Positions 1 to 64,000 of a stretch of 64,000 bases of DNA are shown piece after piece (the first letter of the stretch is position 1; every line of letters starts with the position of its first letter). A model generated the notes under the pieces. The model was not told the DNA's origin, did no database searches, and worked only from the letters and a program-made list of their open reading frames with translations. The stretch comes from an uncultured Bacteroidota bacterium (lineage in GTDB: Bacteria; Bacteroidota; Bacteroidia; Flavobacteriales; Flavobacteriaceae): contig CACJHI010000004.1 of assembly GCA_902593165.1 (NCBI GenBank), positions 1 to 64,000 of the forward strand, read 5' to 3'. The position numbers and the translations under genes are program-made.

Positions 1-283
1 AAGTTCAACCCAAATAAATTTTTCAGTTGAAAATAAAAACGTTGTCTTGATAGATGATGTTCTCTTTACGGGCAGGAGCATTAAAGCTGCTATGTCATCT
101 ATGGACTCATATGGAAGGCCTAATTCAATTGAGTTATTAGTATTAATTGATAGAAGATATAAAAGAGAAATACCAATTGAAGCTAATTACTGTGGAGCAA
201 AAATTGATACTTTTAAAGGAGATAGAGTTAATGTTGTGTGGGGTAAAAATTCCAAGGATAATATAATATATATTGAGAACTAA
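1..283 (+). CDS. pyrR: PyrR-type phosphoribosyltransferase / pyr regulator, 3' part only (5' end outside window)
   Basis: Frame is open from base 2: ...SSTQINFSVENKNVVLIDDVLFTGRSIKAAM...; PRPP-binding VLIDDVLFTGRS motif, C-terminal RYKREIPIEANYCG; directly upstream of pyrB with TAATG overlap. Confidence 0.9.
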   Translation, partial: SSTQINFSVENKNVVLIDDVLFTGRSIKAAMSSMDSYGRPNSIELLVLIDRRYKREIPIEANYCGAKIDTFKGDRVNVVWGKNSKDNIIYIEN

Positions 284-1227
284 TGGATAAATTAAGTGTA
301 GATCATCTTTTAGGTATTAAATCTCTAAAAAAGTCAGATATAAACCTAATATTTAAGACTGCTATACACTTTAAAGAGGTAATTAATAGGCCAATAAAGA
401 AAGTGCCTACTCTTAGAGATATTACAATTGCTAATTTATTTTTTGAAAATAGCACTAGAACCAAAATATCTTTTGAATTAGCACAGAAAAGATTAGGAGC
501 AGATGTTGTAAACTTTTCAAGTTCATCTTCGTCAGTTAAGAAAGGAGAATCTTTAACTGATACAGTTAATAACATACTAGCTATGAAAGTAGATATGATT
601 GTTTTAAGGCACCCAAATCCTGGATCGCCATTACTATTATCTAAAAATACTGATTCGTGTATTATAAATGCAGGAGATGGTGCCCATGAACATCCAACTC
701 AGGCCTTATTAGATTGTTTTTCATTAACTGAAAATTTAGGTGATTTAAAAGGTAAAAACATACTAATTGTTGGAGATATACTTCATTCTCGAGTTGCTCT
801 ATCAAATATATATGCACTTAATCTTTTAGGAGCAAATATTAAAATATCATGTCCTTTAAGTTTAATACCTAGAGAAATTGAAAGTCTTAATGTCTCGATT
901 GAGACAGATATAATAAAAGCCTTGAAGTGGTGTGATGCAGTTAATGTTTTAAGAGTTCAAAAGGAAAGAATGGAAAAATCCTATTTTCCAAATGATAGAG
1001 AATATTCAATGTTATATGGACTTGACACTACAAAAATAAATAATATAAAAAAAGATATCTTAATTCTTCACCCTGGACCAATTAATAGAGGTGTAGAAAT
1101 TACTTCTGAAATTGTAGAATCAAATAATTCAATTATTTTAGATCAAGTAGAAAATGGTGTAGCCATAAGGATGGCTGTTATTTATTTACTAGCATCGAAG
1201 ATGAATTTTTCAATAAGCGAACAATGA
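283..1227 (+). CDS. pyrB: Aspartate carbamoyltransferase catalytic subunit
   Basis: FFENSTRTKISFELAQKRLGADVVNF, HEHPTQALLD, LHPGPINRGVEI motifs. Confidence 0.96.
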   Translation: MDKLSVDHLLGIKSLKKSDINLIFKTAIHFKEVINRPIKKVPTLRDITIANLFFENSTRTKISFELAQKRLGADVVNFSSSSSSVKKGESLTDTVNNILAMKVDMIVLRHPNPGSPLLLSKNTDSCIINAGDGAHEHPTQALLDCFSLTENLGDLKGKNILIVGDILHSRVALSNIYALNLLGANIKISCPLSLIPREIESLNVSIETDIIKALKWCDAVNVLRVQKERMEKSYFPNDREYSMLYGLDTTKINNIKKDILILHPGPINRGVEITSEIVESNNSIILDQVENGVAIRMAVIYLLASKMNFSISEQ

Positions 1228-1859
1228 AACTATTTAACTATAGAAAATTTTATGATAAAGACTCATTAAGTATTAATGATGTAGGTGATGACCCCATTGA
1301 ATTCTTTAAAAAATGGTTTAAAGATGCAGAAGGATCAGATGGAATAATTGAGCCTAATGCAATGACAATTTCAACTGTTGAGGATAACGTGCCATCATCC
1401 AGAGTTGTTCTTTTAAAAGAGATTAAAGACAGAAGTCTAGTCTTCTTTACAAACTATGATAGTAATAAAGGAAGAGCAATATCAAATAACCCTAATTTAT
1501 GTGCTTCATTTTATTGGCCTTCTTTAGAGAGACAAGTTATTTTTAAAGGAACAGCAAAAAAGTCAGATAAAAATTACTCGGATTTATATTTTAGCTCAAG
1601 ACCCTTTAATAGTCAAGCTGCTGCAATTGTATCAAATCAAAGCCAAGTAATTGAAAGTCATCAAGAGTTATTAGATAGGTATAATAAATTTTTAAATGAA
1701 AATAAAGGCTCAGATTTGAAAAGACCTGATAACTGGGGAGGTATAGAGTTGTCTATTAAAGAAATTGAGTTTTGGCAAGGAAGGGAAAATAGACTTCATA
1801 ATAGAATTATTTGTTGTTTAACAGATGATTTATGGGATATTCAAATTTTATCACCTTAG
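1224..1859 (+). CDS. pdxH: Pyridoxamine 5'-phosphate oxidase
   Basis: PNAMTISTVEDNVPSSRVVLLKEI, FNSQAAAIVSNQSQVIES, IEFWQGRENRLHNRI motifs. Confidence 0.95.
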   Translation: MKLFNYRKFYDKDSLSINDVGDDPIEFFKKWFKDAEGSDGIIEPNAMTISTVEDNVPSSRVVLLKEIKDRSLVFFTNYDSNKGRAISNNPNLCASFYWPSLERQVIFKGTAKKSDKNYSDLYFSSRPFNSQAAAIVSNQSQVIESHQELLDRYNKFLNENKGSDLKRPDNWGGIELSIKEIEFWQGRENRLHNRIICCLTDDLWDIQILSP

Positions 1860-2348
1860 ATGAAGGTAATTACTTTTTTAAGGCATTCTAAATCTTCATG
1901 GGAAAATAATCTAGAAGATATTAATAGGCCTTTAAGTGACATTGGTATTGAAAAAATTAAAAAAATTTCTAATTTATCAAAGGACCATTTTATTTCATCT
2001 GAAATAATATTTACTAGTTCTGCAAATAGAGCCTTATATACTTCTGTTTTATTATCAAGAACTTTATCAATTAATTTAAATAAAATTAAAATTTGTGATG
2101 AACTATACACTTTTGACCATAACAAGGTATTTGACTTCATAGAGACTATTAATAATAACTACTCAGAAGTTGTATTAGTTGGTCATAACCCTGCATTTAC
2201 TGAGATATCAAATTATTTTTCTGAAAATAAAATTTTAAATTTACCAACTGCAAGATGGTTTTCATTAAAATTTGAATCTGATAATTGGTCGGATATTATA
2301 AATTTGAAACCAATATCTTATTTAAATAATTTAAAAATTGGAATCTAA
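1860..2348 (+). CDS. SixA-like histidine phosphatase (phosphoglycerate mutase-like)
   Basis: FLRHSKSSWEN N-terminal RHG-type motif, VVLVGHNPAFTEI. Confidence 0.85.
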   Translation: MKVITFLRHSKSSWENNLEDINRPLSDIGIEKIKKISNLSKDHFISSEIIFTSSANRALYTSVLLSRTLSINLNKIKICDELYTFDHNKVFDFIETINNNYSEVVLVGHNPAFTEISNYFSENKILNLPTARWFSLKFESDNWSDIINLKPISYLNNLKIGI

Positions 2349-4380
2349 ATACATAAATAGAGAGTTAAGCTGGTTAGATTTTAATGCAAGGGTACTACAA
2401 GAGGCATCTAATGAAGATGTTCCAATATTAGAGAGGCTAAGATTTATTGGTATATTTTCAAATAATCTTGATGAATTCTTTCAAGTTAGATATGCAACAA
2501 TCAAGAGAATTGCTGATGCTAGAGCCTCAAATAAAAATAACAAGGATAATATAGCCGCGAAAGAGTTACTCGATAAAATAACTTCAAAAGTTATAAATCT
2601 TCAGTCTGAAAGTTCTTTAATACTTAATTCAATTGAAAAATCACTAAGTAAAGAAGATATAGTATTTCTAGATGAAAATAATGTTCCAGATTCACACAAA
2701 GAATTCCTAAAAGATTACTTTATTAGAAGAATTAGTCCATCACTAGTTACAGTCATGCTCTCAAATAATAAGTATCATGATTTTAATGATAATAAAGCTT
2801 TTCTAATTACAAATCTTAGATTAAAAAATGCTGATGATATATATGCTTTAGTAGAAATCCCTAGAAATATTAGTAGGTTCGTAGTCCTCCCTAAAAAAGA
2901 TAATAAGCAATATATAATGTTTATTGATGATATAATTAGATATAATTTGGACATCTTATTTAGCTTTTTTAATTACTCTAGTATAGAAGCGCATATGTTG
3001 AAGATTACAAGAGATGCAGAGCTAGATATTGATGATATGGATTTATCAAAAAGCTACATAAAAAAAATTCAACAGTATGTAGATCAAAGAAAAATAAGCA
3101 ATCCAGTAAGACTAGTCTATGATGAATCTATTCCTGAAAGAACATTAAATTATCTTATTAAAAAAATTAAAATTACTTCTCATGATAGTCTAATACCAGG
3201 AGGTAAATATCATCATAGAAGTGATTATATGAACTTTCCTGATCTAGGAAGAACAGACCTTTTATATCCAAAAGATAAAGCCTTAGATATTAATAACTTT
3301 AAAATTGAGTCAAACCTTTTGGATCAACTTCTGGATAGAGATTACCTAATGTATACCCCATACCATTCATTTTCATATTTAATATCAATTTTAAGACAGT
3401 CAGCCATTGATCCTACTGTAAAATCTATTAAAATAACATTGTATAGGCTATCAAAGAAATCTAATGTGATAAGTTGTTTGATAAATGCAGCTAAAAATGG
3501 AAAAAAAGTTTTAGTCCAGATAGAACTACAAGCTAGATTTGACGAAGAAAATAATATAAAGGTTTCTCAAGAGTTAAAAGCTGCTGGTGTAGATCTAATT
3601 TATGGAGTTAAAGGACTAAAAGTTCACTCAAAGATCTGTTTAATTGAAAGGTTTAAAAGCAAAAAAAATAAATATTATGGTTTTATTAGCACTGGAAATT
3701 TTAATGAGTCTACAGCAAAAGTTTATTCTGACTTCACTCTATTCACATCTAATCAAAAAATATTAAAAGAAATAAATAAAGTATTTGATTTCCTCCAATC
3801 TAATTATAAAATACTTGATTATAAACACTTGATTGTTTCACCTCACCATACATCAAGAAAATTATTTGACTTGATTGATAACGAAATAACTAACGTTAAA
3901 AAAGGCCTTAAAGGAGGAATTATTTTAAAGTTAAATAGCTTTACAAGTTATAAATTTGTTGATAAACTATATGAGGCCAGTAGATCAGGGGTTAAGGTTA
4001 AATTATTAGTCAGAGGAATATGTTGTCTAATTCCAAATAAATTGGGTCTCAGTGAAAATATTGAGGTTAAAAGTGTTGTTGATAAATATCTTGAGCACTC
4101 AAGAGTTTATGTCTTTGAGAATGGAGGTGATAAAAAAGTATACATCTCCTCAGCTGACTTAATGACAAGGAATATTGAAAAAAGAGTTGAAGTCGCATGT
4201 CCAATATATCAAGAAGATCTTAAAAATCAAGTACTAGAAACACTTAAAATAAGTGATGAGGATAATATAAAAACTAGATTGATTAATAATGAACCTCAAA
4301 ATAAATTTGTTGATAATTCAGATAAAAAAATAAGGTCACAATGGGACACTTATGATTATTTTAATAATATCTTAGAATAG
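2338..4380 (+). CDS. ppk1: Polyphosphate kinase 1 (TTG start overlapping the upstream gene)
   Basis: YINRELSWLDFNARVLQEA, NLDEFFQVR, KVHSKICLIER, GFISTGNFNESTAKVYSDFTLFT. Confidence 0.95.
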   Translation: MESKYINRELSWLDFNARVLQEASNEDVPILERLRFIGIFSNNLDEFFQVRYATIKRIADARASNKNNKDNIAAKELLDKITSKVINLQSESSLILNSIEKSLSKEDIVFLDENNVPDSHKEFLKDYFIRRISPSLVTVMLSNNKYHDFNDNKAFLITNLRLKNADDIYALVEIPRNISRFVVLPKKDNKQYIMFIDDIIRYNLDILFSFFNYSSIEAHMLKITRDAELDIDDMDLSKSYIKKIQQYVDQRKISNPVRLVYDESIPERTLNYLIKKIKITSHDSLIPGGKYHHRSDYMNFPDLGRTDLLYPKDKALDINNFKIESNLLDQLLDRDYLMYTPYHSFSYLISILRQSAIDPTVKSIKITLYRLSKKSNVISCLINAAKNGKKVLVQIELQARFDEENNIKVSQELKAAGVDLIYGVKGLKVHSKICLIERFKSKKNKYYGFISTGNFNESTAKVYSDFTLFTSNQKILKEINKVFDFLQSNYKILDYKHLIVSPHHTSRKLFDLIDNEITNVKKGLKGGIILKLNSFTSYKFVDKLYEASRSGVKVKLLVRGICCLIPNKLGLSENIEVKSVVDKYLEHSRVYVFENGGDKKVYISSADLMTRNIEKRVEVACPIYQEDLKNQVLETLKISDEDNIKTRLINNEPQNKFVDNSDKKIRSQWDTYDYFNNILE

Positions 4381-5277
4381 TTGAAAAAGATTGCTGCTAT
4401 TGATATTGGATCCAATGCTGTTAGAATGCTAATCTGCTATGTGATTCAATCAGGGAATCAAGAAATATTTCAAAAAAATTCTTACCTAAGATTGCCTCTA
4501 AGACTAGGAGAAGACTCTTTTAGAGATGGTATAATCTCAGACAAAAAGATTAAAACGCTTTCTGAAGCACTTATCTCATTTAAATATATGATGAGAGTCC
4601 ACAACGTTGATGAATATCAAATATATGCCACCTCAGCTCTAAGAGAGTCAACAAACTCCTTAAATGTAATTTCAGAGGTTGAAGAAACATCTGGTTTAAA
4701 AATCAATTTAATTAATGGTCTAAAAGAAGCTAAAATTATAGCCAAAGGTAATCTATTATCTAAATTAGAATTTAATAAGACTTATCTATATGTTGACGTT
4801 GGAGGGGGTAGTACCGAATATTCTATTTTAAGAAAAGGCGTAGATAAGAAATCTAAGTCATTTAAAATAGGTACGGTTAGGCTTTTAAATAATACAATAA
4901 ATCCCTCAACCATAAATGAGATAGAAAAATGGTTAAAATCAAATATTGACCAAAATGATAAAGTCAAGTTATTTGCAACAGGAGGAAATATTAATAAAAT
5001 ACAGACAATGACAGGCACCAAAACTGGTAAACCGATTTCATATCTTTCTGTAAAAGATCTACTTAACAACTTACAACTATATAGCTACAAAGAAAGAATG
5101 ATTAAGTATAATCTAAATCCTGATAGAGCTGACGTAATAATACCAGCATTAAAAATATTTATTTTGACTATGGAGTCAGTAAGTTCTAATAAAATGTTTA
5201 TTCCAAAGGTAGGCCTAGTTGATGGGATGGTTAAAGAAATCTTTTATGAGAAAAATGGCTGTAAATTAGATCCTTAA
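4381..5277 (+). CDS. Ppx/GppA family exopolyphosphatase (TTG start)
   Basis: AAIDIGSNAVRMLI, YVDVGGGSTEYSIL, GLVDGMVKEIF. Confidence 0.9.
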   Translation: MKKIAAIDIGSNAVRMLICYVIQSGNQEIFQKNSYLRLPLRLGEDSFRDGIISDKKIKTLSEALISFKYMMRVHNVDEYQIYATSALRESTNSLNVISEVEETSGLKINLINGLKEAKIIAKGNLLSKLEFNKTYLYVDVGGGSTEYSILRKGVDKKSKSFKIGTVRLLNNTINPSTINEIEKWLKSNIDQNDKVKLFATGGNINKIQTMTGTKTGKPISYLSVKDLLNNLQLYSYKERMIKYNLNPDRADVIIPALKIFILTMESVSSNKMFIPKVGLVDGMVKEIFYEKNGCKLDP

Positions 5278-6875
5278 CTTGAATTCTTCAATTAAAGAGT
5301 TTATACTGTTGTTGCTATTTTGAATAATTTTAAGTTTTTCCTTACTATCTAAGAATGTCTTTTTATCTGTTTCCTCAGATAATCTTATATCTATAGTTAA
5401 AGAATAATTATTAAGTTCTTTTGATATAAATGTTTGTATTTCACTCTTATATTCCTTCATCTCTTTAAAATTCATCTTATTGACTGTATTGATAATAATC
5501 ATATTATCATTCATAGTTGGTAGATTCATATTTAACAATGATAGAATATTTTTGTTACCTTTTTCTCTTTCAGACTCACAGAACTTCTTCCACGCTATTT
5601 GAAAATCATTCTCAGTAAAATCATCGTTTGGGAGCTCTAAATCTATATCATTAGTTTCATCTTCAATAGACTTCTTAAAACTTAGACTTGCTATAGATAA
5701 AGATGAAACGTCGTTTTTTATAGGTTGGTTAAATAATTTCTCAGAATCTTTGGATTCAATAACTTCAATGTCAGGTAATATATCTTGATTGCTGTTTATT
5801 GATTCAGTAGTCTTAATTAAAGACTTTTTTTTTTAATGCTATCTAAAGATGCTAATTTCATTAAACAGAGTTCAAGATGTATTCTTTTGTCATTAACTTT
5901 TTGATAATTGATTAAAGTATCATTAATGATTTCTATCATAGATATTAGATCGTTATTTGATATATCTTTCGAATGGTCCAAATATCTTTTACTTAACTCG
6001 TTTTTGTAATCTGAGAGTTTATCGGATGAATTTAGACTGAAGATAAGTAACTCTCTTAAATGCTTTGATAGTCCATTCAAAAAATTTAAATCATCAAATC
6101 CTTTAATGTATATATCATTATATAGATTAAGAATTCCAGGAATATCTTTGTTATTAATCAATTCTGATATTTTGAAATATGTATTAAAATCTAAAACATT
6201 CAGATTTGATGTTACTTCACCAATAGTAAGATTTGAATCAGTGAAACTAACTAATCTGTCAAAAATCGATAAAGAATCTCTAATTGATCCATCAGATCTT
6301 TCAGCAATTAATGATAGGGTACCATCTTCATATTTGACCTTTTTTTCTTTACATATTTTTGATAATAGTTTTTTAATAGATTCATTATCAACCTTTTTAA
6401 AATCATATATCTGACATCTTGATAGAATTGTAGGTAAAATTTTATTTTTTTCTGTGGTTGCGAGGATAAAAACAACATGTTCGGGTGGTTCCTCTAATGA
6501 TTTTAGAAATGCATTAAATGCTTGATTAGACAGCATATGAACTTCATCTATTATATAAACTTTATATTTTCCAGTTTGTGGAGGGATTCTAATTTGATCG
6601 GTTATATTTCTTATATCCTCTACTGAATTATTTGAAGCAGCATCTAATTCAAAAATATTATACTCAAAGTCATCCTCTAAATTGTTTATCGTCTTTGCAA
6701 GAATTCTAGCACATGATGTTTTACCGACTCCTCTAGGCCCACAAAAAAGTAGAGCTTGAGGGATGTTATCATTCTTGATTGCATTGTTTAATGTCTTCAC
6801 AATAGCATCTTGACCAATCATATCATTAAAGTTTTTAGGCCTATATTCTGAAGCAGATGAAGTTGAATTAATCAT
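5266..6875 (-). CDS. dnaX: DNA polymerase III subunit gamma/tau; zero frame ends at 5817 (352 aa, gamma-like), tau C-terminus lies in the -1 frame to 5266
   Basis: YRPKNFNDMIGQDAIVKTL, GPRGVGKTSCARILAKTI, IIDEVHMLSNQAFNAFLKSLEEPP. My reading of the -1 frame from the A10 run: KSLIKTTESINSNQDILPDIEVIESKDSEKLFNQPIKNDVSSLSIASLSFKKSIEDETNDIDLELPNDDFTENDFQIAWKKFCESEREKGNKNILSLLNMNL..., joining ORF 5266..5538. Confidence 0.9.
5809..5834 (-). promoter_or_regulatory. Candidate dnaX slippage/frameshift site: A10 run followed by hairpin AGTCTT-TAATT-AAGACT
   Basis: Minus strand 5834-5825 = AAAAAAAAAA; 5825-5809 = AGTCTTTAATTAAGACT, a perfect 6-bp stem whose loop contains the zero-frame TAA stop. Confidence 0.75.
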
Positions 6876-6880
6876 TTAAA

Positions 6881-6888
6881 CAAATATA
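6881..6888 (-). promoter_or_regulatory. Candidate -7 promoter element for dnaX (TATATTTG)
   Basis: Matches Bacteroidota TAnnTTTG consensus; 5 nt before the dnaX ATG. Confidence 0.6.
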
Positions 6889-6950
6889 AAGATTGAGAAA
6901 ATTTAATCTTCAATTGAAGTATTTTTTTTAATAAAATTATCAACAAATCT

Positions 6951-6958
6951 TATATTTG
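6951..6958 (+). promoter_or_regulatory. Candidate -7 promoter element for rnpB (TATATTTG)
   Basis: Matches TAnnTTTG; 4 nt gap before the predicted rnpB 5' end. Confidence 0.65.
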
Positions 6959-6962
6959 CTTT

Positions 6963-7250
6963 GCAAGCCTTCTTATCGCTGATTTTTCAGAGGAAAGTCC
7001 GGACACCGAAGAGCAATGTAGCGGGTAACACCCGTCATCTGTAATGGATAGGAATAGTGCAACAGAAAGTATGTACAGGTAATGCTGTAGTGGAATCTTG
7101 TAAACTCTACATGGTGAAACGCCAAGTATATCTACACTTTAAAACTGCTCGTTTTATGTAGAAGGGTAGGCGGTATGAATGTAATAGTAATATTACATCT
7201 AGATAAATGATAAGACTAGACAGAATCCGGCTTATAGGCTTGCTTTTTTT
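6963..7250 (+). ncRNA. rnpB: RNase P RNA, including 3' T-tract
   Basis: GAGGAAAGTCCGGACACC, ACAGAAAGT, GTAAACTCTACATGGTGAAACGCCAAG, AGAATCCGGCTTATAGGCTTGC; P1 helix GCAAGCCT (6963-6970)/AGGCTTGC (7236-7243), followed by T7. Confidence 0.93.
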
Positions 7251-7777
7251 ATAAAGCTTAAAATAGAACTTCCATATTTCCTTTCATCAATTTTATTATT
7301 CTTTTCTATTAAAGAAATATTTGAGCCATGTTCAATAATTATTTCCCCATTTTCAAATAGAAGATTTCTTTGTTTAATAACATTTATTAGATCAAGGTAT
7401 TGATCCATTGAGTAGTTATAGGGCGGATCCAAAAAAATGATATCAAAATTTTCGTTAGTATTTAATAAAAAATCTTTAGAATTATTTTTCCTAGTGACAA
7501 TATCAAATCCATGTTTTAATGCGGTATCTCTGATAAACTTTATACACTTAAAGTTATTATCAACTGAAAATATTTTCTTACAACCTCTTGAAGAGAACTC
7601 ATATGATATATTCCCTGTGCCTGCAAATAAGTCTAAAACTTTAAGTTCATCAATTTTAAACTTGTTTGATAATATATTAAAAAGAGATTCTTTTACTTTA
7701 TCAGTAGTGGGTCTGCTTGGAAGATCTTTTGGAGCCCTAATTAATATGCTTTTTTTAGTACCTGATATTATTCGCAT
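7232..7777 (-). CDS. rsmD: 16S rRNA (guanine966-N2)-methyltransferase
   Basis: MRIISGTKKSILIRAPKDLPSRPTTDKVKESLFNIL, VLDLFAGTGNISYEFSSRG, FDIIFLDPPY. Confidence 0.94.
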   Translation of the reverse strand: MRIISGTKKSILIRAPKDLPSRPTTDKVKESLFNILSNKFKIDELKVLDLFAGTGNISYEFSSRGCKKIFSVDNNFKCIKFIRDTALKHGFDIVTRKNNSKDFLLNTNENFDIIFLDPPYNYSMDQYLDLINVIKQRNLLFENGEIIIEHGSNISLIEKNNKIDERKYGSSILSFIKKASL

Positions 7778-8507
7778 TTATTACTGAAAAAAATTTTTCC
7801 TCAAAATTTAGTATGGAATGAGCATCATCTTCAATAAAGTCAATCCTTGAATATTTGGATGCTAGATTGTAAAATTTATCAAAGATTTCATGTTTACCTA
7901 TAAATATAATTTTATCTTTTTTAATTGAGCTTTGGAAGTTTTTTAGGACAAAGAATGTATAATACAAGAACTCATTTTCATCAACTATATCAAATGTGTT
8001 AAAAAACACAAACTCATTTTTATTAAATATCATGATTTCAAAAGATCCACTACTTAATTTTATAAAAAATGATAATCCATCAGGGTTATTAACGACTCCA
8101 TTTAAATAATCGTATAGCTGAGTAAAATGATTTAAATGGGTAATTGTCTGTTTATCTATATCTAAAATCTTTGATAAGTCTTTATTTTTTGAATATACAA
8201 CAGTAATTTTTTGATCAGCAGATACATCCTCGCCAATATTATTAATAGAGTCTGTATTAGTTTCTAAATACTTGATCTTAAAATCTCTTTCGTAAAATTT
8301 AACTGGTATTATTGATGGAGCTGAATTAAAATGTATAACCTCAACTGAGTCCACAGATAAGTTTTTAATATTTTTTGAAATTTCAGGCAATTTGACTTTA
8401 TCAGTATAAGATGATGATATGCTCTCATTCAAGAAGTTTAAATGAAAGAATGATTCAAACTGATAAATAGATGCTTTACTAATCTTAATTTCTGTTTTTT
8501 GCATCAA
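7755..8507 (-). CDS. DUF3822-family protein
   Basis: Bacteroidota-type protein next to rsmD; FFVLKNFQSSIKKDKIIFIG and C-terminal pattern. Confidence 0.65.
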   Translation of the reverse strand: MMQKTEIKISKASIYQFESFFHLNFLNESISSSYTDKVKLPEISKNIKNLSVDSVEVIHFNSAPSIIPVKFYERDFKIKYLETNTDSINNIGEDVSADQKITVVYSKNKDLSKILDIDKQTITHLNHFTQLYDYLNGVVNNPDGLSFFIKLSSGSFEIMIFNKNEFVFFNTFDIVDENEFLYYTFFVLKNFQSSIKKDKIIFIGKHEIFDKFYNLASKYSRIDFIEDDAHSILNFEEKFFSVINANNIRY

Positions 8508-9141
8508 AAATTGTAGGCCAATTTCCGCTAGTGCTCACATCACTCATTGATCCTAAAATAATCTCGGGTCCATTAACTCCATCTACAGAGATAACTTTAT
8601 TTTCTTGATCTAGTAAATCTTTATTTTGGTCAAACAAAACAACATCTTTTTTCACTTTCACTTCAAAAACAGGTACCTGGTATCCATTTTTATCAATTAT
8701 ATCAGCTTTTATTGAGAACTCTGAGTCAGTGCCTTCAATTGGGACTTTAGCCATCATTTTGTATGATTCGTTATCTCCAAATAAAGAATCTTTGACTGGA
8801 ACAAATCCTAATGTGTCAACAATTTCAACTTCTTTTAGCATATCAATTCTGTAGGTCCTATTGTATTCTAAATAAGATGAATCTCTTTTTTCAATTACTG
8901 TGAAAATACCGTTATCAATAAAATTAACTAAACTATCAAAATTGTCTGCATAAAAGCCATTGACATCTTTATGGGCAATTTGAGCAGTCCTTATATCCTT
9001 AAGTCTGTCAATTACCTGCGTATACCTATCGTTTTTAACTTGATTAAATTTTATTGGTCCATTGATAGAACTGTATATTTGAGAGGCAAAAAATATTGAT
9101 AGAGCCCATAAAAATAATTCTAATGCACGTTTTTTATTCAT
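8485..9141 (-). CDS. Conserved Bacteroidota hypothetical protein with N-terminal membrane anchor
   Basis: N-terminal TM segment ALELFLWALSIFFASQIY; RLKDIRTAQIAHKDVNGFYADNFDSL. Confidence 0.6.
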   Translation of the reverse strand: MNKKRALELFLWALSIFFASQIYSSINGPIKFNQVKNDRYTQVIDRLKDIRTAQIAHKDVNGFYADNFDSLVNFIDNGIFTVIEKRDSSYLEYNRTYRIDMLKEVEIVDTLGFVPVKDSLFGDNESYKMMAKVPIEGTDSEFSIKADIIDKNGYQVPVFEVKVKKDVVLFDQNKDLLDQENKVISVDGVNGPEIILGSMSDVSTSGNWPTIFDAKNRN

Positions 9142-9232
9142 CTTTGGTATTTTTTTGATTTAAACAAATCTACAATTTTTTTTTTTTCGTTAAACAATAT
9201 ATAAATGAATTATATTAGAAAAATATTTACAT

Positions 9233-9955
9233 ATGAAAACTATAGCCTTAATCCCTGCAAGACTTGAATCTAAAAGGTTTCCTAATAAATTAATTAAAGA
9301 AATAGGTGGAGTACCTATTATTATTAAGACCTTTAATGCTGCAATAGATACTGGTCTTTTTGACGAGGTATATGTTGTAAGTGGTAATAATGAAATACTT
9401 GAACTAATTAAATCAGTTGGGGGTAGGACATTTAAATCTATTAATAATCATCAATCAGGTACAGATAGAATTGCTGAGGCAGCAATTGATATTAACTGTG
9501 ATATTATTGTTAATCTTCAAGGAGATGAACCATTTATCAATAAAATCGCTTTAAAAAAACTTATTAAATCCTTTGATGACCCAAAAGTCAATATGGCTTC
9601 ACTTATGACAAAATTTGAATCCTTCGATGAGATAAACAATCCAAACAATGTAAAAGTTATAGTTGATAGTCACTCTGATGCTATATATTTTTCAAGATTG
9701 CCTATCCCACATGGGTCAAAAAAAATTAATGATTATAATCGTCATGTTGGTGTTTATGCATTTTTAAAAAATGCTTTAATTGAATTCTCCAGATTAGACA
9801 GGTCAAATCTTGAAATTATTGAAAATCTTGAAGGTATTAGAATAATTGAGAACTCAAAAAAAATAAGAATGATAAATACCGACTTCCATGGAATATCTAT
9901 AGATACTCCAGAAGATCTATTAGAGGCTGAAGAATATATGTTATCAGATGATTAG
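9233..9955 (+). CDS. kdsB: 3-deoxy-manno-octulosonate cytidylyltransferase
   Basis: IALIPARLESKRFPNKLIKEIGG, NLQGDEPFI, YFSRLPIPH, HVGVYAF. Confidence 0.95.
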   Translation: MKTIALIPARLESKRFPNKLIKEIGGVPIIIKTFNAAIDTGLFDEVYVVSGNNEILELIKSVGGRTFKSINNHQSGTDRIAEAAIDINCDIIVNLQGDEPFINKIALKKLIKSFDDPKVNMASLMTKFESFDEINNPNNVKVIVDSHSDAIYFSRLPIPHGSKKINDYNRHVGVYAFLKNALIEFSRLDRSNLEIIENLEGIRIIENSKKIRMINTDFHGISIDTPEDLLEAEEYMLSDD

Positions 9956-10481
9956 AGTTTTATCAAAATTTATTTTAGAAAAAATAATTTGTTGGAAGGT
10001 CATTGGCTCGCTTCCCTTAAATGAAAGATATGTAATTGCTGTAGTTCCTCATTCAAGTTATTTTGACTTAGTCATTGCAGTTTTAATAAGAACATATTCA
10101 GGTTTAAAAATAAAATTTATTGGTAAAAAAGAGTTGTTTAATCCAGTTACATCTTTCTTCTTTAAGTTTTTGGGAGGAATTCCTGTAGATAGAAGTAAAA
10201 ACTCAAATATTGTTGATGAAGTTGTAAATTTATTTGATAAAAATGAAATTCAAATACTCGCAATAGCTCCGGAAGGCACAAGAAAAAGAGTTAAAAACTG
10301 GAAATCAGGTTTCTATTATATTGCATTAAATGCAAATCTACCTATTCTGATGGTTTCATTTGACTACATGAAAAAAGAGGTTGTAATCAATGATAAATTT
10401 TACCCCACAGGGGATATAAATAAAGATTTTTTTGAGCTTGAAAAAAAAGTTAGTAATGTTGTTTTAAGAAATAGACTTTAA
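9948..10481 (+). CDS. 1-acyl-sn-glycerol-3-phosphate acyltransferase family protein
   Basis: VVPHSSYFDLVIAV (HX4D-like), GGIPVDRSK, IAPEGTRKRVKNWKSGFYYIA. Confidence 0.87.
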   Translation: MIRVLSKFILEKIICWKVIGSLPLNERYVIAVVPHSSYFDLVIAVLIRTYSGLKIKFIGKKELFNPVTSFFFKFLGGIPVDRSKNSNIVDEVVNLFDKNEIQILAIAPEGTRKRVKNWKSGFYYIALNANLPILMVSFDYMKKEVVINDKFYPTGDINKDFFELEKKVSNVVLRNRL

Positions 10482-11194
10482 TCAATAGTCTTCATATCGT
10501 GATAGACATTTTGAACATCTTCGTCTTCATCAATCATATTAATCAGCCTCTCTACCTTTAATCTTTCATCCTCAGGTAAGGTTTTGTTAATTTTTGCCTC
10601 CCTTTCAAACTCACTAGAAGAAATTTCAAGTTGTCTTCTTTCTAATTCTTTTTGAATTGATCCAAAATCTTCAAACCTAGCTGTAATACTGATCTCATTT
10701 TCTAATTTACTCAATTCAATAACACCAAAATCTATAAGATCTAGCTCAAGCTCTTCAATATCAATACCTTGATCTTTTATTTGGAAGAAACATAAATGAT
10801 CAAATAAAAAATCAACTGATCCTGAAGTTGCTAAGCTTCCATCACACTTATTAAAGTAACTTCTGATATTAGCAACAGTTCTGTTATTATTATCTGTAGC
10901 AGCCTCTACTAGAATAGCTATGCCATGAGGTGCATATCCTTCTAGAAGTACTTCTTTAAAATTTTCAGAGCTTTTTTCAGAAGCCTTTTTTATAGCTCTT
11001 TCAATGTTATCTTTAGGCATATTTGCTGCCTTAGCATTTTGAATTATAGCTCTTAACCTTGAATTTGAAGAAGGGTCTGGGCCAGACTCTTTAACTGCAA
11101 TAATTATCTCTCTACCAATCCTTGTGAAGGTCTTAGACATATTAGACCATCGCTTCATTTTTCTTGCTTTTCTAAATTCAAATGCTCTTCCCAT
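10478..11194 (-). CDS. YebC/PmpR family DNA-binding regulatory protein (start set at MGRAFEFRK)
   Basis: MGRAFEFRKARKMKRWSNMSKTFTRIGREI, MPKDNIERAIKKA, EGYAPHGIAILVEAATDNNNRT. Confidence 0.93.
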   Translation of the reverse strand: MGRAFEFRKARKMKRWSNMSKTFTRIGREIIIAVKESGPDPSSNSRLRAIIQNAKAANMPKDNIERAIKKASEKSSENFKEVLLEGYAPHGIAILVEAATDNNNRTVANIRSYFNKCDGSLATSGSVDFLFDHLCFFQIKDQGIDIEELELDLIDFGVIELSKLENEISITARFEDFGSIQKELERRQLEISSSEFEREAKINKTLPEDERLKVERLINMIDEDEDVQNVYHDMKTID

Positions 11195-11198
11195 ATTA

Positions 11199-12272
11199 CT
11201 ATATAAATGGAGGTTTAGATATCTCTGCCTTAACAAAGTTCTCTCTTATTTTAACATAAATAATTTTTTCTTCCAGATATTCATTGTCAATATATGCTAA
11301 ACCAATTCCAATCTTTAAAATTGGTGAAAATGTTCCTGATGTTACCTTACCAATTATTTTTTTTTCTATGCTATAAATTTCATATCCATTTCTAGGAATA
11401 GATTTTTCAAGTAATTTAAAACCAACTAGCTTTCTTTTTACTCCTTTCTGAATTTCTGTCTCAATAATATTGCTTCCTATAAAATTTGTTTCAACTTTAG
11501 TAATCCATCTTAAATTAGCTTCTAGTGGAGAAGTTTCCTCATTAATATCATTACCATATAAGCAATAACCCATTTCAATTCTTAGCGTATCTCTTGCAGC
11601 AAGTCCAATAGGTTTTAACTCATATTCTTTATTCAAAAATAAAGTATCCCAAATTTTTAAAGCTTTATTATTTGGAATATATATCTCACAGCCGCCAGAA
11701 CCTGTATACCCAGTTTTAGAAATAATGATATCTTCACATCCAGCAAAATCACCATTTATGAAAGAATAATTTTTTAGTGATGATAGATTTTTGCTAGTGA
11801 AATTTTGACAAAATAATTCTGCTTTAGGACCTTGTATTGCAAGAAGTGAAATATCATCAGATAAGTTCGATATTGAGCAATTAAACTTATTGTTTTTATC
11901 AACTATCCACTGCCAGTTCTTTGATATGTTTGATGCATTTACTACTAAAAGATATTTTTTTGTTTCTAGTCTATACACAATCAAATCATCTATTATTCCA
12001 CCTGATTCATTAATCATACAATTATATTGAGCTTTCCCAATCTCAATATTTGATATGTCATTTGAGCATAACCTTTGAATAAATTCAGTTGAATTTATCC
12101 CTGAAATTTCAAACTCGCCCATATGAGAAACATCAAATATTCCTACACTATTTCTCACGTGAAGATGCTCTTCATTGACTGAAGTATAGCTTATTGGCAT
12201 CATATATCCAGCAAATTCAACAATTTTTGCATTTAATTCTTTATGCCTATCAAAAAGAACTGTCTTTTTCAT
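11199..12272 (-). CDS. gcvT: Glycine cleavage system T protein (aminomethyltransferase)
   Basis: GIFDVSHMGEFEI, GYTGSGGCEIYIP, GLAARDTLRIEMGYCLYGNDI. Confidence 0.95.
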   Translation of the reverse strand: MKKTVLFDRHKELNAKIVEFAGYMMPISYTSVNEEHLHVRNSVGIFDVSHMGEFEISGINSTEFIQRLCSNDISNIEIGKAQYNCMINESGGIIDDLIVYRLETKKYLLVVNASNISKNWQWIVDKNNKFNCSISNLSDDISLLAIQGPKAELFCQNFTSKNLSSLKNYSFINGDFAGCEDIIISKTGYTGSGGCEIYIPNNKALKIWDTLFLNKEYELKPIGLAARDTLRIEMGYCLYGNDINEETSPLEANLRWITKVETNFIGSNIIETEIQKGVKRKLVGFKLLEKSIPRNGYEIYSIEKKIIGKVTSGTFSPILKIGIGLAYIDNEYLEEKIIYVKIRENFVKAEISKPPFI

Positions 12273-12276
12273 TAAT

Positions 12277-13581
12277 TTAATTTCTCTGTAATAAGTACTC
12301 TTTTAACTCAGAGTAGTTCTCAATTGATGAAGATTTCTTCTCTTTAACCATAATATCTTTGATTGACTTTGGATAGTCAACATTTGTATCTATTGCATTC
12401 TCTACAACATCTTTAAATTTTATACTATGTGCTGTTGAAATGAAAATTCCATTTACATTCTCAATATTATTTATAGCCATATATTCTTTTAAGCCTAAAT
12501 ATCCAACTGCAGAATGTGGGTCTGTTAAATAATTATGTGTGGTAAATAATGATCTCATTGCTTCTTTTGTTGACTTGTCATCAAAACGAAAGCCTGATAT
12601 ATTCTTTCTCAATTTTTGTAAATCATTATTATATATTTTTTGAATCCTAATAAAGTTACTTGGTTCAGATACATCCATTGCATTTGAAATTGTCCTTTTT
12701 GTTGGGTGAGGTTCAAAAATACCATCTTTTATATATCTTGGAATTGTGTCGTTAATATTCGTAGATGCTATAAAATGATTAATGGGTAGTCCCATTGACT
12801 TACTTAATATTCCAGCACAAATGTTTCCAAAGTTTCCACTTGGGACTGAAAACAAGATTTCTTTTTTATTTTTAATTTTTTTGTATGCTAAAAAAAAATA
12901 AAACATTTGAGGTAACCACCTAGCAACATTTATCGAATTTGCAGATGTCAAAGCAATCTTTCTATTAATTTCTTCATCATTAAAAGCCTTCTTTACCATA
13001 GATTGACATTTATCAAAATCTCCTTCAACCTCAATTGCCTTAACATAATTTCCATTTGTTGTTATCTGTTGCTCTTGAACTTTGCTAATCTTCCCTTTAG
13101 GATATAAAATACAGACCTCAATATCTTTTGTGCCTAGAAACCCTCTTGCTACGGCTCCTCCAGTATCACCAGACGTAGCAACTAATACAGTTATCTTTTT
13201 TGAACTATAATTACTTTTAAAATAGTCAAGACATTGAGCCATAAATTTAGCGCCAATATCTTTAAAAGCTAATGTTGGACCATGGAATAATTCAAGTGAA
13301 TAAATAGAATTATCAATCTTCTTTAATGGTATTTTAAACGAAATTGTCTTATCTATTATATCAATCAAGTTAGATTTTGAAATTTCATCACCTATATACC
13401 TATTTATAACTTCATAACAAATCTCCACGTCATCCATGTCTTTGATAGATTCAATAAATTTTTTAGAAAGTGTTATGTTCTCTTGAGGATAATATAGACC
13501 CTTATCAGGTGCCAACCCATTTATAACAGCCTTCATAAATGAAGTAGGAGAGGAGTTGTGATTTAAGCTAATATATTTCAC
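12277..13581 (-). CDS. thrC: Threonine synthase
   Basis: LFHGPTLAFKDIGAKFMAQ, VLVATSGDTGGAVARGF, FSVPSGNFGNICAG. Confidence 0.95.
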   Translation of the reverse strand: MKYISLNHNSSPTSFMKAVINGLAPDKGLYYPQENITLSKKFIESIKDMDDVEICYEVINRYIGDEISKSNLIDIIDKTISFKIPLKKIDNSIYSLELFHGPTLAFKDIGAKFMAQCLDYFKSNYSSKKITVLVATSGDTGGAVARGFLGTKDIEVCILYPKGKISKVQEQQITTNGNYVKAIEVEGDFDKCQSMVKKAFNDEEINRKIALTSANSINVARWLPQMFYFFLAYKKIKNKKEILFSVPSGNFGNICAGILSKSMGLPINHFIASTNINDTIPRYIKDGIFEPHPTKRTISNAMDVSEPSNFIRIQKIYNNDLQKLRKNISGFRFDDKSTKEAMRSLFTTHNYLTDPHSAVGYLGLKEYMAINNIENVNGIFISTAHSIKFKDVVENAIDTNVDYPKSIKDIMVKEKKSSSIENYSELKEYLLQRN

Positions 13582-14507
13582 TTTGTATCAAGAATTTTAA
13601 TTCCTTGACTATTAATTTTAGATATAAATCCATCATAATCAATTCCTAATTTTTTATAATGGTTTGATATACTATCTAATATTCTATTAGAAGAAACACG
13701 GTTATTTGATAAAGAAAAAATTGATGGACCAGACCCTGATATTCCAACTGCAATACATCCATTCTCCTTAGATATTTCTTTCACTGTATTAAACTCAGGT
13801 ATTAGGAGCGCCCTATCAGGCTCTATAACTTCATCTATAACTGCTCTTGACATTAGACTAAAATCTTCTGTGTAAAGACTACTTACAAAGGAGCCAAGAT
13901 TAGCAGACTGTTTTACCATTTTTTCAATCTTTACTTTTTTCTTTACAACTTTTCTTGAGTCTGAAGTTTTAATTTCAATATTTGGCCTAACTATAACTAC
14001 TTCTAAGTCTTTTGGACAAGGAAGCTTTACCACATCAATATCATCTGTAGATCTAACAAGAGAAATTCCACCTAAAATTATTGGAGCGACATTATCTGCA
14101 TGATAAGATCCACTGACAAACTTTTCACCTTCCATTGAGAATCTGATCAAATCTAACTGACTAAAATGTGAGTCAAGAAGTTGATTTATTGCAAAAACAG
14201 CGCCTGCCGAACTAGCTGCAGAACTACCAATACCACTTCCAGGCTTAATACCTTTTTTTATCTCAATTTTAAATCCATTATTAATTTTAATCTCTTCTAG
14301 CATAGCTTGAGCTGCAATACCTGCTACATTCTCATTTATATCATTAGTTAAATCATATCCTCCAATAATGCTTATGATAATTCCTTTTGAACTAGTTTTT
14401 GAGACTGTTATTTCATCTCCTCGGTTTTCAAGACATAATCCAAGAATATCATATCCACATGATAAATTTGTAATACTTCCAGGAGAAAAAACTTTTATAC
14501 TATCCAT
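13578..14507 (-). CDS. thrB: Homoserine kinase (start set at MDSIKVFSPGS)
   Basis: VFSPGSITNLSCGYDILGLCLE, KPGSGIGSSAASSAGAVFA GHMP-kinase motif. Confidence 0.94.
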   Translation of the reverse strand: MDSIKVFSPGSITNLSCGYDILGLCLENRGDEITVSKTSSKGIIISIIGGYDLTNDINENVAGIAAQAMLEEIKINNGFKIEIKKGIKPGSGIGSSAASSAGAVFAINQLLDSHFSQLDLIRFSMEGEKFVSGSYHADNVAPIILGGISLVRSTDDIDVVKLPCPKDLEVVIVRPNIEIKTSDSRKVVKKKVKIEKMVKQSANLGSFVSSLYTEDFSLMSRAVIDEVIEPDRALLIPEFNTVKEISKENGCIAVGISGSGPSIFSLSNNRVSSNRILDSISNHYKKLGIDYDGFISKINSQGIKILDTK

Positions 14508-16947
14508 TTCCTTGACTAGCTTTAATAATATCAGCAAAAACACCAGAAGCAGTAAACTCTCCACCTGCACCAGCACCTTTAACAACTAATGGTGAATCTT
14601 TATATCTTTCTGTATAAAATACTGTGATGTTGTCGGATCCTACTAAATTATAAAATGGGTGTTCAGTACTTACTGATTCTAATCCAACACTAGCTTTACC
14701 CTTGTTTAGCTTAGCTACAAATTTCAATCTGGAATTATTCTCTTGAGCTTTTTTAAGAATAGAATTAAAATGTTCTTTGTTCTTTTCTAGAGATAATAAG
14801 AAGTCTTCTTTAGATTCAGCTTTAATGGAATCATCTGGAAGAAAGTGGTTCTTGTCAACATCCTCGATTTCTAATTTATATCCACTTTCTCTTGCTAATA
14901 TTAATATTTTTCTAGATACATCTACACCACATAAATCAATTTTAGGGTCTGGTTCAGTATAACCAAGATCAACTGCTTTAGATACAATTTTGTGGAAAGT
15001 GTCAATTTCATTAAAACTATTAAAAATATAATTTAATGTTCCAGAAAGCACTGCTTCAATTTTAATTATTTTATCACCTGAATTTATTAAATTATTTAAT
15101 GTGCTTATAACAGGAAGTGCAGCTCCAACATTAGTTTCATAGAGAAATGAACAGTTATTATTCCTTGATAATGTTTTTAAATTCTGATAATTAGAAAGCG
15201 TTCCAGAATTAGCTATTTTATTACAAGTTATTATGCCTATTCCATTATTTAAGTATTCACTGTATGTATTTGGTATTAAATCACTTGCAGTGTTGTCAAT
15301 AAATAAGCTATTTCTTAAATTTAGCTCAAGAATTTTACTTTGAAAATCAGTAGAATTTGCAATTATTTTAGATTTGTCAAGATTCTTAGACCAATTTTTT
15401 AAATCAATTTCTGAGTCAGAGATAATCATTTTTCTTGAATTAGAAATGCCAAGAACTTTAAGATTTATTTTTAGGTTTTTTGCAATAAACTCTTTTTGAT
15501 TCCTGATTTGTTCAATCAGAAATCCTCCAACATTTCCAACTCCAGTTATAAATATGTGAATGTCTTTGAGATTTTCTTCAAAAAAAGTTTCATGTAAAGC
15601 ATTTAGTGCTTTTTTAGTATTTTCTTTATCAATTATGATTGAAATATTTCTTTCAGAAGCTCCTTGAGCAATAGCTCTAATATTAATATTATTATGACCC
15701 AAAGCATTAAATAGTTTACCACTAATACCTTTCTTGCTCTTCATCTTATCACCAACAATAGCAATATTGGATAGGTTTGATTCAATCTGAGATTCATTTA
15801 TTCTTTTCTGAGATATTTCAAATTCAAACTCATTGTCTATTACTTCTTTTGCTAGAGAAGCATCATTTGAATTTACAGCAATACATATAGAAAACTCAGA
15901 GGATGCTTGAGTAATCATTACAACATTAATTTGCTTTGATGACAATGACTCAAAAAATCTTTTAGAAAAACCAGGAACACCAACCATACCTGATCCCTCA
16001 AAGTTAATTATGGAAATATCTTCAATATGACTAATACCTTTTACTATTTCATCCTCATCAAGTTTAGTAGAGTTCGAAATGCAAGTTCCATTTGCATCTT
16101 GATCAAATGTATTTTTAATGTATACAGGAATATTCTCTTCAATCAATGGCTGAAGAGTAGGGAAATATATCACTTTAGCACCAAAAAATGATAATTCCAT
16201 TGCTTCTTTGTATGATAAAAATTCTATTGGGGAGGCTTTTTCAACAATTTTAGGGTTTGCGCTAAAAACTCCACTAACATCGGTCCATATTTCTAAACAT
16301 TTTGCATTACAATACTTTGCAAAGATTGATGCACTATAGTCTGAGCCTCCTCTTCCAAGATTTGAAATTTCATTTGAACCATTTGAGCAAATATATCCTG
16401 GAGCGATCATTACTCTTGAGTCTACAAGGTCAAATTTGTTCTTTATGTTTATTGATGTCTTATCAGAGTCTAATATTTCATTGTTATTTAACATTTTAGT
16501 ATAAATTAATTCTTGCGAACTTATATATGAAATATCAAATTCTTTTTGCTTAAGAATTTCAAAAATAATATTACTTGATAGAATTTCTCCGAGAGTTAAT
16601 ACCTTAGAGATGGTCTTTTCTGTTACCTCGTCAATTGTTGAGATAGCATCAAGAATTTCTTCAAGCTGATTTAATTTCTCTTTTAAAAAACTTTTTAGAG
16701 AACTTTGACCATCAAGATTTGATAGATTATTAATTACTTCAAGGTGTCTATCCTCTATATTTTTTAAAACGTTATCAGTTGATTTTCCCTTAAGGATGAG
16801 ACATTCTTGAAGAAGATTAGTTATCCCCCCAAGTGCAGAAACAACAATCAAGATATTATCATCTTGATTATTTTTCAAAATTGATATTACTTTAGATATT
16901 GATTCTGAATTAGCGACTGATGTACCGCCAAACTTTAGGACTTTCAA
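14500..16947 (-). CDS. thrA: Bifunctional aspartokinase / homoserine dehydrogenase
   Basis: MKVLKFGGTSVANSESI, NLGRGGSDYSASIFA, ITGVGNVGGFLIEQI, EAVLSGTLNYIFN, GAGAGGEFTASGVFADI. Confidence 0.95.
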   Translation of the reverse strand: MKVLKFGGTSVANSESISKVISILKNNQDDNILIVVSALGGITNLLQECLILKGKSTDNVLKNIEDRHLEVINNLSNLDGQSSLKSFLKEKLNQLEEILDAISTIDEVTEKTISKVLTLGEILSSNIIFEILKQKEFDISYISSQELIYTKMLNNNEILDSDKTSINIKNKFDLVDSRVMIAPGYICSNGSNEISNLGRGGSDYSASIFAKYCNAKCLEIWTDVSGVFSANPKIVEKASPIEFLSYKEAMELSFFGAKVIYFPTLQPLIEENIPVYIKNTFDQDANGTCISNSTKLDEDEIVKGISHIEDISIINFEGSGMVGVPGFSKRFFESLSSKQINVVMITQASSEFSICIAVNSNDASLAKEVIDNEFEFEISQKRINESQIESNLSNIAIVGDKMKSKKGISGKLFNALGHNNINIRAIAQGASERNISIIIDKENTKKALNALHETFFEENLKDIHIFITGVGNVGGFLIEQIRNQKEFIAKNLKINLKVLGISNSRKMIISDSEIDLKNWSKNLDKSKIIANSTDFQSKILELNLRNSLFIDNTASDLIPNTYSEYLNNGIGIITCNKIANSGTLSNYQNLKTLSRNNNCSFLYETNVGAALPVISTLNNLINSGDKIIKIEAVLSGTLNYIFNSFNEIDTFHKIVSKAVDLGYTEPDPKIDLCGVDVSRKILILARESGYKLEIEDVDKNHFLPDDSIKAESKEDFLLSLEKNKEHFNSILKKAQENNSRLKFVAKLNKGKASVGLESVSTEHPFYNLVGSDNITVFYTERYKDSPLVVKGAGAGGEFTASGVFADIIKASQGNG

Positions 16948-19496
16948 GAAGCTATCTCTTTTTTATTAATTAATAATGTTAGAACCTCTGATTCAGATTT
17001 ATGATCAACATATAGCTTATCACCTTGCTTGATCTTATCAGCAACAAGGTTTTCTGCAATTAAGTCTTCAATGTATTTCTGTATCATTCTGTTTAGGGGT
17101 CTTGCACCATTTTTCTTATCAAATCCTTTATCACATATAAAAGCTTTTGCTTTTACTGAGATAGATAAATCATATCCTATACCACTGACTCTTTCTTTGA
17201 GTTTATCAATTTCAATGGATACTATTTTATTTATATCTTTTATGGATAGTGAATTAAATATTATACAATCATCAATTCTGTTTAAAAACTCTGGTGCAAA
17301 AGTATTTTTTAATGCTCTTTGAATAACTTTTTGTTCAGTTTGAGAGCTTTGATCAATCGATGATTTAGTCTCAAAACCTACACCAATTCCAAAGTCATTA
17401 ATCTGTTTTACACCTATATTTGATGTCATTATAATAATTGTATTTTGAAAATTTATTTTTCTGCCAACACTATCGGTAAGGAACCCGTCATCTAATATTT
17501 GAAGTAACATACTATATATGTCGGGATGTCCCTTTTCAATTTCATCAAATAAAACAACAGAGTATGGTCTTCTTTTTACTCTTTCAGTTAACTGACCTCC
17601 CTCTTCATATCCAACATATCCTGGAGGTGCTCCAATTAGCCTAGATACAGAAAACTTCTCCATGTATTCACTCATATCTATTCTAATTAGATTTTCTTCT
17701 GATTCAAAAATCTCAGACGCTAACACTTTAGCTAATTGGGTTTTACCAACACCAGTTTGACCTAAAAATATAAATGATCCAATTGGTCTATTTGGTGAAT
17801 TAAGGCCAGCCCTATTTCTTTGAATTGACTTCACAACTTTAGAAACAGCCTCGTCTTGACCAATAATTTTGTCCTTTATAATTTTTTCAAGTTTTGATAA
17901 TTTATTTTTTTCAGTTGAAACAATCTTATTAACTGGGATATTTGTCATCATGGACACAACATCAGCAATTTCATTTTCGTCAACTGTAACCCTATTAAGT
18001 TTTGAGTCTTCGTGCCATTTATTTTGAGCTTCAATAAGCTTTTTTTCAACTCTTTTCTCATCATCACGAAGCTTAGCTGCTTCTTCATACTTTTGTTTCT
18101 TAACAACTGAATTCTTTAATTCTCTAACGTCTTCAAGCTGTTTTTCCATTAGGATCACTTCTTCAGGCACATCCATGTTGTTTATGTGAGCACGAGAACC
18201 GGCCTCATCAAGAGCATCTATTGCTTTATCTGGTAAGAACCTGTCTGTTATATACCTTTGGCTTAATTCAACACACGCAACTAATGCCTCATCAGTATAA
18301 TTAACATTATGGTGTGACTCATATCTGTCTTTAATATTTCTTAAGATTTCAATTGTCTCATCTTTATTAGTCTCTTCTACAAGTATTTTTTGAAATCTTC
18401 TTTCAAGTGCTCCATCTTTTTCAATATGCTGACTATATTCATTTAAAGTAGTGGCTCCTATACATTGAATTTCTCCTCTTGCAAGAGCAGGTTTGAACAT
18501 ATTTGATGCATCAAGACTGCCAGTAGCACCACCAGCTCCAACAATTGTATGAATTTCATCGATAAATAAAATTATATTCCTATTCTTTTCAAGCTCATTC
18601 ATTACAGCTTTCATTCTCTCTTCAAATTGACCTCTGTATTTAGTTCCAGCTACAAGACTTGCTAGGTCAAGAGTAATAACTCTTTTACCGTATAAAATTC
18701 TTGACACCTTTTTTTGAATTATTCTTAAGGCTAAACCTTCAGCAATTGCGGATTTTCCAACACCTGGTTCACCAATTAAAAGAGGATTATTCTTTTTTCT
18801 TCTACTTAAAATTTGAGAGACTCTTTGAATTTCTTTTTCTCTTCCAATGACTGGATCTAACTTATTAGACTCAGCTAATGCGGTCATATCTCTACCGAAG
18901 TTATCTAGAACAGGAGTTTTAGTATTAGATGATGACTTAGTCTTTTGTTTAGAAGAGAAAGGGTTTTTAGATTCCTCAGAATCATCTTTTTCATCTGGAA
19001 ATGCAGAAGAGGTAGGATATTCAATTATATCATCAGATCCTGAATCGTTAATCATAGATTTGAACTTTTCTTTAACGTTGTCATATGTTATATCCATTTT
19101 CAATAAAACCTTTGTAATAGGATCATTATCATTTCGAAGAATACAAAGAAGCAAATGTGCGGTATTAATATTTGTACTTTGAAATAATTTTGCTTCTAAA
19201 AAAGTTGTTTTTAGTGCTCTTTCTGCTTGTCTTGTTAAATGTAGATTCTTTTTTTCATTTAAGCCAATCGATGCACTATCAATGATTGCAGGATTTAAAA
19301 TTTCAATTTTTTTTCTTAATTCATCAAGATTAATCTCAATTGAATTTAATATTGAGATAGCTTTACCTCCACCATCTCTTAGCATACCAAGAAGTAAGTG
19401 TTCGGTTCCAATCTGTTTGTGACCAAGCCTTAAAGCCTCTTCCTTACTGAAAGAAATAACATCTTTTACTCTTGAAGAAAAATTATCATCCATCAT
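16944..19496 (-). CDS. clpC: ClpC-type ATP-dependent Clp protease ATP-binding subunit
   Basis: GHKQIGTEHLLLGMLRDG Clp_N repeats, two AAA+ modules (GEPGVGKSAIAEGLA, GQTGVGKTQLAKVLA), UVR-type linker YEEAAKLRDDEKRVEKKL. Confidence 0.95.
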   Translation of the reverse strand: MMDDNFSSRVKDVISFSKEEALRLGHKQIGTEHLLLGMLRDGGGKAISILNSIEINLDELRKKIEILNPAIIDSASIGLNEKKNLHLTRQAERALKTTFLEAKLFQSTNINTAHLLLCILRNDNDPITKVLLKMDITYDNVKEKFKSMINDSGSDDIIEYPTSSAFPDEKDDSEESKNPFSSKQKTKSSSNTKTPVLDNFGRDMTALAESNKLDPVIGREKEIQRVSQILSRRKKNNPLLIGEPGVGKSAIAEGLALRIIQKKVSRILYGKRVITLDLASLVAGTKYRGQFEERMKAVMNELEKNRNIILFIDEIHTIVGAGGATGSLDASNMFKPALARGEIQCIGATTLNEYSQHIEKDGALERRFQKILVEETNKDETIEILRNIKDRYESHHNVNYTDEALVACVELSQRYITDRFLPDKAIDALDEAGSRAHINNMDVPEEVILMEKQLEDVRELKNSVVKKQKYEEAAKLRDDEKRVEKKLIEAQNKWHEDSKLNRVTVDENEIADVVSMMTNIPVNKIVSTEKNKLSKLEKIIKDKIIGQDEAVSKVVKSIQRNRAGLNSPNRPIGSFIFLGQTGVGKTQLAKVLASEIFESEENLIRIDMSEYMEKFSVSRLIGAPPGYVGYEEGGQLTERVKRRPYSVVLFDEIEKGHPDIYSMLLQILDDGFLTDSVGRKINFQNTIIIMTSNIGVKQINDFGIGVGFETKSSIDQSSQTEQKVIQRALKNTFAPEFLNRIDDCIIFNSLSIKDINKIVSIEIDKLKERVSGIGYDLSISVKAKAFICDKGFDKKNGARPLNRMIQKYIEDLIAENLVADKIKQGDKLYVDHKSESEVLTLLINKKEIAS

Positions 19497-19676
19497 TTAT
19501 TATTTAGTTGACTAAAATATATCATTAATATAAATTAACAAAGAAAATGCTTATACTAATTGCTTATTTCATGATAAAACTTTTCAATTAATAATGTTAA
19601 TAAATTATATGTTTTTATATCAATTAAAGAGTTCAAAATAGTACCCGATTAATTATTTTAGCATTAATATACTGTT

Positions 19677-22163
19677 ATGGAAAAAGAAAAATTAATCCCT
19701 ATAAAAATAGAAGATGAAATGAAGTCTGCATACATCGATTATTCGATGTCTGTAATTGTTTCAAGAGCATTGCCTGATGTTAGAGATGGGCTCAAACCTG
19801 TTCATAGAAGAGTCTTGTTTGGAATGAATGAAATGGGTGTAAGATCTTCATCTTCCTATAAGAAATCTGCTAGAATTGTTGGAGATGTAATGGGTAAGTA
19901 TCACCCTCATGGTGATAGTTCTGTATATGATACAATGGTTAGAATGGCTCAAGAATGGAGTTTAAGATATAATCTAGTTGATGGACAGGGTAACTTTGGA
20001 TCAGTCGATGGAGACAGTCCTGCAGCTATGAGATATACTGAAGCAAGAATGCAAAAGATATCAGAGGAGTTGCTATCAGATATTGACAAAGAGACTGTTG
20101 ATTTCCAATTGAACTTTGATGATACCATAATGGAACCTACTGTATTACCTACAAGAGTTCCAGCATTAATAATAAATGGAGCTTCAGGAATTGCAGTTGG
20201 TATGGCTACCAATATGCCTCCTCATAACTTATCAGAAGTTATAGATGGAATAATGCAGTATATAGATAATAATGATATTACAATTGATGAGCTTATTCAA
20301 TATGTAAAAGCCCCTGATTTCCCAACTGGTGGTACAATCTATGGATATGATGGTGTTAAAGAGGCTTTTCACACTGGAAAAGGAAGAGTTGTAATGAGAG
20401 GTAAAGCTATCATTGAGAATGTAAGTGATAGAGAGTGCATAATTGTTTCAGAGATTCCTTACCAGGTAAATAAGGCAGATATGATAAAAAAAACAGCTGA
20501 CCTTGTTAATGATGGTAAAATAGAGGGAATATCAACTATAAGGGATGAATCTGATAGAAAAGGTATGAGAATTGTTTATGTTCTAAAAAGAGACGCAATT
20601 CCAAATATAGTTTTAAATAAACTCTATAAGTATACCCCTTTACAATCCTCTTTTAGCGTAAACAACGTAGCTCTAGTAAATGGAAGGCCAGAACTTCTTA
20701 ACCTTAAGGATTTAATCCGTCATTTTGTTGACCACAGACATGATGTTGTCGTAAAAAGAACAAACTTTGAGCTTAAAAAGGCAGAACAAAGAGCTCACAT
20801 ACTTGAAGGACTAATTATTGCTAGTGATAATATTGATGATGTTATAGATCTAATTAAAAAATCCTCAAACGCAGAAGAGGCTAGACAAAAACTTGAAAAA
20901 AAATATAAGCTATCAGAAATTCAAGCAAAGGCTATAATTGAGATGAGATTAAGACAGCTTACTGGACTTGAACAAAATAAATTAAGAGAAGAATATGATG
21001 AGCTACAGAAAACTATTAAAGGATATAAAGATCTTTTAGATAGTAAGCCAAAAAGAATGAATCTTATTAAAGAGGAACTTGCAGATATCAAAGAAAAATA
21101 TGGTGACGAGAGAAGATCAGAAATTGAATATGCTGGAGGAGACTTTAGAGTAGAAGATATAATTCCTGATGAAAAAGTAGTTATTACAATATCTCATGCA
21201 GGTTATATCAAAAGAACTCCATTAACAGAGTATAAAACCCAACATAGAGGAGGAGTGGGTCAGAAGGCAACAAAAACTAGAGATGAAGACTTTCTAGAAG
21301 ACTTATTTGTTGGTACAAACCATCAGTATATGTTATTCTTTACCCAAAAAGGTAAATGTTTCTGGATGAGAGTTTTTGAAATACCAGAAGGTTCTAAGAA
21401 TTCAAAAGGAAGAGCCATTCAAAATCTTATTAACATAGAACAAGATGACAGAGTAAAAGCATTTATATGTACTCAAGATTTAAAGGATGAAGAATATGTA
21501 AATAATCATTACGTAATTATGGCTACAAAAATGGGTCAAGTCAAAAAGACATCACTTGAGCAATATTCAAGGCCAAGATCTAATGGTATAAATGCAATTA
21601 CAATTAAAGAAGACGATGAATTATTAGAAGCGAAACTGACTAATGGTAATAGTCAAATTATGCTTGCTGTAAAATCTGGAAAAGCTATTCGATTTGAGGA
21701 AGGGAAAACTAGACCTATGGGTAGAAATGCATCAGGTGTTAGAGGAATAAGACTAAAAGATAATAAAGATGAGGTTGTAGGAATGATATCTGTAAATGAC
21801 ATGGATGCAAATATTCTAGTCGTTTCTGAAAACGGATATGGAAAACGTTCTTCACTCGAAGATTATAGACTAACTAATAGAGGTGGTAAAGGAGTAAAAA
21901 CTATATCTATTACAGAAAAAACTGGTAAATTAGTAACTTTAAAAAGTGTCTCTGATAGTGACGATCTAATGATTATTAATAAGTCTGGAATTGCTATTAG
22001 AATGCAAGTAGAAGACCTTAGAGTCATGGGAAGAGCAACGCAAGGAGTAAAGGTTATAAGTTTAAAAGATGGCGATAGTATTGCTGCAGTTGCTAAAGTA
22101 ATGAAAGATGATAATGATATTGAAGATATCAACGATATTGAATTTACAGGAGACGCAGTATAA
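19677..22163 (+). CDS. gyrA: DNA gyrase subunit A
   Basis: [38 protein letters not shown]-region variant [11 protein letters not shown], repeated C-terminal beta-pinwheel blades. Confidence 0.97.
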
Positions 22164-22174
22164 ACAATAAAAAA

Positions 22175-23407
22175 ATGAAAAAACTAATAATTTATATTTT
22201 ACTATTTACAGTATCTTTTTCTTATTCACAGAAAAAAGAGCTTAGAAATGCCAATAAGTTTTTTGTTTCAGGAGAATACGCTTCGGCAATTGACCTACTA
22301 GAATCCTCAAAAGAAGTCTTTGATTCTAGTGATGATAAAATCAAATCTCAAGTTATGCTTCTGTATGGTAAAATACATTCAGCTATGGGAGATTTTGATC
22401 TAGCTATGAAGGCATTTGACATGTCAAGAAATCTAGGCACTTCAGATCAACTTTTAAATCCTGAGATCAACAAACTTGAAACTGCTATAATAACTAGTGC
22501 CGTTGGTGACAATGAGACAGAGAATTATCTCTCTGCAGCTAAAAAACTTAAAATGGTTTACGATTTAAAAAAGGATGTTAACCAAGAGTATCTTTATTAT
22601 GCTGCTTCTTCAGCAGTTAATTCTCAAGATTATTCTGTAGCACTTGAATATTATGAAGAACTAAGAGATATTAAGTATGAAGGAGTTGAGACTAAGTTTT
22701 ACATAACAGAAGTAAGTTCTGGAAATGAAATCGAAATTAATTCTGAAACTGAATTCAAACTATTACAAAAGTCAAAGGACTACTCAAATCCAAGAGAAGA
22801 AGAAACAGAATCAAAATTCCCTGAAATTGTTAAAAACATTGCTCTCATATATAAAGAGCTTGGTCAAAATGATAAGGCTCTAGCTGCTATTGAAGCTGCT
22901 AGATCATCAAATCCAGATGATGTAGGACTTATTATAACTGCTGCTAATATTTATTTTGAATTAGATAATAAAGAAGCTTTTAAAGTTGCAATGTCAGAAG
23001 CGATTGAAAAAGAGCCAAACAATCCTGTTCTTTACTATAATTTGGGAGTGGTTAGTGGTGAGCTTGGTGAAAAGGATGTAGCAATTTCATATTACGAAAA
23101 ATCAATTGAGTTAGATCCTAGTAATGAAAATAGTTATCTCAACTTGGTTGCTTTAATTTTAGATGGAGAACAAGAAATCGTCAATGAGATGAATAGCTTG
23201 GGTACCTCTAGAGCTGATAATTTAAAATATGATGAGTTAAAAGAATTAAGAGAAAATCTCTACAAGGAGTGCGTTCCAATTTTAAAGGATTTAATCTCTA
23301 TAAATAATAACATTGAGGCTATTAGGACACTAATGAATATATACGGTACAATTGGTGATAACTCTGGTTATATGGAGATGAAAAATCTTTTGGAACAACA
23401 AGATTAA
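22175..23407 (+). CDS. Tetratricopeptide-repeat protein with signal peptide
   Basis: N-terminal KKLIIYILLFTVSFSYS; TPR units such as PVLYYNLGVVSGELGEKDVAISYYEKSIELDPSN. Confidence 0.85.
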   Translation: MKKLIIYILLFTVSFSYSQKKELRNANKFFVSGEYASAIDLLESSKEVFDSSDDKIKSQVMLLYGKIHSAMGDFDLAMKAFDMSRNLGTSDQLLNPEINKLETAIITSAVGDNETENYLSAAKKLKMVYDLKKDVNQEYLYYAASSAVNSQDYSVALEYYEELRDIKYEGVETKFYITEVSSGNEIEINSETEFKLLQKSKDYSNPREEETESKFPEIVKNIALIYKELGQNDKALAAIEAARSSNPDDVGLIITAANIYFELDNKEAFKVAMSEAIEKEPNNPVLYYNLGVVSGELGEKDVAISYYEKSIELDPSNENSYLNLVALILDGEQEIVNEMNSLGTSRADNLKYDELKELRENLYKECVPILKDLISINNNIEAIRTLMNIYGTIGDNSGYMEMKNLLEQQD

Positions 23408-23436
23408 ATAATTCTTTTTCAGGTCATTTTTTTATC

Positions 23437-23444
23437 TAAATTTG
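23437..23444 (+). promoter_or_regulatory. Candidate -7 element TAAATTTG for the tRNA pair
   Basis: TAnnTTTG consensus 11 nt before the tRNA-Ser 5' end. Confidence 0.5.
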
Positions 23445-23455
23445 TAAACTCTTTT

Positions 23456-23539
23456 GGAGAGGTGCCAGAGTGGTAATGGAGCAGATTGCTAATCTGTCAA
23501 CGTGTAAACGTTGCCTGGGTTCGAATCCCAGTCTCTCCG
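23456..23539 (+). tRNA. tRNA-Ser (anticodon GCT)
   Basis: GGAGAGG...TCTCTCC acceptor, long variable arm, GATTGCTAATC anticodon arm, GGTTCGAATCC T-arm. Confidence 0.95.
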
Positions 23540-23545
23540 CATAAT

Positions 23546-23619
23546 GGTCGCGTAGCTCAGCTGGATAGAGCATCTGCCTTCTAAGCAGACGGTCATAGGT
23601 TCGAATCCTATCGCGATCA
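23546..23619 (+). tRNA. tRNA-Arg (anticodon TCT)
   Basis: GGTCGCG...CGCGATC acceptor, CTGCCTTCTAAGCAG anticodon arm, GGTTCGAATCC T-arm. Confidence 0.95.
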
Positions 23620-23675
23620 CTATTTTTAATTATTTAAAATTAAGGGTTCTTGTTTTGATACTTGTATTTAAAGTA

Positions 23676-25049
23676 ATGAGAAACACGAAATTATTTATCC
23701 ATATAATCCCACTTTTATTTTTTACTTTTTTTACAGCATGTCAATCGATTGATGATAAAAATCAAATGCCAAATGTTATTCTAATAATGGCAGATGATAT
23801 TGGTTATGAAGGTCTGAGTATTAATGGTAGTACATCATATAATACTCCATTTCTAGATTCATTAGCTTTAAATGGGATAAATTTTACAAATACATTATCG
23901 CAGCCTCTATGTACCCCTTCAAGAGTAAAAATAATGACAGGTAAATATAACTTTAGGAATTATGATCATTTTACTTATTTAAATTCAAACCAGAAAACTT
24001 TTGGTAACCTATTTAAAGAGAATGGATATAAAACAGCTATTGTTGGGAAATGGCAATTAAATGGTCTAAGAATTGGCGATGTTGATAGAAAAATTGCTAG
24101 TGATAATTCTAGACCTTATGAATTTGGTTTTGATGAATATTCTTTATGGCAATTAACTAAACCGAAGCAAAATGGAGAGAGGTTTGCTAATCCTCTTATA
24201 GAGCAAAATGGTAATTTTTTACCGAGAAATGAAAACTCATATGGCCCTGATATTGTATCTGATTATGCTGTTGAATTTATAAAAAGAAATAAGGATAATC
24301 CCTTTTTTATTTATTACCCAATGCTACTTGTTCATGATCCTTTTGTTCCAACTCCAGATTCACCAGAATGGTCATCTTTAGAAACTAGATCAACTCCAGA
24401 CACTAGATATTTCATTGATATGGTAAATTATATGGATAAAATTGTTGGGAAAATTATAAATGAACTAAAACAACAAGGTGTTTTTGAAAATACACTACTA
24501 ATCTTTGTTGGTGATAATGGGACTCCTAAGCAAATAACATCAAAGACTATCAATGATGTTATTCCAGGTGGTAAAGGCCTAACAAATAATACAGGGGTTA
24601 ATGTTCCTATGGTAGTCAGTTGGCCCTCAAAAATTAAAAATAATTCAACAAATTCAGATTTAATAACTTTCGCTGACTTCTATTCTACATTTTCAGATAT
24701 CCTAGGAGTTCCTGATGAAAGTGATGGTACAAGTATGATGGATATTTTTTCTGATAATGTTATTAATGATAGAGAAATAGTATCAATTTTTTATAACCCA
24801 TTATGGGGTCAAAATCGAGATAAAAACTATTTTTCTCAAACTGTAAAATATAAACTCTATAATGATGGAAGTTTTTTTGATATTGAAAATGATATTTATG
24901 AGAAACAACCACTTTTAGATGAAAATTTAACTAAAGATCAACTTCTGATAAAAGAAAAACTTTTTAAAGAAATTAACATTACTGATAATAAATTTTTGAA
25001 TAAAGAACCAGGTGTTATTCTTTCTCCATTAGATTGTTGTAACTACTAA
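23676..25049 (+). CDS. Sulfatase 1, putative lipoprotein
   Basis: ORF track starts at TTG 23655; ATG at 23676. Lipobox FFTAC; NVILIMADDIGYEG; CTPSR formylglycine motif (QPLCTPSRVKIMTGK). Confidence 0.92.
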   Translation: MRNTKLFIHIIPLLFFTFFTACQSIDDKNQMPNVILIMADDIGYEGLSINGSTSYNTPFLDSLALNGINFTNTLSQPLCTPSRVKIMTGKYNFRNYDHFTYLNSNQKTFGNLFKENGYKTAIVGKWQLNGLRIGDVDRKIASDNSRPYEFGFDEYSLWQLTKPKQNGERFANPLIEQNGNFLPRNENSYGPDIVSDYAVEFIKRNKDNPFFIYYPMLLVHDPFVPTPDSPEWSSLETRSTPDTRYFIDMVNYMDKIVGKIINELKQQGVFENTLLIFVGDNGTPKQITSKTINDVIPGGKGLTNNTGVNVPMVVSWPSKIKNNSTNSDLITFADFYSTFSDILGVPDESDGTSMMDIFSDNVINDREIVSIFYNPLWGQNRDKNYFSQTVKYKLYNDGSFFDIENDIYEKQPLLDENLTKDQLLIKEKLFKEINITDNKFLNKEPGVILSPLDCCNY

Positions 25050-25580
25050 TTATACAACATCTGCTTTAATTTTTTTAAAAGCAATTGTAATTTGAGCTTC
25101 AACTGTTTTTACTGAAATATTTAATAAAGTTGCAATTTCATGATTTGTTAGCCCTTCGGTTTTACTTAATTTAAAAATCTCTTTACACTTTTTAGGTAGT
25201 TTATTTATTGATCTATCAATTAATTTAATTAATCTATCAAAATCAGATTCAGACGATTCGCTAATAATTTGATTTAAATATTTAACATATTCATCATGGA
25301 TTTTCAATAGTGATTTATTTTTATGGTAGGAGTTAATAAACTGATTGTATACAGACCTATATAAAAAACCATCTATAGAATAATTAGGGTCTAATTTTTT
25401 TCTAAATTCATATGTCTTTATAAATACTTCTTGAACAATATCTTTTGCCATTGAGTAGTCGCCGGATAAACTTATAGCATATGCAAAAAGTCTTTGATGA
25501 TATTTATCAACTAAGTATGAAAAAGCATCTTCATCAGCTTTTTTAAGTAATTGAACTAAATTTTTAGTGTTTATTTTCAA
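25050..25580 (-). CDS. ECF-type RNA polymerase sigma factor (FecI/SusR-associated type; TTG start)
   Basis: DYSMAKDIVQEVFIKTYEFRKK sigma2 region; LPKKCKEIFKLSKTEGLTNHEIATLLNISVKTVEAQI sigma4 HTH. Confidence 0.92.
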   Translation of the reverse strand: MKINTKNLVQLLKKADEDAFSYLVDKYHQRLFAYAISLSGDYSMAKDIVQEVFIKTYEFRKKLDPNYSIDGFLYRSVYNQFINSYHKNKSLLKIHDEYVKYLNQIISESSESDFDRLIKLIDRSINKLPKKCKEIFKLSKTEGLTNHEIATLLNISVKTVEAQITIAFKKIKADVV

Positions 25581-25644
25581 AATATATTAATCAATTTAAT
25601 AAAAAATTTTAGGGGTTTGTCTTTTTTGATATGTATATATATTA

Positions 25645-26799
25645 ATGAGCTTAAAAATAGATAAGAATTTTGAGAACTTAATTATTAAGTATATAAATCA
25701 AAATACTAAAACTGAAGACTTAAAATCATTATTAACCTACTTAAAAGATTCTAAGAATCTTAGTTTATTTAAGCTCTATATAAAAATTAATTTTTTTTCA
25801 ATTTACGTTATGAATAGAATGGATAAAGACGAAATAATAGATATTATTAAAAATAAAATTAAGAAAGATCAAAAAAGAGAAAAGAGAAAGAAATATTTAA
25901 TTAAATCACTAAAATATGCTGCAGTTTGTGTAACGGTTTTTTATTTAAGCCATCTTTACACACTAAATCAAATAAATTCATCAGAAACTGCAGAGGTAAT
26001 AATTCCAGACGAAGATGAAATTTTTATTGAGAATGAAAAAGGCGAAATTTTTCTAATCGAAAAAATAGATTCTATTGAGATATCTAAGAATTCATTCAAG
26101 GAATCTAATCGCATTGTATATGAGGAAAATATCGGAGTTGAAACAGAAGAAGTTGAGGTTCATACTATAAATGTTCCTTATGGCAAAAGGTTTAATCTTC
26201 AATTATCTGATGGTACGGAAGTTTACCTAAACTCAGGTACTATAATGGAATATCCAGTTTCATTTTTACCAAATCAAACTAGATCTGTATATATTGAAGG
26301 TGAAGCATTTTTTAATGTAAAAAAAGCTGCCAATTCCATCTTTGAAGTTCGCTCAAATCAAATTATAGCCTCTGTTTATGGAACCAAATTTAATTTCAAA
26401 AACTTTTCAGAAGATTTCTCTTCAGATATAGTTTTAGTTGAAGGGTCTCTTGGAATATCTAATGAGAACACCACCGATATAAACATGCTTTCTCCCGGAT
26501 ACAAAGCCTCTATTGATAAAGAGATATTTAAAATTTCAAAATCAAAGGTTAACTCTAAGATTTATACCTCTTGGGTAGATGGAGATGTAATATTTAGAAA
26601 TGAAACTTTTGATCAGATTATTCAAAAGCTTCAAAGACTTTATAACATAACAATTATTAATAATAGTAAAATATCCAATCAATTATTTAATGCAAGTATA
26701 AATGTTGAGGAAGAAAAGATTGAAGATGTATTAGGCTACTTTAATAAAATATATAACATTGATTTTCAAATATTTAACAATAAAATAATCATAAACTAA
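25645..26799 (+). CDS. FecR-family anti-sigma factor
   Basis: Single TM YLIKSLKYAAVCVTVFYLSHLY; NVPYGKRFNLQLSDGTEVYLNSGTIMEYP; EGEAFFNVKK; C-terminal DUF4974-like region. Confidence 0.94.
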   Translation: MSLKIDKNFENLIIKYINQNTKTEDLKSLLTYLKDSKNLSLFKLYIKINFFSIYVMNRMDKDEIIDIIKNKIKKDQKREKRKKYLIKSLKYAAVCVTVFYLSHLYTLNQINSSETAEVIIPDEDEIFIENEKGEIFLIEKIDSIEISKNSFKESNRIVYEENIGVETEEVEVHTINVPYGKRFNLQLSDGTEVYLNSGTIMEYPVSFLPNQTRSVYIEGEAFFNVKKAANSIFEVRSNQIIASVYGTKFNFKNFSEDFSSDIVLVEGSLGISNENTTDINMLSPGYKASIDKEIFKISKSKVNSKIYTSWVDGDVIFRNETFDQIIQKLQRLYNITIINNSKISNQLFNASINVEEEKIEDVLGYFNKIYNIDFQIFNNKIIIN

Positions 26800-26822
26800 A
26801 ATTAAATTAAAAACCCAATTAT

Positions 26823-29800
26823 ATGAATAACAATCAAAATAGAAATAGTATATCTTTTATTGATAGACTAAGGAACTCTGTTTTCATTATTCTCACATTG
26901 ATTTCAACCAATATAATTTATTCTTCTGCTCAAGATATTACCTTGAAGATGAATAATTCAACCTTGGTTCAAGTCATAGATGAAATTGAAGCAATTTCAG
27001 AATATAAATTTATTTATTCTTTAAGTGCTTACGATTTTAATAAAGTTGTATCTGTCGATGTAACCGAGGAGAATATTGATAATTTATTAGAAATAATTTT
27101 TAATAATGAAATCAATTATGAAATCGTAGATGATAAAATAATTCTTAAAGAAAAGGATTTATCAAATAATACAACTGTAGATATAATTCAAGCTACTGTA
27201 ACAGGAAGAATAACAGACTCAAATGGAATCCCTCTTCCGGGAGCATCTATTATTGAATCAGGAACTTCTAATGGAACTACATCTGATTTTGATGGTAATT
27301 TTTCATTGGATATTTCAGATGAAGATGTTATTCTAGAAATTTCATATATAGGTTTTACATCACAGACAATATCTGTAAGTAATTCAGATAATATTCAAGT
27401 TTCTCTTGTTGCATCTAGATCTGCTCTAGATGAAATTGTCTTAACAGGATATGGTTCAACTCTTAAAAGAGAGTTGGTGTCTTCGATATCACAAGTATCA
27501 GGTGATGAACTGACAAACCAACCTGCATCCAATGTCTCTAATATACTTCAAGGTAAAGCAGCAGGTGTAAGTGTTATAAGCAATAATGGAGAACCTGGTT
27601 CGAGAGCTACAATATCAATTAGAGGTATTAGTTCAATTAGCGGAAATAATGGTCCTCTTTATGTAATTGATGATGTAATTGTTGGGACAGATTTTGATCT
27701 TAATAATATTAATGTAAATGATATTCAATCAATTGAAATTTTAAAAGATGCTAGTTCACTTGCTATTTACGGTACAAGAGGAGCAGCTGGAGTTATATTA
27801 ATACAAACAAAAAGTGGACTTTCAACACCAGAAGGGAGTGTTGAAGTTAGTTTGAACCATTATACTTCATTTGACGAAGTTAAAGCTATGCCTGAACTAG
27901 GAGATGTTGCTCTTTGGAAAGAATATTGGAGTGAAGGTCTTAGTTTAATTCCTGGTGAAGACGGATATGGTGCAAATGATCCTAATTTTGTATTTCCATA
28001 TGACGACAGAAGAGATACAGATTGGAACAGTGCTATTTTACGTGATGGACAAATAAATAACACAGATCTAAATATTTCTGGTAATTCAGAGAAAACTAAT
28101 TATTTCGTCTCTATAAGTAGATTTGATCAAAAAGGAGTAGTTAAAGGTTCGGGTCTTTTAAGAAATGGACTTAGACTTAATTTAGATACAAAGGTAAATG
28201 ATAAGCTTAGGACTGGTATAAGATTCAGTTTAGTGGATAGAAAGCAAGAAAATCAAAAGTTAAACTGGTCAAATGTTTATTATCAGACAATTCCTTATTG
28301 GCAAATCTATGAAGATGATGGTAAAACGTATACTGGAATTAACCCTATAAGTGGAATTCCACAAAGAAATCCAGTTGCAGATGTTACAGATAGAATAGAC
28401 CATAGTTTTATTACAAATCTTAACAGTAATGCATATATTGAGTATGACTTAATTCCTGGTCTTACACTAAAAAGTTCACTTGGAATTAATATGGGTTGGA
28501 ATAAAAACAATTACTATCTCCCTACATACATTCCTCCAAGAAGTGTCGCAAATTCAGGTGGAATTGCCAGAGTTAGACACAATCAAAACAGGAATTATCT
28601 TTTTGAAAATACAGCAACCTATTCATTTGAGGATGGTGACCATTCTCTGAAAATTCTTGCCGGATATACTAGACAAAAAACAACTTCTACTATGACTATG
28701 GCAACAGGTGAAGGATATCCTAATGATGTACTTACATTTAATAATTTATCTCTTGGTGCAGATCCTGAGTCTAATTTAATTGGATCTAATTATGGACAGA
28801 GAACATATACATCAATCCTTAGTAGGATTAATTATGGTTATATGGATAGATACTTTCTTACTCTAGTTGCAAGGCGAGACGGATCCTCAGTTTTTGAAAC
28901 AGGAAACAAGTATGCTACTTTCCCATCAATAGGTGCAGCGTGGATAGTTAGTGAAGAAGACTTTATGCAGAACCAAGATGTAATAAGTAATCTTAAATTA
29001 AGAGCAAGTTATGGAATTGTTGGTGAGCAAGGAGTGCCTCCATACAACTCATTTGCTAGATATAGCGATTTTCCAATGTTTTTAAATGATGGAAGATTAA
29101 ACACTGTACTTCTTAGCTCTATTCCTAGTCAAGGACTGGAATGGGAAAAAACTTATCAGTCGGATGTTGGTTTAGAAATAGGATTTGCAAACAATAGATA
29201 TAGTCTTGAGTTTGATTACTATGAAAAAAGAACTGAAGATCTTCTTTTGGAAAAACCTTTACCATATACAGCAGGTAATACAAGACTTGAGAATATTGGA
29301 GAAATTGAGAATAAAGGATTTGAATTATCTATATCATCAGTTAATATAGAAAAAGAAAATTTTGTGTGGTCAACTTCACTTTCATTATCTCAAAATAAAA
29401 GTGAATTAATTTCTCTTGGTGATGGTCAAGATTATATTGCTCTTGATGATGTTGTTGCTTCAGGTAATGGTACTCCAATTAGGCTTGTGCCTGGTTATCC
29501 AATCCCTAGTTTTTGGGGTGCAAATAATCTTGGGACATACAAAACAAGAAATGATATTGATACTGATGGAAGATTTGGTAGATCATTTCTTGGTGGACCA
29601 AGACTTGAGGACCAAAATGGTGATGGAACATGGAATGATTTAGATTATGTTTATCAGGGAAGTCCAGAACCAGATCTGTTTGGTGGTATAAGAAATGTTT
29701 TTTCTTACAAAAAATGGACTCTTGATACTTTTGCTCATTTCTCAATTGGAAATACAATGTTTAATGGTTCTGTTGCAGAAAGTTATTATGCAAGAGGAGC

Positions 29801-30155
29801 ATATTTAAACCTTCTACCGGAGCTAAAAGATAGATGGACGGAAGAAAATTATATGTCTGACATACCTAGAGCAGGTACAGCTTTCGGTACATATGTTACA
29901 ACTAATGAAACTTCTTTTCAAGATGCATCATTCTTTAGATTAAAAAATGTTACACTAACATATGATTTAGATAACCCTCCATTTGTGAGAGATGCATCAA
30001 TCTATGTAAGTGCACAAAATCTACTTTTAATAAGTGATTATAAATGGGGTGACCCTGAAGTAAGTCAGTATGGAAATCAATTAAACAGAGGTGTTTCAGA
30101 TTCATCATATCCTTACTCTTCAAGTGTATCCTTAGGATTAAATATTAAATTTTAA
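26823..30155 (+). CDS. SusC/RagA-type TonB-dependent outer membrane transporter with N-terminal STN domain
   Basis: STN DITLKMNNSTLVQVIDEIEAISEYKFIYS; CarboxypepD-like VTGRITDSNGIPLPGASI; plug GKAAGVSVISNNGEPGSRATISIRGISS; IEILKDASSLAIYGTRGAAGVILIQTK. Confidence 0.96.
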   Translation: MNNNQNRNSISFIDRLRNSVFIILTLISTNIIYSSAQDITLKMNNSTLVQVIDEIEAISEYKFIYSLSAYDFNKVVSVDVTEENIDNLLEIIFNNEINYEIVDDKIILKEKDLSNNTTVDIIQATVTGRITDSNGIPLPGASIIESGTSNGTTSDFDGNFSLDISDEDVILEISYIGFTSQTISVSNSDNIQVSLVASRSALDEIVLTGYGSTLKRELVSSISQVSGDELTNQPASNVSNILQGKAAGVSVISNNGEPGSRATISIRGISSISGNNGPLYVIDDVIVGTDFDLNNINVNDIQSIEILKDASSLAIYGTRGAAGVILIQTKSGLSTPEGSVEVSLNHYTSFDEVKAMPELGDVALWKEYWSEGLSLIPGEDGYGANDPNFVFPYDDRRDTDWNSAILRDGQINNTDLNISGNSEKTNYFVSISRFDQKGVVKGSGLLRNGLRLNLDTKVNDKLRTGIRFSLVDRKQENQKLNWSNVYYQTIPYWQIYEDDGKTYTGINPISGIPQRNPVADVTDRIDHSFITNLNSNAYIEYDLIPGLTLKSSLGINMGWNKNNYYLPTYIPPRSVANSGGIARVRHNQNRNYLFENTATYSFEDGDHSLKILAGYTRQKTTSTMTMATGEGYPNDVLTFNNLSLGADPESNLIGSNYGQRTYTSILSRINYGYMDRYFLTLVARRDGSSVFETGNKYATFPSIGAAWIVSEEDFMQNQDVISNLKLRASYGIVGEQGVPPYNSFARYSDFPMFLNDGRLNTVLLSSIPSQGLEWEKTYQSDVGLEIGFANNRYSLEFDYYEKRTEDLLLEKPLPYTAGNTRLENIGEIENKGFELSISSVNIEKENFVWSTSLSLSQNKSELISLGDGQDYIALDDVVASGNGTPIRLVPGYPIPSFWGANNLGTYKTRNDIDTDGRFGRSFLGGPRLEDQNGDGTWNDLDYVYQGSPEPDLFGGIRNVFSYKKWTLDTFAHFSIGNTMFNGSVAESYYARGAYLNLLPELKDRWTEENYMSDIPRAGTAFGTYVTTNETSFQDASFFRLKNVTLTYDLDNPPFVRDASIYVSAQNLLLISDYKWGDPEVSQYGNQLNRGVSDSSYPYSSSVSLGLNIKF

Positions 30156-30172
30156 AATATAAAACCAAAAAA

Positions 30173-31750
30173 ATGAAAACAAGAAAATTTAACTTTTTAC
30201 ACATTTTACTCATGATGGGTTTAATCGTATTACCTATTTCATGTGATGACGAAGCATTTCTTGAAGAAGATCTAAGAGATGCACTGTCTCCAGCAACATT
30301 TTATAATAATGATGCTGAAGCAGCATTAGCTGTTAACGGTGTCATGATGGGTTTGATTTCTAGCAATGGTCATAGAAACAGACAATATGCTTCAATGTCT
30401 CATTATGGATCTGATGAAGGAGGTCCTTCAAGAGGAAATGTAGCTGGTACATATCACAACTATCTTTATGAAGAAGGAGTTGGAGGTTATGGTAATACAT
30501 GGCGTGTATGGTACCAAACCATTAGAGATGCTAACTCAGCTCTGGAAAATATTGAAGGAAATGATAAACTCTCTAGAACATTTAGAGATCAAGCAATTGG
30601 TCAACTTTTAACTATTAGAGCCTTAATCTATTGGGAATTAACAGTTATGTGGGGTGATGTTCCTTATTTCAGAGATTTACCTAGTTCAGAGGTGCTTGGA
30701 AGTATTGAAAGAACCCCAGTTGCTACGATTAGAACAGATCTTAAGGCTGATCTTGAAAGAGCTGCTTCTCTACTTCCTAGTGAATGGAGTGGTGTTGATT
30801 ATGGTAGATTTACAAAATGGGCTGCTTTAGGGTTTAAGACAAAAATTCATCTATACGATAGAGAATGGGCTGAAACGGTTGCAACTGCCAACCAAATTAT
30901 TAACGGTTCTCCGCATGCGCTGATGGATAATTTTGAGGATGTTTATGGAAGATCAAGAATGATGATCGGTGATCCACAAAATAAAGAAATGATAGCTTGG
31001 ATTGATTTTGCTGGTTTATCTGGTGAAGGAGTTATGTCTGCAGCAGATTATGCAAGAAATTCAGGAGGATTTGTTGAGGAAATGACACCTAGAGGAAGAG
31101 ATGAGCCTAAAAACAAGGGAGAAAAAGCAGCATTTAATGCTGCATTAGCTGCTAATGGAGATGAGTTCAATGGTTTTGGTGCTTATAGTCCTTTTCCAGA
31201 TGCCGCTAAAAGATCAAGATGGCAAGATGGTGATCTAAGGTATGATGTAACAATTATAACTCATTATGAAGGGTTTGAATTGAAACATAAATATTTCAAA
31301 AAACTTTGGCAACCTAATCTTGAAGCTTCATATAGAGGTAATAGACATGAAAACTTTATATTACTTAGACTTGCGGATGTATATTTAATGGCTGCAGAGG
31401 CTCAAAATGAACTTGGAGGTCCTGGTGAAGCTTATCAATACATAAATAAAGTTAGAGAAAGAGCATTTGAGCCAGATAACCCTCTTAGTGGTCTTAATCA
31501 AACAAGTTTTAGAGAAGCTCTTCAAGAAGAAAGGTTTTTTGAACTTATGGGAGAGCATCAAAGAAAAAGAGATTTAATTAGATGGGGATTATTAGCTGAG
31601 AGAATTCAAAATACTACAGTTTTTAAACAGCATAATGCTCGTAAAGTAAACTATGCTCCTCGTCATCATTTATTACCAATTCCTTTAGAGGAAATTCAGA
31701 ATAATCCTAATTTGTTGAATACAGATCCAACAAATAATGGTTACAGATAG
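30173..31750 (+). CDS. SusD/RagB-type glycan-binding lipoprotein
   Basis: Lipobox LPISC followed by acidic DDEAFLEED; IRALIYWELTVMWGDVPYF; NFILLRLADVYLMAAEAQNEL; ERFFELMGEHQRKRDLIRWG. Confidence 0.96.
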   Translation: MKTRKFNFLHILLMMGLIVLPISCDDEAFLEEDLRDALSPATFYNNDAEAALAVNGVMMGLISSNGHRNRQYASMSHYGSDEGGPSRGNVAGTYHNYLYEEGVGGYGNTWRVWYQTIRDANSALENIEGNDKLSRTFRDQAIGQLLTIRALIYWELTVMWGDVPYFRDLPSSEVLGSIERTPVATIRTDLKADLERAASLLPSEWSGVDYGRFTKWAALGFKTKIHLYDREWAETVATANQIINGSPHALMDNFEDVYGRSRMMIGDPQNKEMIAWIDFAGLSGEGVMSAADYARNSGGFVEEMTPRGRDEPKNKGEKAAFNAALAANGDEFNGFGAYSPFPDAAKRSRWQDGDLRYDVTIITHYEGFELKHKYFKKLWQPNLEASYRGNRHENFILLRLADVYLMAAEAQNELGGPGEAYQYINKVRERAFEPDNPLSGLNQTSFREALQEERFFELMGEHQRKRDLIRWGLLAERIQNTTVFKQHNARKVNYAPRHHLLPIPLEEIQNNPNLLNTDPTNNGYR

Positions 31751-31769
31751 TATGTAAGTTTAGTAATTG

Positions 31770-31810
31770 AAAAGATTGTTTAGTGCATTCGCATTAAGCA
31801 ATCTTTTTTT
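31770..31810 (+). terminator. Intrinsic terminator / attenuator-like hairpin between susD and the sulfatase operon
   Basis: AAAAGATTGTTTAGTGC-ATTC-GCATTAAGCAATCTTTT (17-bp stem with two G-U pairs, 4-nt loop) running into a T-tract. Confidence 0.8.
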
Positions 31811-31822
31811 ATATTCAACTCT

Positions 31823-33346
31823 ATGAAAATAAAACATATATTATTTACAATCTTTTTCTTATTCATTTTTTCTTCATGTGAAACAAAAAAAGATGATTTA
31901 AGACCAAATTTTGTATTCATTTTAGCTGATGATTTAGGATATGGGGAGTTGGGTATTCTTGGACAAAAATTCATTGAAACACCTAATATTGATCAATTAG
32001 CCAAAGAAGGAATGATTCTTAAAGACCATTACACAGGTTCCCCTGTTTGTGCTCCTGCACGAGCAGTACTTTTAACTGGCCTTCATTCTGGAAATAATCC
32101 AATCAGAGGGAATGATGAATGGAGAGAAAGAGGAGATGTATGGAGTTTTCAAGCTATGTTTGAAAATTCAGATCTAGAGGGTCAACGACCGATGCCAGAT
32201 TCAATAATAACTGTTGCAGAATTTTTAAAGTCTAATGGGTATAAAACTGGTATGGTTGGAAAGTGGGGTCTAGGTGCTCCCAATACTAATAGTATTCCTA
32301 ATAATAAAGGATTTGACTTTTTTTATGGATATAATTGTCAAAGACAAGCTCACACTCTTTATCCTAGTCATCTATGGAGAAATAAAGAAAGACACATCCT
32401 AGATAATCAGATAGTTAATAAAGGTCAACTTAAAGAAGGATTGGATCCATATGATACTAATAGTTACAATCTATATAATCAAAATGATTATGCCCCAACT
32501 TTGATGCATAGTGAAGCTTTGAGTTTTATAGAGTCCAATAAAGACAATAATTTTTTTCTCTATTATGCTTCTCCAATTCCTCATTTACCTCTTCAAGCTC
32601 CAAAGAAGTGGGTAGATTACTACCGCGAAAAATTTGGTAAAGAAGAACCTTATGTAGGGAATTCTTATTATCCAAATCAATATCCTAAAGCTACATACGC
32701 AGCAATGATTTCTTATTTAGATGAACAAGTTGGAGAAATAGTTGCAAAGCTTAAAGAAATTGGGAAATATGATAATACATTTATTATTTTTTCAAGTGAC
32801 AATGGTCCAACACATGTAGAACACGTTGATATTAATTTCTTTAATAGTGCAGGACCTTTTGTAAACTCCAAAAACACTGTCAAAGGCAGTGTTAATGAAG
32901 GAGGGATAAGGGTTCCTACAATTGCAACTTGGCCTAAAAAAATTAAACCCGGAACTTATTCAGAACATCCAAGTACCTTCTACGACTATTATGCAACAGT
33001 ATCTGATATCATTAATAAAGAACTTCCTTATTCAATAGACGGTATAAGTTATTACCCTACACTTATAGATAAAAAACAAGATAAACACGATTATCTATAT
33101 TGGGAGTTCCCTGCTTATGGTGGCCAACAGGCAATTAGAATTAATAACTGGAAAGGGATTAAAAAGAATTTATTTAAGGGCCCTTCAAAACTGCAACTTT
33201 ATAACTTAGATGAAGATCCAAAAGAATTAAATGATATAGCATTTAAGTACCCTGAAATTGTATCTAGAATGGAAGATTTTATGAAAGAGGCACATACAAA
33301 ACCAAAAATGGATAAATTTAAAATACCAGTTTTAGATAATAAATAA
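31823..33346 (+). CDS. Sulfatase 2 (arylsulfatase-like), putative lipoprotein
   Basis: Lipobox IFSSC; NFVFILADDLGYGELG; GSPVCAPARAVLLTG. Confidence 0.93.
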   Translation: MKIKHILFTIFFLFIFSSCETKKDDLRPNFVFILADDLGYGELGILGQKFIETPNIDQLAKEGMILKDHYTGSPVCAPARAVLLTGLHSGNNPIRGNDEWRERGDVWSFQAMFENSDLEGQRPMPDSIITVAEFLKSNGYKTGMVGKWGLGAPNTNSIPNNKGFDFFYGYNCQRQAHTLYPSHLWRNKERHILDNQIVNKGQLKEGLDPYDTNSYNLYNQNDYAPTLMHSEALSFIESNKDNNFFLYYASPIPHLPLQAPKKWVDYYREKFGKEEPYVGNSYYPNQYPKATYAAMISYLDEQVGEIVAKLKEIGKYDNTFIIFSSDNGPTHVEHVDINFFNSAGPFVNSKNTVKGSVNEGGIRVPTIATWPKKIKPGTYSEHPSTFYDYYATVSDIINKELPYSIDGISYYPTLIDKKQDKHDYLYWEFPAYGGQQAIRINNWKGIKKNLFKGPSKLQLYNLDEDPKELNDIAFKYPEIVSRMEDFMKEAHTKPKMDKFKIPVLDNK

Positions 33347-33351
33347 AAAAA

Positions 33352-34845
33352 ATGAAAAAAAAAATAACTTCAATATTAATACTGTTTCTATTTATAATAT
33401 CATGTAATTCATCTATAGAAAGAGAAGTACAAAGACCAAATTTTATAATCTTCATAGCTGATGATATAAGCTGGGACGATATTGGTGCTTATGGAAATGA
33501 ATTTGTTAGCACACCAAATATTGATAACCTTGCTAAAGAAGGATTAATTTTTAATAATATGTATTTAACTACTAGCTCATGTAGTCCTAGTAGAAACTCT
33601 ATAATGACGGGGAGGTATCCACACAATCATGGTGCACCTGAGCTTCATACTCAACCTCCAATGGGAATGAAAACATTTGCTGAAGAGTTAAACTCCTCTG
33701 GTTATTATACTGTATCTTCAGGAAAGTGGCATATTGGTGATTATGCCAGACCTGGATTTGATGTTATTCATGAGGGTATAGATTTGGTAGGCTTTGGTGG
33801 AGAGGATCAATGGGTTAATATTTTAACAGACAGACCAAAAGATAAACCATTTTTTATCTGGGCTGCAGCTCATGATCCACATAGGGATTGGGCTGAAAAT
33901 GATTTTTCAGGCACACACAAATTAGATGACATTATCGTACCTGATTATTTAATTGATGACTTACAGACAAGACAGGATCTAGCTCACTATTATGATGAGA
34001 TTAAAAGATTTGATTACTTTATTGGAGAAGTAATTTCAAAATTAAAAGACCAAAATGTATATGATAATACAATTCTAATGATTATGTCTGATAATGGAAG
34101 ACCATTTCCTCATAGTAAGACAAGGTTGAACGATCAAGGGGTTAAAACACCATTTATATTTGTATATAATGATGAAAAGATATTAGGTAAGACAGAAAGC
34201 TTAGTAAGTGTAATCGATATTGCTCCTACAATTCTAGATTATGCTGGTATTGATATTAAAGAAAATTTTCAAGGAAAGAGTTTTAGAAAACTTCTTAAAA
34301 ATCCTGATGAAAAGTTTAGGAATTATGTCTTTGCTGAACATAATTGGCATGACTATGAATCCCATCAAAGAATGGTTAAAAATGAAGATTATATGTTAAT
34401 CCAGAATAATAGAAATGAATTTCCTCAGGCAGGTCCATTAGATGCAATAAACAGCTCTACATATGCAAGTCTATTGGAAAAAAATAAGCTTGGAGAAATA
34501 ACAGAAGTTCAAGGTGAAATATTTGATAGTCCTAGATTAGAAGAGGAGTTTTATGTTTTGAAAAATGATTTATTTCAAAGAAAGAATTTAATAGATGATG
34601 ATAAATTAAATGAAGAAATAAATAATTTGAGAGTTATATTAAATAGATGGAAAAATGAAACTGGTGATTCACAGCCAGAAGAAATTACAAAAGATTGGTA
34701 CTTGAGAACTCCTGGACCAATTGAAACAAGAAATAATCTAGGTAAATCTATAGATCTTGTAAAAACTAAAAATCATGGCATTAGAGGTGAGTTTCCAGGA
34801 TCATCCAATAATGCTACAGAAAATAATAATAAAGGTCCTTTTTAA
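33352..34845 (+). CDS. Sulfatase 3 (heparan N-sulfatase-like), putative lipoprotein
   Basis: Lipobox FIISC; NFIIFIADDISWDDIGAYG; SSCSPSRNSIMTGRYPHNHGA. Confidence 0.92.
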   Translation: MKKKITSILILFLFIISCNSSIEREVQRPNFIIFIADDISWDDIGAYGNEFVSTPNIDNLAKEGLIFNNMYLTTSSCSPSRNSIMTGRYPHNHGAPELHTQPPMGMKTFAEELNSSGYYTVSSGKWHIGDYARPGFDVIHEGIDLVGFGGEDQWVNILTDRPKDKPFFIWAAAHDPHRDWAENDFSGTHKLDDIIVPDYLIDDLQTRQDLAHYYDEIKRFDYFIGEVISKLKDQNVYDNTILMIMSDNGRPFPHSKTRLNDQGVKTPFIFVYNDEKILGKTESLVSVIDIAPTILDYAGIDIKENFQGKSFRKLLKNPDEKFRNYVFAEHNWHDYESHQRMVKNEDYMLIQNNRNEFPQAGPLDAINSSTYASLLEKNKLGEITEVQGEIFDSPRLEEEFYVLKNDLFQRKNLIDDDKLNEEINNLRVILNRWKNETGDSQPEEITKDWYLRTPGPIETRNNLGKSIDLVKTKNHGIRGEFPGSSNNATENNNKGPF

Positions 34846-34847
34846 TC

Positions 34848-36353
34848 ATGAATAAAATCAAAGTATTTATTATTTCAATTCTACTAATAAGTTGTGCTGA
34901 TAATTCGCTAGAAATATCTAAAGACACTAAATTAAATGTTTTGTTTATAGTTGCAGATGACTTAAATACTCGAATTGGTGCTTATGGAGATAATCAAGCA
35001 ATAACTCCAAATATTGATAAACTAGCTGAGTCAGGCGTTACATTTATGAATGCTCACAATCAATATCCTCAATGTGCTCAATCAAGAGCTTCATTTATGA
35101 CTGGCCTTTATCCAGACCAAACAAAAATAAAAAAACTACTAATTTATTTAAGAGAGACTATACCTGATGTAATAACTATTGGGGAAAGATTTAGACAGGA
35201 AAATTATCACTCAGTAAGAATAGGTAAAATATTTCATTATCATAATCCTGGTCAAATTGGAACATCAGGTCATGATGATAATAGAACATGGGATCAAACA
35301 GTTAATCCCTATGGAAGAGATAAATTAGAAGAGTACAAAGTTAAATCTTTAATTCCAGGAAAGTTTGGTGGAACTTTAAGTTGGCTTGAAGCAGATGGAA
35401 TTGATGAAGAACAAACTGATGGTATAGGAGCAACTGAAACTATAGAGTTTCTTGATAAATTTGCCAAAAGTGGCGAAAACTTCTTTCTAGCTTATGGTCT
35501 ATATAGACCTCATACTCCTTACGTTGCTCCAAAGAAATATTTTGATCTTTTTGATAAAAATGAAATGATAATCCCTAAAGTTTCAGAAGATTATTATAAA
35601 ACGATTCCTTTGCCTGCTGCTGCTACTGTTACCGAGAAACCTGAAGAAAGAAACCTTGAATATGAATTAGCTCAAACAATTAAAAAGGCATATTACGCTA
35701 CAAATTCTTTTGTTGATGCTCAAATAGGTAGAGTATTAGATAAACTTAAAGAGACAGGACTTGATAAAAATACTATAGTAGTTTTTACTTCTGATCATGG
35801 GTATCATTTAGGTGAATATGGACATTGGCAAAAAAGAACTCTATTTGAGCATTCAACTCGTGTGCCCTTGATTGTTTCTGGTCCAGGAATAAACAAAAAT
35901 GAAAAAATCATGAAAGCGCCTATAGAGCTTATAGATATGTATCCTACAATAATGGATCTTGTAGGTATGGAAACTCCAAAATTTGTTCAAGGAAAGAGTT
36001 TTGCACCTGTTTTAAAAGACTCATCAAAAGTATCTAGAGAAAGTGCACTTACAGAATTAAATATAGATAGAATACCCGTTCAAGGATATTCTATAAAAAC
36101 AAATAGATACAGGCTAACTCAGTGGGGTGAAAATGGATCAATGGGTTATGAACTTTATGATCACAATGTAGATAGTGAAGAAATGAATAATCTAGCAGAA
36201 AATGCTGATTATAAAGATGTTAAAGACTCATTAATAAATGTTATTGCTGAACGTATAGCTAATGCTAGGACTAAACCTGAAGGGTTAGGGAATCAATTTG
36301 AGCCTAGGTATAGGAAAGGATGGGATTATATTAAGATTCGCCCAAAAAAATAA
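34848..36353 (+). CDS. Sulfatase 4 (iduronate-2-sulfatase-like) with CAQSR in place of CxPxR, putative lipoprotein
   Basis: Lipobox LLISC; NVLFIVADDLNTRIGAYGDNQAITPNIDKLA; YPQCAQSRASFMTGLYPDQT; DHGYHLGEYGHWQKRTLFEHSTRVPLIV. Confidence 0.92.
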   Translation: MNKIKVFIISILLISCADNSLEISKDTKLNVLFIVADDLNTRIGAYGDNQAITPNIDKLAESGVTFMNAHNQYPQCAQSRASFMTGLYPDQTKIKKLLIYLRETIPDVITIGERFRQENYHSVRIGKIFHYHNPGQIGTSGHDDNRTWDQTVNPYGRDKLEEYKVKSLIPGKFGGTLSWLEADGIDEEQTDGIGATETIEFLDKFAKSGENFFLAYGLYRPHTPYVAPKKYFDLFDKNEMIIPKVSEDYYKTIPLPAAATVTEKPEERNLEYELAQTIKKAYYATNSFVDAQIGRVLDKLKETGLDKNTIVVFTSDHGYHLGEYGHWQKRTLFEHSTRVPLIVSGPGINKNEKIMKAPIELIDMYPTIMDLVGMETPKFVQGKSFAPVLKDSSKVSRESALTELNIDRIPVQGYSIKTNRYRLTQWGENGSMGYELYDHNVDSEEMNNLAENADYKDVKDSLINVIAERIANARTKPEGLGNQFEPRYRKGWDYIKIRPKK

Positions 36354-36356
36354 TTT

Positions 36357-37805
36357 ATGAAAAATTTTTTTTTAATATTTTCTTTATTCCTTATGACAGT
36401 CTCTTGTAATAATTTAAATAACGAAAGTAGACCAAATTTTATAGTAATTTTTGTTGATGATTTAGGATATGGAGATCTAGGTTCATATGGACATCCAACA
36501 ATTAAAACTCCCACTCTAGATAAATTGGCATATGAAGGGCAAAAATGGACTCAATTTTATTCTGCTTCAAGTGTATGTACTCCTAGTAGGGCTGCGTTGT
36601 TAACTGGAAGGCTTCCAATTAGAAACGGAATGATTGGATCTAAGACTAGAGTTTTTTTCCCTGATTCACAGTATGGAATTCCTGATTCTGAAATTACAAT
36701 TGCTGAGAAACTTAAAGAAAATGGTTATAAAAATGCTATTATTGGAAAATGGCATTTAGGTCATAAAAAAGAATATCTTCCTCTTCAGCATGGATTTGAT
36801 TATTATTTCGGTATTCCATATTCGAATGATATGGATCCAATTAATGGAGTTACCTGCTGTCCTGGACCAAGATATTGGCAACAATATGAAAAAAAGAGAC
36901 CAGATTCATCAAATTATAATGTTCCTTTAATTGAAAACAATAATATTATAGAGAGACCAGCAGATCAAACAACAATTACTAAAAGATATTCAGATAAAGC
37001 AGTTGAATTTATTAGAGATAATAAAAAAAATAATTTTTTCTTGTATTTAGCACACAACCTTCCTCATACTCCTCTTTATGCCTCAGATGAATTTACTGGT
37101 AAAAGTAAAAGAGGTCTATATGGAGATGTTGTAGAAGAAATTGACCATGGTATTGGAAGAATTATTGATGAGTTAGAAAGAAATAATCTTGACAGAAACA
37201 CAATTGTAATTTTCACATCTGATAATGGACCCTGGCTTCCATTTGAATCTCAATCTGGTTCAGCAGGACTTCTAAGAGAAGGAAAAGGAAGTACTTGGGA
37301 GGGAGGACATAGAGTTCCAGGGATTTTTTGGGGTGGAGGTATTAAATCATCTGTAATAGATGATCTAGGCTCTACAATGGATATCTTTCCAACAATTCTA
37401 GAAATGTCAAATTCAGGACAAGTTGATGATAGAATTATAGATGGGTTAAGTATTAAAAACACTCTTTTAAATCTTGAACCATCTAATAGAGAAAAAGTTA
37501 TTTTCTATAGAGAGAGAGAGGTATACGCTCTAAGATATCGTCAATTTAAAGCTCATTTTATTACAAAAGGAGTCTATAATTATCCTTACCCTGATATAAA
37601 AACATATATGGAAAAACCTTTGCTTTATAATTTAGATATAGACCCTTCCGAAAAATATAATATAGCTGATGAAAATCCTGAAATATTAAAAAAAATATAT
37701 GAGGTGCTTGAATCTCATCAAAACAACCTTAATGCAACAGAAGATTTACTTCAGTATAGGGATAATGATGGAAATATTGATGGAATAAATGATTCTTTTG
37801 ATTAA
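36357..37805 (+). CDS. Sulfatase 5 (arylsulfatase A-like), putative lipoprotein
   Basis: Lipobox MTVSC; NFIVIFVDDLGYGDLGSYG; SSVCTPSRAALLTGR; GKWHLGH. Confidence 0.93.
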   Translation: MKNFFLIFSLFLMTVSCNNLNNESRPNFIVIFVDDLGYGDLGSYGHPTIKTPTLDKLAYEGQKWTQFYSASSVCTPSRAALLTGRLPIRNGMIGSKTRVFFPDSQYGIPDSEITIAEKLKENGYKNAIIGKWHLGHKKEYLPLQHGFDYYFGIPYSNDMDPINGVTCCPGPRYWQQYEKKRPDSSNYNVPLIENNNIIERPADQTTITKRYSDKAVEFIRDNKKNNFFLYLAHNLPHTPLYASDEFTGKSKRGLYGDVVEEIDHGIGRIIDELERNNLDRNTIVIFTSDNGPWLPFESQSGSAGLLREGKGSTWEGGHRVPGIFWGGGIKSSVIDDLGSTMDIFPTILEMSNSGQVDDRIIDGLSIKNTLLNLEPSNREKVIFYREREVYALRYRQFKAHFITKGVYNYPYPDIKTYMEKPLLYNLDIDPSEKYNIADENPEILKKIYEVLESHQNNLNATEDLLQYRDNDGNIDGINDSFD

Positions 37806-37814
37806 TACTCAACT

Positions 37815-39251
37815 ATGAAGATGAGCAGACTTTTTATTGTTTTCTTTAACCTTATTCTTATTGGGTGCTCTCAAAAAGAAATGATTCAAAAACCTAATAT
37901 TATTTTGATTATGACAGATGATCAAGGTTGGGGTCAAACAGGTTATTACAATCATCCTCTTTTAAAAACCCCTAACTTGGATGAGATGGCAAATAATGGA
38001 TTACGTTTTGATAGATTCTACGCTGGTGCACCAGTTTGTTCTCCAACTAGAGCATCAGTATTAACAGGAAGAAGTAATGATAGAACTGGTGTGTATGATC
38101 ATGGTTATCGTCTTAGACTTCAAGAAAAAACAATTTCGCAAGCATTAAAAAATAATGGATATATAACTGCACATTTTGGTAAATGGCATTTAAATGGATT
38201 AAGAGGACCAGGTGCTCCTATTTTAATAGATGATAAATATGGCCCTCAAAATTTTGGATTTGACCATTGGTTATCGGTTACTAATTTTTTTGATATAAAT
38301 CCATTAATGAGTGAAAATGGAGTTTTTATTGACTTTAATGGAAATTCCTCAGAGATTATATTTAATGAGGCTCTATCCTTTATAAAAGAGAAAAAAAACA
38401 AAGAAATGCCCTTTTTTATTGTTATTTGGGATGGATCACCACATTCTCCATTTATTGCAGATGATAAGGATAATATTGATTTTAACAATTTAGATGAAAG
38501 AAGTAAAAATCATTATGGAGAATTAGTTGCATTTGATAATAGTTTAGGAGATTTTAGAAAAGGTCTTCAGGAAATAGGTATATCCAACAATACCCTTTTA
38601 TGGTTTAATAGCGATAATGGAGGTCTTGGTAAAAAACAGAATATATCACCCTCGACTGTAGGAGGTTTAAAGGGTCAAAAAGGAGATATTTGGGAGGGCG
38701 GTATTAGAGTTCCTAGTATAATTGAATGGCCATCAGTAATTAAAAGTAGAATTAGCACCTATCCATCTTCAACAATGGATATTTTTCCCACAATAGTTGA
38801 TATTTTAAACTTACCTGACTCTACTATATTAATGCCATTTGATGGGGAAAGTCTTTTTCCTTTATTTAATTCAAAGATTGAGAAAAGAAAAAATAAAATT
38901 CCATTCCGTTATCTTGATAAGGGTGCATTAATAGATAATAATTTTAAACTAGTAGTAACAAGCATTAAAAAAAATAATTTTGAATTATATGACTTACTAA
39001 ATGATCCTAAAGAATCTTTAAATATAAGTTCATCTTACCCGATTGTCTTTCAAGAAATGAAAGATGAATTTATAAAGTGGAATAGAACAGTAAATGAAAG
39101 TATTAATGGGAATGATTATAATGAAGAATTTATAAATGAGGATGGAAGAAAATGGTGGCCTTCTGATGAAAGATATGAGCCATTTCTAAACGATCTAATT
39201 AAACGTCCAGAATATACTGAGTATATTAAAAGAAGAGCTAACTTAAATTAA
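37815..39251 (+). CDS. Sulfatase 6, putative lipoprotein
   Basis: Lipobox LILIGC; NIILIMTDDQGWGQTGYYNH; GAPVCSPTRASVLTGR; GKWHLNG. Confidence 0.93.
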   Translation: MKMSRLFIVFFNLILIGCSQKEMIQKPNIILIMTDDQGWGQTGYYNHPLLKTPNLDEMANNGLRFDRFYAGAPVCSPTRASVLTGRSNDRTGVYDHGYRLRLQEKTISQALKNNGYITAHFGKWHLNGLRGPGAPILIDDKYGPQNFGFDHWLSVTNFFDINPLMSENGVFIDFNGNSSEIIFNEALSFIKEKKNKEMPFFIVIWDGSPHSPFIADDKDNIDFNNLDERSKNHYGELVAFDNSLGDFRKGLQEIGISNNTLLWFNSDNGGLGKKQNISPSTVGGLKGQKGDIWEGGIRVPSIIEWPSVIKSRISTYPSSTMDIFPTIVDILNLPDSTILMPFDGESLFPLFNSKIEKRKNKIPFRYLDKGALIDNNFKLVVTSIKKNNFELYDLLNDPKESLNISSSYPIVFQEMKDEFIKWNRTVNESINGNDYNEEFINEDGRKWWPSDERYEPFLNDLIKRPEYTEYIKRRANLN

Positions 39252-39258
39252 CCATAGA

Positions 39259-40662
39259 ATGAAAAGGATATTCTTAAAATTATTTATTTTAATTTTTTCA
39301 TTAACATCAATTGGTTGTAGTGTTGAGAGTAATACAAAACCTAATATTATATGGATAGTAGCTGAAGATCAATCGCAATATTTTTTTCCATACTATGGCG
39401 ATAATACTATTGAGTTACCAAACATTAATAAACTTTTAGAAAATGGAACGGTATATGAGGGTATGAGCTCTCCTTATCCTGTATGTGCACCAGCTAGAAG
39501 CTCAATTATAACAGGAATGTATCCTAACTCAATTGGAACAGGTCATCAAAGAGCTTATCATTACAATAGAGAGGTGAGGCCTGAGAGCGAATATTTATTA
39601 GAATTTCAATATTATTCCTCCAAACTAGCTGAGCAGATTAAACCATTTACTCAAATCTTAAGGGAAAACGGATATTATACAACTAATAATTCAAAACAAG
39701 ATTATAATTTTAAATTAACAGATGAAGCTTGGGATGAATCTAGTAGAGAAGCTAGTTGGGAAAACAGAAATAATAACCAGCCTTTCTTTTCAGTTTTTAA
39801 CTTTGGAGTTACTCATGAATCTCAAATCTGGATTAGGGATAAACAAGAGCTTAAAGTAAATCCAGATAGTATTATTGTTCCTCCAGTTTTTCCAAATGAT
39901 TCAATTGTTAGACACTCGTTGGCTGTAAATTATTCTAATATAATTGAAATGGATAAACAAATGGGGAAGATTATTGATAAGCTCATTGAACAAGATCTAT
40001 ATGACGATAGCTATATCTTTTTTTACAGTGATCATGGAGGTCCTTTTCCAAGACATAAAAGAGCAATATATGAAACTGGATTAAAAGTTCCATTGATAAT
40101 AAAGTTTCCATATTCCAAAAAAGCTAAAGAAGATAGAAATTATGACTTATTAAGTTTCATTGACTTTGCGCCAACAATCTTATCTATTGCTGGAGTTGAA
40201 ATTCCAGAAACATTCCAGGGCAATGCATTTTTAGGTTCAAAAGAATTAAAAAATAAAAGAAAGTATTCATTTAGTGCTAGTGATAGGTTTGATGAGATTA
40301 CTGAGAGAAAACGAGCTGTAAAAACAAAAAAATATAAATATGTTAGGAATTATGATACTTATCAACCCCATGCAATAGACAATTATTACAGAACTCAAAT
40401 GAATTTAATGAGACATCTAACTAACTTAAATAAATTAAACCTTCTCTCACCAGAACAAAAACTTTGGTTTAAGTCCCCTAAAAGCAATGAGGAATTTTAT
40501 GATCTAGAAAATGATCCATTTGAACTAAATAATTTAATTACAGATAAAGCTTTTTCAAGTAAAATTGAAGAATTGAGAGCACAACTAGATAATTGGATGA
40601 TTCAGATTAATGATAATGTAGATCTTTCTGAAAAGGAATTAATAGAGATTATAACTAGGTAA
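39259..40662 (+). CDS. Sulfatase 7 (sulfoglucosamine sulfohydrolase-like), putative lipoprotein
   Basis: Lipobox TSIGC; NIIWIVAEDQSQYFFPYYGD; PVCAPARSSIITGMYPNSIGTGHQRAY. Confidence 0.91.
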   Translation: MKRIFLKLFILIFSLTSIGCSVESNTKPNIIWIVAEDQSQYFFPYYGDNTIELPNINKLLENGTVYEGMSSPYPVCAPARSSIITGMYPNSIGTGHQRAYHYNREVRPESEYLLEFQYYSSKLAEQIKPFTQILRENGYYTTNNSKQDYNFKLTDEAWDESSREASWENRNNNQPFFSVFNFGVTHESQIWIRDKQELKVNPDSIIVPPVFPNDSIVRHSLAVNYSNIIEMDKQMGKIIDKLIEQDLYDDSYIFFYSDHGGPFPRHKRAIYETGLKVPLIIKFPYSKKAKEDRNYDLLSFIDFAPTILSIAGVEIPETFQGNAFLGSKELKNKRKYSFSASDRFDEITERKRAVKTKKYKYVRNYDTYQPHAIDNYYRTQMNLMRHLTNLNKLNLLSPEQKLWFKSPKSNEEFYDLENDPFELNNLITDKAFSSKIEELRAQLDNWMIQINDNVDLSEKELIEIITR

Positions 40663-40672
40663 TATTCTTTAT

Positions 40673-42154
40673 ATGAAAAAAACAGCATTAATTCTTTTTT
40701 TAACCCTAAATATATCTTGTGAATCAATTGACAATAAGAATCCAAATATTATCTTATTTTTTGTAGATGATTTAGGATGGACAGATTTATCTTTTATGGG
40801 TTCAAAGTATTATGAAACTCCAAATATTGATAATCTTTCAAAAAGTGGAATGACATTTTATAATGGATATGCTTCAGCAGCAAATTGTACACCTAGTAGG
40901 GCTACAATGTTTACTGGTAAATATTCAACTAGTCATGGTATATATACAGTTGCTGATAATAAAGATCTAGTTGGCTCAGAAAGAGGAAATGACAAAACTC
41001 GAAAATTGATACCCATTAAAAATAAAAGAAATCTTGATTTAGAATTTTTTTTAATTCCTGAAATGTTAAAAGATAAAGGGTACTTAAATGCTCATTTTGG
41101 TAAATGGCATCTTGGTAATGAGGGATTTCATCCTGAAGATCAAGGTTTTGATTTTAATTTTGGTGGCAATCAAACTGGAGGTCCTAAAGGAGGGTATTTT
41201 TCTCCATATAAAAATCCAAATATTTCAGATGGACCAAAAGGGGAGTATCTCACTGACAGAATTGGAGATGAAGTTGTAAATTTTATAGATAATAATCAAA
41301 ATGAAACCTTTTTTGCATATGTGCCATTTTATTCTGTCCATACTCCGATTCAATCAAAAAAAGACCTTCAAAAAAAATATTTATTAAAAGATGGAAATGA
41401 AAATCATAATCGAGCAGATTATGCAGGTATGATTCAGTCAGTTGATGAAAATATTGGAAAAATTATAAATGAAATTGAGAAACTAGGTTTATCCGAAAAT
41501 ACTCTTTTTATTTTCACCTCTGATAACGGTGGTATTAGAGCTATATCTAGCCAATCACCACTTAGAGCTGGAAAAGGATCATACTATGAAGGAGGTATAA
41601 AAGTACCCTTAATTTTTTCATGGAGAGGGAAAATAAAAGAGGGAAGTAAATCTTATGAAAGAGTAAGCAATCTTGATTTTTTTCCTACAATTCAAAAGAT
41701 TGTAGGCTATAAAAACAACGATCTAAAACTAGATGGAGTAGATTTAAATCCAATTTTTGAAGGTAGAAATATTGAAAAAAGAGCTTTGTTTTACCATTTC
41801 CCTATTTACCTTCAGGCATATAATGTTCAAGAGGATAATGGAACAGATCCTTTGTTTAGAACAAGACCTGGTTCGGTTATAATTAAAGACAATTGGAAGC
41901 TGCATCACTATTTTGAAAATAATAAAAAAGAACTTTACAATATTGAAAATGATATATCAGAATCATATGATTTAAGTAAAGTAAATGTCCAAAAGACAAA
42001 AGAACTTTTTAACATCTTAAATTTATGGAGAGAGACAAATAATGCTCCAATACCGTTTGAAAAAAACATTAAGTATGATCAAAAGTTTGTTGATAGTATT
42101 AATTTACTTATAATTGATGGAAAGCTATCAGGTAGAATAAACACTAATTGGTAA
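40673..42154 (+). CDS. Sulfatase 8, putative lipoprotein
   Basis: Lipobox-like LNISC; NIILFFVDDLGWTDLSFMGSKYYETPNID; AANCTPSRATMFTGK; GKWHLG. Confidence 0.92.
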   Translation: MKKTALILFLTLNISCESIDNKNPNIILFFVDDLGWTDLSFMGSKYYETPNIDNLSKSGMTFYNGYASAANCTPSRATMFTGKYSTSHGIYTVADNKDLVGSERGNDKTRKLIPIKNKRNLDLEFFLIPEMLKDKGYLNAHFGKWHLGNEGFHPEDQGFDFNFGGNQTGGPKGGYFSPYKNPNISDGPKGEYLTDRIGDEVVNFIDNNQNETFFAYVPFYSVHTPIQSKKDLQKKYLLKDGNENHNRADYAGMIQSVDENIGKIINEIEKLGLSENTLFIFTSDNGGIRAISSQSPLRAGKGSYYEGGIKVPLIFSWRGKIKEGSKSYERVSNLDFFPTIQKIVGYKNNDLKLDGVDLNPIFEGRNIEKRALFYHFPIYLQAYNVQEDNGTDPLFRTRPGSVIIKDNWKLHHYFENNKKELYNIENDISESYDLSKVNVQKTKELFNILNLWRETNNAPIPFEKNIKYDQKFVDSINLLIIDGKLSGRINTNW

Positions 42155-42166
42155 TTAAATATTTTA

Positions 42167-43741
42167 ATGATGAACTTTAATTATGCTAAATCTTTTATTA
42201 TTTCAATTCTCATATTTATTTTAGGATGTGAGTCAAATAAGAATAATTCTAATAATGACCCCAATATTATAATAATTTACACAGATGATTTAGGTTATGG
42301 TGATGTAAGTGCATATCAAAAAGGTACATTAAAAACACCTAATATTGATAAGCTAGCTAATGAAGGGATTAGATTTAATTTTGGATACGCTTCATCTGCA
42401 ACTTGTAGCCCTAGTAGATATGCTCTATTAACTGGTAAATATCCATGGAGAAAAGATGGTTTAAGAGTTATAACTGGTGGGTCTTTAGTAATTGATACTA
42501 CTGAAATGACTATACCTAAACTATTAAAAAGAAAAAATTATCGTACAGGTATTGTAGGAAAGTGGCATCTTGGTTTAGGTTCTGGAGATGGAGTCGCTGG
42601 ATCTGGTATAATTGATTATAATTCTACAATCTCTCCTGGTCCTAATGAAGTAGGTTTTGATTATTCACATATAATGGCTGATACTCAAGATCGTGTTCCA
42701 ACAGTATATATTGAAAATGGAGATGTTGTTAATCTTGACCCTAATGACCCTATAGAAGTAAATTTTTTCCATCAAAAAAAACATGATGATTATGGTTTGC
42801 CAACTGGATTGAAAAATCCTGAGCTTACAACAATGAAATGGCATCATGGTCATAATGGTTCAATTATAAATGGAGTCCCAAGAATTGGATATATGAAAGG
42901 TGGTAATAATGCTCTTTGGAGTGATATTGATATGGCAGATCACTTCCTGCAAAAGGCTAAAGAATATATTAAACGAAATAAAAAAAACCCATTCTTTCTA
43001 TTTTATACCCTTCAACAACCACATGTTCCGAGAACACCTCACCCAAGATTTGAGGGTCTATCAGGAATGGGGCCTAGAGGAGATGTGATTATAGAAGCAG
43101 ATTGGGCAATTGGAGAATTATATAAGACTTTAGAGTCAGAGAATTTATTAGATAATACATTAATAATTTTCTCAAGTGACAATGGACCTGTATTAAATGA
43201 TGGATATTATGACGATGCTGTAGAAAAACTAGGAGATCATACTCCTAAAGGTGGATTAAGAGGTGGAAAATATAGTCTCTTTGAAGCTGGCACAAGAGTT
43301 CCGTTTATTTCATATTGGAAAGGAAAAATAAAGCCGGGAATATCAAATGAAATGATATCACAAATTGATCTTCTAAATTCAATTTCTAAATTAGTCGGAT
43401 TAGATTATAGATCAAAAGATGGAATAGACTTTTTAGATTTGATTTTAAATAATAAAGGTAAGGGTAGGGAAGAGTTGATTCTTGAGGCTTCTACAAGAAC
43501 TGCATACAGAAAGGGAGATTGGGTAATGATTCCACCCTATAAGGGTCAATCAATTGCAAAAAATGTTAATATTGAATTAGGGAACTCATTGGAATTTAAA
43601 TTATATAACTTAAAGGATGATCCTTCACAAAAAAATGATCTTTCAAAGATAGAGGATGAGAAGTTAAAGGAAATGATTAAAGGTTTTGTAAAAATTAGAG
43701 GTAAAGAATTTACTAATATTAAAAACCTAGTTTTAGAGTAA
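42167..43741 (+). CDS. Sulfatase 9 (arylsulfatase-like), putative lipoprotein
   Basis: Lipobox FILGC; NIIIIYTDDLGYGDVSAY; SATCSPSRYALLTGKYPWR; GKWHLGLGSGDG. Confidence 0.93.
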   Translation: MMNFNYAKSFIISILIFILGCESNKNNSNNDPNIIIIYTDDLGYGDVSAYQKGTLKTPNIDKLANEGIRFNFGYASSATCSPSRYALLTGKYPWRKDGLRVITGGSLVIDTTEMTIPKLLKRKNYRTGIVGKWHLGLGSGDGVAGSGIIDYNSTISPGPNEVGFDYSHIMADTQDRVPTVYIENGDVVNLDPNDPIEVNFFHQKKHDDYGLPTGLKNPELTTMKWHHGHNGSIINGVPRIGYMKGGNNALWSDIDMADHFLQKAKEYIKRNKKNPFFLFYTLQQPHVPRTPHPRFEGLSGMGPRGDVIIEADWAIGELYKTLESENLLDNTLIIFSSDNGPVLNDGYYDDAVEKLGDHTPKGGLRGGKYSLFEAGTRVPFISYWKGKIKPGISNEMISQIDLLNSISKLVGLDYRSKDGIDFLDLILNNKGKGREELILEASTRTAYRKGDWVMIPPYKGQSIAKNVNIELGNSLEFKLYNLKDDPSQKNDLSKIEDEKLKEMIKGFVKIRGKEFTNIKNLVLE

Positions 43742-43744
43742 ATT

Positions 43745-43822
43745 ATGTTAAAAAAATTAAATACTTTGAAGAGTAAAATAAATGCAAATAAAGTTTCAAT
43801 AAACCCTAACTTTAAAAACTAA
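43745..43822 (+). CDS. Possible 25-codon small ORF MLKKLNTLKSKINANKVSINPNFKN in the largest gap of the sulfatase operon
   Basis: ATG to TAA read directly; nothing beyond position and reading frame supports it. Confidence 0.2.
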   Translation: MLKKLNTLKSKINANKVSINPNFKN

Positions 43823-43825
43823 ATA

Positions 43826-45445
43826 ATGAAATATTATCCCTTAAAATTATTGTGTATTGCCTTTCTTATTTTAGGATGTAATAGTCATACAGAAACCAAT
43901 ACAAAACCGAATATATTATTTATTATGTCTGATGATCACGCTTATCAGGCAATAAGCGCATATGATGATAGGTTAATTCAAACTCCAAACATCGACAGAA
44001 TTGCAGAAGAAGGAATGTTGTTTACTAATGCCTCGGTTACAAATTCAATATGTGCACCTTCAAGAGCAGTTATATTAACTGGTAAACACAGTCATATTAA
44101 TGGAAAAATAGATAACATTGCAAAATTTGACGATTCTCAAATGACCTTTCCTCAATTATTTAAAAATAATGGATATCAAACAGCTATGTTTGGAAAACTT
44201 CACTTTGGAAATAATCCAAAAGGTATAGATGATTTTCTAATTCTTCCCGGTCAGGGAGACTATATAAATCCTAGATTCTTAGGAAAAGAGAAGGACACAA
44301 TTATTACTGGATATGTAACAGATGTAATCACTGATTTAACATTAGACTGGTTTAAAAATAAAAGAGATGATGATAAGCCTTTCTTGACATTTTATCTTCA
44401 CAAAGCTCCTCATAGGGCATGGTGGCCAAGTCCAGAAAAGTTTGCTGAATTTTATAACAAAAAGTTTCCTGAACCAGAAACTCTTTATGATGACTACTCT
44501 AATAGGGGTACTGCTGCAAAAACTGCTGAGATGAATCTACTTACTCATATGCAATACATGCAAGACAGTAAAGTTCGTCCCTCAGTATTTGAAAAAATGG
44601 AAAATGTAGAGCCAAAAATTGTTTATGCTAGAGGTGATGGAACCTTTTTTGAGCCAAGCTCTAATTCTTTTAATAACCGTTATGGAAGAGCTAATGAGGA
44701 ACAAAAGAAAAAATATGACGTTACTCTAGATAAGATTAGTAAAGATTTTGAAGCTAATTGGCCAAACATGACCAATAAGGAAAAAATGCAATGGAAGTTT
44801 CAACGTTACATGCAAGACTATTTGGCAACCATCTCATCTGTAGATGACAACGTAGGAAGAGTTTTAGACTATCTGGAAGAAACAGGGCTAGATAAAAATA
44901 CTATAGTCGTTTATACTTCAGATCAAGGATTTTACCTGGGTGAACATGGATGGTTTGATAAGAGGTTTATCTATGAAGAGTCTTTCAAAACCCCACTGAT
45001 GATCAAATGGCCTAATCAAATTAAACCTGGAACAACAAATGAGGAAATGGTTCAAAATCTTGACTTTGCCCAAACTTTTTTAGAGGCTGCGATGATTGAA
45101 GCGCCAAAAGATATGCAGGGTGAGAGTCTCATACCATTATTAAAAGGAAATTCAAGTAAATGGAACAGAGAATCAGTTTATTATCATTATTATGAGTATC
45201 CTTCAGTCCATATGGCAAAGAGACACTATGGAATAGTTAACAAAGACTATAAACTCACTCACTTTTATTATGATATTGATGAGTGGGAATTATATGATCG
45301 TAAAAATGATCCTAATGAAATGAATAATGTTTATAATGATCCTAATTATAAGGATGTTGTTAACAATTTAACACAAGAATTAAAAGAACTTAGAATTAAA
45401 TATAAAGACTCGGAGGAATTAGATAAAAGCTTTATATATAATTGA
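43826..45445 (+). CDS. Sulfatase 10 (N-acetylglucosamine-6-sulfatase-like family), putative lipoprotein
   Basis: Lipobox FLILGC; NILFIMSDDHAYQAISAYDDRLIQTPNIDRIAEEG; NSICAPSRAVILTGK; SDQGFYLGEHGWFDKRFIYEES. Confidence 0.93.
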   Translation: MKYYPLKLLCIAFLILGCNSHTETNTKPNILFIMSDDHAYQAISAYDDRLIQTPNIDRIAEEGMLFTNASVTNSICAPSRAVILTGKHSHINGKIDNIAKFDDSQMTFPQLFKNNGYQTAMFGKLHFGNNPKGIDDFLILPGQGDYINPRFLGKEKDTIITGYVTDVITDLTLDWFKNKRDDDKPFLTFYLHKAPHRAWWPSPEKFAEFYNKKFPEPETLYDDYSNRGTAAKTAEMNLLTHMQYMQDSKVRPSVFEKMENVEPKIVYARGDGTFFEPSSNSFNNRYGRANEEQKKKYDVTLDKISKDFEANWPNMTNKEKMQWKFQRYMQDYLATISSVDDNVGRVLDYLEETGLDKNTIVVYTSDQGFYLGEHGWFDKRFIYEESFKTPLMIKWPNQIKPGTTNEEMVQNLDFAQTFLEAAMIEAPKDMQGESLIPLLKGNSSKWNRESVYYHYYEYPSVHMAKRHYGIVNKDYKLTHFYYDIDEWELYDRKNDPNEMNNVYNDPNYKDVVNNLTQELKELRIKYKDSEELDKSFIYN

Positions 45446-45446
45446 T

Positions 45447-46022
45447 ATGAAAAAAATATTCCTAATTTTATTTATTGCTCTAGCTTCATGCTCGTCACCT
45501 AAAGATTATAATATTAAGACTGTTTCAGTTAAGGAATTCAGAGACTTTATTAATGAAACTGGTTATATAACTAGTGCAGAAGTGTATGGTTGGTCCTTTG
45601 TTCAAGAAAATGTTTATGATTATAAGGTTGTCAATGGCGCAAATTGGATGAAACCAGATGGTATCAATGTCTCAATTGATAGTCTACCTGTAACACAAGT
45701 AAGTTACAAAGATGCAATTGAGTACTGTAAATGGGCAAATGTTCAACTTCCAACATACGAGCAGTATTGGGAATTAGTATCTTCAGATGATAGATTAATC
45801 GTGTCAGATAATATGTATCCAATTTCTTCTGTACAATATGTAAATATTGTTGGAAATGTTTGGGATATTACGGAGCCTGGTAACTCAGATCAAGTAAGAC
45901 TAGCAGGTGGATCTCTATTTTGTTCAATAGATACATGTCATGGAACTCAAGAAGATAGAGAGTTATATGTTGATAAAGAAACTGGTAATATTCATATTGG
46001 ATTTAGTATTTTAACAGAATAA
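45447..46022 (+). CDS. Miniature formylglycine-generating enzyme (SUMF1/FGE-sulfatase domain) homolog, 191 aa, putative lipoprotein
   Basis: Lipobox ALASC; [85 protein letters not shown] (C-x4-C active-site pattern). Confidence 0.85.
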   Translation: [191 protein letters not shown]

Positions 46023-46481
46023 ATGAGATATACACCAAGTAAAATAAATAGATGGATGCTTTTAAAGCTGCCTGCTGCCTGGTTAACAGGCGTAAGACTT
46101 ACTCTAATCAATGAAAATAAATGTGAAGTTAAAGTAAGGTTTAAATGGATTAATCAAAACCCTTATAAGTCTATGTTTTGGGCTGTTCAAGGAATGGCTG
46201 CTGAGTTAACTACTGGTATGCTACTTACAAAATCTATTCAAGACTCTAAAGCTAATATTTCAATGCTTCTTGTAAGTAATAAATCAAGCTTTCATAAAAA
46301 AGCAGTAGGTAAAATAACTTTTACTTGTAATGAAGGTGAAATAGCTAAACAATTAATAAATTCGACTATCAAAAATATTACTTCCAAAGCTTGGTTTAAA
46401 GCAAAGGGATATGATGAAAAAGGAGACTTAGTCTCTGAATTTGATTTTGAATGGTCATGTAAAAAAAGAAAAAATGGATAA
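46023..46481 (+). CDS. DUF4442-family (hotdog-like) protein
   Basis: INRWMLLKLPAAWLTGVRLTLINENKCEVKVRFKWINQNPYKSMFWAVQGMAAELTTGML. Confidence 0.85.
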   Translation: MRYTPSKINRWMLLKLPAAWLTGVRLTLINENKCEVKVRFKWINQNPYKSMFWAVQGMAAELTTGMLLTKSIQDSKANISMLLVSNKSSFHKKAVGKITFTCNEGEIAKQLINSTIKNITSKAWFKAKGYDEKGDLVSEFDFEWSCKKRKNG

Positions 46482-47451
46482 ACACTTTTATAATAAATTA
46501 AATATGCCAATGATTGCAGCGCCTCTATTCTTAATTTCAGGTCCAAAACTTGTAATAGAATGTTGTAAAAAGGGAATAGTTGGAACTTTTCCTGCCCTTA
46601 ATCAAAGGACTTCAGAAGGATTTGAAGAGTGGGTAGTTGAAATTAAGGAAGAGCTTTCAAAATTTGAGAATGAGACAGGTATAAAGCCTGCACCATTTGG
46701 AGTAAACTTAATTGTTCACCCTTCAAACATAAGAGTCAAAGCAGACTTGGATATTTGTGTTAAGCATAAAGTCCCATTAATTATTACGTCATTAGGAGCT
46801 GTCCCTGACATTGTAAATGCAATTCATAGTTATGGTGGATTAGTATACCATGACATTATTAAAAAAAGACATGCGGAAAAGGCAGCTGAAGCAAACGTTG
46901 ACGGATTAGTGCTTGTTACTGCTGGAGCAGGTGGTCATGCTGGATTAAAAAACCCCATGGCTATGATATCATTGATAAAAAGCTTCTTTAATAAAACAAT
47001 TATTCTATCAGGGGCTATATCAAATGGTAGAGATATTGCATCTGCTCTTCAAATGGGTGCAGACATTGCATACATGGGTACTAGGTTTATTAATACTAAA
47101 GAAAGTATGGCTGAAGAAGGCTATAAAGAGATGATTATTAATTCTTCTGCTGAAGATATTGTTTATACAGCTGCAGTATCTGGAGTTCACGCTAATTTCT
47201 TAAGGCCTAGTCTAGAGGCAATGGGAGTGACTGAGGAAGTATGGAATGATTCTAAAAAAATAGATTTTGGAAAAGATATGGCAGAGGCTGAGGCAAAAGC
47301 ATGGAAAACAATTTGGTCAGCAGGACACGGTGTTAGCTCAATAAATGATAATCCAACTTGTAAAGATTTGATAGATAAATTAAAACTTGAATTTATTGAG
47401 TCAATTGAGAGTCAGAATTCTAATCTGAAATATAGTGACAATAATTATTAA
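46474..47451 (+). CDS. Nitronate monooxygenase / 2-nitropropane dioxygenase-like flavoprotein
   Basis: Start set at ATG 46474 (MDKHFYNKL); VLVTAGAGGHAGLKNPMAMI, LSGAISNGRDIASALQMGADIAYMGTRF. Confidence 0.92.
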   Translation: MDKHFYNKLNMPMIAAPLFLISGPKLVIECCKKGIVGTFPALNQRTSEGFEEWVVEIKEELSKFENETGIKPAPFGVNLIVHPSNIRVKADLDICVKHKVPLIITSLGAVPDIVNAIHSYGGLVYHDIIKKRHAEKAAEANVDGLVLVTAGAGGHAGLKNPMAMISLIKSFFNKTIILSGAISNGRDIASALQMGADIAYMGTRFINTKESMAEEGYKEMIINSSAEDIVYTAAVSGVHANFLRPSLEAMGVTEEVWNDSKKIDFGKDMAEAEAKAWKTIWSAGHGVSSINDNPTCKDLIDKLKLEFIESIESQNSNLKYSDNNY

Positions 47452-48137
47452 TTAATTATTGACCTTATTATAGACATACCATAAATTGCGGCTGTCTCTG
47501 ATCTTAACCTGCTATTACCTAGGGTCACCTCTTTTATATCTTGTTCTTTTGCAAGATCAATTTCCCTGTCAGAAAAACCACCCTCAGGACCTATCATAAG
47601 ACAAATATTTGGTTTAGTAAAAAGCTTTTCACTTAATTTATTAGATGTTTTTAGATTTGCCATCAATAGTTGATCTTTATTATTTAATATAAAATCCTCA
47701 AAAGTATTTATCGAATTAATTTTAGGTTTGAAGAACTGGTTAGATTGTTTTAAGGAGCTAATTAAAATTCTTTCTAATCTCTCAGTATTAACTTTCTTTT
47801 TTTCTGAATGTTCACATACTATAGGAGTTATTTGACTAATTCCTAACTCAGTTGCTTTTTCTACAAACCATTCAAATCTTGAAATATTTTTAAGAGGAGA
47901 TAGAGCTATATGAATTGATAAATTAGGCGTTTCAAACTTTTCAATACCTTTAATCTTAACTTTTATTTTTTTTCCTTTTTCAATTATCTCAGCATTACAA
48001 ACACAACCTAATCCATTTGTTATCCTGATATTATCTCCAATATTTTTTCTAAAAGATTTCAATATATGTTTGCTGTCAATCTCATTCATGACTATGAATC
48101 TATCTGTTGCTTTATAATTTGAGTAAAATAGATCCAT
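47448..48137 (-). CDS. rsmE: 16S rRNA (uracil1498-N3)-methyltransferase
   Basis: EWFVEKATELGISQITPIVCEHSEKK, IGPEGGFSDREID, LGNSRLRSETAAIY. Confidence 0.95.
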   Translation of the reverse strand: MDLFYSNYKATDRFIVMNEIDSKHILKSFRKNIGDNIRITNGLGCVCNAEIIEKGKKIKVKIKGIEKFETPNLSIHIALSPLKNISRFEWFVEKATELGISQITPIVCEHSEKKKVNTERLERILISSLKQSNQFFKPKINSINTFEDFILNNKDQLLMANLKTSNKLSEKLFTKPNICLMIGPEGGFSDREIDLAKEQDIKEVTLGNSRLRSETAAIYGMSIIRSIIN

Positions 48138-49156
48138 TAGAAACTTAGTCTTGGAGAAGGGGTTGATTTTAGGTTAGATTCAAGTGATTCTTTATACTTT
48201 AGATAACCTACAATACCAATCATTGCTGCATTATCAGTTGAATATTCTAATTCAGGTATAAAAATTTTTAAATTATTTTTTCTTGAATACTTATTAAGTC
48301 TTTCTTTTAGATAGCTATTAGCTGATACACCACCTCCAAAGACTATTGTATTAAGATTATTATTTCTAGATAGTAGTTCAACTTTAGTCATTAAATTGTC
48401 AATTAAATTCTTTTGGATTGATGCACAAATATCATTAATGTTTTCATTGATAAAGTTGTTGTTTTTAATTTGATTTTTGTGAAGGAAATTTATGAATGCA
48501 GTTTTTGATCCTGAATAGCTTATATCACCACCTTCAACTTTTGGTAGGGGAAATTTAAATTTTTTTTCATCCCCCTCTTTTGCAATTTTATCTATCAATG
48601 GCCCAGCTGGGTATCCAAGTCCTAGTTTCTTTCCACACTTGTCAAATGCTTCTCCAATAGCATCATCCAGAGTTTCCCCTAATATCTCCATTTTAAAATA
48701 ATCCTTTACAAGAATAAACTGAGTATGACCACCTGATATAGTAACTCCTAGAAATGGAAAATGAGGGTGTTCGTTTCCATTATTTATAAAATGCACCAAT
48801 AAATGAGCTTGCATATGGTTAACCTCTATAACAGGTATCTTTAATGATAAACCTAGTGCCTTTGCAAACTCTGTCCCAACAATTAGTGATCCCATTAATC
48901 CTGGTCCGCGAGTAAATGAAATTGCAGAAACTTGGTTCAATGAAATTTTAGCTTCTCTTATAGCAGATTCAACAACTGGGATGATATTTGATAAATGAGC
49001 TCTAGAAGCAAGCTCCGGTACCACACCTCCATAGTCTTTGTGAATATCTTGGTTAGCAATTATGTTAGATAATACTTTATCATTTTTTAAAATTGCTGCG
49101 GAAGTATCATCACATGAGGATTCAATTCCCAGTATGTAGATATCTTTGTTTGACAT
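48137..49156 (-). CDS. tsaD: tRNA N6-adenosine threonylcarbamoyltransferase
   Basis: ILGIESSCDDTSAAIL, VEVNHMQAHLLVHF, VTISGGHTQFILV, VFGGGVSANSYLKERL. Confidence 0.97.
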   Translation of the reverse strand: MSNKDIYILGIESSCDDTSAAILKNDKVLSNIIANQDIHKDYGGVVPELASRAHLSNIIPVVESAIREAKISLNQVSAISFTRGPGLMGSLIVGTEFAKALGLSLKIPVIEVNHMQAHLLVHFINNGNEHPHFPFLGVTISGGHTQFILVKDYFKMEILGETLDDAIGEAFDKCGKKLGLGYPAGPLIDKIAKEGDEKKFKFPLPKVEGGDISYSGSKTAFINFLHKNQIKNNNFINENINDICASIQKNLIDNLMTKVELLSRNNNLNTIVFGGGVSANSYLKERLNKYSRKNNLKIFIPELEYSTDNAAMIGIVGYLKYKESLESNLKSTPSPRLSF

Positions 49157-49172
49157 TACTATCTTTGTAAAA

Positions 49173-49180
49173 CAAATTTA
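49173..49180 (-). promoter_or_regulatory. Candidate -7 element TAAATTTG for tsaD
   Basis: Matches TAnnTTTG on the minus strand, 16 nt upstream of the tsaD ATG. Confidence 0.5.
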
Positions 49181-49193
49181 AACAAGAAATATC

Positions 49194-52100
49194 ATTAAGA
49201 ATTCAAAAAAAATATTTTTCATCATTTCTGGATTATTACTAATTGTATTATCCACATTTTTTTTGATTTTTAATACTACATCATTTCAAGATTACATTAG
49301 GAAAAATATAATATCATATGTAAATCTTAATACAGACAATACTATTGAAATTTCAGATTCTAAATTTAATTTAAAAGGTGATCTTGTAATTTCTGGGATC
49401 ATACTTTCTGATAAGAATTCTGACACTCTAGTTCAACTAGAATCGTTAAGCACAAAGTATATCCCTTTAATATCAAATCTTCAATATGATAGTTCTCTAA
49501 ATATTAATGGTTTAAAACTCTTTATAAACCAAGAGGAAAAAGAATTAGAAGAAGGTTATAATATGAATAATATTAATGAGGTATTTGATAATATTTTCTT
49601 TAATAATTTAAATATAACTAACTCTCATGTGATATTCGTTAATGATACAATTCAAAATCAAATAAGTATATACAACTCTTCTATAGGAGAGATTAATAAG
49701 AATATAGATGGAGTGGAGTTTAATATAGAAGGTCTTAGTGGGTCTTACAACAATTTATCCATAGATGACTTTTATTCATCAGTAAATCTGAATAAGTCTA
49801 GTATTACTTTAAATAATTTACATTTAAATAATAAAGAGAGTTTCTTAAAGGGAAATATTACGGTCAACTTGGATGACGGTCTTAAATTAAAAAATATTAG
49901 TAATTCAAGTATAAATTTTAATATTAACCCAATCTTATTTGAATCATTTCAAAGTAATTTTAATATAAATGATAATATATCAGGAGAACTACAATTTTAT
50001 GGAACAAGAGAAGAATTAACTATTAACAGTCTATCATTGTCTAGCGAATTATTTGAGTTTAATGCTGAGGTCAATATTCTGGATGTCTTATCTGAAGACA
50101 TTGAAATTAACACCTTAATAAATGACCTAGACATAAATGAAGAATATCTGTCATATAAATATAAGATTAATGAAAAATTTAATTTACCATTCTTAAAAGG
50201 AGATCTAAATATTAATAATAAAAATTTAACTATTAATTTAAGCGAGAAAGAGAGTTCAGAAACTAAACTTAATCTTAACGGTGCCGTTAGTCTTTATGAT
50301 AGCTTTAATTATCAAATAGATATAAGTTCTAAGCTAGGAGAGAATGATGAAATATTAGAAATTTTAGATCTTAGTTATATAGATTTAAATACTTCAATTA
50401 AAGGCTCCGAGGAATTAAATCACATTATCTCCAATGTTAATTTAACTAAAAACAATAATGAATTTAACTTAAATACTGATTCATACATACAAAATAATTT
50501 TTTAGAAGGAAGAATAGGAATATACTCAGATAATATAAATATTGAGTCCAGTCTTTCAGGCAATATCTTAAAAAAAACATTTGAAGTCGACAGTAGAACT
50601 GATATAAGGGGAGAAGAAATGTCTGGTAATATTGAATTTTCTACTCAATCAAATCTCAAAATTAACTTGATAAATCCAAACAATATAATTTCATTTTTGA
50701 AATTAGATCAACTATATTTTAAAAACTCCAATGATGAGCTTAAGCTTGAAAATTTATCTGAACTTAATAAAATCCTTAATACAGAGATTATAAATCAAGA
50801 AAGTGAATTTGATTTTGAAATATCATTGAGTGAAGGTTTATTTCAAATAGACTCTTTTCTTGGTGAAAGGTTTAAAATAAATGGTTATTATAGAGATAGT
50901 GATGATTTAAATTTTGATATAAAAATTTCTAATGTATTAGTCAATAACTTCTTTGACATAAATAAAAATCCAATTTCTGGCAATATTAACTCAGATATAA
51001 ATATCAATAGAAGTATAGAGAATAGAACATTTAGACTAGACTCTAATCTTTCTAATCTTCAAATTAAAGATTATGATCTTGGAGAATTAAGTATAAATAT
51101 ATTTGGTAACACCGACTATAATTCCTATGCGGTTAATATTGACTTGTCTAAAGAAGAATTAACCTCTGTTAAAGGAGAAGGATCTATAATAGTAACTGAT
51201 GAAGATCCAAACATTGATATTGACATTCTTATTCAAGACCTAGATATTTCATTTATTGAAAAGGTAGGCTCAAATACAATGTCAAATATATCAAGTACTA
51301 TTTCAGGTGAGGTTAACATCTGGGGGCAATCAAATAGTATTCAACACAATGGTAAATTATTCCTTAATGGAACTAAGTTTACAATTCCCTATTTAAATAT
51401 TGAATATCTCCTGTCTGAAAACTCAGAAATCGATTTATATAATCAAAATTTTGAGTTTAATAATGTTAGTATTAGAACAGAATCTAATAATCTTCCAACA
51501 TCACTAGTTGGTAAAATTACACACCAGGATTATAAAAACTGGAATTTAGATCTCGACTTTCAATCAGAAAGACTTTATATACTTAACAAAGAATACGATG
51601 AGACTGAAGGCTTTTACGGAAGAGCTTACATGGGAGGGGATATAAAAATAAACGGTCCAACTAATCAAGTCTCAATTAATATAGACGGCGTTACCAAATC
51701 TGGGACAAGTATTACAATTCCTCAGTCAAATAATTATACAATTGATGATTTCTCTTTTATCACTTTTACAGATCTAAATTCTTATTCTCAGAAGTCTTTA
51801 GACTCAGAAAGCATTTCTGATAATATAAGCAAGACACTTGACTTAAATATGAACCTACAAATTAATGAAAATGCTGAAGTTGAAATTACAATTGATCAAG
51901 AAACTGGAAGCTATATAAGCGGAAAGGGTAATGGTGATCTTTTAATGGAAATTGATTCTGATGGGAAGTTTAATATCTATGGAGATTATACTACTAATGA
52001 GGGTATATATAATTTTAGAAATCTAGCCTTGATTGATAAAAAATTTCAATTAAAGAAAGGTGGGACAATTACCTGGGATGGAGATCCACTTTCAGCCCAA

Positions 52101-52811
52101 ATGAATATTCAGGCAACATATGAAGTGCCTGGTGGAGCAAATCCTGCTCTTCTCCTTGATAACCCAAACTTTAATAAAAAAATTCCAACAGATGTTGATA
52201 TAAAATTAACCGGCGAGCTGACTAAACCTGATAGCCCAGATTTCGAAATATTCTTCCCAAATACGAGTAGTACAGTTACGTCTGAGATTAATTATAAACT
52301 AAATGATCCAGAAGTAAGGCAGCTTCAGGCTATTTCATTATTGACTCAAGGTATTTTTATAAATGAAGTTAGTGTATCAATAGAGGGAGTAACTAACAAT
52401 ATATATGAAAAGGTTTCTGAAGTTTTTAGCGATATACTTGGCGGAAGTCAGGGACCACTAGAGGTGGGTTTAAATTATCTTCAGGGAGATAAGAGTGAAA
52501 TACTTGATATTAAGACTGAGGATAGATTTGGTGTAACACTATCAACAAAAATAAGTGATAAAATTTTATTTAATGGAAAAATTGGTGTTCCAATAGGAGG
52601 AATAGAAGAGACACTAATTATTGGGGATGTTCAAGTTGACTTTATCTTAAATGAAGACGGAAGTTTAAGAGCAAAAGTCTTTAATAAAGAAAATGAATTT
52701 AGATATATTGGAGATGAGCTAGGTTATACTCAAGGAATAGGTTTGTCCTATCAGGTAGACTTTCAAACTTTTAGGAGTTTATTATCAAAAATTATTGCTA
52801 ATAATAATTAA
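49194..52811 (+). CDS. TamB/DUF490-type translocation and assembly module protein; 5' extension from ATT 49194 restores a signal anchor
   Basis: ORF track begins at TTG 49263. Same frame upstream reads (ATT)KNSKKIFFIISGLLLIVLSTFFLIFNTTSFQDYI; C-terminal DUF490 GTITWDGDPLSAQMNIQATYEVPGGANPALLL. Confidence 0.85.
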   Translation: MKNSKKIFFIISGLLLIVLSTFFLIFNTTSFQDYIRKNIISYVNLNTDNTIEISDSKFNLKGDLVISGIILSDKNSDTLVQLESLSTKYIPLISNLQYDSSLNINGLKLFINQEEKELEEGYNMNNINEVFDNIFFNNLNITNSHVIFVNDTIQNQISIYNSSIGEINKNIDGVEFNIEGLSGSYNNLSIDDFYSSVNLNKSSITLNNLHLNNKESFLKGNITVNLDDGLKLKNISNSSINFNINPILFESFQSNFNINDNISGELQFYGTREELTINSLSLSSELFEFNAEVNILDVLSEDIEINTLINDLDINEEYLSYKYKINEKFNLPFLKGDLNINNKNLTINLSEKESSETKLNLNGAVSLYDSFNYQIDISSKLGENDEILEILDLSYIDLNTSIKGSEELNHIISNVNLTKNNNEFNLNTDSYIQNNFLEGRIGIYSDNINIESSLSGNILKKTFEVDSRTDIRGEEMSGNIEFSTQSNLKINLINPNNIISFLKLDQLYFKNSNDELKLENLSELNKILNTEIINQESEFDFEISLSEGLFQIDSFLGERFKINGYYRDSDDLNFDIKISNVLVNNFFDINKNPISGNINSDININRSIENRTFRLDSNLSNLQIKDYDLGELSINIFGNTDYNSYAVNIDLSKEELTSVKGEGSIIVTDEDPNIDIDILIQDLDISFIEKVGSNTMSNISSTISGEVNIWGQSNSIQHNGKLFLNGTKFTIPYLNIEYLLSENSEIDLYNQNFEFNNVSIRTESNNLPTSLVGKITHQDYKNWNLDLDFQSERLYILNKEYDETEGFYGRAYMGGDIKINGPTNQVSINIDGVTKSGTSITIPQSNNYTIDDFSFITFTDLNSYSQKSLDSESISDNISKTLDLNMNLQINENAEVEITIDQETGSYISGKGNGDLLMEIDSDGKFNIYGDYTTNEGIYNFRNLALIDKKFQLKKGGTITWDGDPLSAQMNIQATYEVPGGANPALLLDNPNFNKKIPTDVDIKLTGELTKPDSPDFEIFFPNTSSTVTSEINYKLNDPEVRQLQAISLLTQGIFINEVSVSIEGVTNNIYEKVSEVFSDILGGSQGPLEVGLNYLQGDKSEILDIKTEDRFGVTLSTKISDKILFNGKIGVPIGGIEETLIIGDVQVDFILNEDGSLRAKVFNKENEFRYIGDELGYTQGIGLSYQVDFQTFRSLLSKIIANNN

Positions 52812-52851
52812 CAATTTGTCTTTATTGTTGAATATCCTAAATTTTTATATT

Positions 52852-52859
52852 TAAATTTG
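52852..52859 (+). promoter_or_regulatory. Candidate -7 element TAAATTTG for pfkA
   Basis: TAnnTTTG consensus with a TTG at 52828-52830, 21 nt spacer. Confidence 0.55.
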
Positions 52860-52868
52860 TCCAACTTA

Positions 52869-53858
52869 ATGATGGCCGAAAAACTCAAAAAAATTGCTGT
52901 TCTTACATCAGGAGGTGATGCTCCTGGAATGAATGCTGCTGTTAGAGCAGTTGTAAGATCAGCTGTCTATAATAATATAGAGTGTTATGGTGTTTACAAG
53001 GGCTTTGAAGGTTTAATCTCAGATGATCTTGTAAAACTTAATGCTAGAGGAGTTAATAATATAGTTAACAAAGGAGGTACAATTCTTAAATCTGCAAGAT
53101 GCTTAGAATTTAGAACTAAAGAGGGAAGGTTAAAGGCTAAGAATACATTAGATAAATATAACATAGATTCACTTGTTGTTATTGGTGGGAATGGCTCGCT
53201 AACGGGTGCTCTTCTGCTTGAGGAGGAGCATGGAATAAAAACTATTGGTATTCCTGGAACAATCGATAATGATTTAGTTGGCACAAGATGTACACTAGGG
53301 TTTGATACAGCATTGAATACTGCAGTAAATGCAATTGATAAAATTAGAGATACTGCAAGTTCACATAATAGGCTATTCTTTATTGAGGTAATGGGTAAAG
53401 GGTCAGGACATATTGCTCTTAATGCTGGGATTGGTGCAGGTGCTGAAGAAGTTTTAATACCTGAACAAGGAATGGGACTAGATAGGTTACTAGATTCCCT
53501 TAAAAAGAGCGAAAAATCTGGTAAATCTTCAAGTATAATTGTAGTTTCTGAAGGTGAAAAGATAGGTGATAACGTATTTAGTTTTTCATCACACATAGAA
53601 AAAAATCTTCCCCATTATGAGATTAGAGTATCAATCCTGGGTCATATCCAAAGAGGAGGGTCTCCAAGTAGTTTTGATAGAGTCTTAGCCTCAAGGATGG
53701 GTGTTCATGCTGTCGATTGTCTTATCTCAAATAAAAGTAAAGTTATGGTTGGAATAATAGATGATAAAATGGTAACTGTACCTATTGAGGAAGCTATAAA
53801 AGGTGGTCAACAATTAGACAAAGACTTAGTTAGAGTCTGTGATATAATTTCAATTTAA
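52869..53858 (+). CDS. pfkA: ATP-dependent 6-phosphofructokinase (start moved from TTG 52857 to ATG 52869/52872)
   Basis: IAVLTSGGDAPGMNAAVRAVVR, IGIPGTIDNDLVGT, FIEVMGKGSGHIAL, ILGHIQRGGSPS. Confidence 0.96.
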   Translation: MMAEKLKKIAVLTSGGDAPGMNAAVRAVVRSAVYNNIECYGVYKGFEGLISDDLVKLNARGVNNIVNKGGTILKSARCLEFRTKEGRLKAKNTLDKYNIDSLVVIGGNGSLTGALLLEEEHGIKTIGIPGTIDNDLVGTRCTLGFDTALNTAVNAIDKIRDTASSHNRLFFIEVMGKGSGHIALNAGIGAGAEEVLIPEQGMGLDRLLDSLKKSEKSGKSSSIIVVSEGEKIGDNVFSFSSHIEKNLPHYEIRVSILGHIQRGGSPSSFDRVLASRMGVHAVDCLISNKSKVMVGIIDDKMVTVPIEEAIKGGQQLDKDLVRVCDIISI

Positions 53859-53866
53859 TTTTTTAA

Positions 53867-54877
<1,011 letters not shown>

Positions 54878-54883
54878 TAAACA

Positions 54884-55741
54884 ATGATACTAGTTGTTGA
54901 TAGTGGTTCTACAAAGACAGATTGGATAGCCCTAAACGATAAAGGTGAAGAAATATTTTCGACTCAAACTTTAGGTTTAAATCCTCAAATGCTCTCTAAT
55001 GAGATATTAAACGAGAGAATTAAAAATAATTTTGATATCTACAAGAACAGAAAATCTGTTAATAAGCTTTTCTTTTATGGAGCTGGATGTGGAGTTGATT
55101 CAACCCAAGAAAGAATTTTAAAAGTCTTTAAATCAATTTTTATCAATAGTGAATTTGATATAAAAGAAGACACATATGCAGCTGTTTATTCTGCTGTAGA
55201 TATTGGAACTCCGTCAATTGTTAATATTATTGGGACTGGATCAAACTGCTCATACTATGATGGAAAAGATGTTATTCAGAGAGTTCAATCACTAGGTTAT
55301 GTTCTTATGGATTATGCAAGTGGAAATTACTACGGTAAATATTTAATAAGAGCATATTACTTTAATAAAATGCCTAAGTATTTAAGAGAAGAGTTTTCAA
55401 AAAATTATGATTTATCTCCAAATACTATCAAAAATAAACTCTACAGAGAAGAGAATCCAAATACATATTTAGCTGGATTTGCAAAGTTTTTAATTGATAA
55501 TAAGTCTAATGAATATTTCAAAGAAATTATTTTTAAGGGATTAGAAAGATTTATTGACTATCAAATACTCCAATATGATGACTTTAGTAAAGTTGATATT
55601 CATTATGTGGGTTCAATTGCATATTATCTAAAAGATGAAATTACTAGAATTGGAAAAAAGTATAATTTAAAAACAGGAAGATTTATCCAAAGGCCTATTA
55701 CTGGTCTTGTTGACTATCACAAAAGAAATATATTAAGTTAA
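54884..55741 (+). CDS. BadF/BadG-type N-acetylglucosamine kinase-like ATPase
   Basis: ILVVDSGSTKTDWIAL, NIIGTGSNCSYYDG, SLGYVLMDYASGNYYGKYL. Confidence 0.88.
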   Translation: MILVVDSGSTKTDWIALNDKGEEIFSTQTLGLNPQMLSNEILNERIKNNFDIYKNRKSVNKLFFYGAGCGVDSTQERILKVFKSIFINSEFDIKEDTYAAVYSAVDIGTPSIVNIIGTGSNCSYYDGKDVIQRVQSLGYVLMDYASGNYYGKYLIRAYYFNKMPKYLREEFSKNYDLSPNTIKNKLYREENPNTYLAGFAKFLIDNKSNEYFKEIIFKGLERFIDYQILQYDDFSKVDIHYVGSIAYYLKDEITRIGKKYNLKTGRFIQRPITGLVDYHKRNILS

Positions 55742-56122
55742 CTACAGAATAGCTATCATAGATATTTCAACATTTACACTCATAGGTAATGTTTTAACAG
55801 CTATAGTCTCTCTTGCAGGTTCTTCTCCTTCTATAATATATTTTCCATAAATATCATTTACTTTTTTAAATAGATTCATATCCGAGAGAAAAATAGATGT
55901 TTTTACAACGTTTCCAAAATCCATATTAGCTTCTTTTAATATATGTTTTAAATTTATCATCACTTGATTGGTTTCATCTTCAATAGAATTATTATTGAGT
56001 TTCATTGAATTAGGTTCAAGAGCTATTTGTCCTGATATAAATAGCATATTATCTTTAAGAATAGCCTGGTTATATGGTCCAATTGGTGCTGGTGATTTAG
56101 GTGTATTTATTATTTTTTTCAT
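55742..56122 (-). CDS. ridA: RidA family reactive intermediate deaminase
   Basis: NTPKSPAPIGPYNQAILKDNMLFISGQIAL, EEPARETIAVKTLPMSVNVEISMIAI. Confidence 0.95.
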   Translation of the reverse strand: MKKIINTPKSPAPIGPYNQAILKDNMLFISGQIALEPNSMKLNNNSIEDETNQVMINLKHILKEANMDFGNVVKTSIFLSDMNLFKKVNDIYGKYIIEGEEPARETIAVKTLPMSVNVEISMIAIL

Positions 56123-56125
56123 AAT

Positions 56126-58726
56126 CTATAATGATCTGTCTGGTTCAGATCTTTTTTCATATTTAAGGTCACTCAACAGTCCAGATTTAATACCAATAAA
56201 GAAGTTCCATGATGCTCTTTCAGAAAATGGTACCCATGAGAAGTCTAATTTCCAACTGTCAAGATCCCTGTCAAACCTAATCTGTGTATAGGTAAAACCT
56301 TTTTGTTTGAAATCATATCCAGATGAAATACCGACTGTCCATTTTGGTGTAAGTGAAAGGTTAGAGGATATCATTAATGAGTTAGTTGAAAAATCATTTT
56401 GACCTCTTGAGTTGTTATAAGTTAAAGAATAAGCAAGATTAAGAGACCATGGCATTTTATATATATAATTAGTTAGGTCAATTTCTTCTTCTTCTTCTTC
56501 TTCTTCTTCCATGTTCTGCCTAGAATCAGAAAAATTTTGTGACACACCAAATAAGTCATCGTTTCTACCTCCTCCAGAAGTGTTCTCATCAATTTGATCT
56601 TGAGTTTGCCCTCTTTTGAAAGTGTCATTATTAATTGAATATTGAGTTGAAATATTTGCACTTGTCAATCTTAAGAGTCCACCTCCATTCTTTGAATTAA
56701 ATACATTAATTCTATTGTTATTTTCATCTAGTGCATAAGGATCAAATGTTGCACCTGTATTAACCGTAAAAGCTGTTGCCAAATCAAAACTTCCAGTTAC
56801 TCTAATTGGAGATAGATTAAATTCTTCAGCGGCTAAATTATAACTTGTAGAAATATTTAAGTTTTTAAAAATATCAATCTTTCTGAGTTCAGTTTCTGTT
56901 GAGTCCTTAGGTTTAACTTTTGCCTCAATTACATTTTTAATACTTAGCCCAATACTACTTGAATAGTTTCGTCCAGGGGCGTTATATAAGCCACCTTGGA
57001 ATCTTGTGTACTCTGCTGTATTTCCATTTGCATCTATAATATATGTATCATAATATTCTTCAAAACTTGGATTATTTGAGTAGGATATACTTGGGGAGAT
57101 TGTATGTCTAATTGATTGCACTTTATTTTTAGGTTTAAAATTTATAATTCCATAAACTTTTGTTGTAATACTTGCATTATAATTATAAACTCCAAATCGA
57201 TCAAAGCCACCTATTGTATCTTTAACTGCACCAACACCTTCATTAAAATCTTTGTACTTGATTGTCTTTCCTGTCCATGTTTCACTATACTGCCCACCAA
57301 CACTAACGCTAAAGTGTTTAAACATTTTAAAATTAGTTTGGAACGGAATATTGTGTTGAACTGCAGATTTAGCATTGTCAAACATCCCTTTCTTTAATAA
57401 AAGATCATCAGCAAAAATTGCCCTGTTTTCAGCCTTCGAGGAGTATTGAATATTTATATTTTGAAAAAATCCTTTTTTTGACCTCCCCTTTTTTTCAAAT
57501 GGATAGAATCTATTAGAACTAACAGTTAGAGTTGGAAGTGTAAGATTTACTTCTTGTGATTGAGTATTCTGAGACATATTAGCTGTCAATGATACTCTTA
57601 CTCCAGCAGAACCAGGAAAAGATTTAGAATAGGAAACAGATGAACTCAAATTATTATTTAAAAAATTAGCAGTATTAAGTTGATTCACAGACTGTCTAAA
57701 ATAATCACTACTTCCAAAGTTTACAGATGCAGAAAAAGATGAATTAGGAGATGACTTAGGATCTTTTGTATGACTCCATCTAACATTATACACAGTCGAT
57801 TTTCCATAGCCCGGAAGACCACGCTCACCACTAATTAAATTCTCATATCTAATTGTAAAGTTTCCACTCGATCTGTATCTTTTTTTATATTGGGAACTAA
57901 CATTTAAACCATAACTACCATTAGTGTAATAGTCTCCGAGAACTGTTAAATCAAAAAATTCAGATAATGGTAAATAATACCCTCCATTTTGAAGTGAGTA
58001 ACCTCTTTGATTGCTCTCATTTACATTTGGTATTATAAAACCTGAGTCTTTTGTTTGTTGTGATGGGAAATATGCAAATGGAAGTCCAATTGGAGTAGGA
58101 ACATTTTTAACAAATAAATTTGTAAAACCAGTGATAATATTTCCACCTGGAACGAGTTTTCCTTTTCGGATTTTAAAAAAATAATCAGCTTCTTCAGTGT
58201 CATCACCAATTAAGTTACCACCCGTTGTGACTTTGCCATCTTTTAGATAATAGACTGAGTCATTTTGTTTTTTTGTTAGGCTTGATAGAATATTCATTCC
58301 ATTTTCCTCAGATTTCGAATTCCATATTAAAGCTTTCTGATTATCAAAATTATATTTAATTGAATCTGGGTTAACTACGTTTCCACCTTGAGTAAAGGTA
58401 GGGTATTGACTAAGATTACCTTTAGAATCAGCAATTCTTCCTGCATTTACAATATTCTCCTTATAATCTAATACAATAAGGCCAGATGTAAGCTCAATGT
58501 CTCCGTACACAATCTTAGCATTGTTATAAAGAGTTATTTTATTATTCTTTTGATCTATTATAATAGAATCTGAAGCATCATATTTGACATTATCAAGAAG
58601 AACTGATTTAGTTTCTTTGTTTTCTAATGAAATTGAGTCTTGGGCAGTCACACCTGCCTGAGAGTAAAGGAGGTTTAATCCTGAAAAAAATAAAACTATA
58701 TAAAGAATAAAATATTTTTTTTTCAA
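56126..58726 (-). CDS. lptD: Putative LPS-assembly protein LptD (OstA-like)
   Basis: Signal peptide; YDASDSIIIDQKNNKITLYNNAKIVYGDIELTSGLIVLDY OstA-like N-domain; LPFAYFPSQQTKDSGFIIPNVNESNQRGYSLQNGGYYLPLSEFFDLTVLGDYYTNGSYGLNVSSQYKKRYR. Confidence 0.88.
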   Translation of the reverse strand: MKKKYFILYIVLFFSGLNLLYSQAGVTAQDSISLENKETKSVLLDNVKYDASDSIIIDQKNNKITLYNNAKIVYGDIELTSGLIVLDYKENIVNAGRIADSKGNLSQYPTFTQGGNVVNPDSIKYNFDNQKALIWNSKSEENGMNILSSLTKKQNDSVYYLKDGKVTTGGNLIGDDTEEADYFFKIRKGKLVPGGNIITGFTNLFVKNVPTPIGLPFAYFPSQQTKDSGFIIPNVNESNQRGYSLQNGGYYLPLSEFFDLTVLGDYYTNGSYGLNVSSQYKKRYRSSGNFTIRYENLISGERGLPGYGKSTVYNVRWSHTKDPKSSPNSSFSASVNFGSSDYFRQSVNQLNTANFLNNNLSSSVSYSKSFPGSAGVRVSLTANMSQNTQSQEVNLTLPTLTVSSNRFYPFEKKGRSKKGFFQNINIQYSSKAENRAIFADDLLLKKGMFDNAKSAVQHNIPFQTNFKMFKHFSVSVGGQYSETWTGKTIKYKDFNEGVGAVKDTIGGFDRFGVYNYNASITTKVYGIINFKPKNKVQSIRHTISPSISYSNNPSFEEYYDTYIIDANGNTAEYTRFQGGLYNAPGRNYSSSIGLSIKNVIEAKVKPKDSTETELRKIDIFKNLNISTSYNLAAEEFNLSPIRVTGSFDLATAFTVNTGATFDPYALDENNNRINVFNSKNGGGLLRLTSANISTQYSINNDTFKRGQTQDQIDENTSGGGRNDDLFGVSQNFSDSRQNMEEEEEEEEEIDLTNYIYKMPWSLNLAYSLTYNNSRGQNDFSTNSLMISSNLSLTPKWTVGISSGYDFKQKGFTYTQIRFDRDLDSWKLDFSWVPFSERASWNFFIGIKSGLLSDLKYEKRSEPDRSL
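56483..56509 (-). repeat. Triplet microsatellite (GAA)9 encoding poly-Glu in lptD
   Basis: Plus strand (TTC)9; translated as MEEEEEEEEEID. Confidence 0.95.
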
Positions 58727-58804
58727 GATTTAAAATTGAGTTATCAACAAGGTACTTAACTTATTCAAAATTAATCATAATTTTAATTATATCTATTTAT
58801 AAGT

Positions 58805-59851
58805 ATGATTTCACATAGGTTATTTATTGTAGTTCTACTTCAATTCTCTTTATTCAATCTTCAAAGTCAAGAATTTGAAAATCCTAGTGATACATTTACA
58901 GTTGTAATTGATCCTGGTCATGGTGGAAAAGATCCAGGAGCAGTAAGTAATGGTTTTTACGAAAAAATCATTGCATTAGCAACTTCTCTTAAACTAGGAA
59001 AAAAACTTCAAGAAAATGGAATAAATGTTATATATACTAGAGATAGGGACCAATTTGTAAATCTCCTTGAAAGAGCAAATATTGCAAATAAATCAGATGC
59101 CCAGCTTTTTCTATCAATCCATTGTAACGCTCATAACTCACAGGCTTATGGTGCCGAGACTTTTGTCCTTGGACTTCATGCAAATCAAAGAAACTTTGAG
59201 GTTGCAAAAAAAGAAAACTCTGTAATTTTTTATGAAGAGGATTATGAAAACACATATGCTGGTTTTGATCCAAATAATCCTGAATCTGTTATTGGTCTTA
59301 CTTTAATGCAAGAGGAATATTTAGATCAAAGTATAACAGCTGCTTCTTATATTCAAAATGGGTTTGTTAATACATTAAATAGGAAGAATAGAAATATCAA
59401 ACAGGCTGGATTTATTGTATTAAAATATACTTATATGCCAAGTGTCTTAATTGAACTAGGTTTCTTGTCAAACAAAAAAGAGGGAGCATACCTGAATTCA
59501 AATAAAGGACAGTCAGAAATGGCAAACGCTATCTCAAATGCTGTAATTAAATACAGAAATGATTTTTTTAATAACCTTTCTAAATCCCTTACCAATAATG
59601 TAAATACTGATATTGTTTATTATAGAGTTCAAATTGCCGCCAGCAATAAACTTTTAGAGTTAAAACCTTACAATTTTAAGGGGCTAAAAAAAGTTGATGT
59701 TGTTAGGGAGGGAGAGATTTATAAATATTTATATGGAAAACATAAAACTTTAGAAGAAGCAAATAAGGCTTTAAGAACTGCAAAGAATTATGGATTCAAT
59801 TCATCTTTTTTAGTAACATATCAAAATAATAAGATTCAAAGACTTAATTGA
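58805..59851 (+). CDS. N-acetylmuramoyl-L-alanine amidase (Amidase_3) with signal peptide
   Basis: TVVIDPGHGGKDPGAVSNGFYEKI, LFLSIHCNAH, PSVLIELGFLSNKKE. Confidence 0.94.
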   Translation: MISHRLFIVVLLQFSLFNLQSQEFENPSDTFTVVIDPGHGGKDPGAVSNGFYEKIIALATSLKLGKKLQENGINVIYTRDRDQFVNLLERANIANKSDAQLFLSIHCNAHNSQAYGAETFVLGLHANQRNFEVAKKENSVIFYEEDYENTYAGFDPNNPESVIGLTLMQEEYLDQSITAASYIQNGFVNTLNRKNRNIKQAGFIVLKYTYMPSVLIELGFLSNKKEGAYLNSNKGQSEMANAISNAVIKYRNDFFNNLSKSLTNNVNTDIVYYRVQIAASNKLLELKPYNFKGLKKVDVVREGEIYKYLYGKHKTLEEANKALRTAKNYGFNSSFLVTYQNNKIQRLN

Positions 59852-59915
59852 GATTACATATAATAATTAACTAACTAAATTATTCTTATTTTTACATTAT
59901 TAAACCTAAACTACC

Positions 59916-60830
59916 TTGAGACTATCTAAAGAAATCAAAGCTGCATTTTTTGTTTTATCAACTATCCTTCTATTTATCTTTGGATTTAATTTTTTAAAAG
60001 GATCATCACTACTAGATAAACAAAAAACTATATATGCTGTCTATGATGAGGTAGATGGTCTATTAGTTGGAGCCAATGTAATGATAAATGGTTTATCTAT
60101 TGGAAACGTAACTGAATTAGACTTTCTTGCCAACTCAACCAAAATACTAGTTACTCTAAAGGTTAAAGATAAATTGAATTTTTCTTCAAAAAGTACAGCC
60201 TCAATATATGAAACTGGAGTTTTAGGTGGACTTGCTATCTCAATAGATCCAATTTTTGAAAGAGAGTCAATTGTAAAGACTGGAGATACACTTAATTCTA
60301 GTGTTAGACCTGGACTAACAGAATTAATAAATAGGCAGATAGAGCCTCTTTCAAGACAGCTGCAGAGTACAATTACAAGTGTTGACTCAATTTTCACTGG
60401 TGCCTCTAATGTCTTAAATAGGCAAACTCAAGAAGAAATTAAAGAGTCTATTAATGTTTTAACATCTGCAATCAAGGCTATAAATAACTCTTCAATTATT
60501 ATTGAAAAAACTTTGACAGATAAGAATACTCAAATTAATAATACCATAGATAATTTTGAAAAGATTAGTTCAAGTCTATCTGAAGTGTCCGATGAATTAA
60601 ATTCTTTTGGATTATCTGACTTGCTTACTAACCTTGAAGTTTCAGTTGATGGCATTAGTTCAATTGTAAATAAGCTAGAATCAGATAATTCTACAATTGG
60701 TAAATTAATCAATGAAGATGAAGTTTACAATAACCTTAATTCATCAATAGAGAGTTTAAACTCTTTAATTATTGATATAAAATCAAATCCAAAAAAATAT
60801 GTTCATTTCTCAGTTTTTGGAAGAAAGTAA
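59916..60830 (+). CDS. MCE/MlaD-family protein (TTG start)
   Basis: N-terminal TM; YAVYDEVDGLLVGANVMINGLSIGNVTELDF MCE domain. Confidence 0.92.
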   Translation: MRLSKEIKAAFFVLSTILLFIFGFNFLKGSSLLDKQKTIYAVYDEVDGLLVGANVMINGLSIGNVTELDFLANSTKILVTLKVKDKLNFSSKSTASIYETGVLGGLAISIDPIFERESIVKTGDTLNSSVRPGLTELINRQIEPLSRQLQSTITSVDSIFTGASNVLNRQTQEEIKESINVLTSAIKAINNSSIIIEKTLTDKNTQINNTIDNFEKISSSLSEVSDELNSFGLSDLLTNLEVSVDGISSIVNKLESDNSTIGKLINEDEVYNNLNSSIESLNSLIIDIKSNPKKYVHFSVFGRK

Positions 60831-62150
60831 ATGATTGATATTTTACCCAACATAATATTTAGTTTTCTACTGATAACATCAGTTGGTTTTTTTATGTATA
60901 ATATCAAAAAATTAATTACTGTTATAAAACTTGGTAAACCAATTGATAGAACCGATAATCCAAAAAAAAGACTTTCTAATATGGTTAGAATTGCCCTTGG
61001 TCAATCCAAAATGGTCACTAAACCAATTTCAGGATTTTTACATGTAATAGTTTATATTGGGTTTATTATAATTAATATTGAACTTCTTGAGATATTAATC
61101 GATGGGGTAACAGGTTCACATAGATTTTTTTCTAAATACTTTAATTCTAATTTTTACAACTTTTTAATTGCTTCTTTTGAAATTTTAGCACTGTTAGTTT
61201 TAATTTCAGTTATTTTATTTTGGACTAGAAGAAACATATTTAAAATAAAGAGATTTTTGAGTAATGAAATGAAGGGATGGCCAAAGTTTGATGCAGATAA
61301 TATACTCTACTTTGAGATAGTACTAATGTTATTATTTCTATCCATGAATGCAACTGATCTAATTCTACAAGAAAGAAATTATGAGGGCTACTATAAGGCT
61401 GGATCCTTTCCTGTTTCCTCTTTTATGGTTCCTTTATTTGATTCATTTGAAACTTCTACTGTCTATATTTTTGAAAGAGTTTTTTGGTGGCTACATATTA
61501 TCGGAATTTTCTTTTTTCTTAACTATTTGTATTACTCTAAACACTTGCATATTCTTTTAGCATTTCCAAATACTTATTATGCAAATCTCGAAAATAAAGG
61601 AAAGTTTGGAATATTAGAATCAGTTAAAAATGAAGTTCTATTGATGTTCTACCCAGAGAAAGCATCTCAATCAAATGGAAATGTTGACAAATTCGGAGCC
61701 TCAGATGTACTTGATTTAAATTGGGTTCAATTAATGAATGCATACTCTTGTACTGAATGTGGAAGATGTACTAGCGAGTGTCCTGCTAATCTTACTGGAA
61801 AAAAATTATCTCCACGAAAGATTATGATGGATACAAGAGACAGACTCGAAAAGGTATCAAAAAACATATCAGTTAATAAAGGTAAATTTGTTGATGATGG
61901 TGACAGGCTTTTAGATAACTATATTACTAAAGAAGAGCTTTGGGCTTGCACTTCATGTAATGCGTGTGTCGAAGCTTGTCCAATTAATATTGATCCATTA
62001 TCAATTATTATGGATATGAGACAATATTTGATAATGGAAGAATCATCCGCTCATCCGGATTTAAATAATATGATGAATAACATTGAAAATAATGGAGCCC
62101 CATGGCCTTATAATCAACAGGACAGGGAACTATGGATCCAAGAATCTTAA
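60831..62150 (+). CDS. Membrane (Fe-S)-binding protein, 4Fe-4S dicluster (heterodisulfide-reductase-like)
   Basis: CTECGRCTSECPANLTGKKLSPRKIMMD and CTSCNACVEACPINIDP; several TM segments. Confidence 0.92.
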   Translation: MIDILPNIIFSFLLITSVGFFMYNIKKLITVIKLGKPIDRTDNPKKRLSNMVRIALGQSKMVTKPISGFLHVIVYIGFIIINIELLEILIDGVTGSHRFFSKYFNSNFYNFLIASFEILALLVLISVILFWTRRNIFKIKRFLSNEMKGWPKFDADNILYFEIVLMLLFLSMNATDLILQERNYEGYYKAGSFPVSSFMVPLFDSFETSTVYIFERVFWWLHIIGIFFFLNYLYYSKHLHILLAFPNTYYANLENKGKFGILESVKNEVLLMFYPEKASQSNGNVDKFGASDVLDLNWVQLMNAYSCTECGRCTSECPANLTGKKLSPRKIMMDTRDRLEKVSKNISVNKGKFVDDGDRLLDNYITKEELWACTSCNACVEACPINIDPLSIIMDMRQYLIMEESSAHPDLNNMMNNIENNGAPWPYNQQDRELWIQES

Positions 62151-62159
62151 AAATTAAAT

Positions 62160-62609
62160 ATGAAAAAAGAAGAAGTAGAAAATTATTTACATCAAAAAAT
62201 TGAAAAAGGAGAGACAGTAAGTCCAATTTTACCAGATGGGATTAAAAACTATTTAATAGATATTGATGGAACAATTTGTGATGATGTTCCAAATGAGGAA
62301 CCTGAAAGAATGGTCACAGCTAAGCTTTATCCTGATGCACTTGATACTATTAATAACTGGTATGATAAAGGTCACATTATATGTTTCTTTACTGCTAGAA
62401 TTGAGTCTCATAGAGAAGTTACAGAGAAGTGGCTAAAGGATAATGGTTTTAAATATCATAGTTTACTTATGGGTAAGCCTCGAGGAGGAAATTATCATTG
62501 GATTGATAATCATCTTGTAAAAGCAACAAGATACAATGGAAAATTTACAGATTTAATTGAAAAGAAGGTCACCATAGAAGTTTTTGATGACGAGGATTCA
62601 AAAAAATAA
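62160..62609 (+). CDS. Small HAD-like phosphatase domain protein
   Basis: NYLIDIDGTICDDVPNEEPERM (DxDGT), ICFFTARIESHREVTEKWLKDNGF. Confidence 0.75.
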   Translation: MKKEEVENYLHQKIEKGETVSPILPDGIKNYLIDIDGTICDDVPNEEPERMVTAKLYPDALDTINNWYDKGHIICFFTARIESHREVTEKWLKDNGFKYHSLLMGKPRGGNYHWIDNHLVKATRYNGKFTDLIEKKVTIEVFDDEDSKK

Positions 62610-62612
62610 AAA

Positions 62613-63386
62613 ATGAAAGTACCTATTTTATCTGAGTTAAAGTCAAGAGGTGAGAATCCAGAATATCTTTTTTGGATTGGGTGTGCTGGCAGTTTTGATG
62701 ACAGATCAAAAAAGGTAACAAAAGCTTTTGTAAAAATTCTTAATAAGGCAAATATATCATATGCTATTCTTGGTAAGGAAGAGTCATGCACAGGTGATCC
62801 AGCCAAAAGATCAGGTAATGAGTTTTTATTCCAGATGAAAGCAATCTCAAATATTGAGATTCTTAATTCATACGATGTAAAAAAAATAATAACAACATGT
62901 CCCCATTGTTTTAACACTATTAAAAATGAATATCCAGAACTAGGAGGGAACTATAAGGTAATCCATCATACTACTTTTATAAATGACCTTGTTAAGGATA
63001 AAAAGATTTCAATCTCTGGAGGATATTACAAAGGAAAAAAGATTACTTATCATGATCCATGTTATCTTGGAAGAGCAAATGGTATTTATGAGGCTCCTAG
63101 GGAGGTTATTGATAAATTAGATGCTGAGCTTGTTGAGATGAAAAGCTGTAAATCAAAATCCTTATGTTGTGGTGCAGGTGGTGCACAAATGTTCAAAGAA
63201 CCTGAAAAAGGAAACCAAGATATAAATATTAAAAGGTCTGAAGAGGCTATTAAAACTGAGGCAAACATTGTAGCTGTCAGTTGTCCCTTCTGTAATACAA
63301 TGATGAATGACGGAATGACATCTAAACAGGAGAGTGTAGATGTAGTTGACATAGCACAAATGATTGAAAAAGCTGAAGACTTATGA
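62613..63386 (+). CDS. (Fe-S)-binding protein with CCG domains (heterodisulfide reductase subunit B-like)
   Basis: TTCPHCFNTIKNEYPELGG, YHDPCYLGRANGIYEAPREVI, LCCGAGGAQMF, VSCPFCNTMM. Confidence 0.92.
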   Translation: MKVPILSELKSRGENPEYLFWIGCAGSFDDRSKKVTKAFVKILNKANISYAILGKEESCTGDPAKRSGNEFLFQMKAISNIEILNSYDVKKIITTCPHCFNTIKNEYPELGGNYKVIHHTTFINDLVKDKKISISGGYYKGKKITYHDPCYLGRANGIYEAPREVIDKLDAELVEMKSCKSKSLCCGAGGAQMFKEPEKGNQDINIKRSEEAIKTEANIVAVSCPFCNTMMNDGMTSKQESVDVVDIAQMIEKAEDL

Positions 63387-63865
63387 TAGTTGATTTTAAA
63401 ACCATGCCTGATGATTCTAGAATTTGGATATACCAATCCAATAGAGACTTTAATGAATCAGAAATAGGAATTATAAATGATAAAACTATATCATTTCTTG
63501 ATAATTGGCAGGCACACGGAAAAGATCTTGAATGTTCATATTCAATAATTGATAAAAGATTTATTATAATTGCTGTTAATGAAAGTGTCAACCCAATTGG
63601 TGGATGCTCAATTGACTTTTCTCTTCAGCTAATAAAAGATATATCCAACACAATTGGAATTGACTTATTGAACAGGTTAGTAGTTAACTATAGATTAGAT
63701 AATAAAGTAGAATCATTAAGCCTAAGTGATTTAAAAAATAAAATTAAAGATGGGGACTTTTCTCCTGAAACTATTATATTCAATACAGCTATAAATTCTA
63801 AATCTGAGCTTTTAAATAATTTTGAAATAGATATTAGATCTTCATGGCTTTCTAAATTTATATAA
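63383..63865 (+). CDS. Conserved Bacteroidota hypothetical protein
   Basis: Intact ORF overlapping upstream gene by 4 nt (ATGA); DDSRIWIYQSNRDF, WQAHGKDLECSYSIIDKRFIIIAV. Confidence 0.65.
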   Translation: MIVDFKTMPDDSRIWIYQSNRDFNESEIGIINDKTISFLDNWQAHGKDLECSYSIIDKRFIIIAVNESVNPIGGCSIDFSLQLIKDISNTIGIDLLNRLVVNYRLDNKVESLSLSDLKNKIKDGDFSPETIIFNTAINSKSELLNNFEIDIRSSWLSKFI

Positions 63866-63866
63866 T

Positions 63867-64000
63867 ATGTTGAGAAACTTTTTTATAATTATTTTTAATG
63901 TAACTTTTGTTTTCTCACAAAATCTATACGAAGATTTAGACCTTCCCGAGAAAAAATGGGTAGATAGTGTCTATTCATCATTGACAACCGAAGAAAAGGT
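63867..64000 (+). CDS. 5' end of an exported protein, probably GH3-family beta-N-acetylhexosaminidase-like (truncated by window)
   Basis: MLRNFFIIIFNVTFVFSQNLYEDLDLPEKKWVDSVYSSLTTEEKV, resembling GH3 N-termini WVDSVYNSLTLEEKVGQ. Confidence 0.55.
   Translation, partial: MLRNFFIIIFNVTFVFSQNLYEDLDLPEKKWVDSVYSSLTTEEK

Follow-up and report, generated by a model that had tools for sequence, protein, structure and literature searches.

A miniature lipoprotein relative of formylglycine-generating enzyme closing a row of sulfatase genes in an uncultured flavobacterium

The aerobic formylglycine-generating enzyme (FGE, SUMF1) of human, T. curvata and S. coelicolor has solved chains of roughly 270-320 aa and is recognised by the FGE fold, a copper-binding cysteine pair in the arrangement GGSxxC-x4-C, the NxxGNVW motif, a PVxxVSxxDAxxYxxW(A) core and an association with sulfatases bearing C-x-P-x-R. 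Human SUMF2 (pFGE), a non-catalytic paralogue of FGE, has the same fold and lacks the copper cysteine pair. The radical-SAM sulfatase maturase anSME (TIGR03942) performs the same job on sulfatases and is an unrelated protein. In Bacteroidota the FGE fold is also found in the lipoproteins GldJ, GldK and PorK, which are larger (about 440-590 aa), lack the Cys pair and have a structural role in the T9SS and gliding (PMC12421860). Prokaryotic FGE has been placed in the cytosol and portrayed as closely resembling the human enzyme, the active-site residue Tyr340 has been called highly conserved, and copper allows FGE to function in the reducing cytosol and the oxidising ER alike (PMC4505483). No description of a miniature FGE was found in the open-licence literature searched, mainly by title and abstract.

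The gene considered here lies in a window of 64,000 nucleotides (the whole stretch of DNA that was analysed) from an uncultured member of the Flavobacteriaceae, and encodes a protein of 191 aa, here called mini-FGE. The earlier note on this DNA, made from the sequence alone, had described it as a lipoprotein FGE at the end of a sulfatase operon. Both the 191-aa open reading frame and its place closing a sulfatase gene row are borne out, with nine consecutive Cys-type sulfatase genes directly preceding it. The features of the locus are as follows.

23655..25049, + strand: tenth sulfatase of the region, CTPSR
25050..25580, - strand: ECF sigma factor
25645..26799, + strand: FecR-type anti-sigma factor
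26823..30155, + strand: SusC-like TonB-dependent receptor
30173..31750, + strand: SusD-like glycan-binding protein
31823..33346, + strand: sulfatase, 507 aa, CAPAR, lipoprotein, first of nine consecutive
33352..34845, + strand: sulfatase, 497 aa, CSPSR, lipoprotein
34848..36353, + strand: sulfatase, 501 aa, CAQSR (motif read directly), lipoprotein
36357..37805, + strand: sulfatase, 482 aa, CTPSR, lipoprotein
37815..39251, + strand: sulfatase, 478 aa, CSPTR (motif read directly), lipoprotein
39259..40662, + strand: sulfatase, 467 aa, CAPAR, lipoprotein
40673..42154, + strand: sulfatase, 493 aa, CTPSR, probable lipoprotein (NISC, outside the lipobox pattern used)
42167..43741, + strand: sulfatase, 524 aa, CSPSR, lipoprotein
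43826..45445, + strand: sulfatase, 539 aa, CAPSR, lipoprotein, one base before the mini-FGE
45447..46022, + strand: mini-FGE lipoprotein, 191 aa (ORF, Pfam, phmmer, family alignment, profile alignment)
45447..45491, + strand: lipoprotein signal peptide ending in the lipobox LASC (Cys15), from the sequence
45516..45782, + strand: N-terminal half of the FGE core, residues 24-112, matching positions 42-122 of the PF03781 profile (Pfam)
45843..45866, + strand: NIVGNVWD motif, residues 133-140; NIVGNAWE in human FGE (phmmer, family alignment)
45906..45938, + strand: [11 protein letters not shown], residues 154-164, with the candidate Cu(I) site Cys159/Cys164 (invariant in 39/39 relatives; aligned to the FGE Cys pair)

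The gene row runs from the ECF sigma factor through the FecR anti-sigma factor, SusC and SusD to the nine sulfatases, with the mini-FGE last. Gaps between the sulfatase genes are 2-12 bp with a single exception of 84 bp, and the mini-FGE frame, which is intact and has an ATG start, begins one base past the preceding sulfatase gene. All ten sulfatases of the window are Cys-type, eight by pattern and two (CAQSR and CSPTR) by direct reading, and an N-terminal lipobox is present on all ten as well as on the mini-FGE. None of the genes between 23655 and 46022 could be recognised as a glycoside hydrolase or lyase, and the region 25050-46022 of this 1.2-Mb assembly, a SusC/SusD glycan-utilisation locus with ten lipoprotein sulfatases, is thus a sulfatase-only locus. 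Directly after the mini-FGE, a DUF4442 gene (46023-46481) begins right at its stop codon and may be co-transcribed with it; a nitronate monooxygenase-like gene comes next. A scan for promoters and terminators gave no signal above shuffled background.

The mini-FGE is a relative of FGE/SUMF1. It matches the Pfam family FGE-sulfatase (PF03781) at E 9.2e-15 and 55.4 bits, over a cut-off of 23.3, and its nearest solved sequence by phmmer is human FGE (E 5e-13), so that a resemblance first read by eye holds up in sequence searches. PF03781 is likewise matched by 39/39 aligned relatives, which match no other Pfam family. More specifically, comparison of the mini family with 21 canonical flavobacterial FGEs by hhalign gives a probability of 99.9 and E 8e-35 over 167 aligned columns, and sets residues 154-164 on GGSFLCNDSWC, such that Cys159 and Cys164 fall on the FGE Cys pair; the C-x4-C pair is therefore kept, its placement relative to the FGE copper site being judged by this profile alignment. 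An AlphaFold model (mean pLDDT 78, pTM 0.74) supports an FGE fold, the best 28 Foldseek matches in the PDB all being FGE or human SUMF2 (TM 0.62-0.66, best E 1e-9), with moderate confidence around the Cys pair (pLDDT 62-79 by block). Membership of EgtB or SenA is rejected by scores of 31.7 and 31.2 bits, far under the curated cut-offs of 360 and 420, and a Cys-less FGE-fold lipoprotein of the GldJ/GldK kind is ruled out by the Cys pair and the 191-aa size; genuine GldJ/GldK-type proteins are found separately in other genomes.

The central shortening proposed in the earlier note is real: the stretch from LPT to GNVW is 39 residues vs 75 in canonical FGEs, and that from GNVW to GGS is 14 vs 44. 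The part past GGS is near-constant in length (38 vs 41 residues), and within it the Arg-rich segment after the second Cys has been replaced, again as first described. The deletion is larger than the earlier note said, however, since the FGE domain has also lost its first ~41 positions, which form the 'MVxIPGGxFxMG...HxVxxxFxMDxxEVT' strands. Of a domain of about 250 positions, then, two segments are deleted and only 42-122 of 255 are significantly matched. The position of the active-site residue Tyr340 (human numbering; the last x of C-x4-C) is also altered, being Thr in 37/39 minis and Tyr or Trp in 21/21 canonical FGEs. The human His337 position is Ser in the minis, and in most Flavobacteriales FGEs it is not His either. 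The protein is accordingly classed as a variant of FGE, because descent, fold and copper pair are those of FGE while the full-length domain and Tyr340 are absent, with its function read from genomic context.

The mini-FGE belongs to a real protein family. Across 84,980 species genomes scanned, 44 loci emerged, comprising 42 near-full-length relatives and two fragments, spread over Bacteroidota (Flavobacteriia, Saprospiraceae, Chitinophagales, Sphingobacteriales and others). The family is rare, being present in 5/248 genomes of its own order, where calls scored 270 bits and above and the next class 84 bits and below, and in 4/395 of the phylum. Identity among relatives falls to 46%; 40 columns are nevertheless invariant among the 39 aligned, including both cysteines, and Ser156, Trp139 and NxxGNVW are invariant or nearly so. 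The dN/dS against near relatives is about 0.07-0.18, indicating purifying selection.

The phylogenetic tree places the minis in one clade (support 0.849), whose sister group (support 1.0) consists of four compact Flavobacteriales FGEs of 316-318 aa that carry the Cys pair (L158-L161). Both types are nested inside the Cys-pair FGEs (0.976), apart from GldK and other Cys-less proteins, which establishes common descent with the former. The compact FGEs resemble the mini form in being exported, in carrying 'CHG' after the second Cys in most cases and in having a short segment from YxTxAE to W..P (26 vs 25 residues); they differ in retaining the Tyr and all of the PF03781 domain (L159 matches 3-255 of 255 at 199 bits). 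With their shortened YxTxAE-to-W segment they are a plausible evolutionary intermediate, and the mini-FGE probably derives from such exported enzymes, having lost the N-terminal strands along with the greater part of the central loop region.

The distribution of the family follows that of Cys-type sulfatases. In 26/42 relatives, in addition to the window gene, a Cys-type sulfatase lies within 300 bp of the mini, and the Cys-type motif is found in all 69 sulfatases of the mini loci in which the motif region is present; several of the other minis occur alone. The adjoining sulfatases fall into at least nine groups that are only about 23-40% identical to one another, and because they belong to such unrelated subfamilies, a helper dedicated to one particular sulfatase is rejected. 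Full-length formylglycine sulfatases are encoded in 20/20 distinct searched genomes carrying an intact mini (G005 and G167, whose sulfatase coordinates are identical, are apparently one genome), compared with 46/144 genomes without a mini (Fisher 1.7e-9, uncorrected for kinship and mixing two sampling schemes); in G013, the one genome lacking them, the mini is frameshifted. Among 148 genomes of the order, formylglycine sulfatases occur in 50, and every genome with a canonical FGE (27), a mini (4) or an anSME over cut-off (2) is sulfatase-positive. The phyletic pattern of the mini therefore parallels that of canonical FGE (27/27 with sulfatases), and its association with Cys-type sulfatases is both genomic and phyletic.

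A second maturase in the same cell, which the earlier note held would refute its reading if it accounted for all maturation and the mini-FGE showed no activity or binding, was not found in the window genome (75% complete): the mini-FGE is its only PF03781 protein, and no anSME was found there. Similarly, no other PF03781 protein or anSME was found in the mini genomes G001, G002 and G004, and the second PF03781 protein of G003 lacks the Cys pair. In all, 18/20 intact-mini genomes show no other Cys-pair FGE, the further PF03781 proteins inspected (all except a handful of GldJ/GldK size, 482-579 aa, and one of EgtB size) being GldJ, GldK, EgtB-like or others without the Cys pair. A canonical Cys-pair FGE accompanies the mini only in two Winogradskyella genomes (G010 and G011), and in G010 the sole sulfatase found adjoins the canonical FGE. 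No anSME over the cut-off of 349 bits was present in any mini genome tested, two Tenacibaculum genomes having a radical-SAM protein at about 180 bits. This absence is not in itself proof that the mini is the maturase, because no Cys-pair FGE or anSME was detected either in five mini-less, sulfatase-rich genomes that are complete or nearly so (G020, G033, G083, G093 and G108; L240-L252) and whose sulfatases are Cys-type. Another maturation route may exist in such Flavobacteriales.

The lipobox claimed for the mini-FGE is present (LASC15), and since the mini-FGE and its sulfatases both bear lipoprotein signals, they should share an envelope location. This location does not set the mini-FGE apart as the earlier note had supposed. 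Each of the 21 canonical Flavobacteriales FGEs with a Cys pair that were examined (L046, L047, L135-L161; alignment A3) carries a lipobox or an N-terminal signal or anchor, so that the generalisation of bacterial FGEs as cytosolic fails for this order, in which an exported FGE looks to be the rule. Because copper lets FGE work in reducing and oxidising environments (PMC4505483), an envelope FGE is chemically reasonable.

The reading that fits these observations best, and that is considered probable, is that the mini-FGE works as a formylglycine-generating enzyme, pared to a minimum and anchored in the membrane. Homology, the invariant Cys pair, nesting among Cys-pair FGEs, sulfatase linkage and the phyletic pattern all uphold that part of the original proposal of a reduced exported FGE tied to sulfatases. 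The alternative raised along with it, a catalytically dead chaperone, is made less likely than the note had implied by the invariance of the copper Cys pair, although the loss of Tyr340 speaks in its favour. Worded more fully, this would be a non-catalytic sulfatase-binding helper like SUMF2, holding C-x-P-x-R unfolded or aiding an unknown maturase, with the Cys pair a structural disulfide in the oxidising envelope. The loss of two domain parts besides Tyr340, the coexistence with a canonical FGE in two genomes, the ranking of SUMF2 first among PDB matches to the family profile and the sulfatase-rich relatives without a known maturase, which imply a possible other route, would all suit such a helper. 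However, SUMF2, GldJ and GldK have no Cys pair, while the minis keep it invariant at FGE spacing with GGS in front, and most mini genomes offer no catalytic partner to be helped; a helper is thus judged rather unlikely.

The remaining explanations grade downward from there. An active copper oxidase of the FGE type that works mainly on another envelope CxPxR or Cys protein, with the sulfatase linkage secondary, would account for the approximately 16/42 relatives without a sulfatase within 300 bp and for several host genomes in which the only formylglycine sulfatase lies far from the mini; it is nonetheless improbable given that every intact-mini genome encodes formylglycine sulfatases and that those adjoining minis come from many unrelated subfamilies. 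Conservation of Cys-x4-Cys while other active-site residues changed might instead point to an FGE scaffold turned, in the periplasm, to copper binding or thiol-redox chemistry, serving copper delivery or disulfide exchange and making no formylglycine, yet conservation extends well beyond the pair (GGS, NxxGNVW, the PVTQVS core) and linkage is to sulfatases rather than to copper or redox genes, which leaves this reading very improbable. A decaying, functionless remnant finds some encouragement in the shortening and in two damaged copies. One (L037/L122), from a genome that yielded no formylglycine sulfatase (G013), has a frameshift past the second Cys, which could be a loss of function or an assembly error; the other (G386, L264:9406-10110), in a 99%-complete genome of another family, has an in-frame stop in the LPTYExYW segment, with a Cys-type sulfatase about 5 kb upstream. 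Purifying selection, the invariant columns and the wide spread in Bacteroidota make decay extremely improbable as an account of the family.

As a minimal FGE, the mini-FGE would be exported as a lipoprotein, coordinate a single Cu(I) through Cys159 and Cys164 and use O2 to convert the C-x-P-x-R cysteine of the co-encoded exported sulfatases to formylglycine in the cell envelope. In its most specific form, that of a functional envelope-anchored enzyme of ~170 mature residues which matures about ten exported sulfatases through a rewired active site, with the Cu-Cys pair kept, Tyr340 changed to Thr and the N-terminal strands and central loop dispensed with, the proposal could as easily prove wrong as right.

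The several sulfatase-rich Flavobacteriales without a recognisable maturase raise a separate question. With an exported form of only 191 aa that is linked to exported sulfatases, it becomes possible to test directly at what site and by what means marine Bacteroidota activate the sulfatases that they presumably use on sulfated glycans, as well as which parts of FGE are needed; the mini-FGE could also serve as a smaller enzyme for aldehyde-tag protein labelling. If the most specific form of the proposal is true, the mini-FGE would represent a minimal formylglycine-generating core, and streamlined marine bacteria would activate their sulfatases after export.
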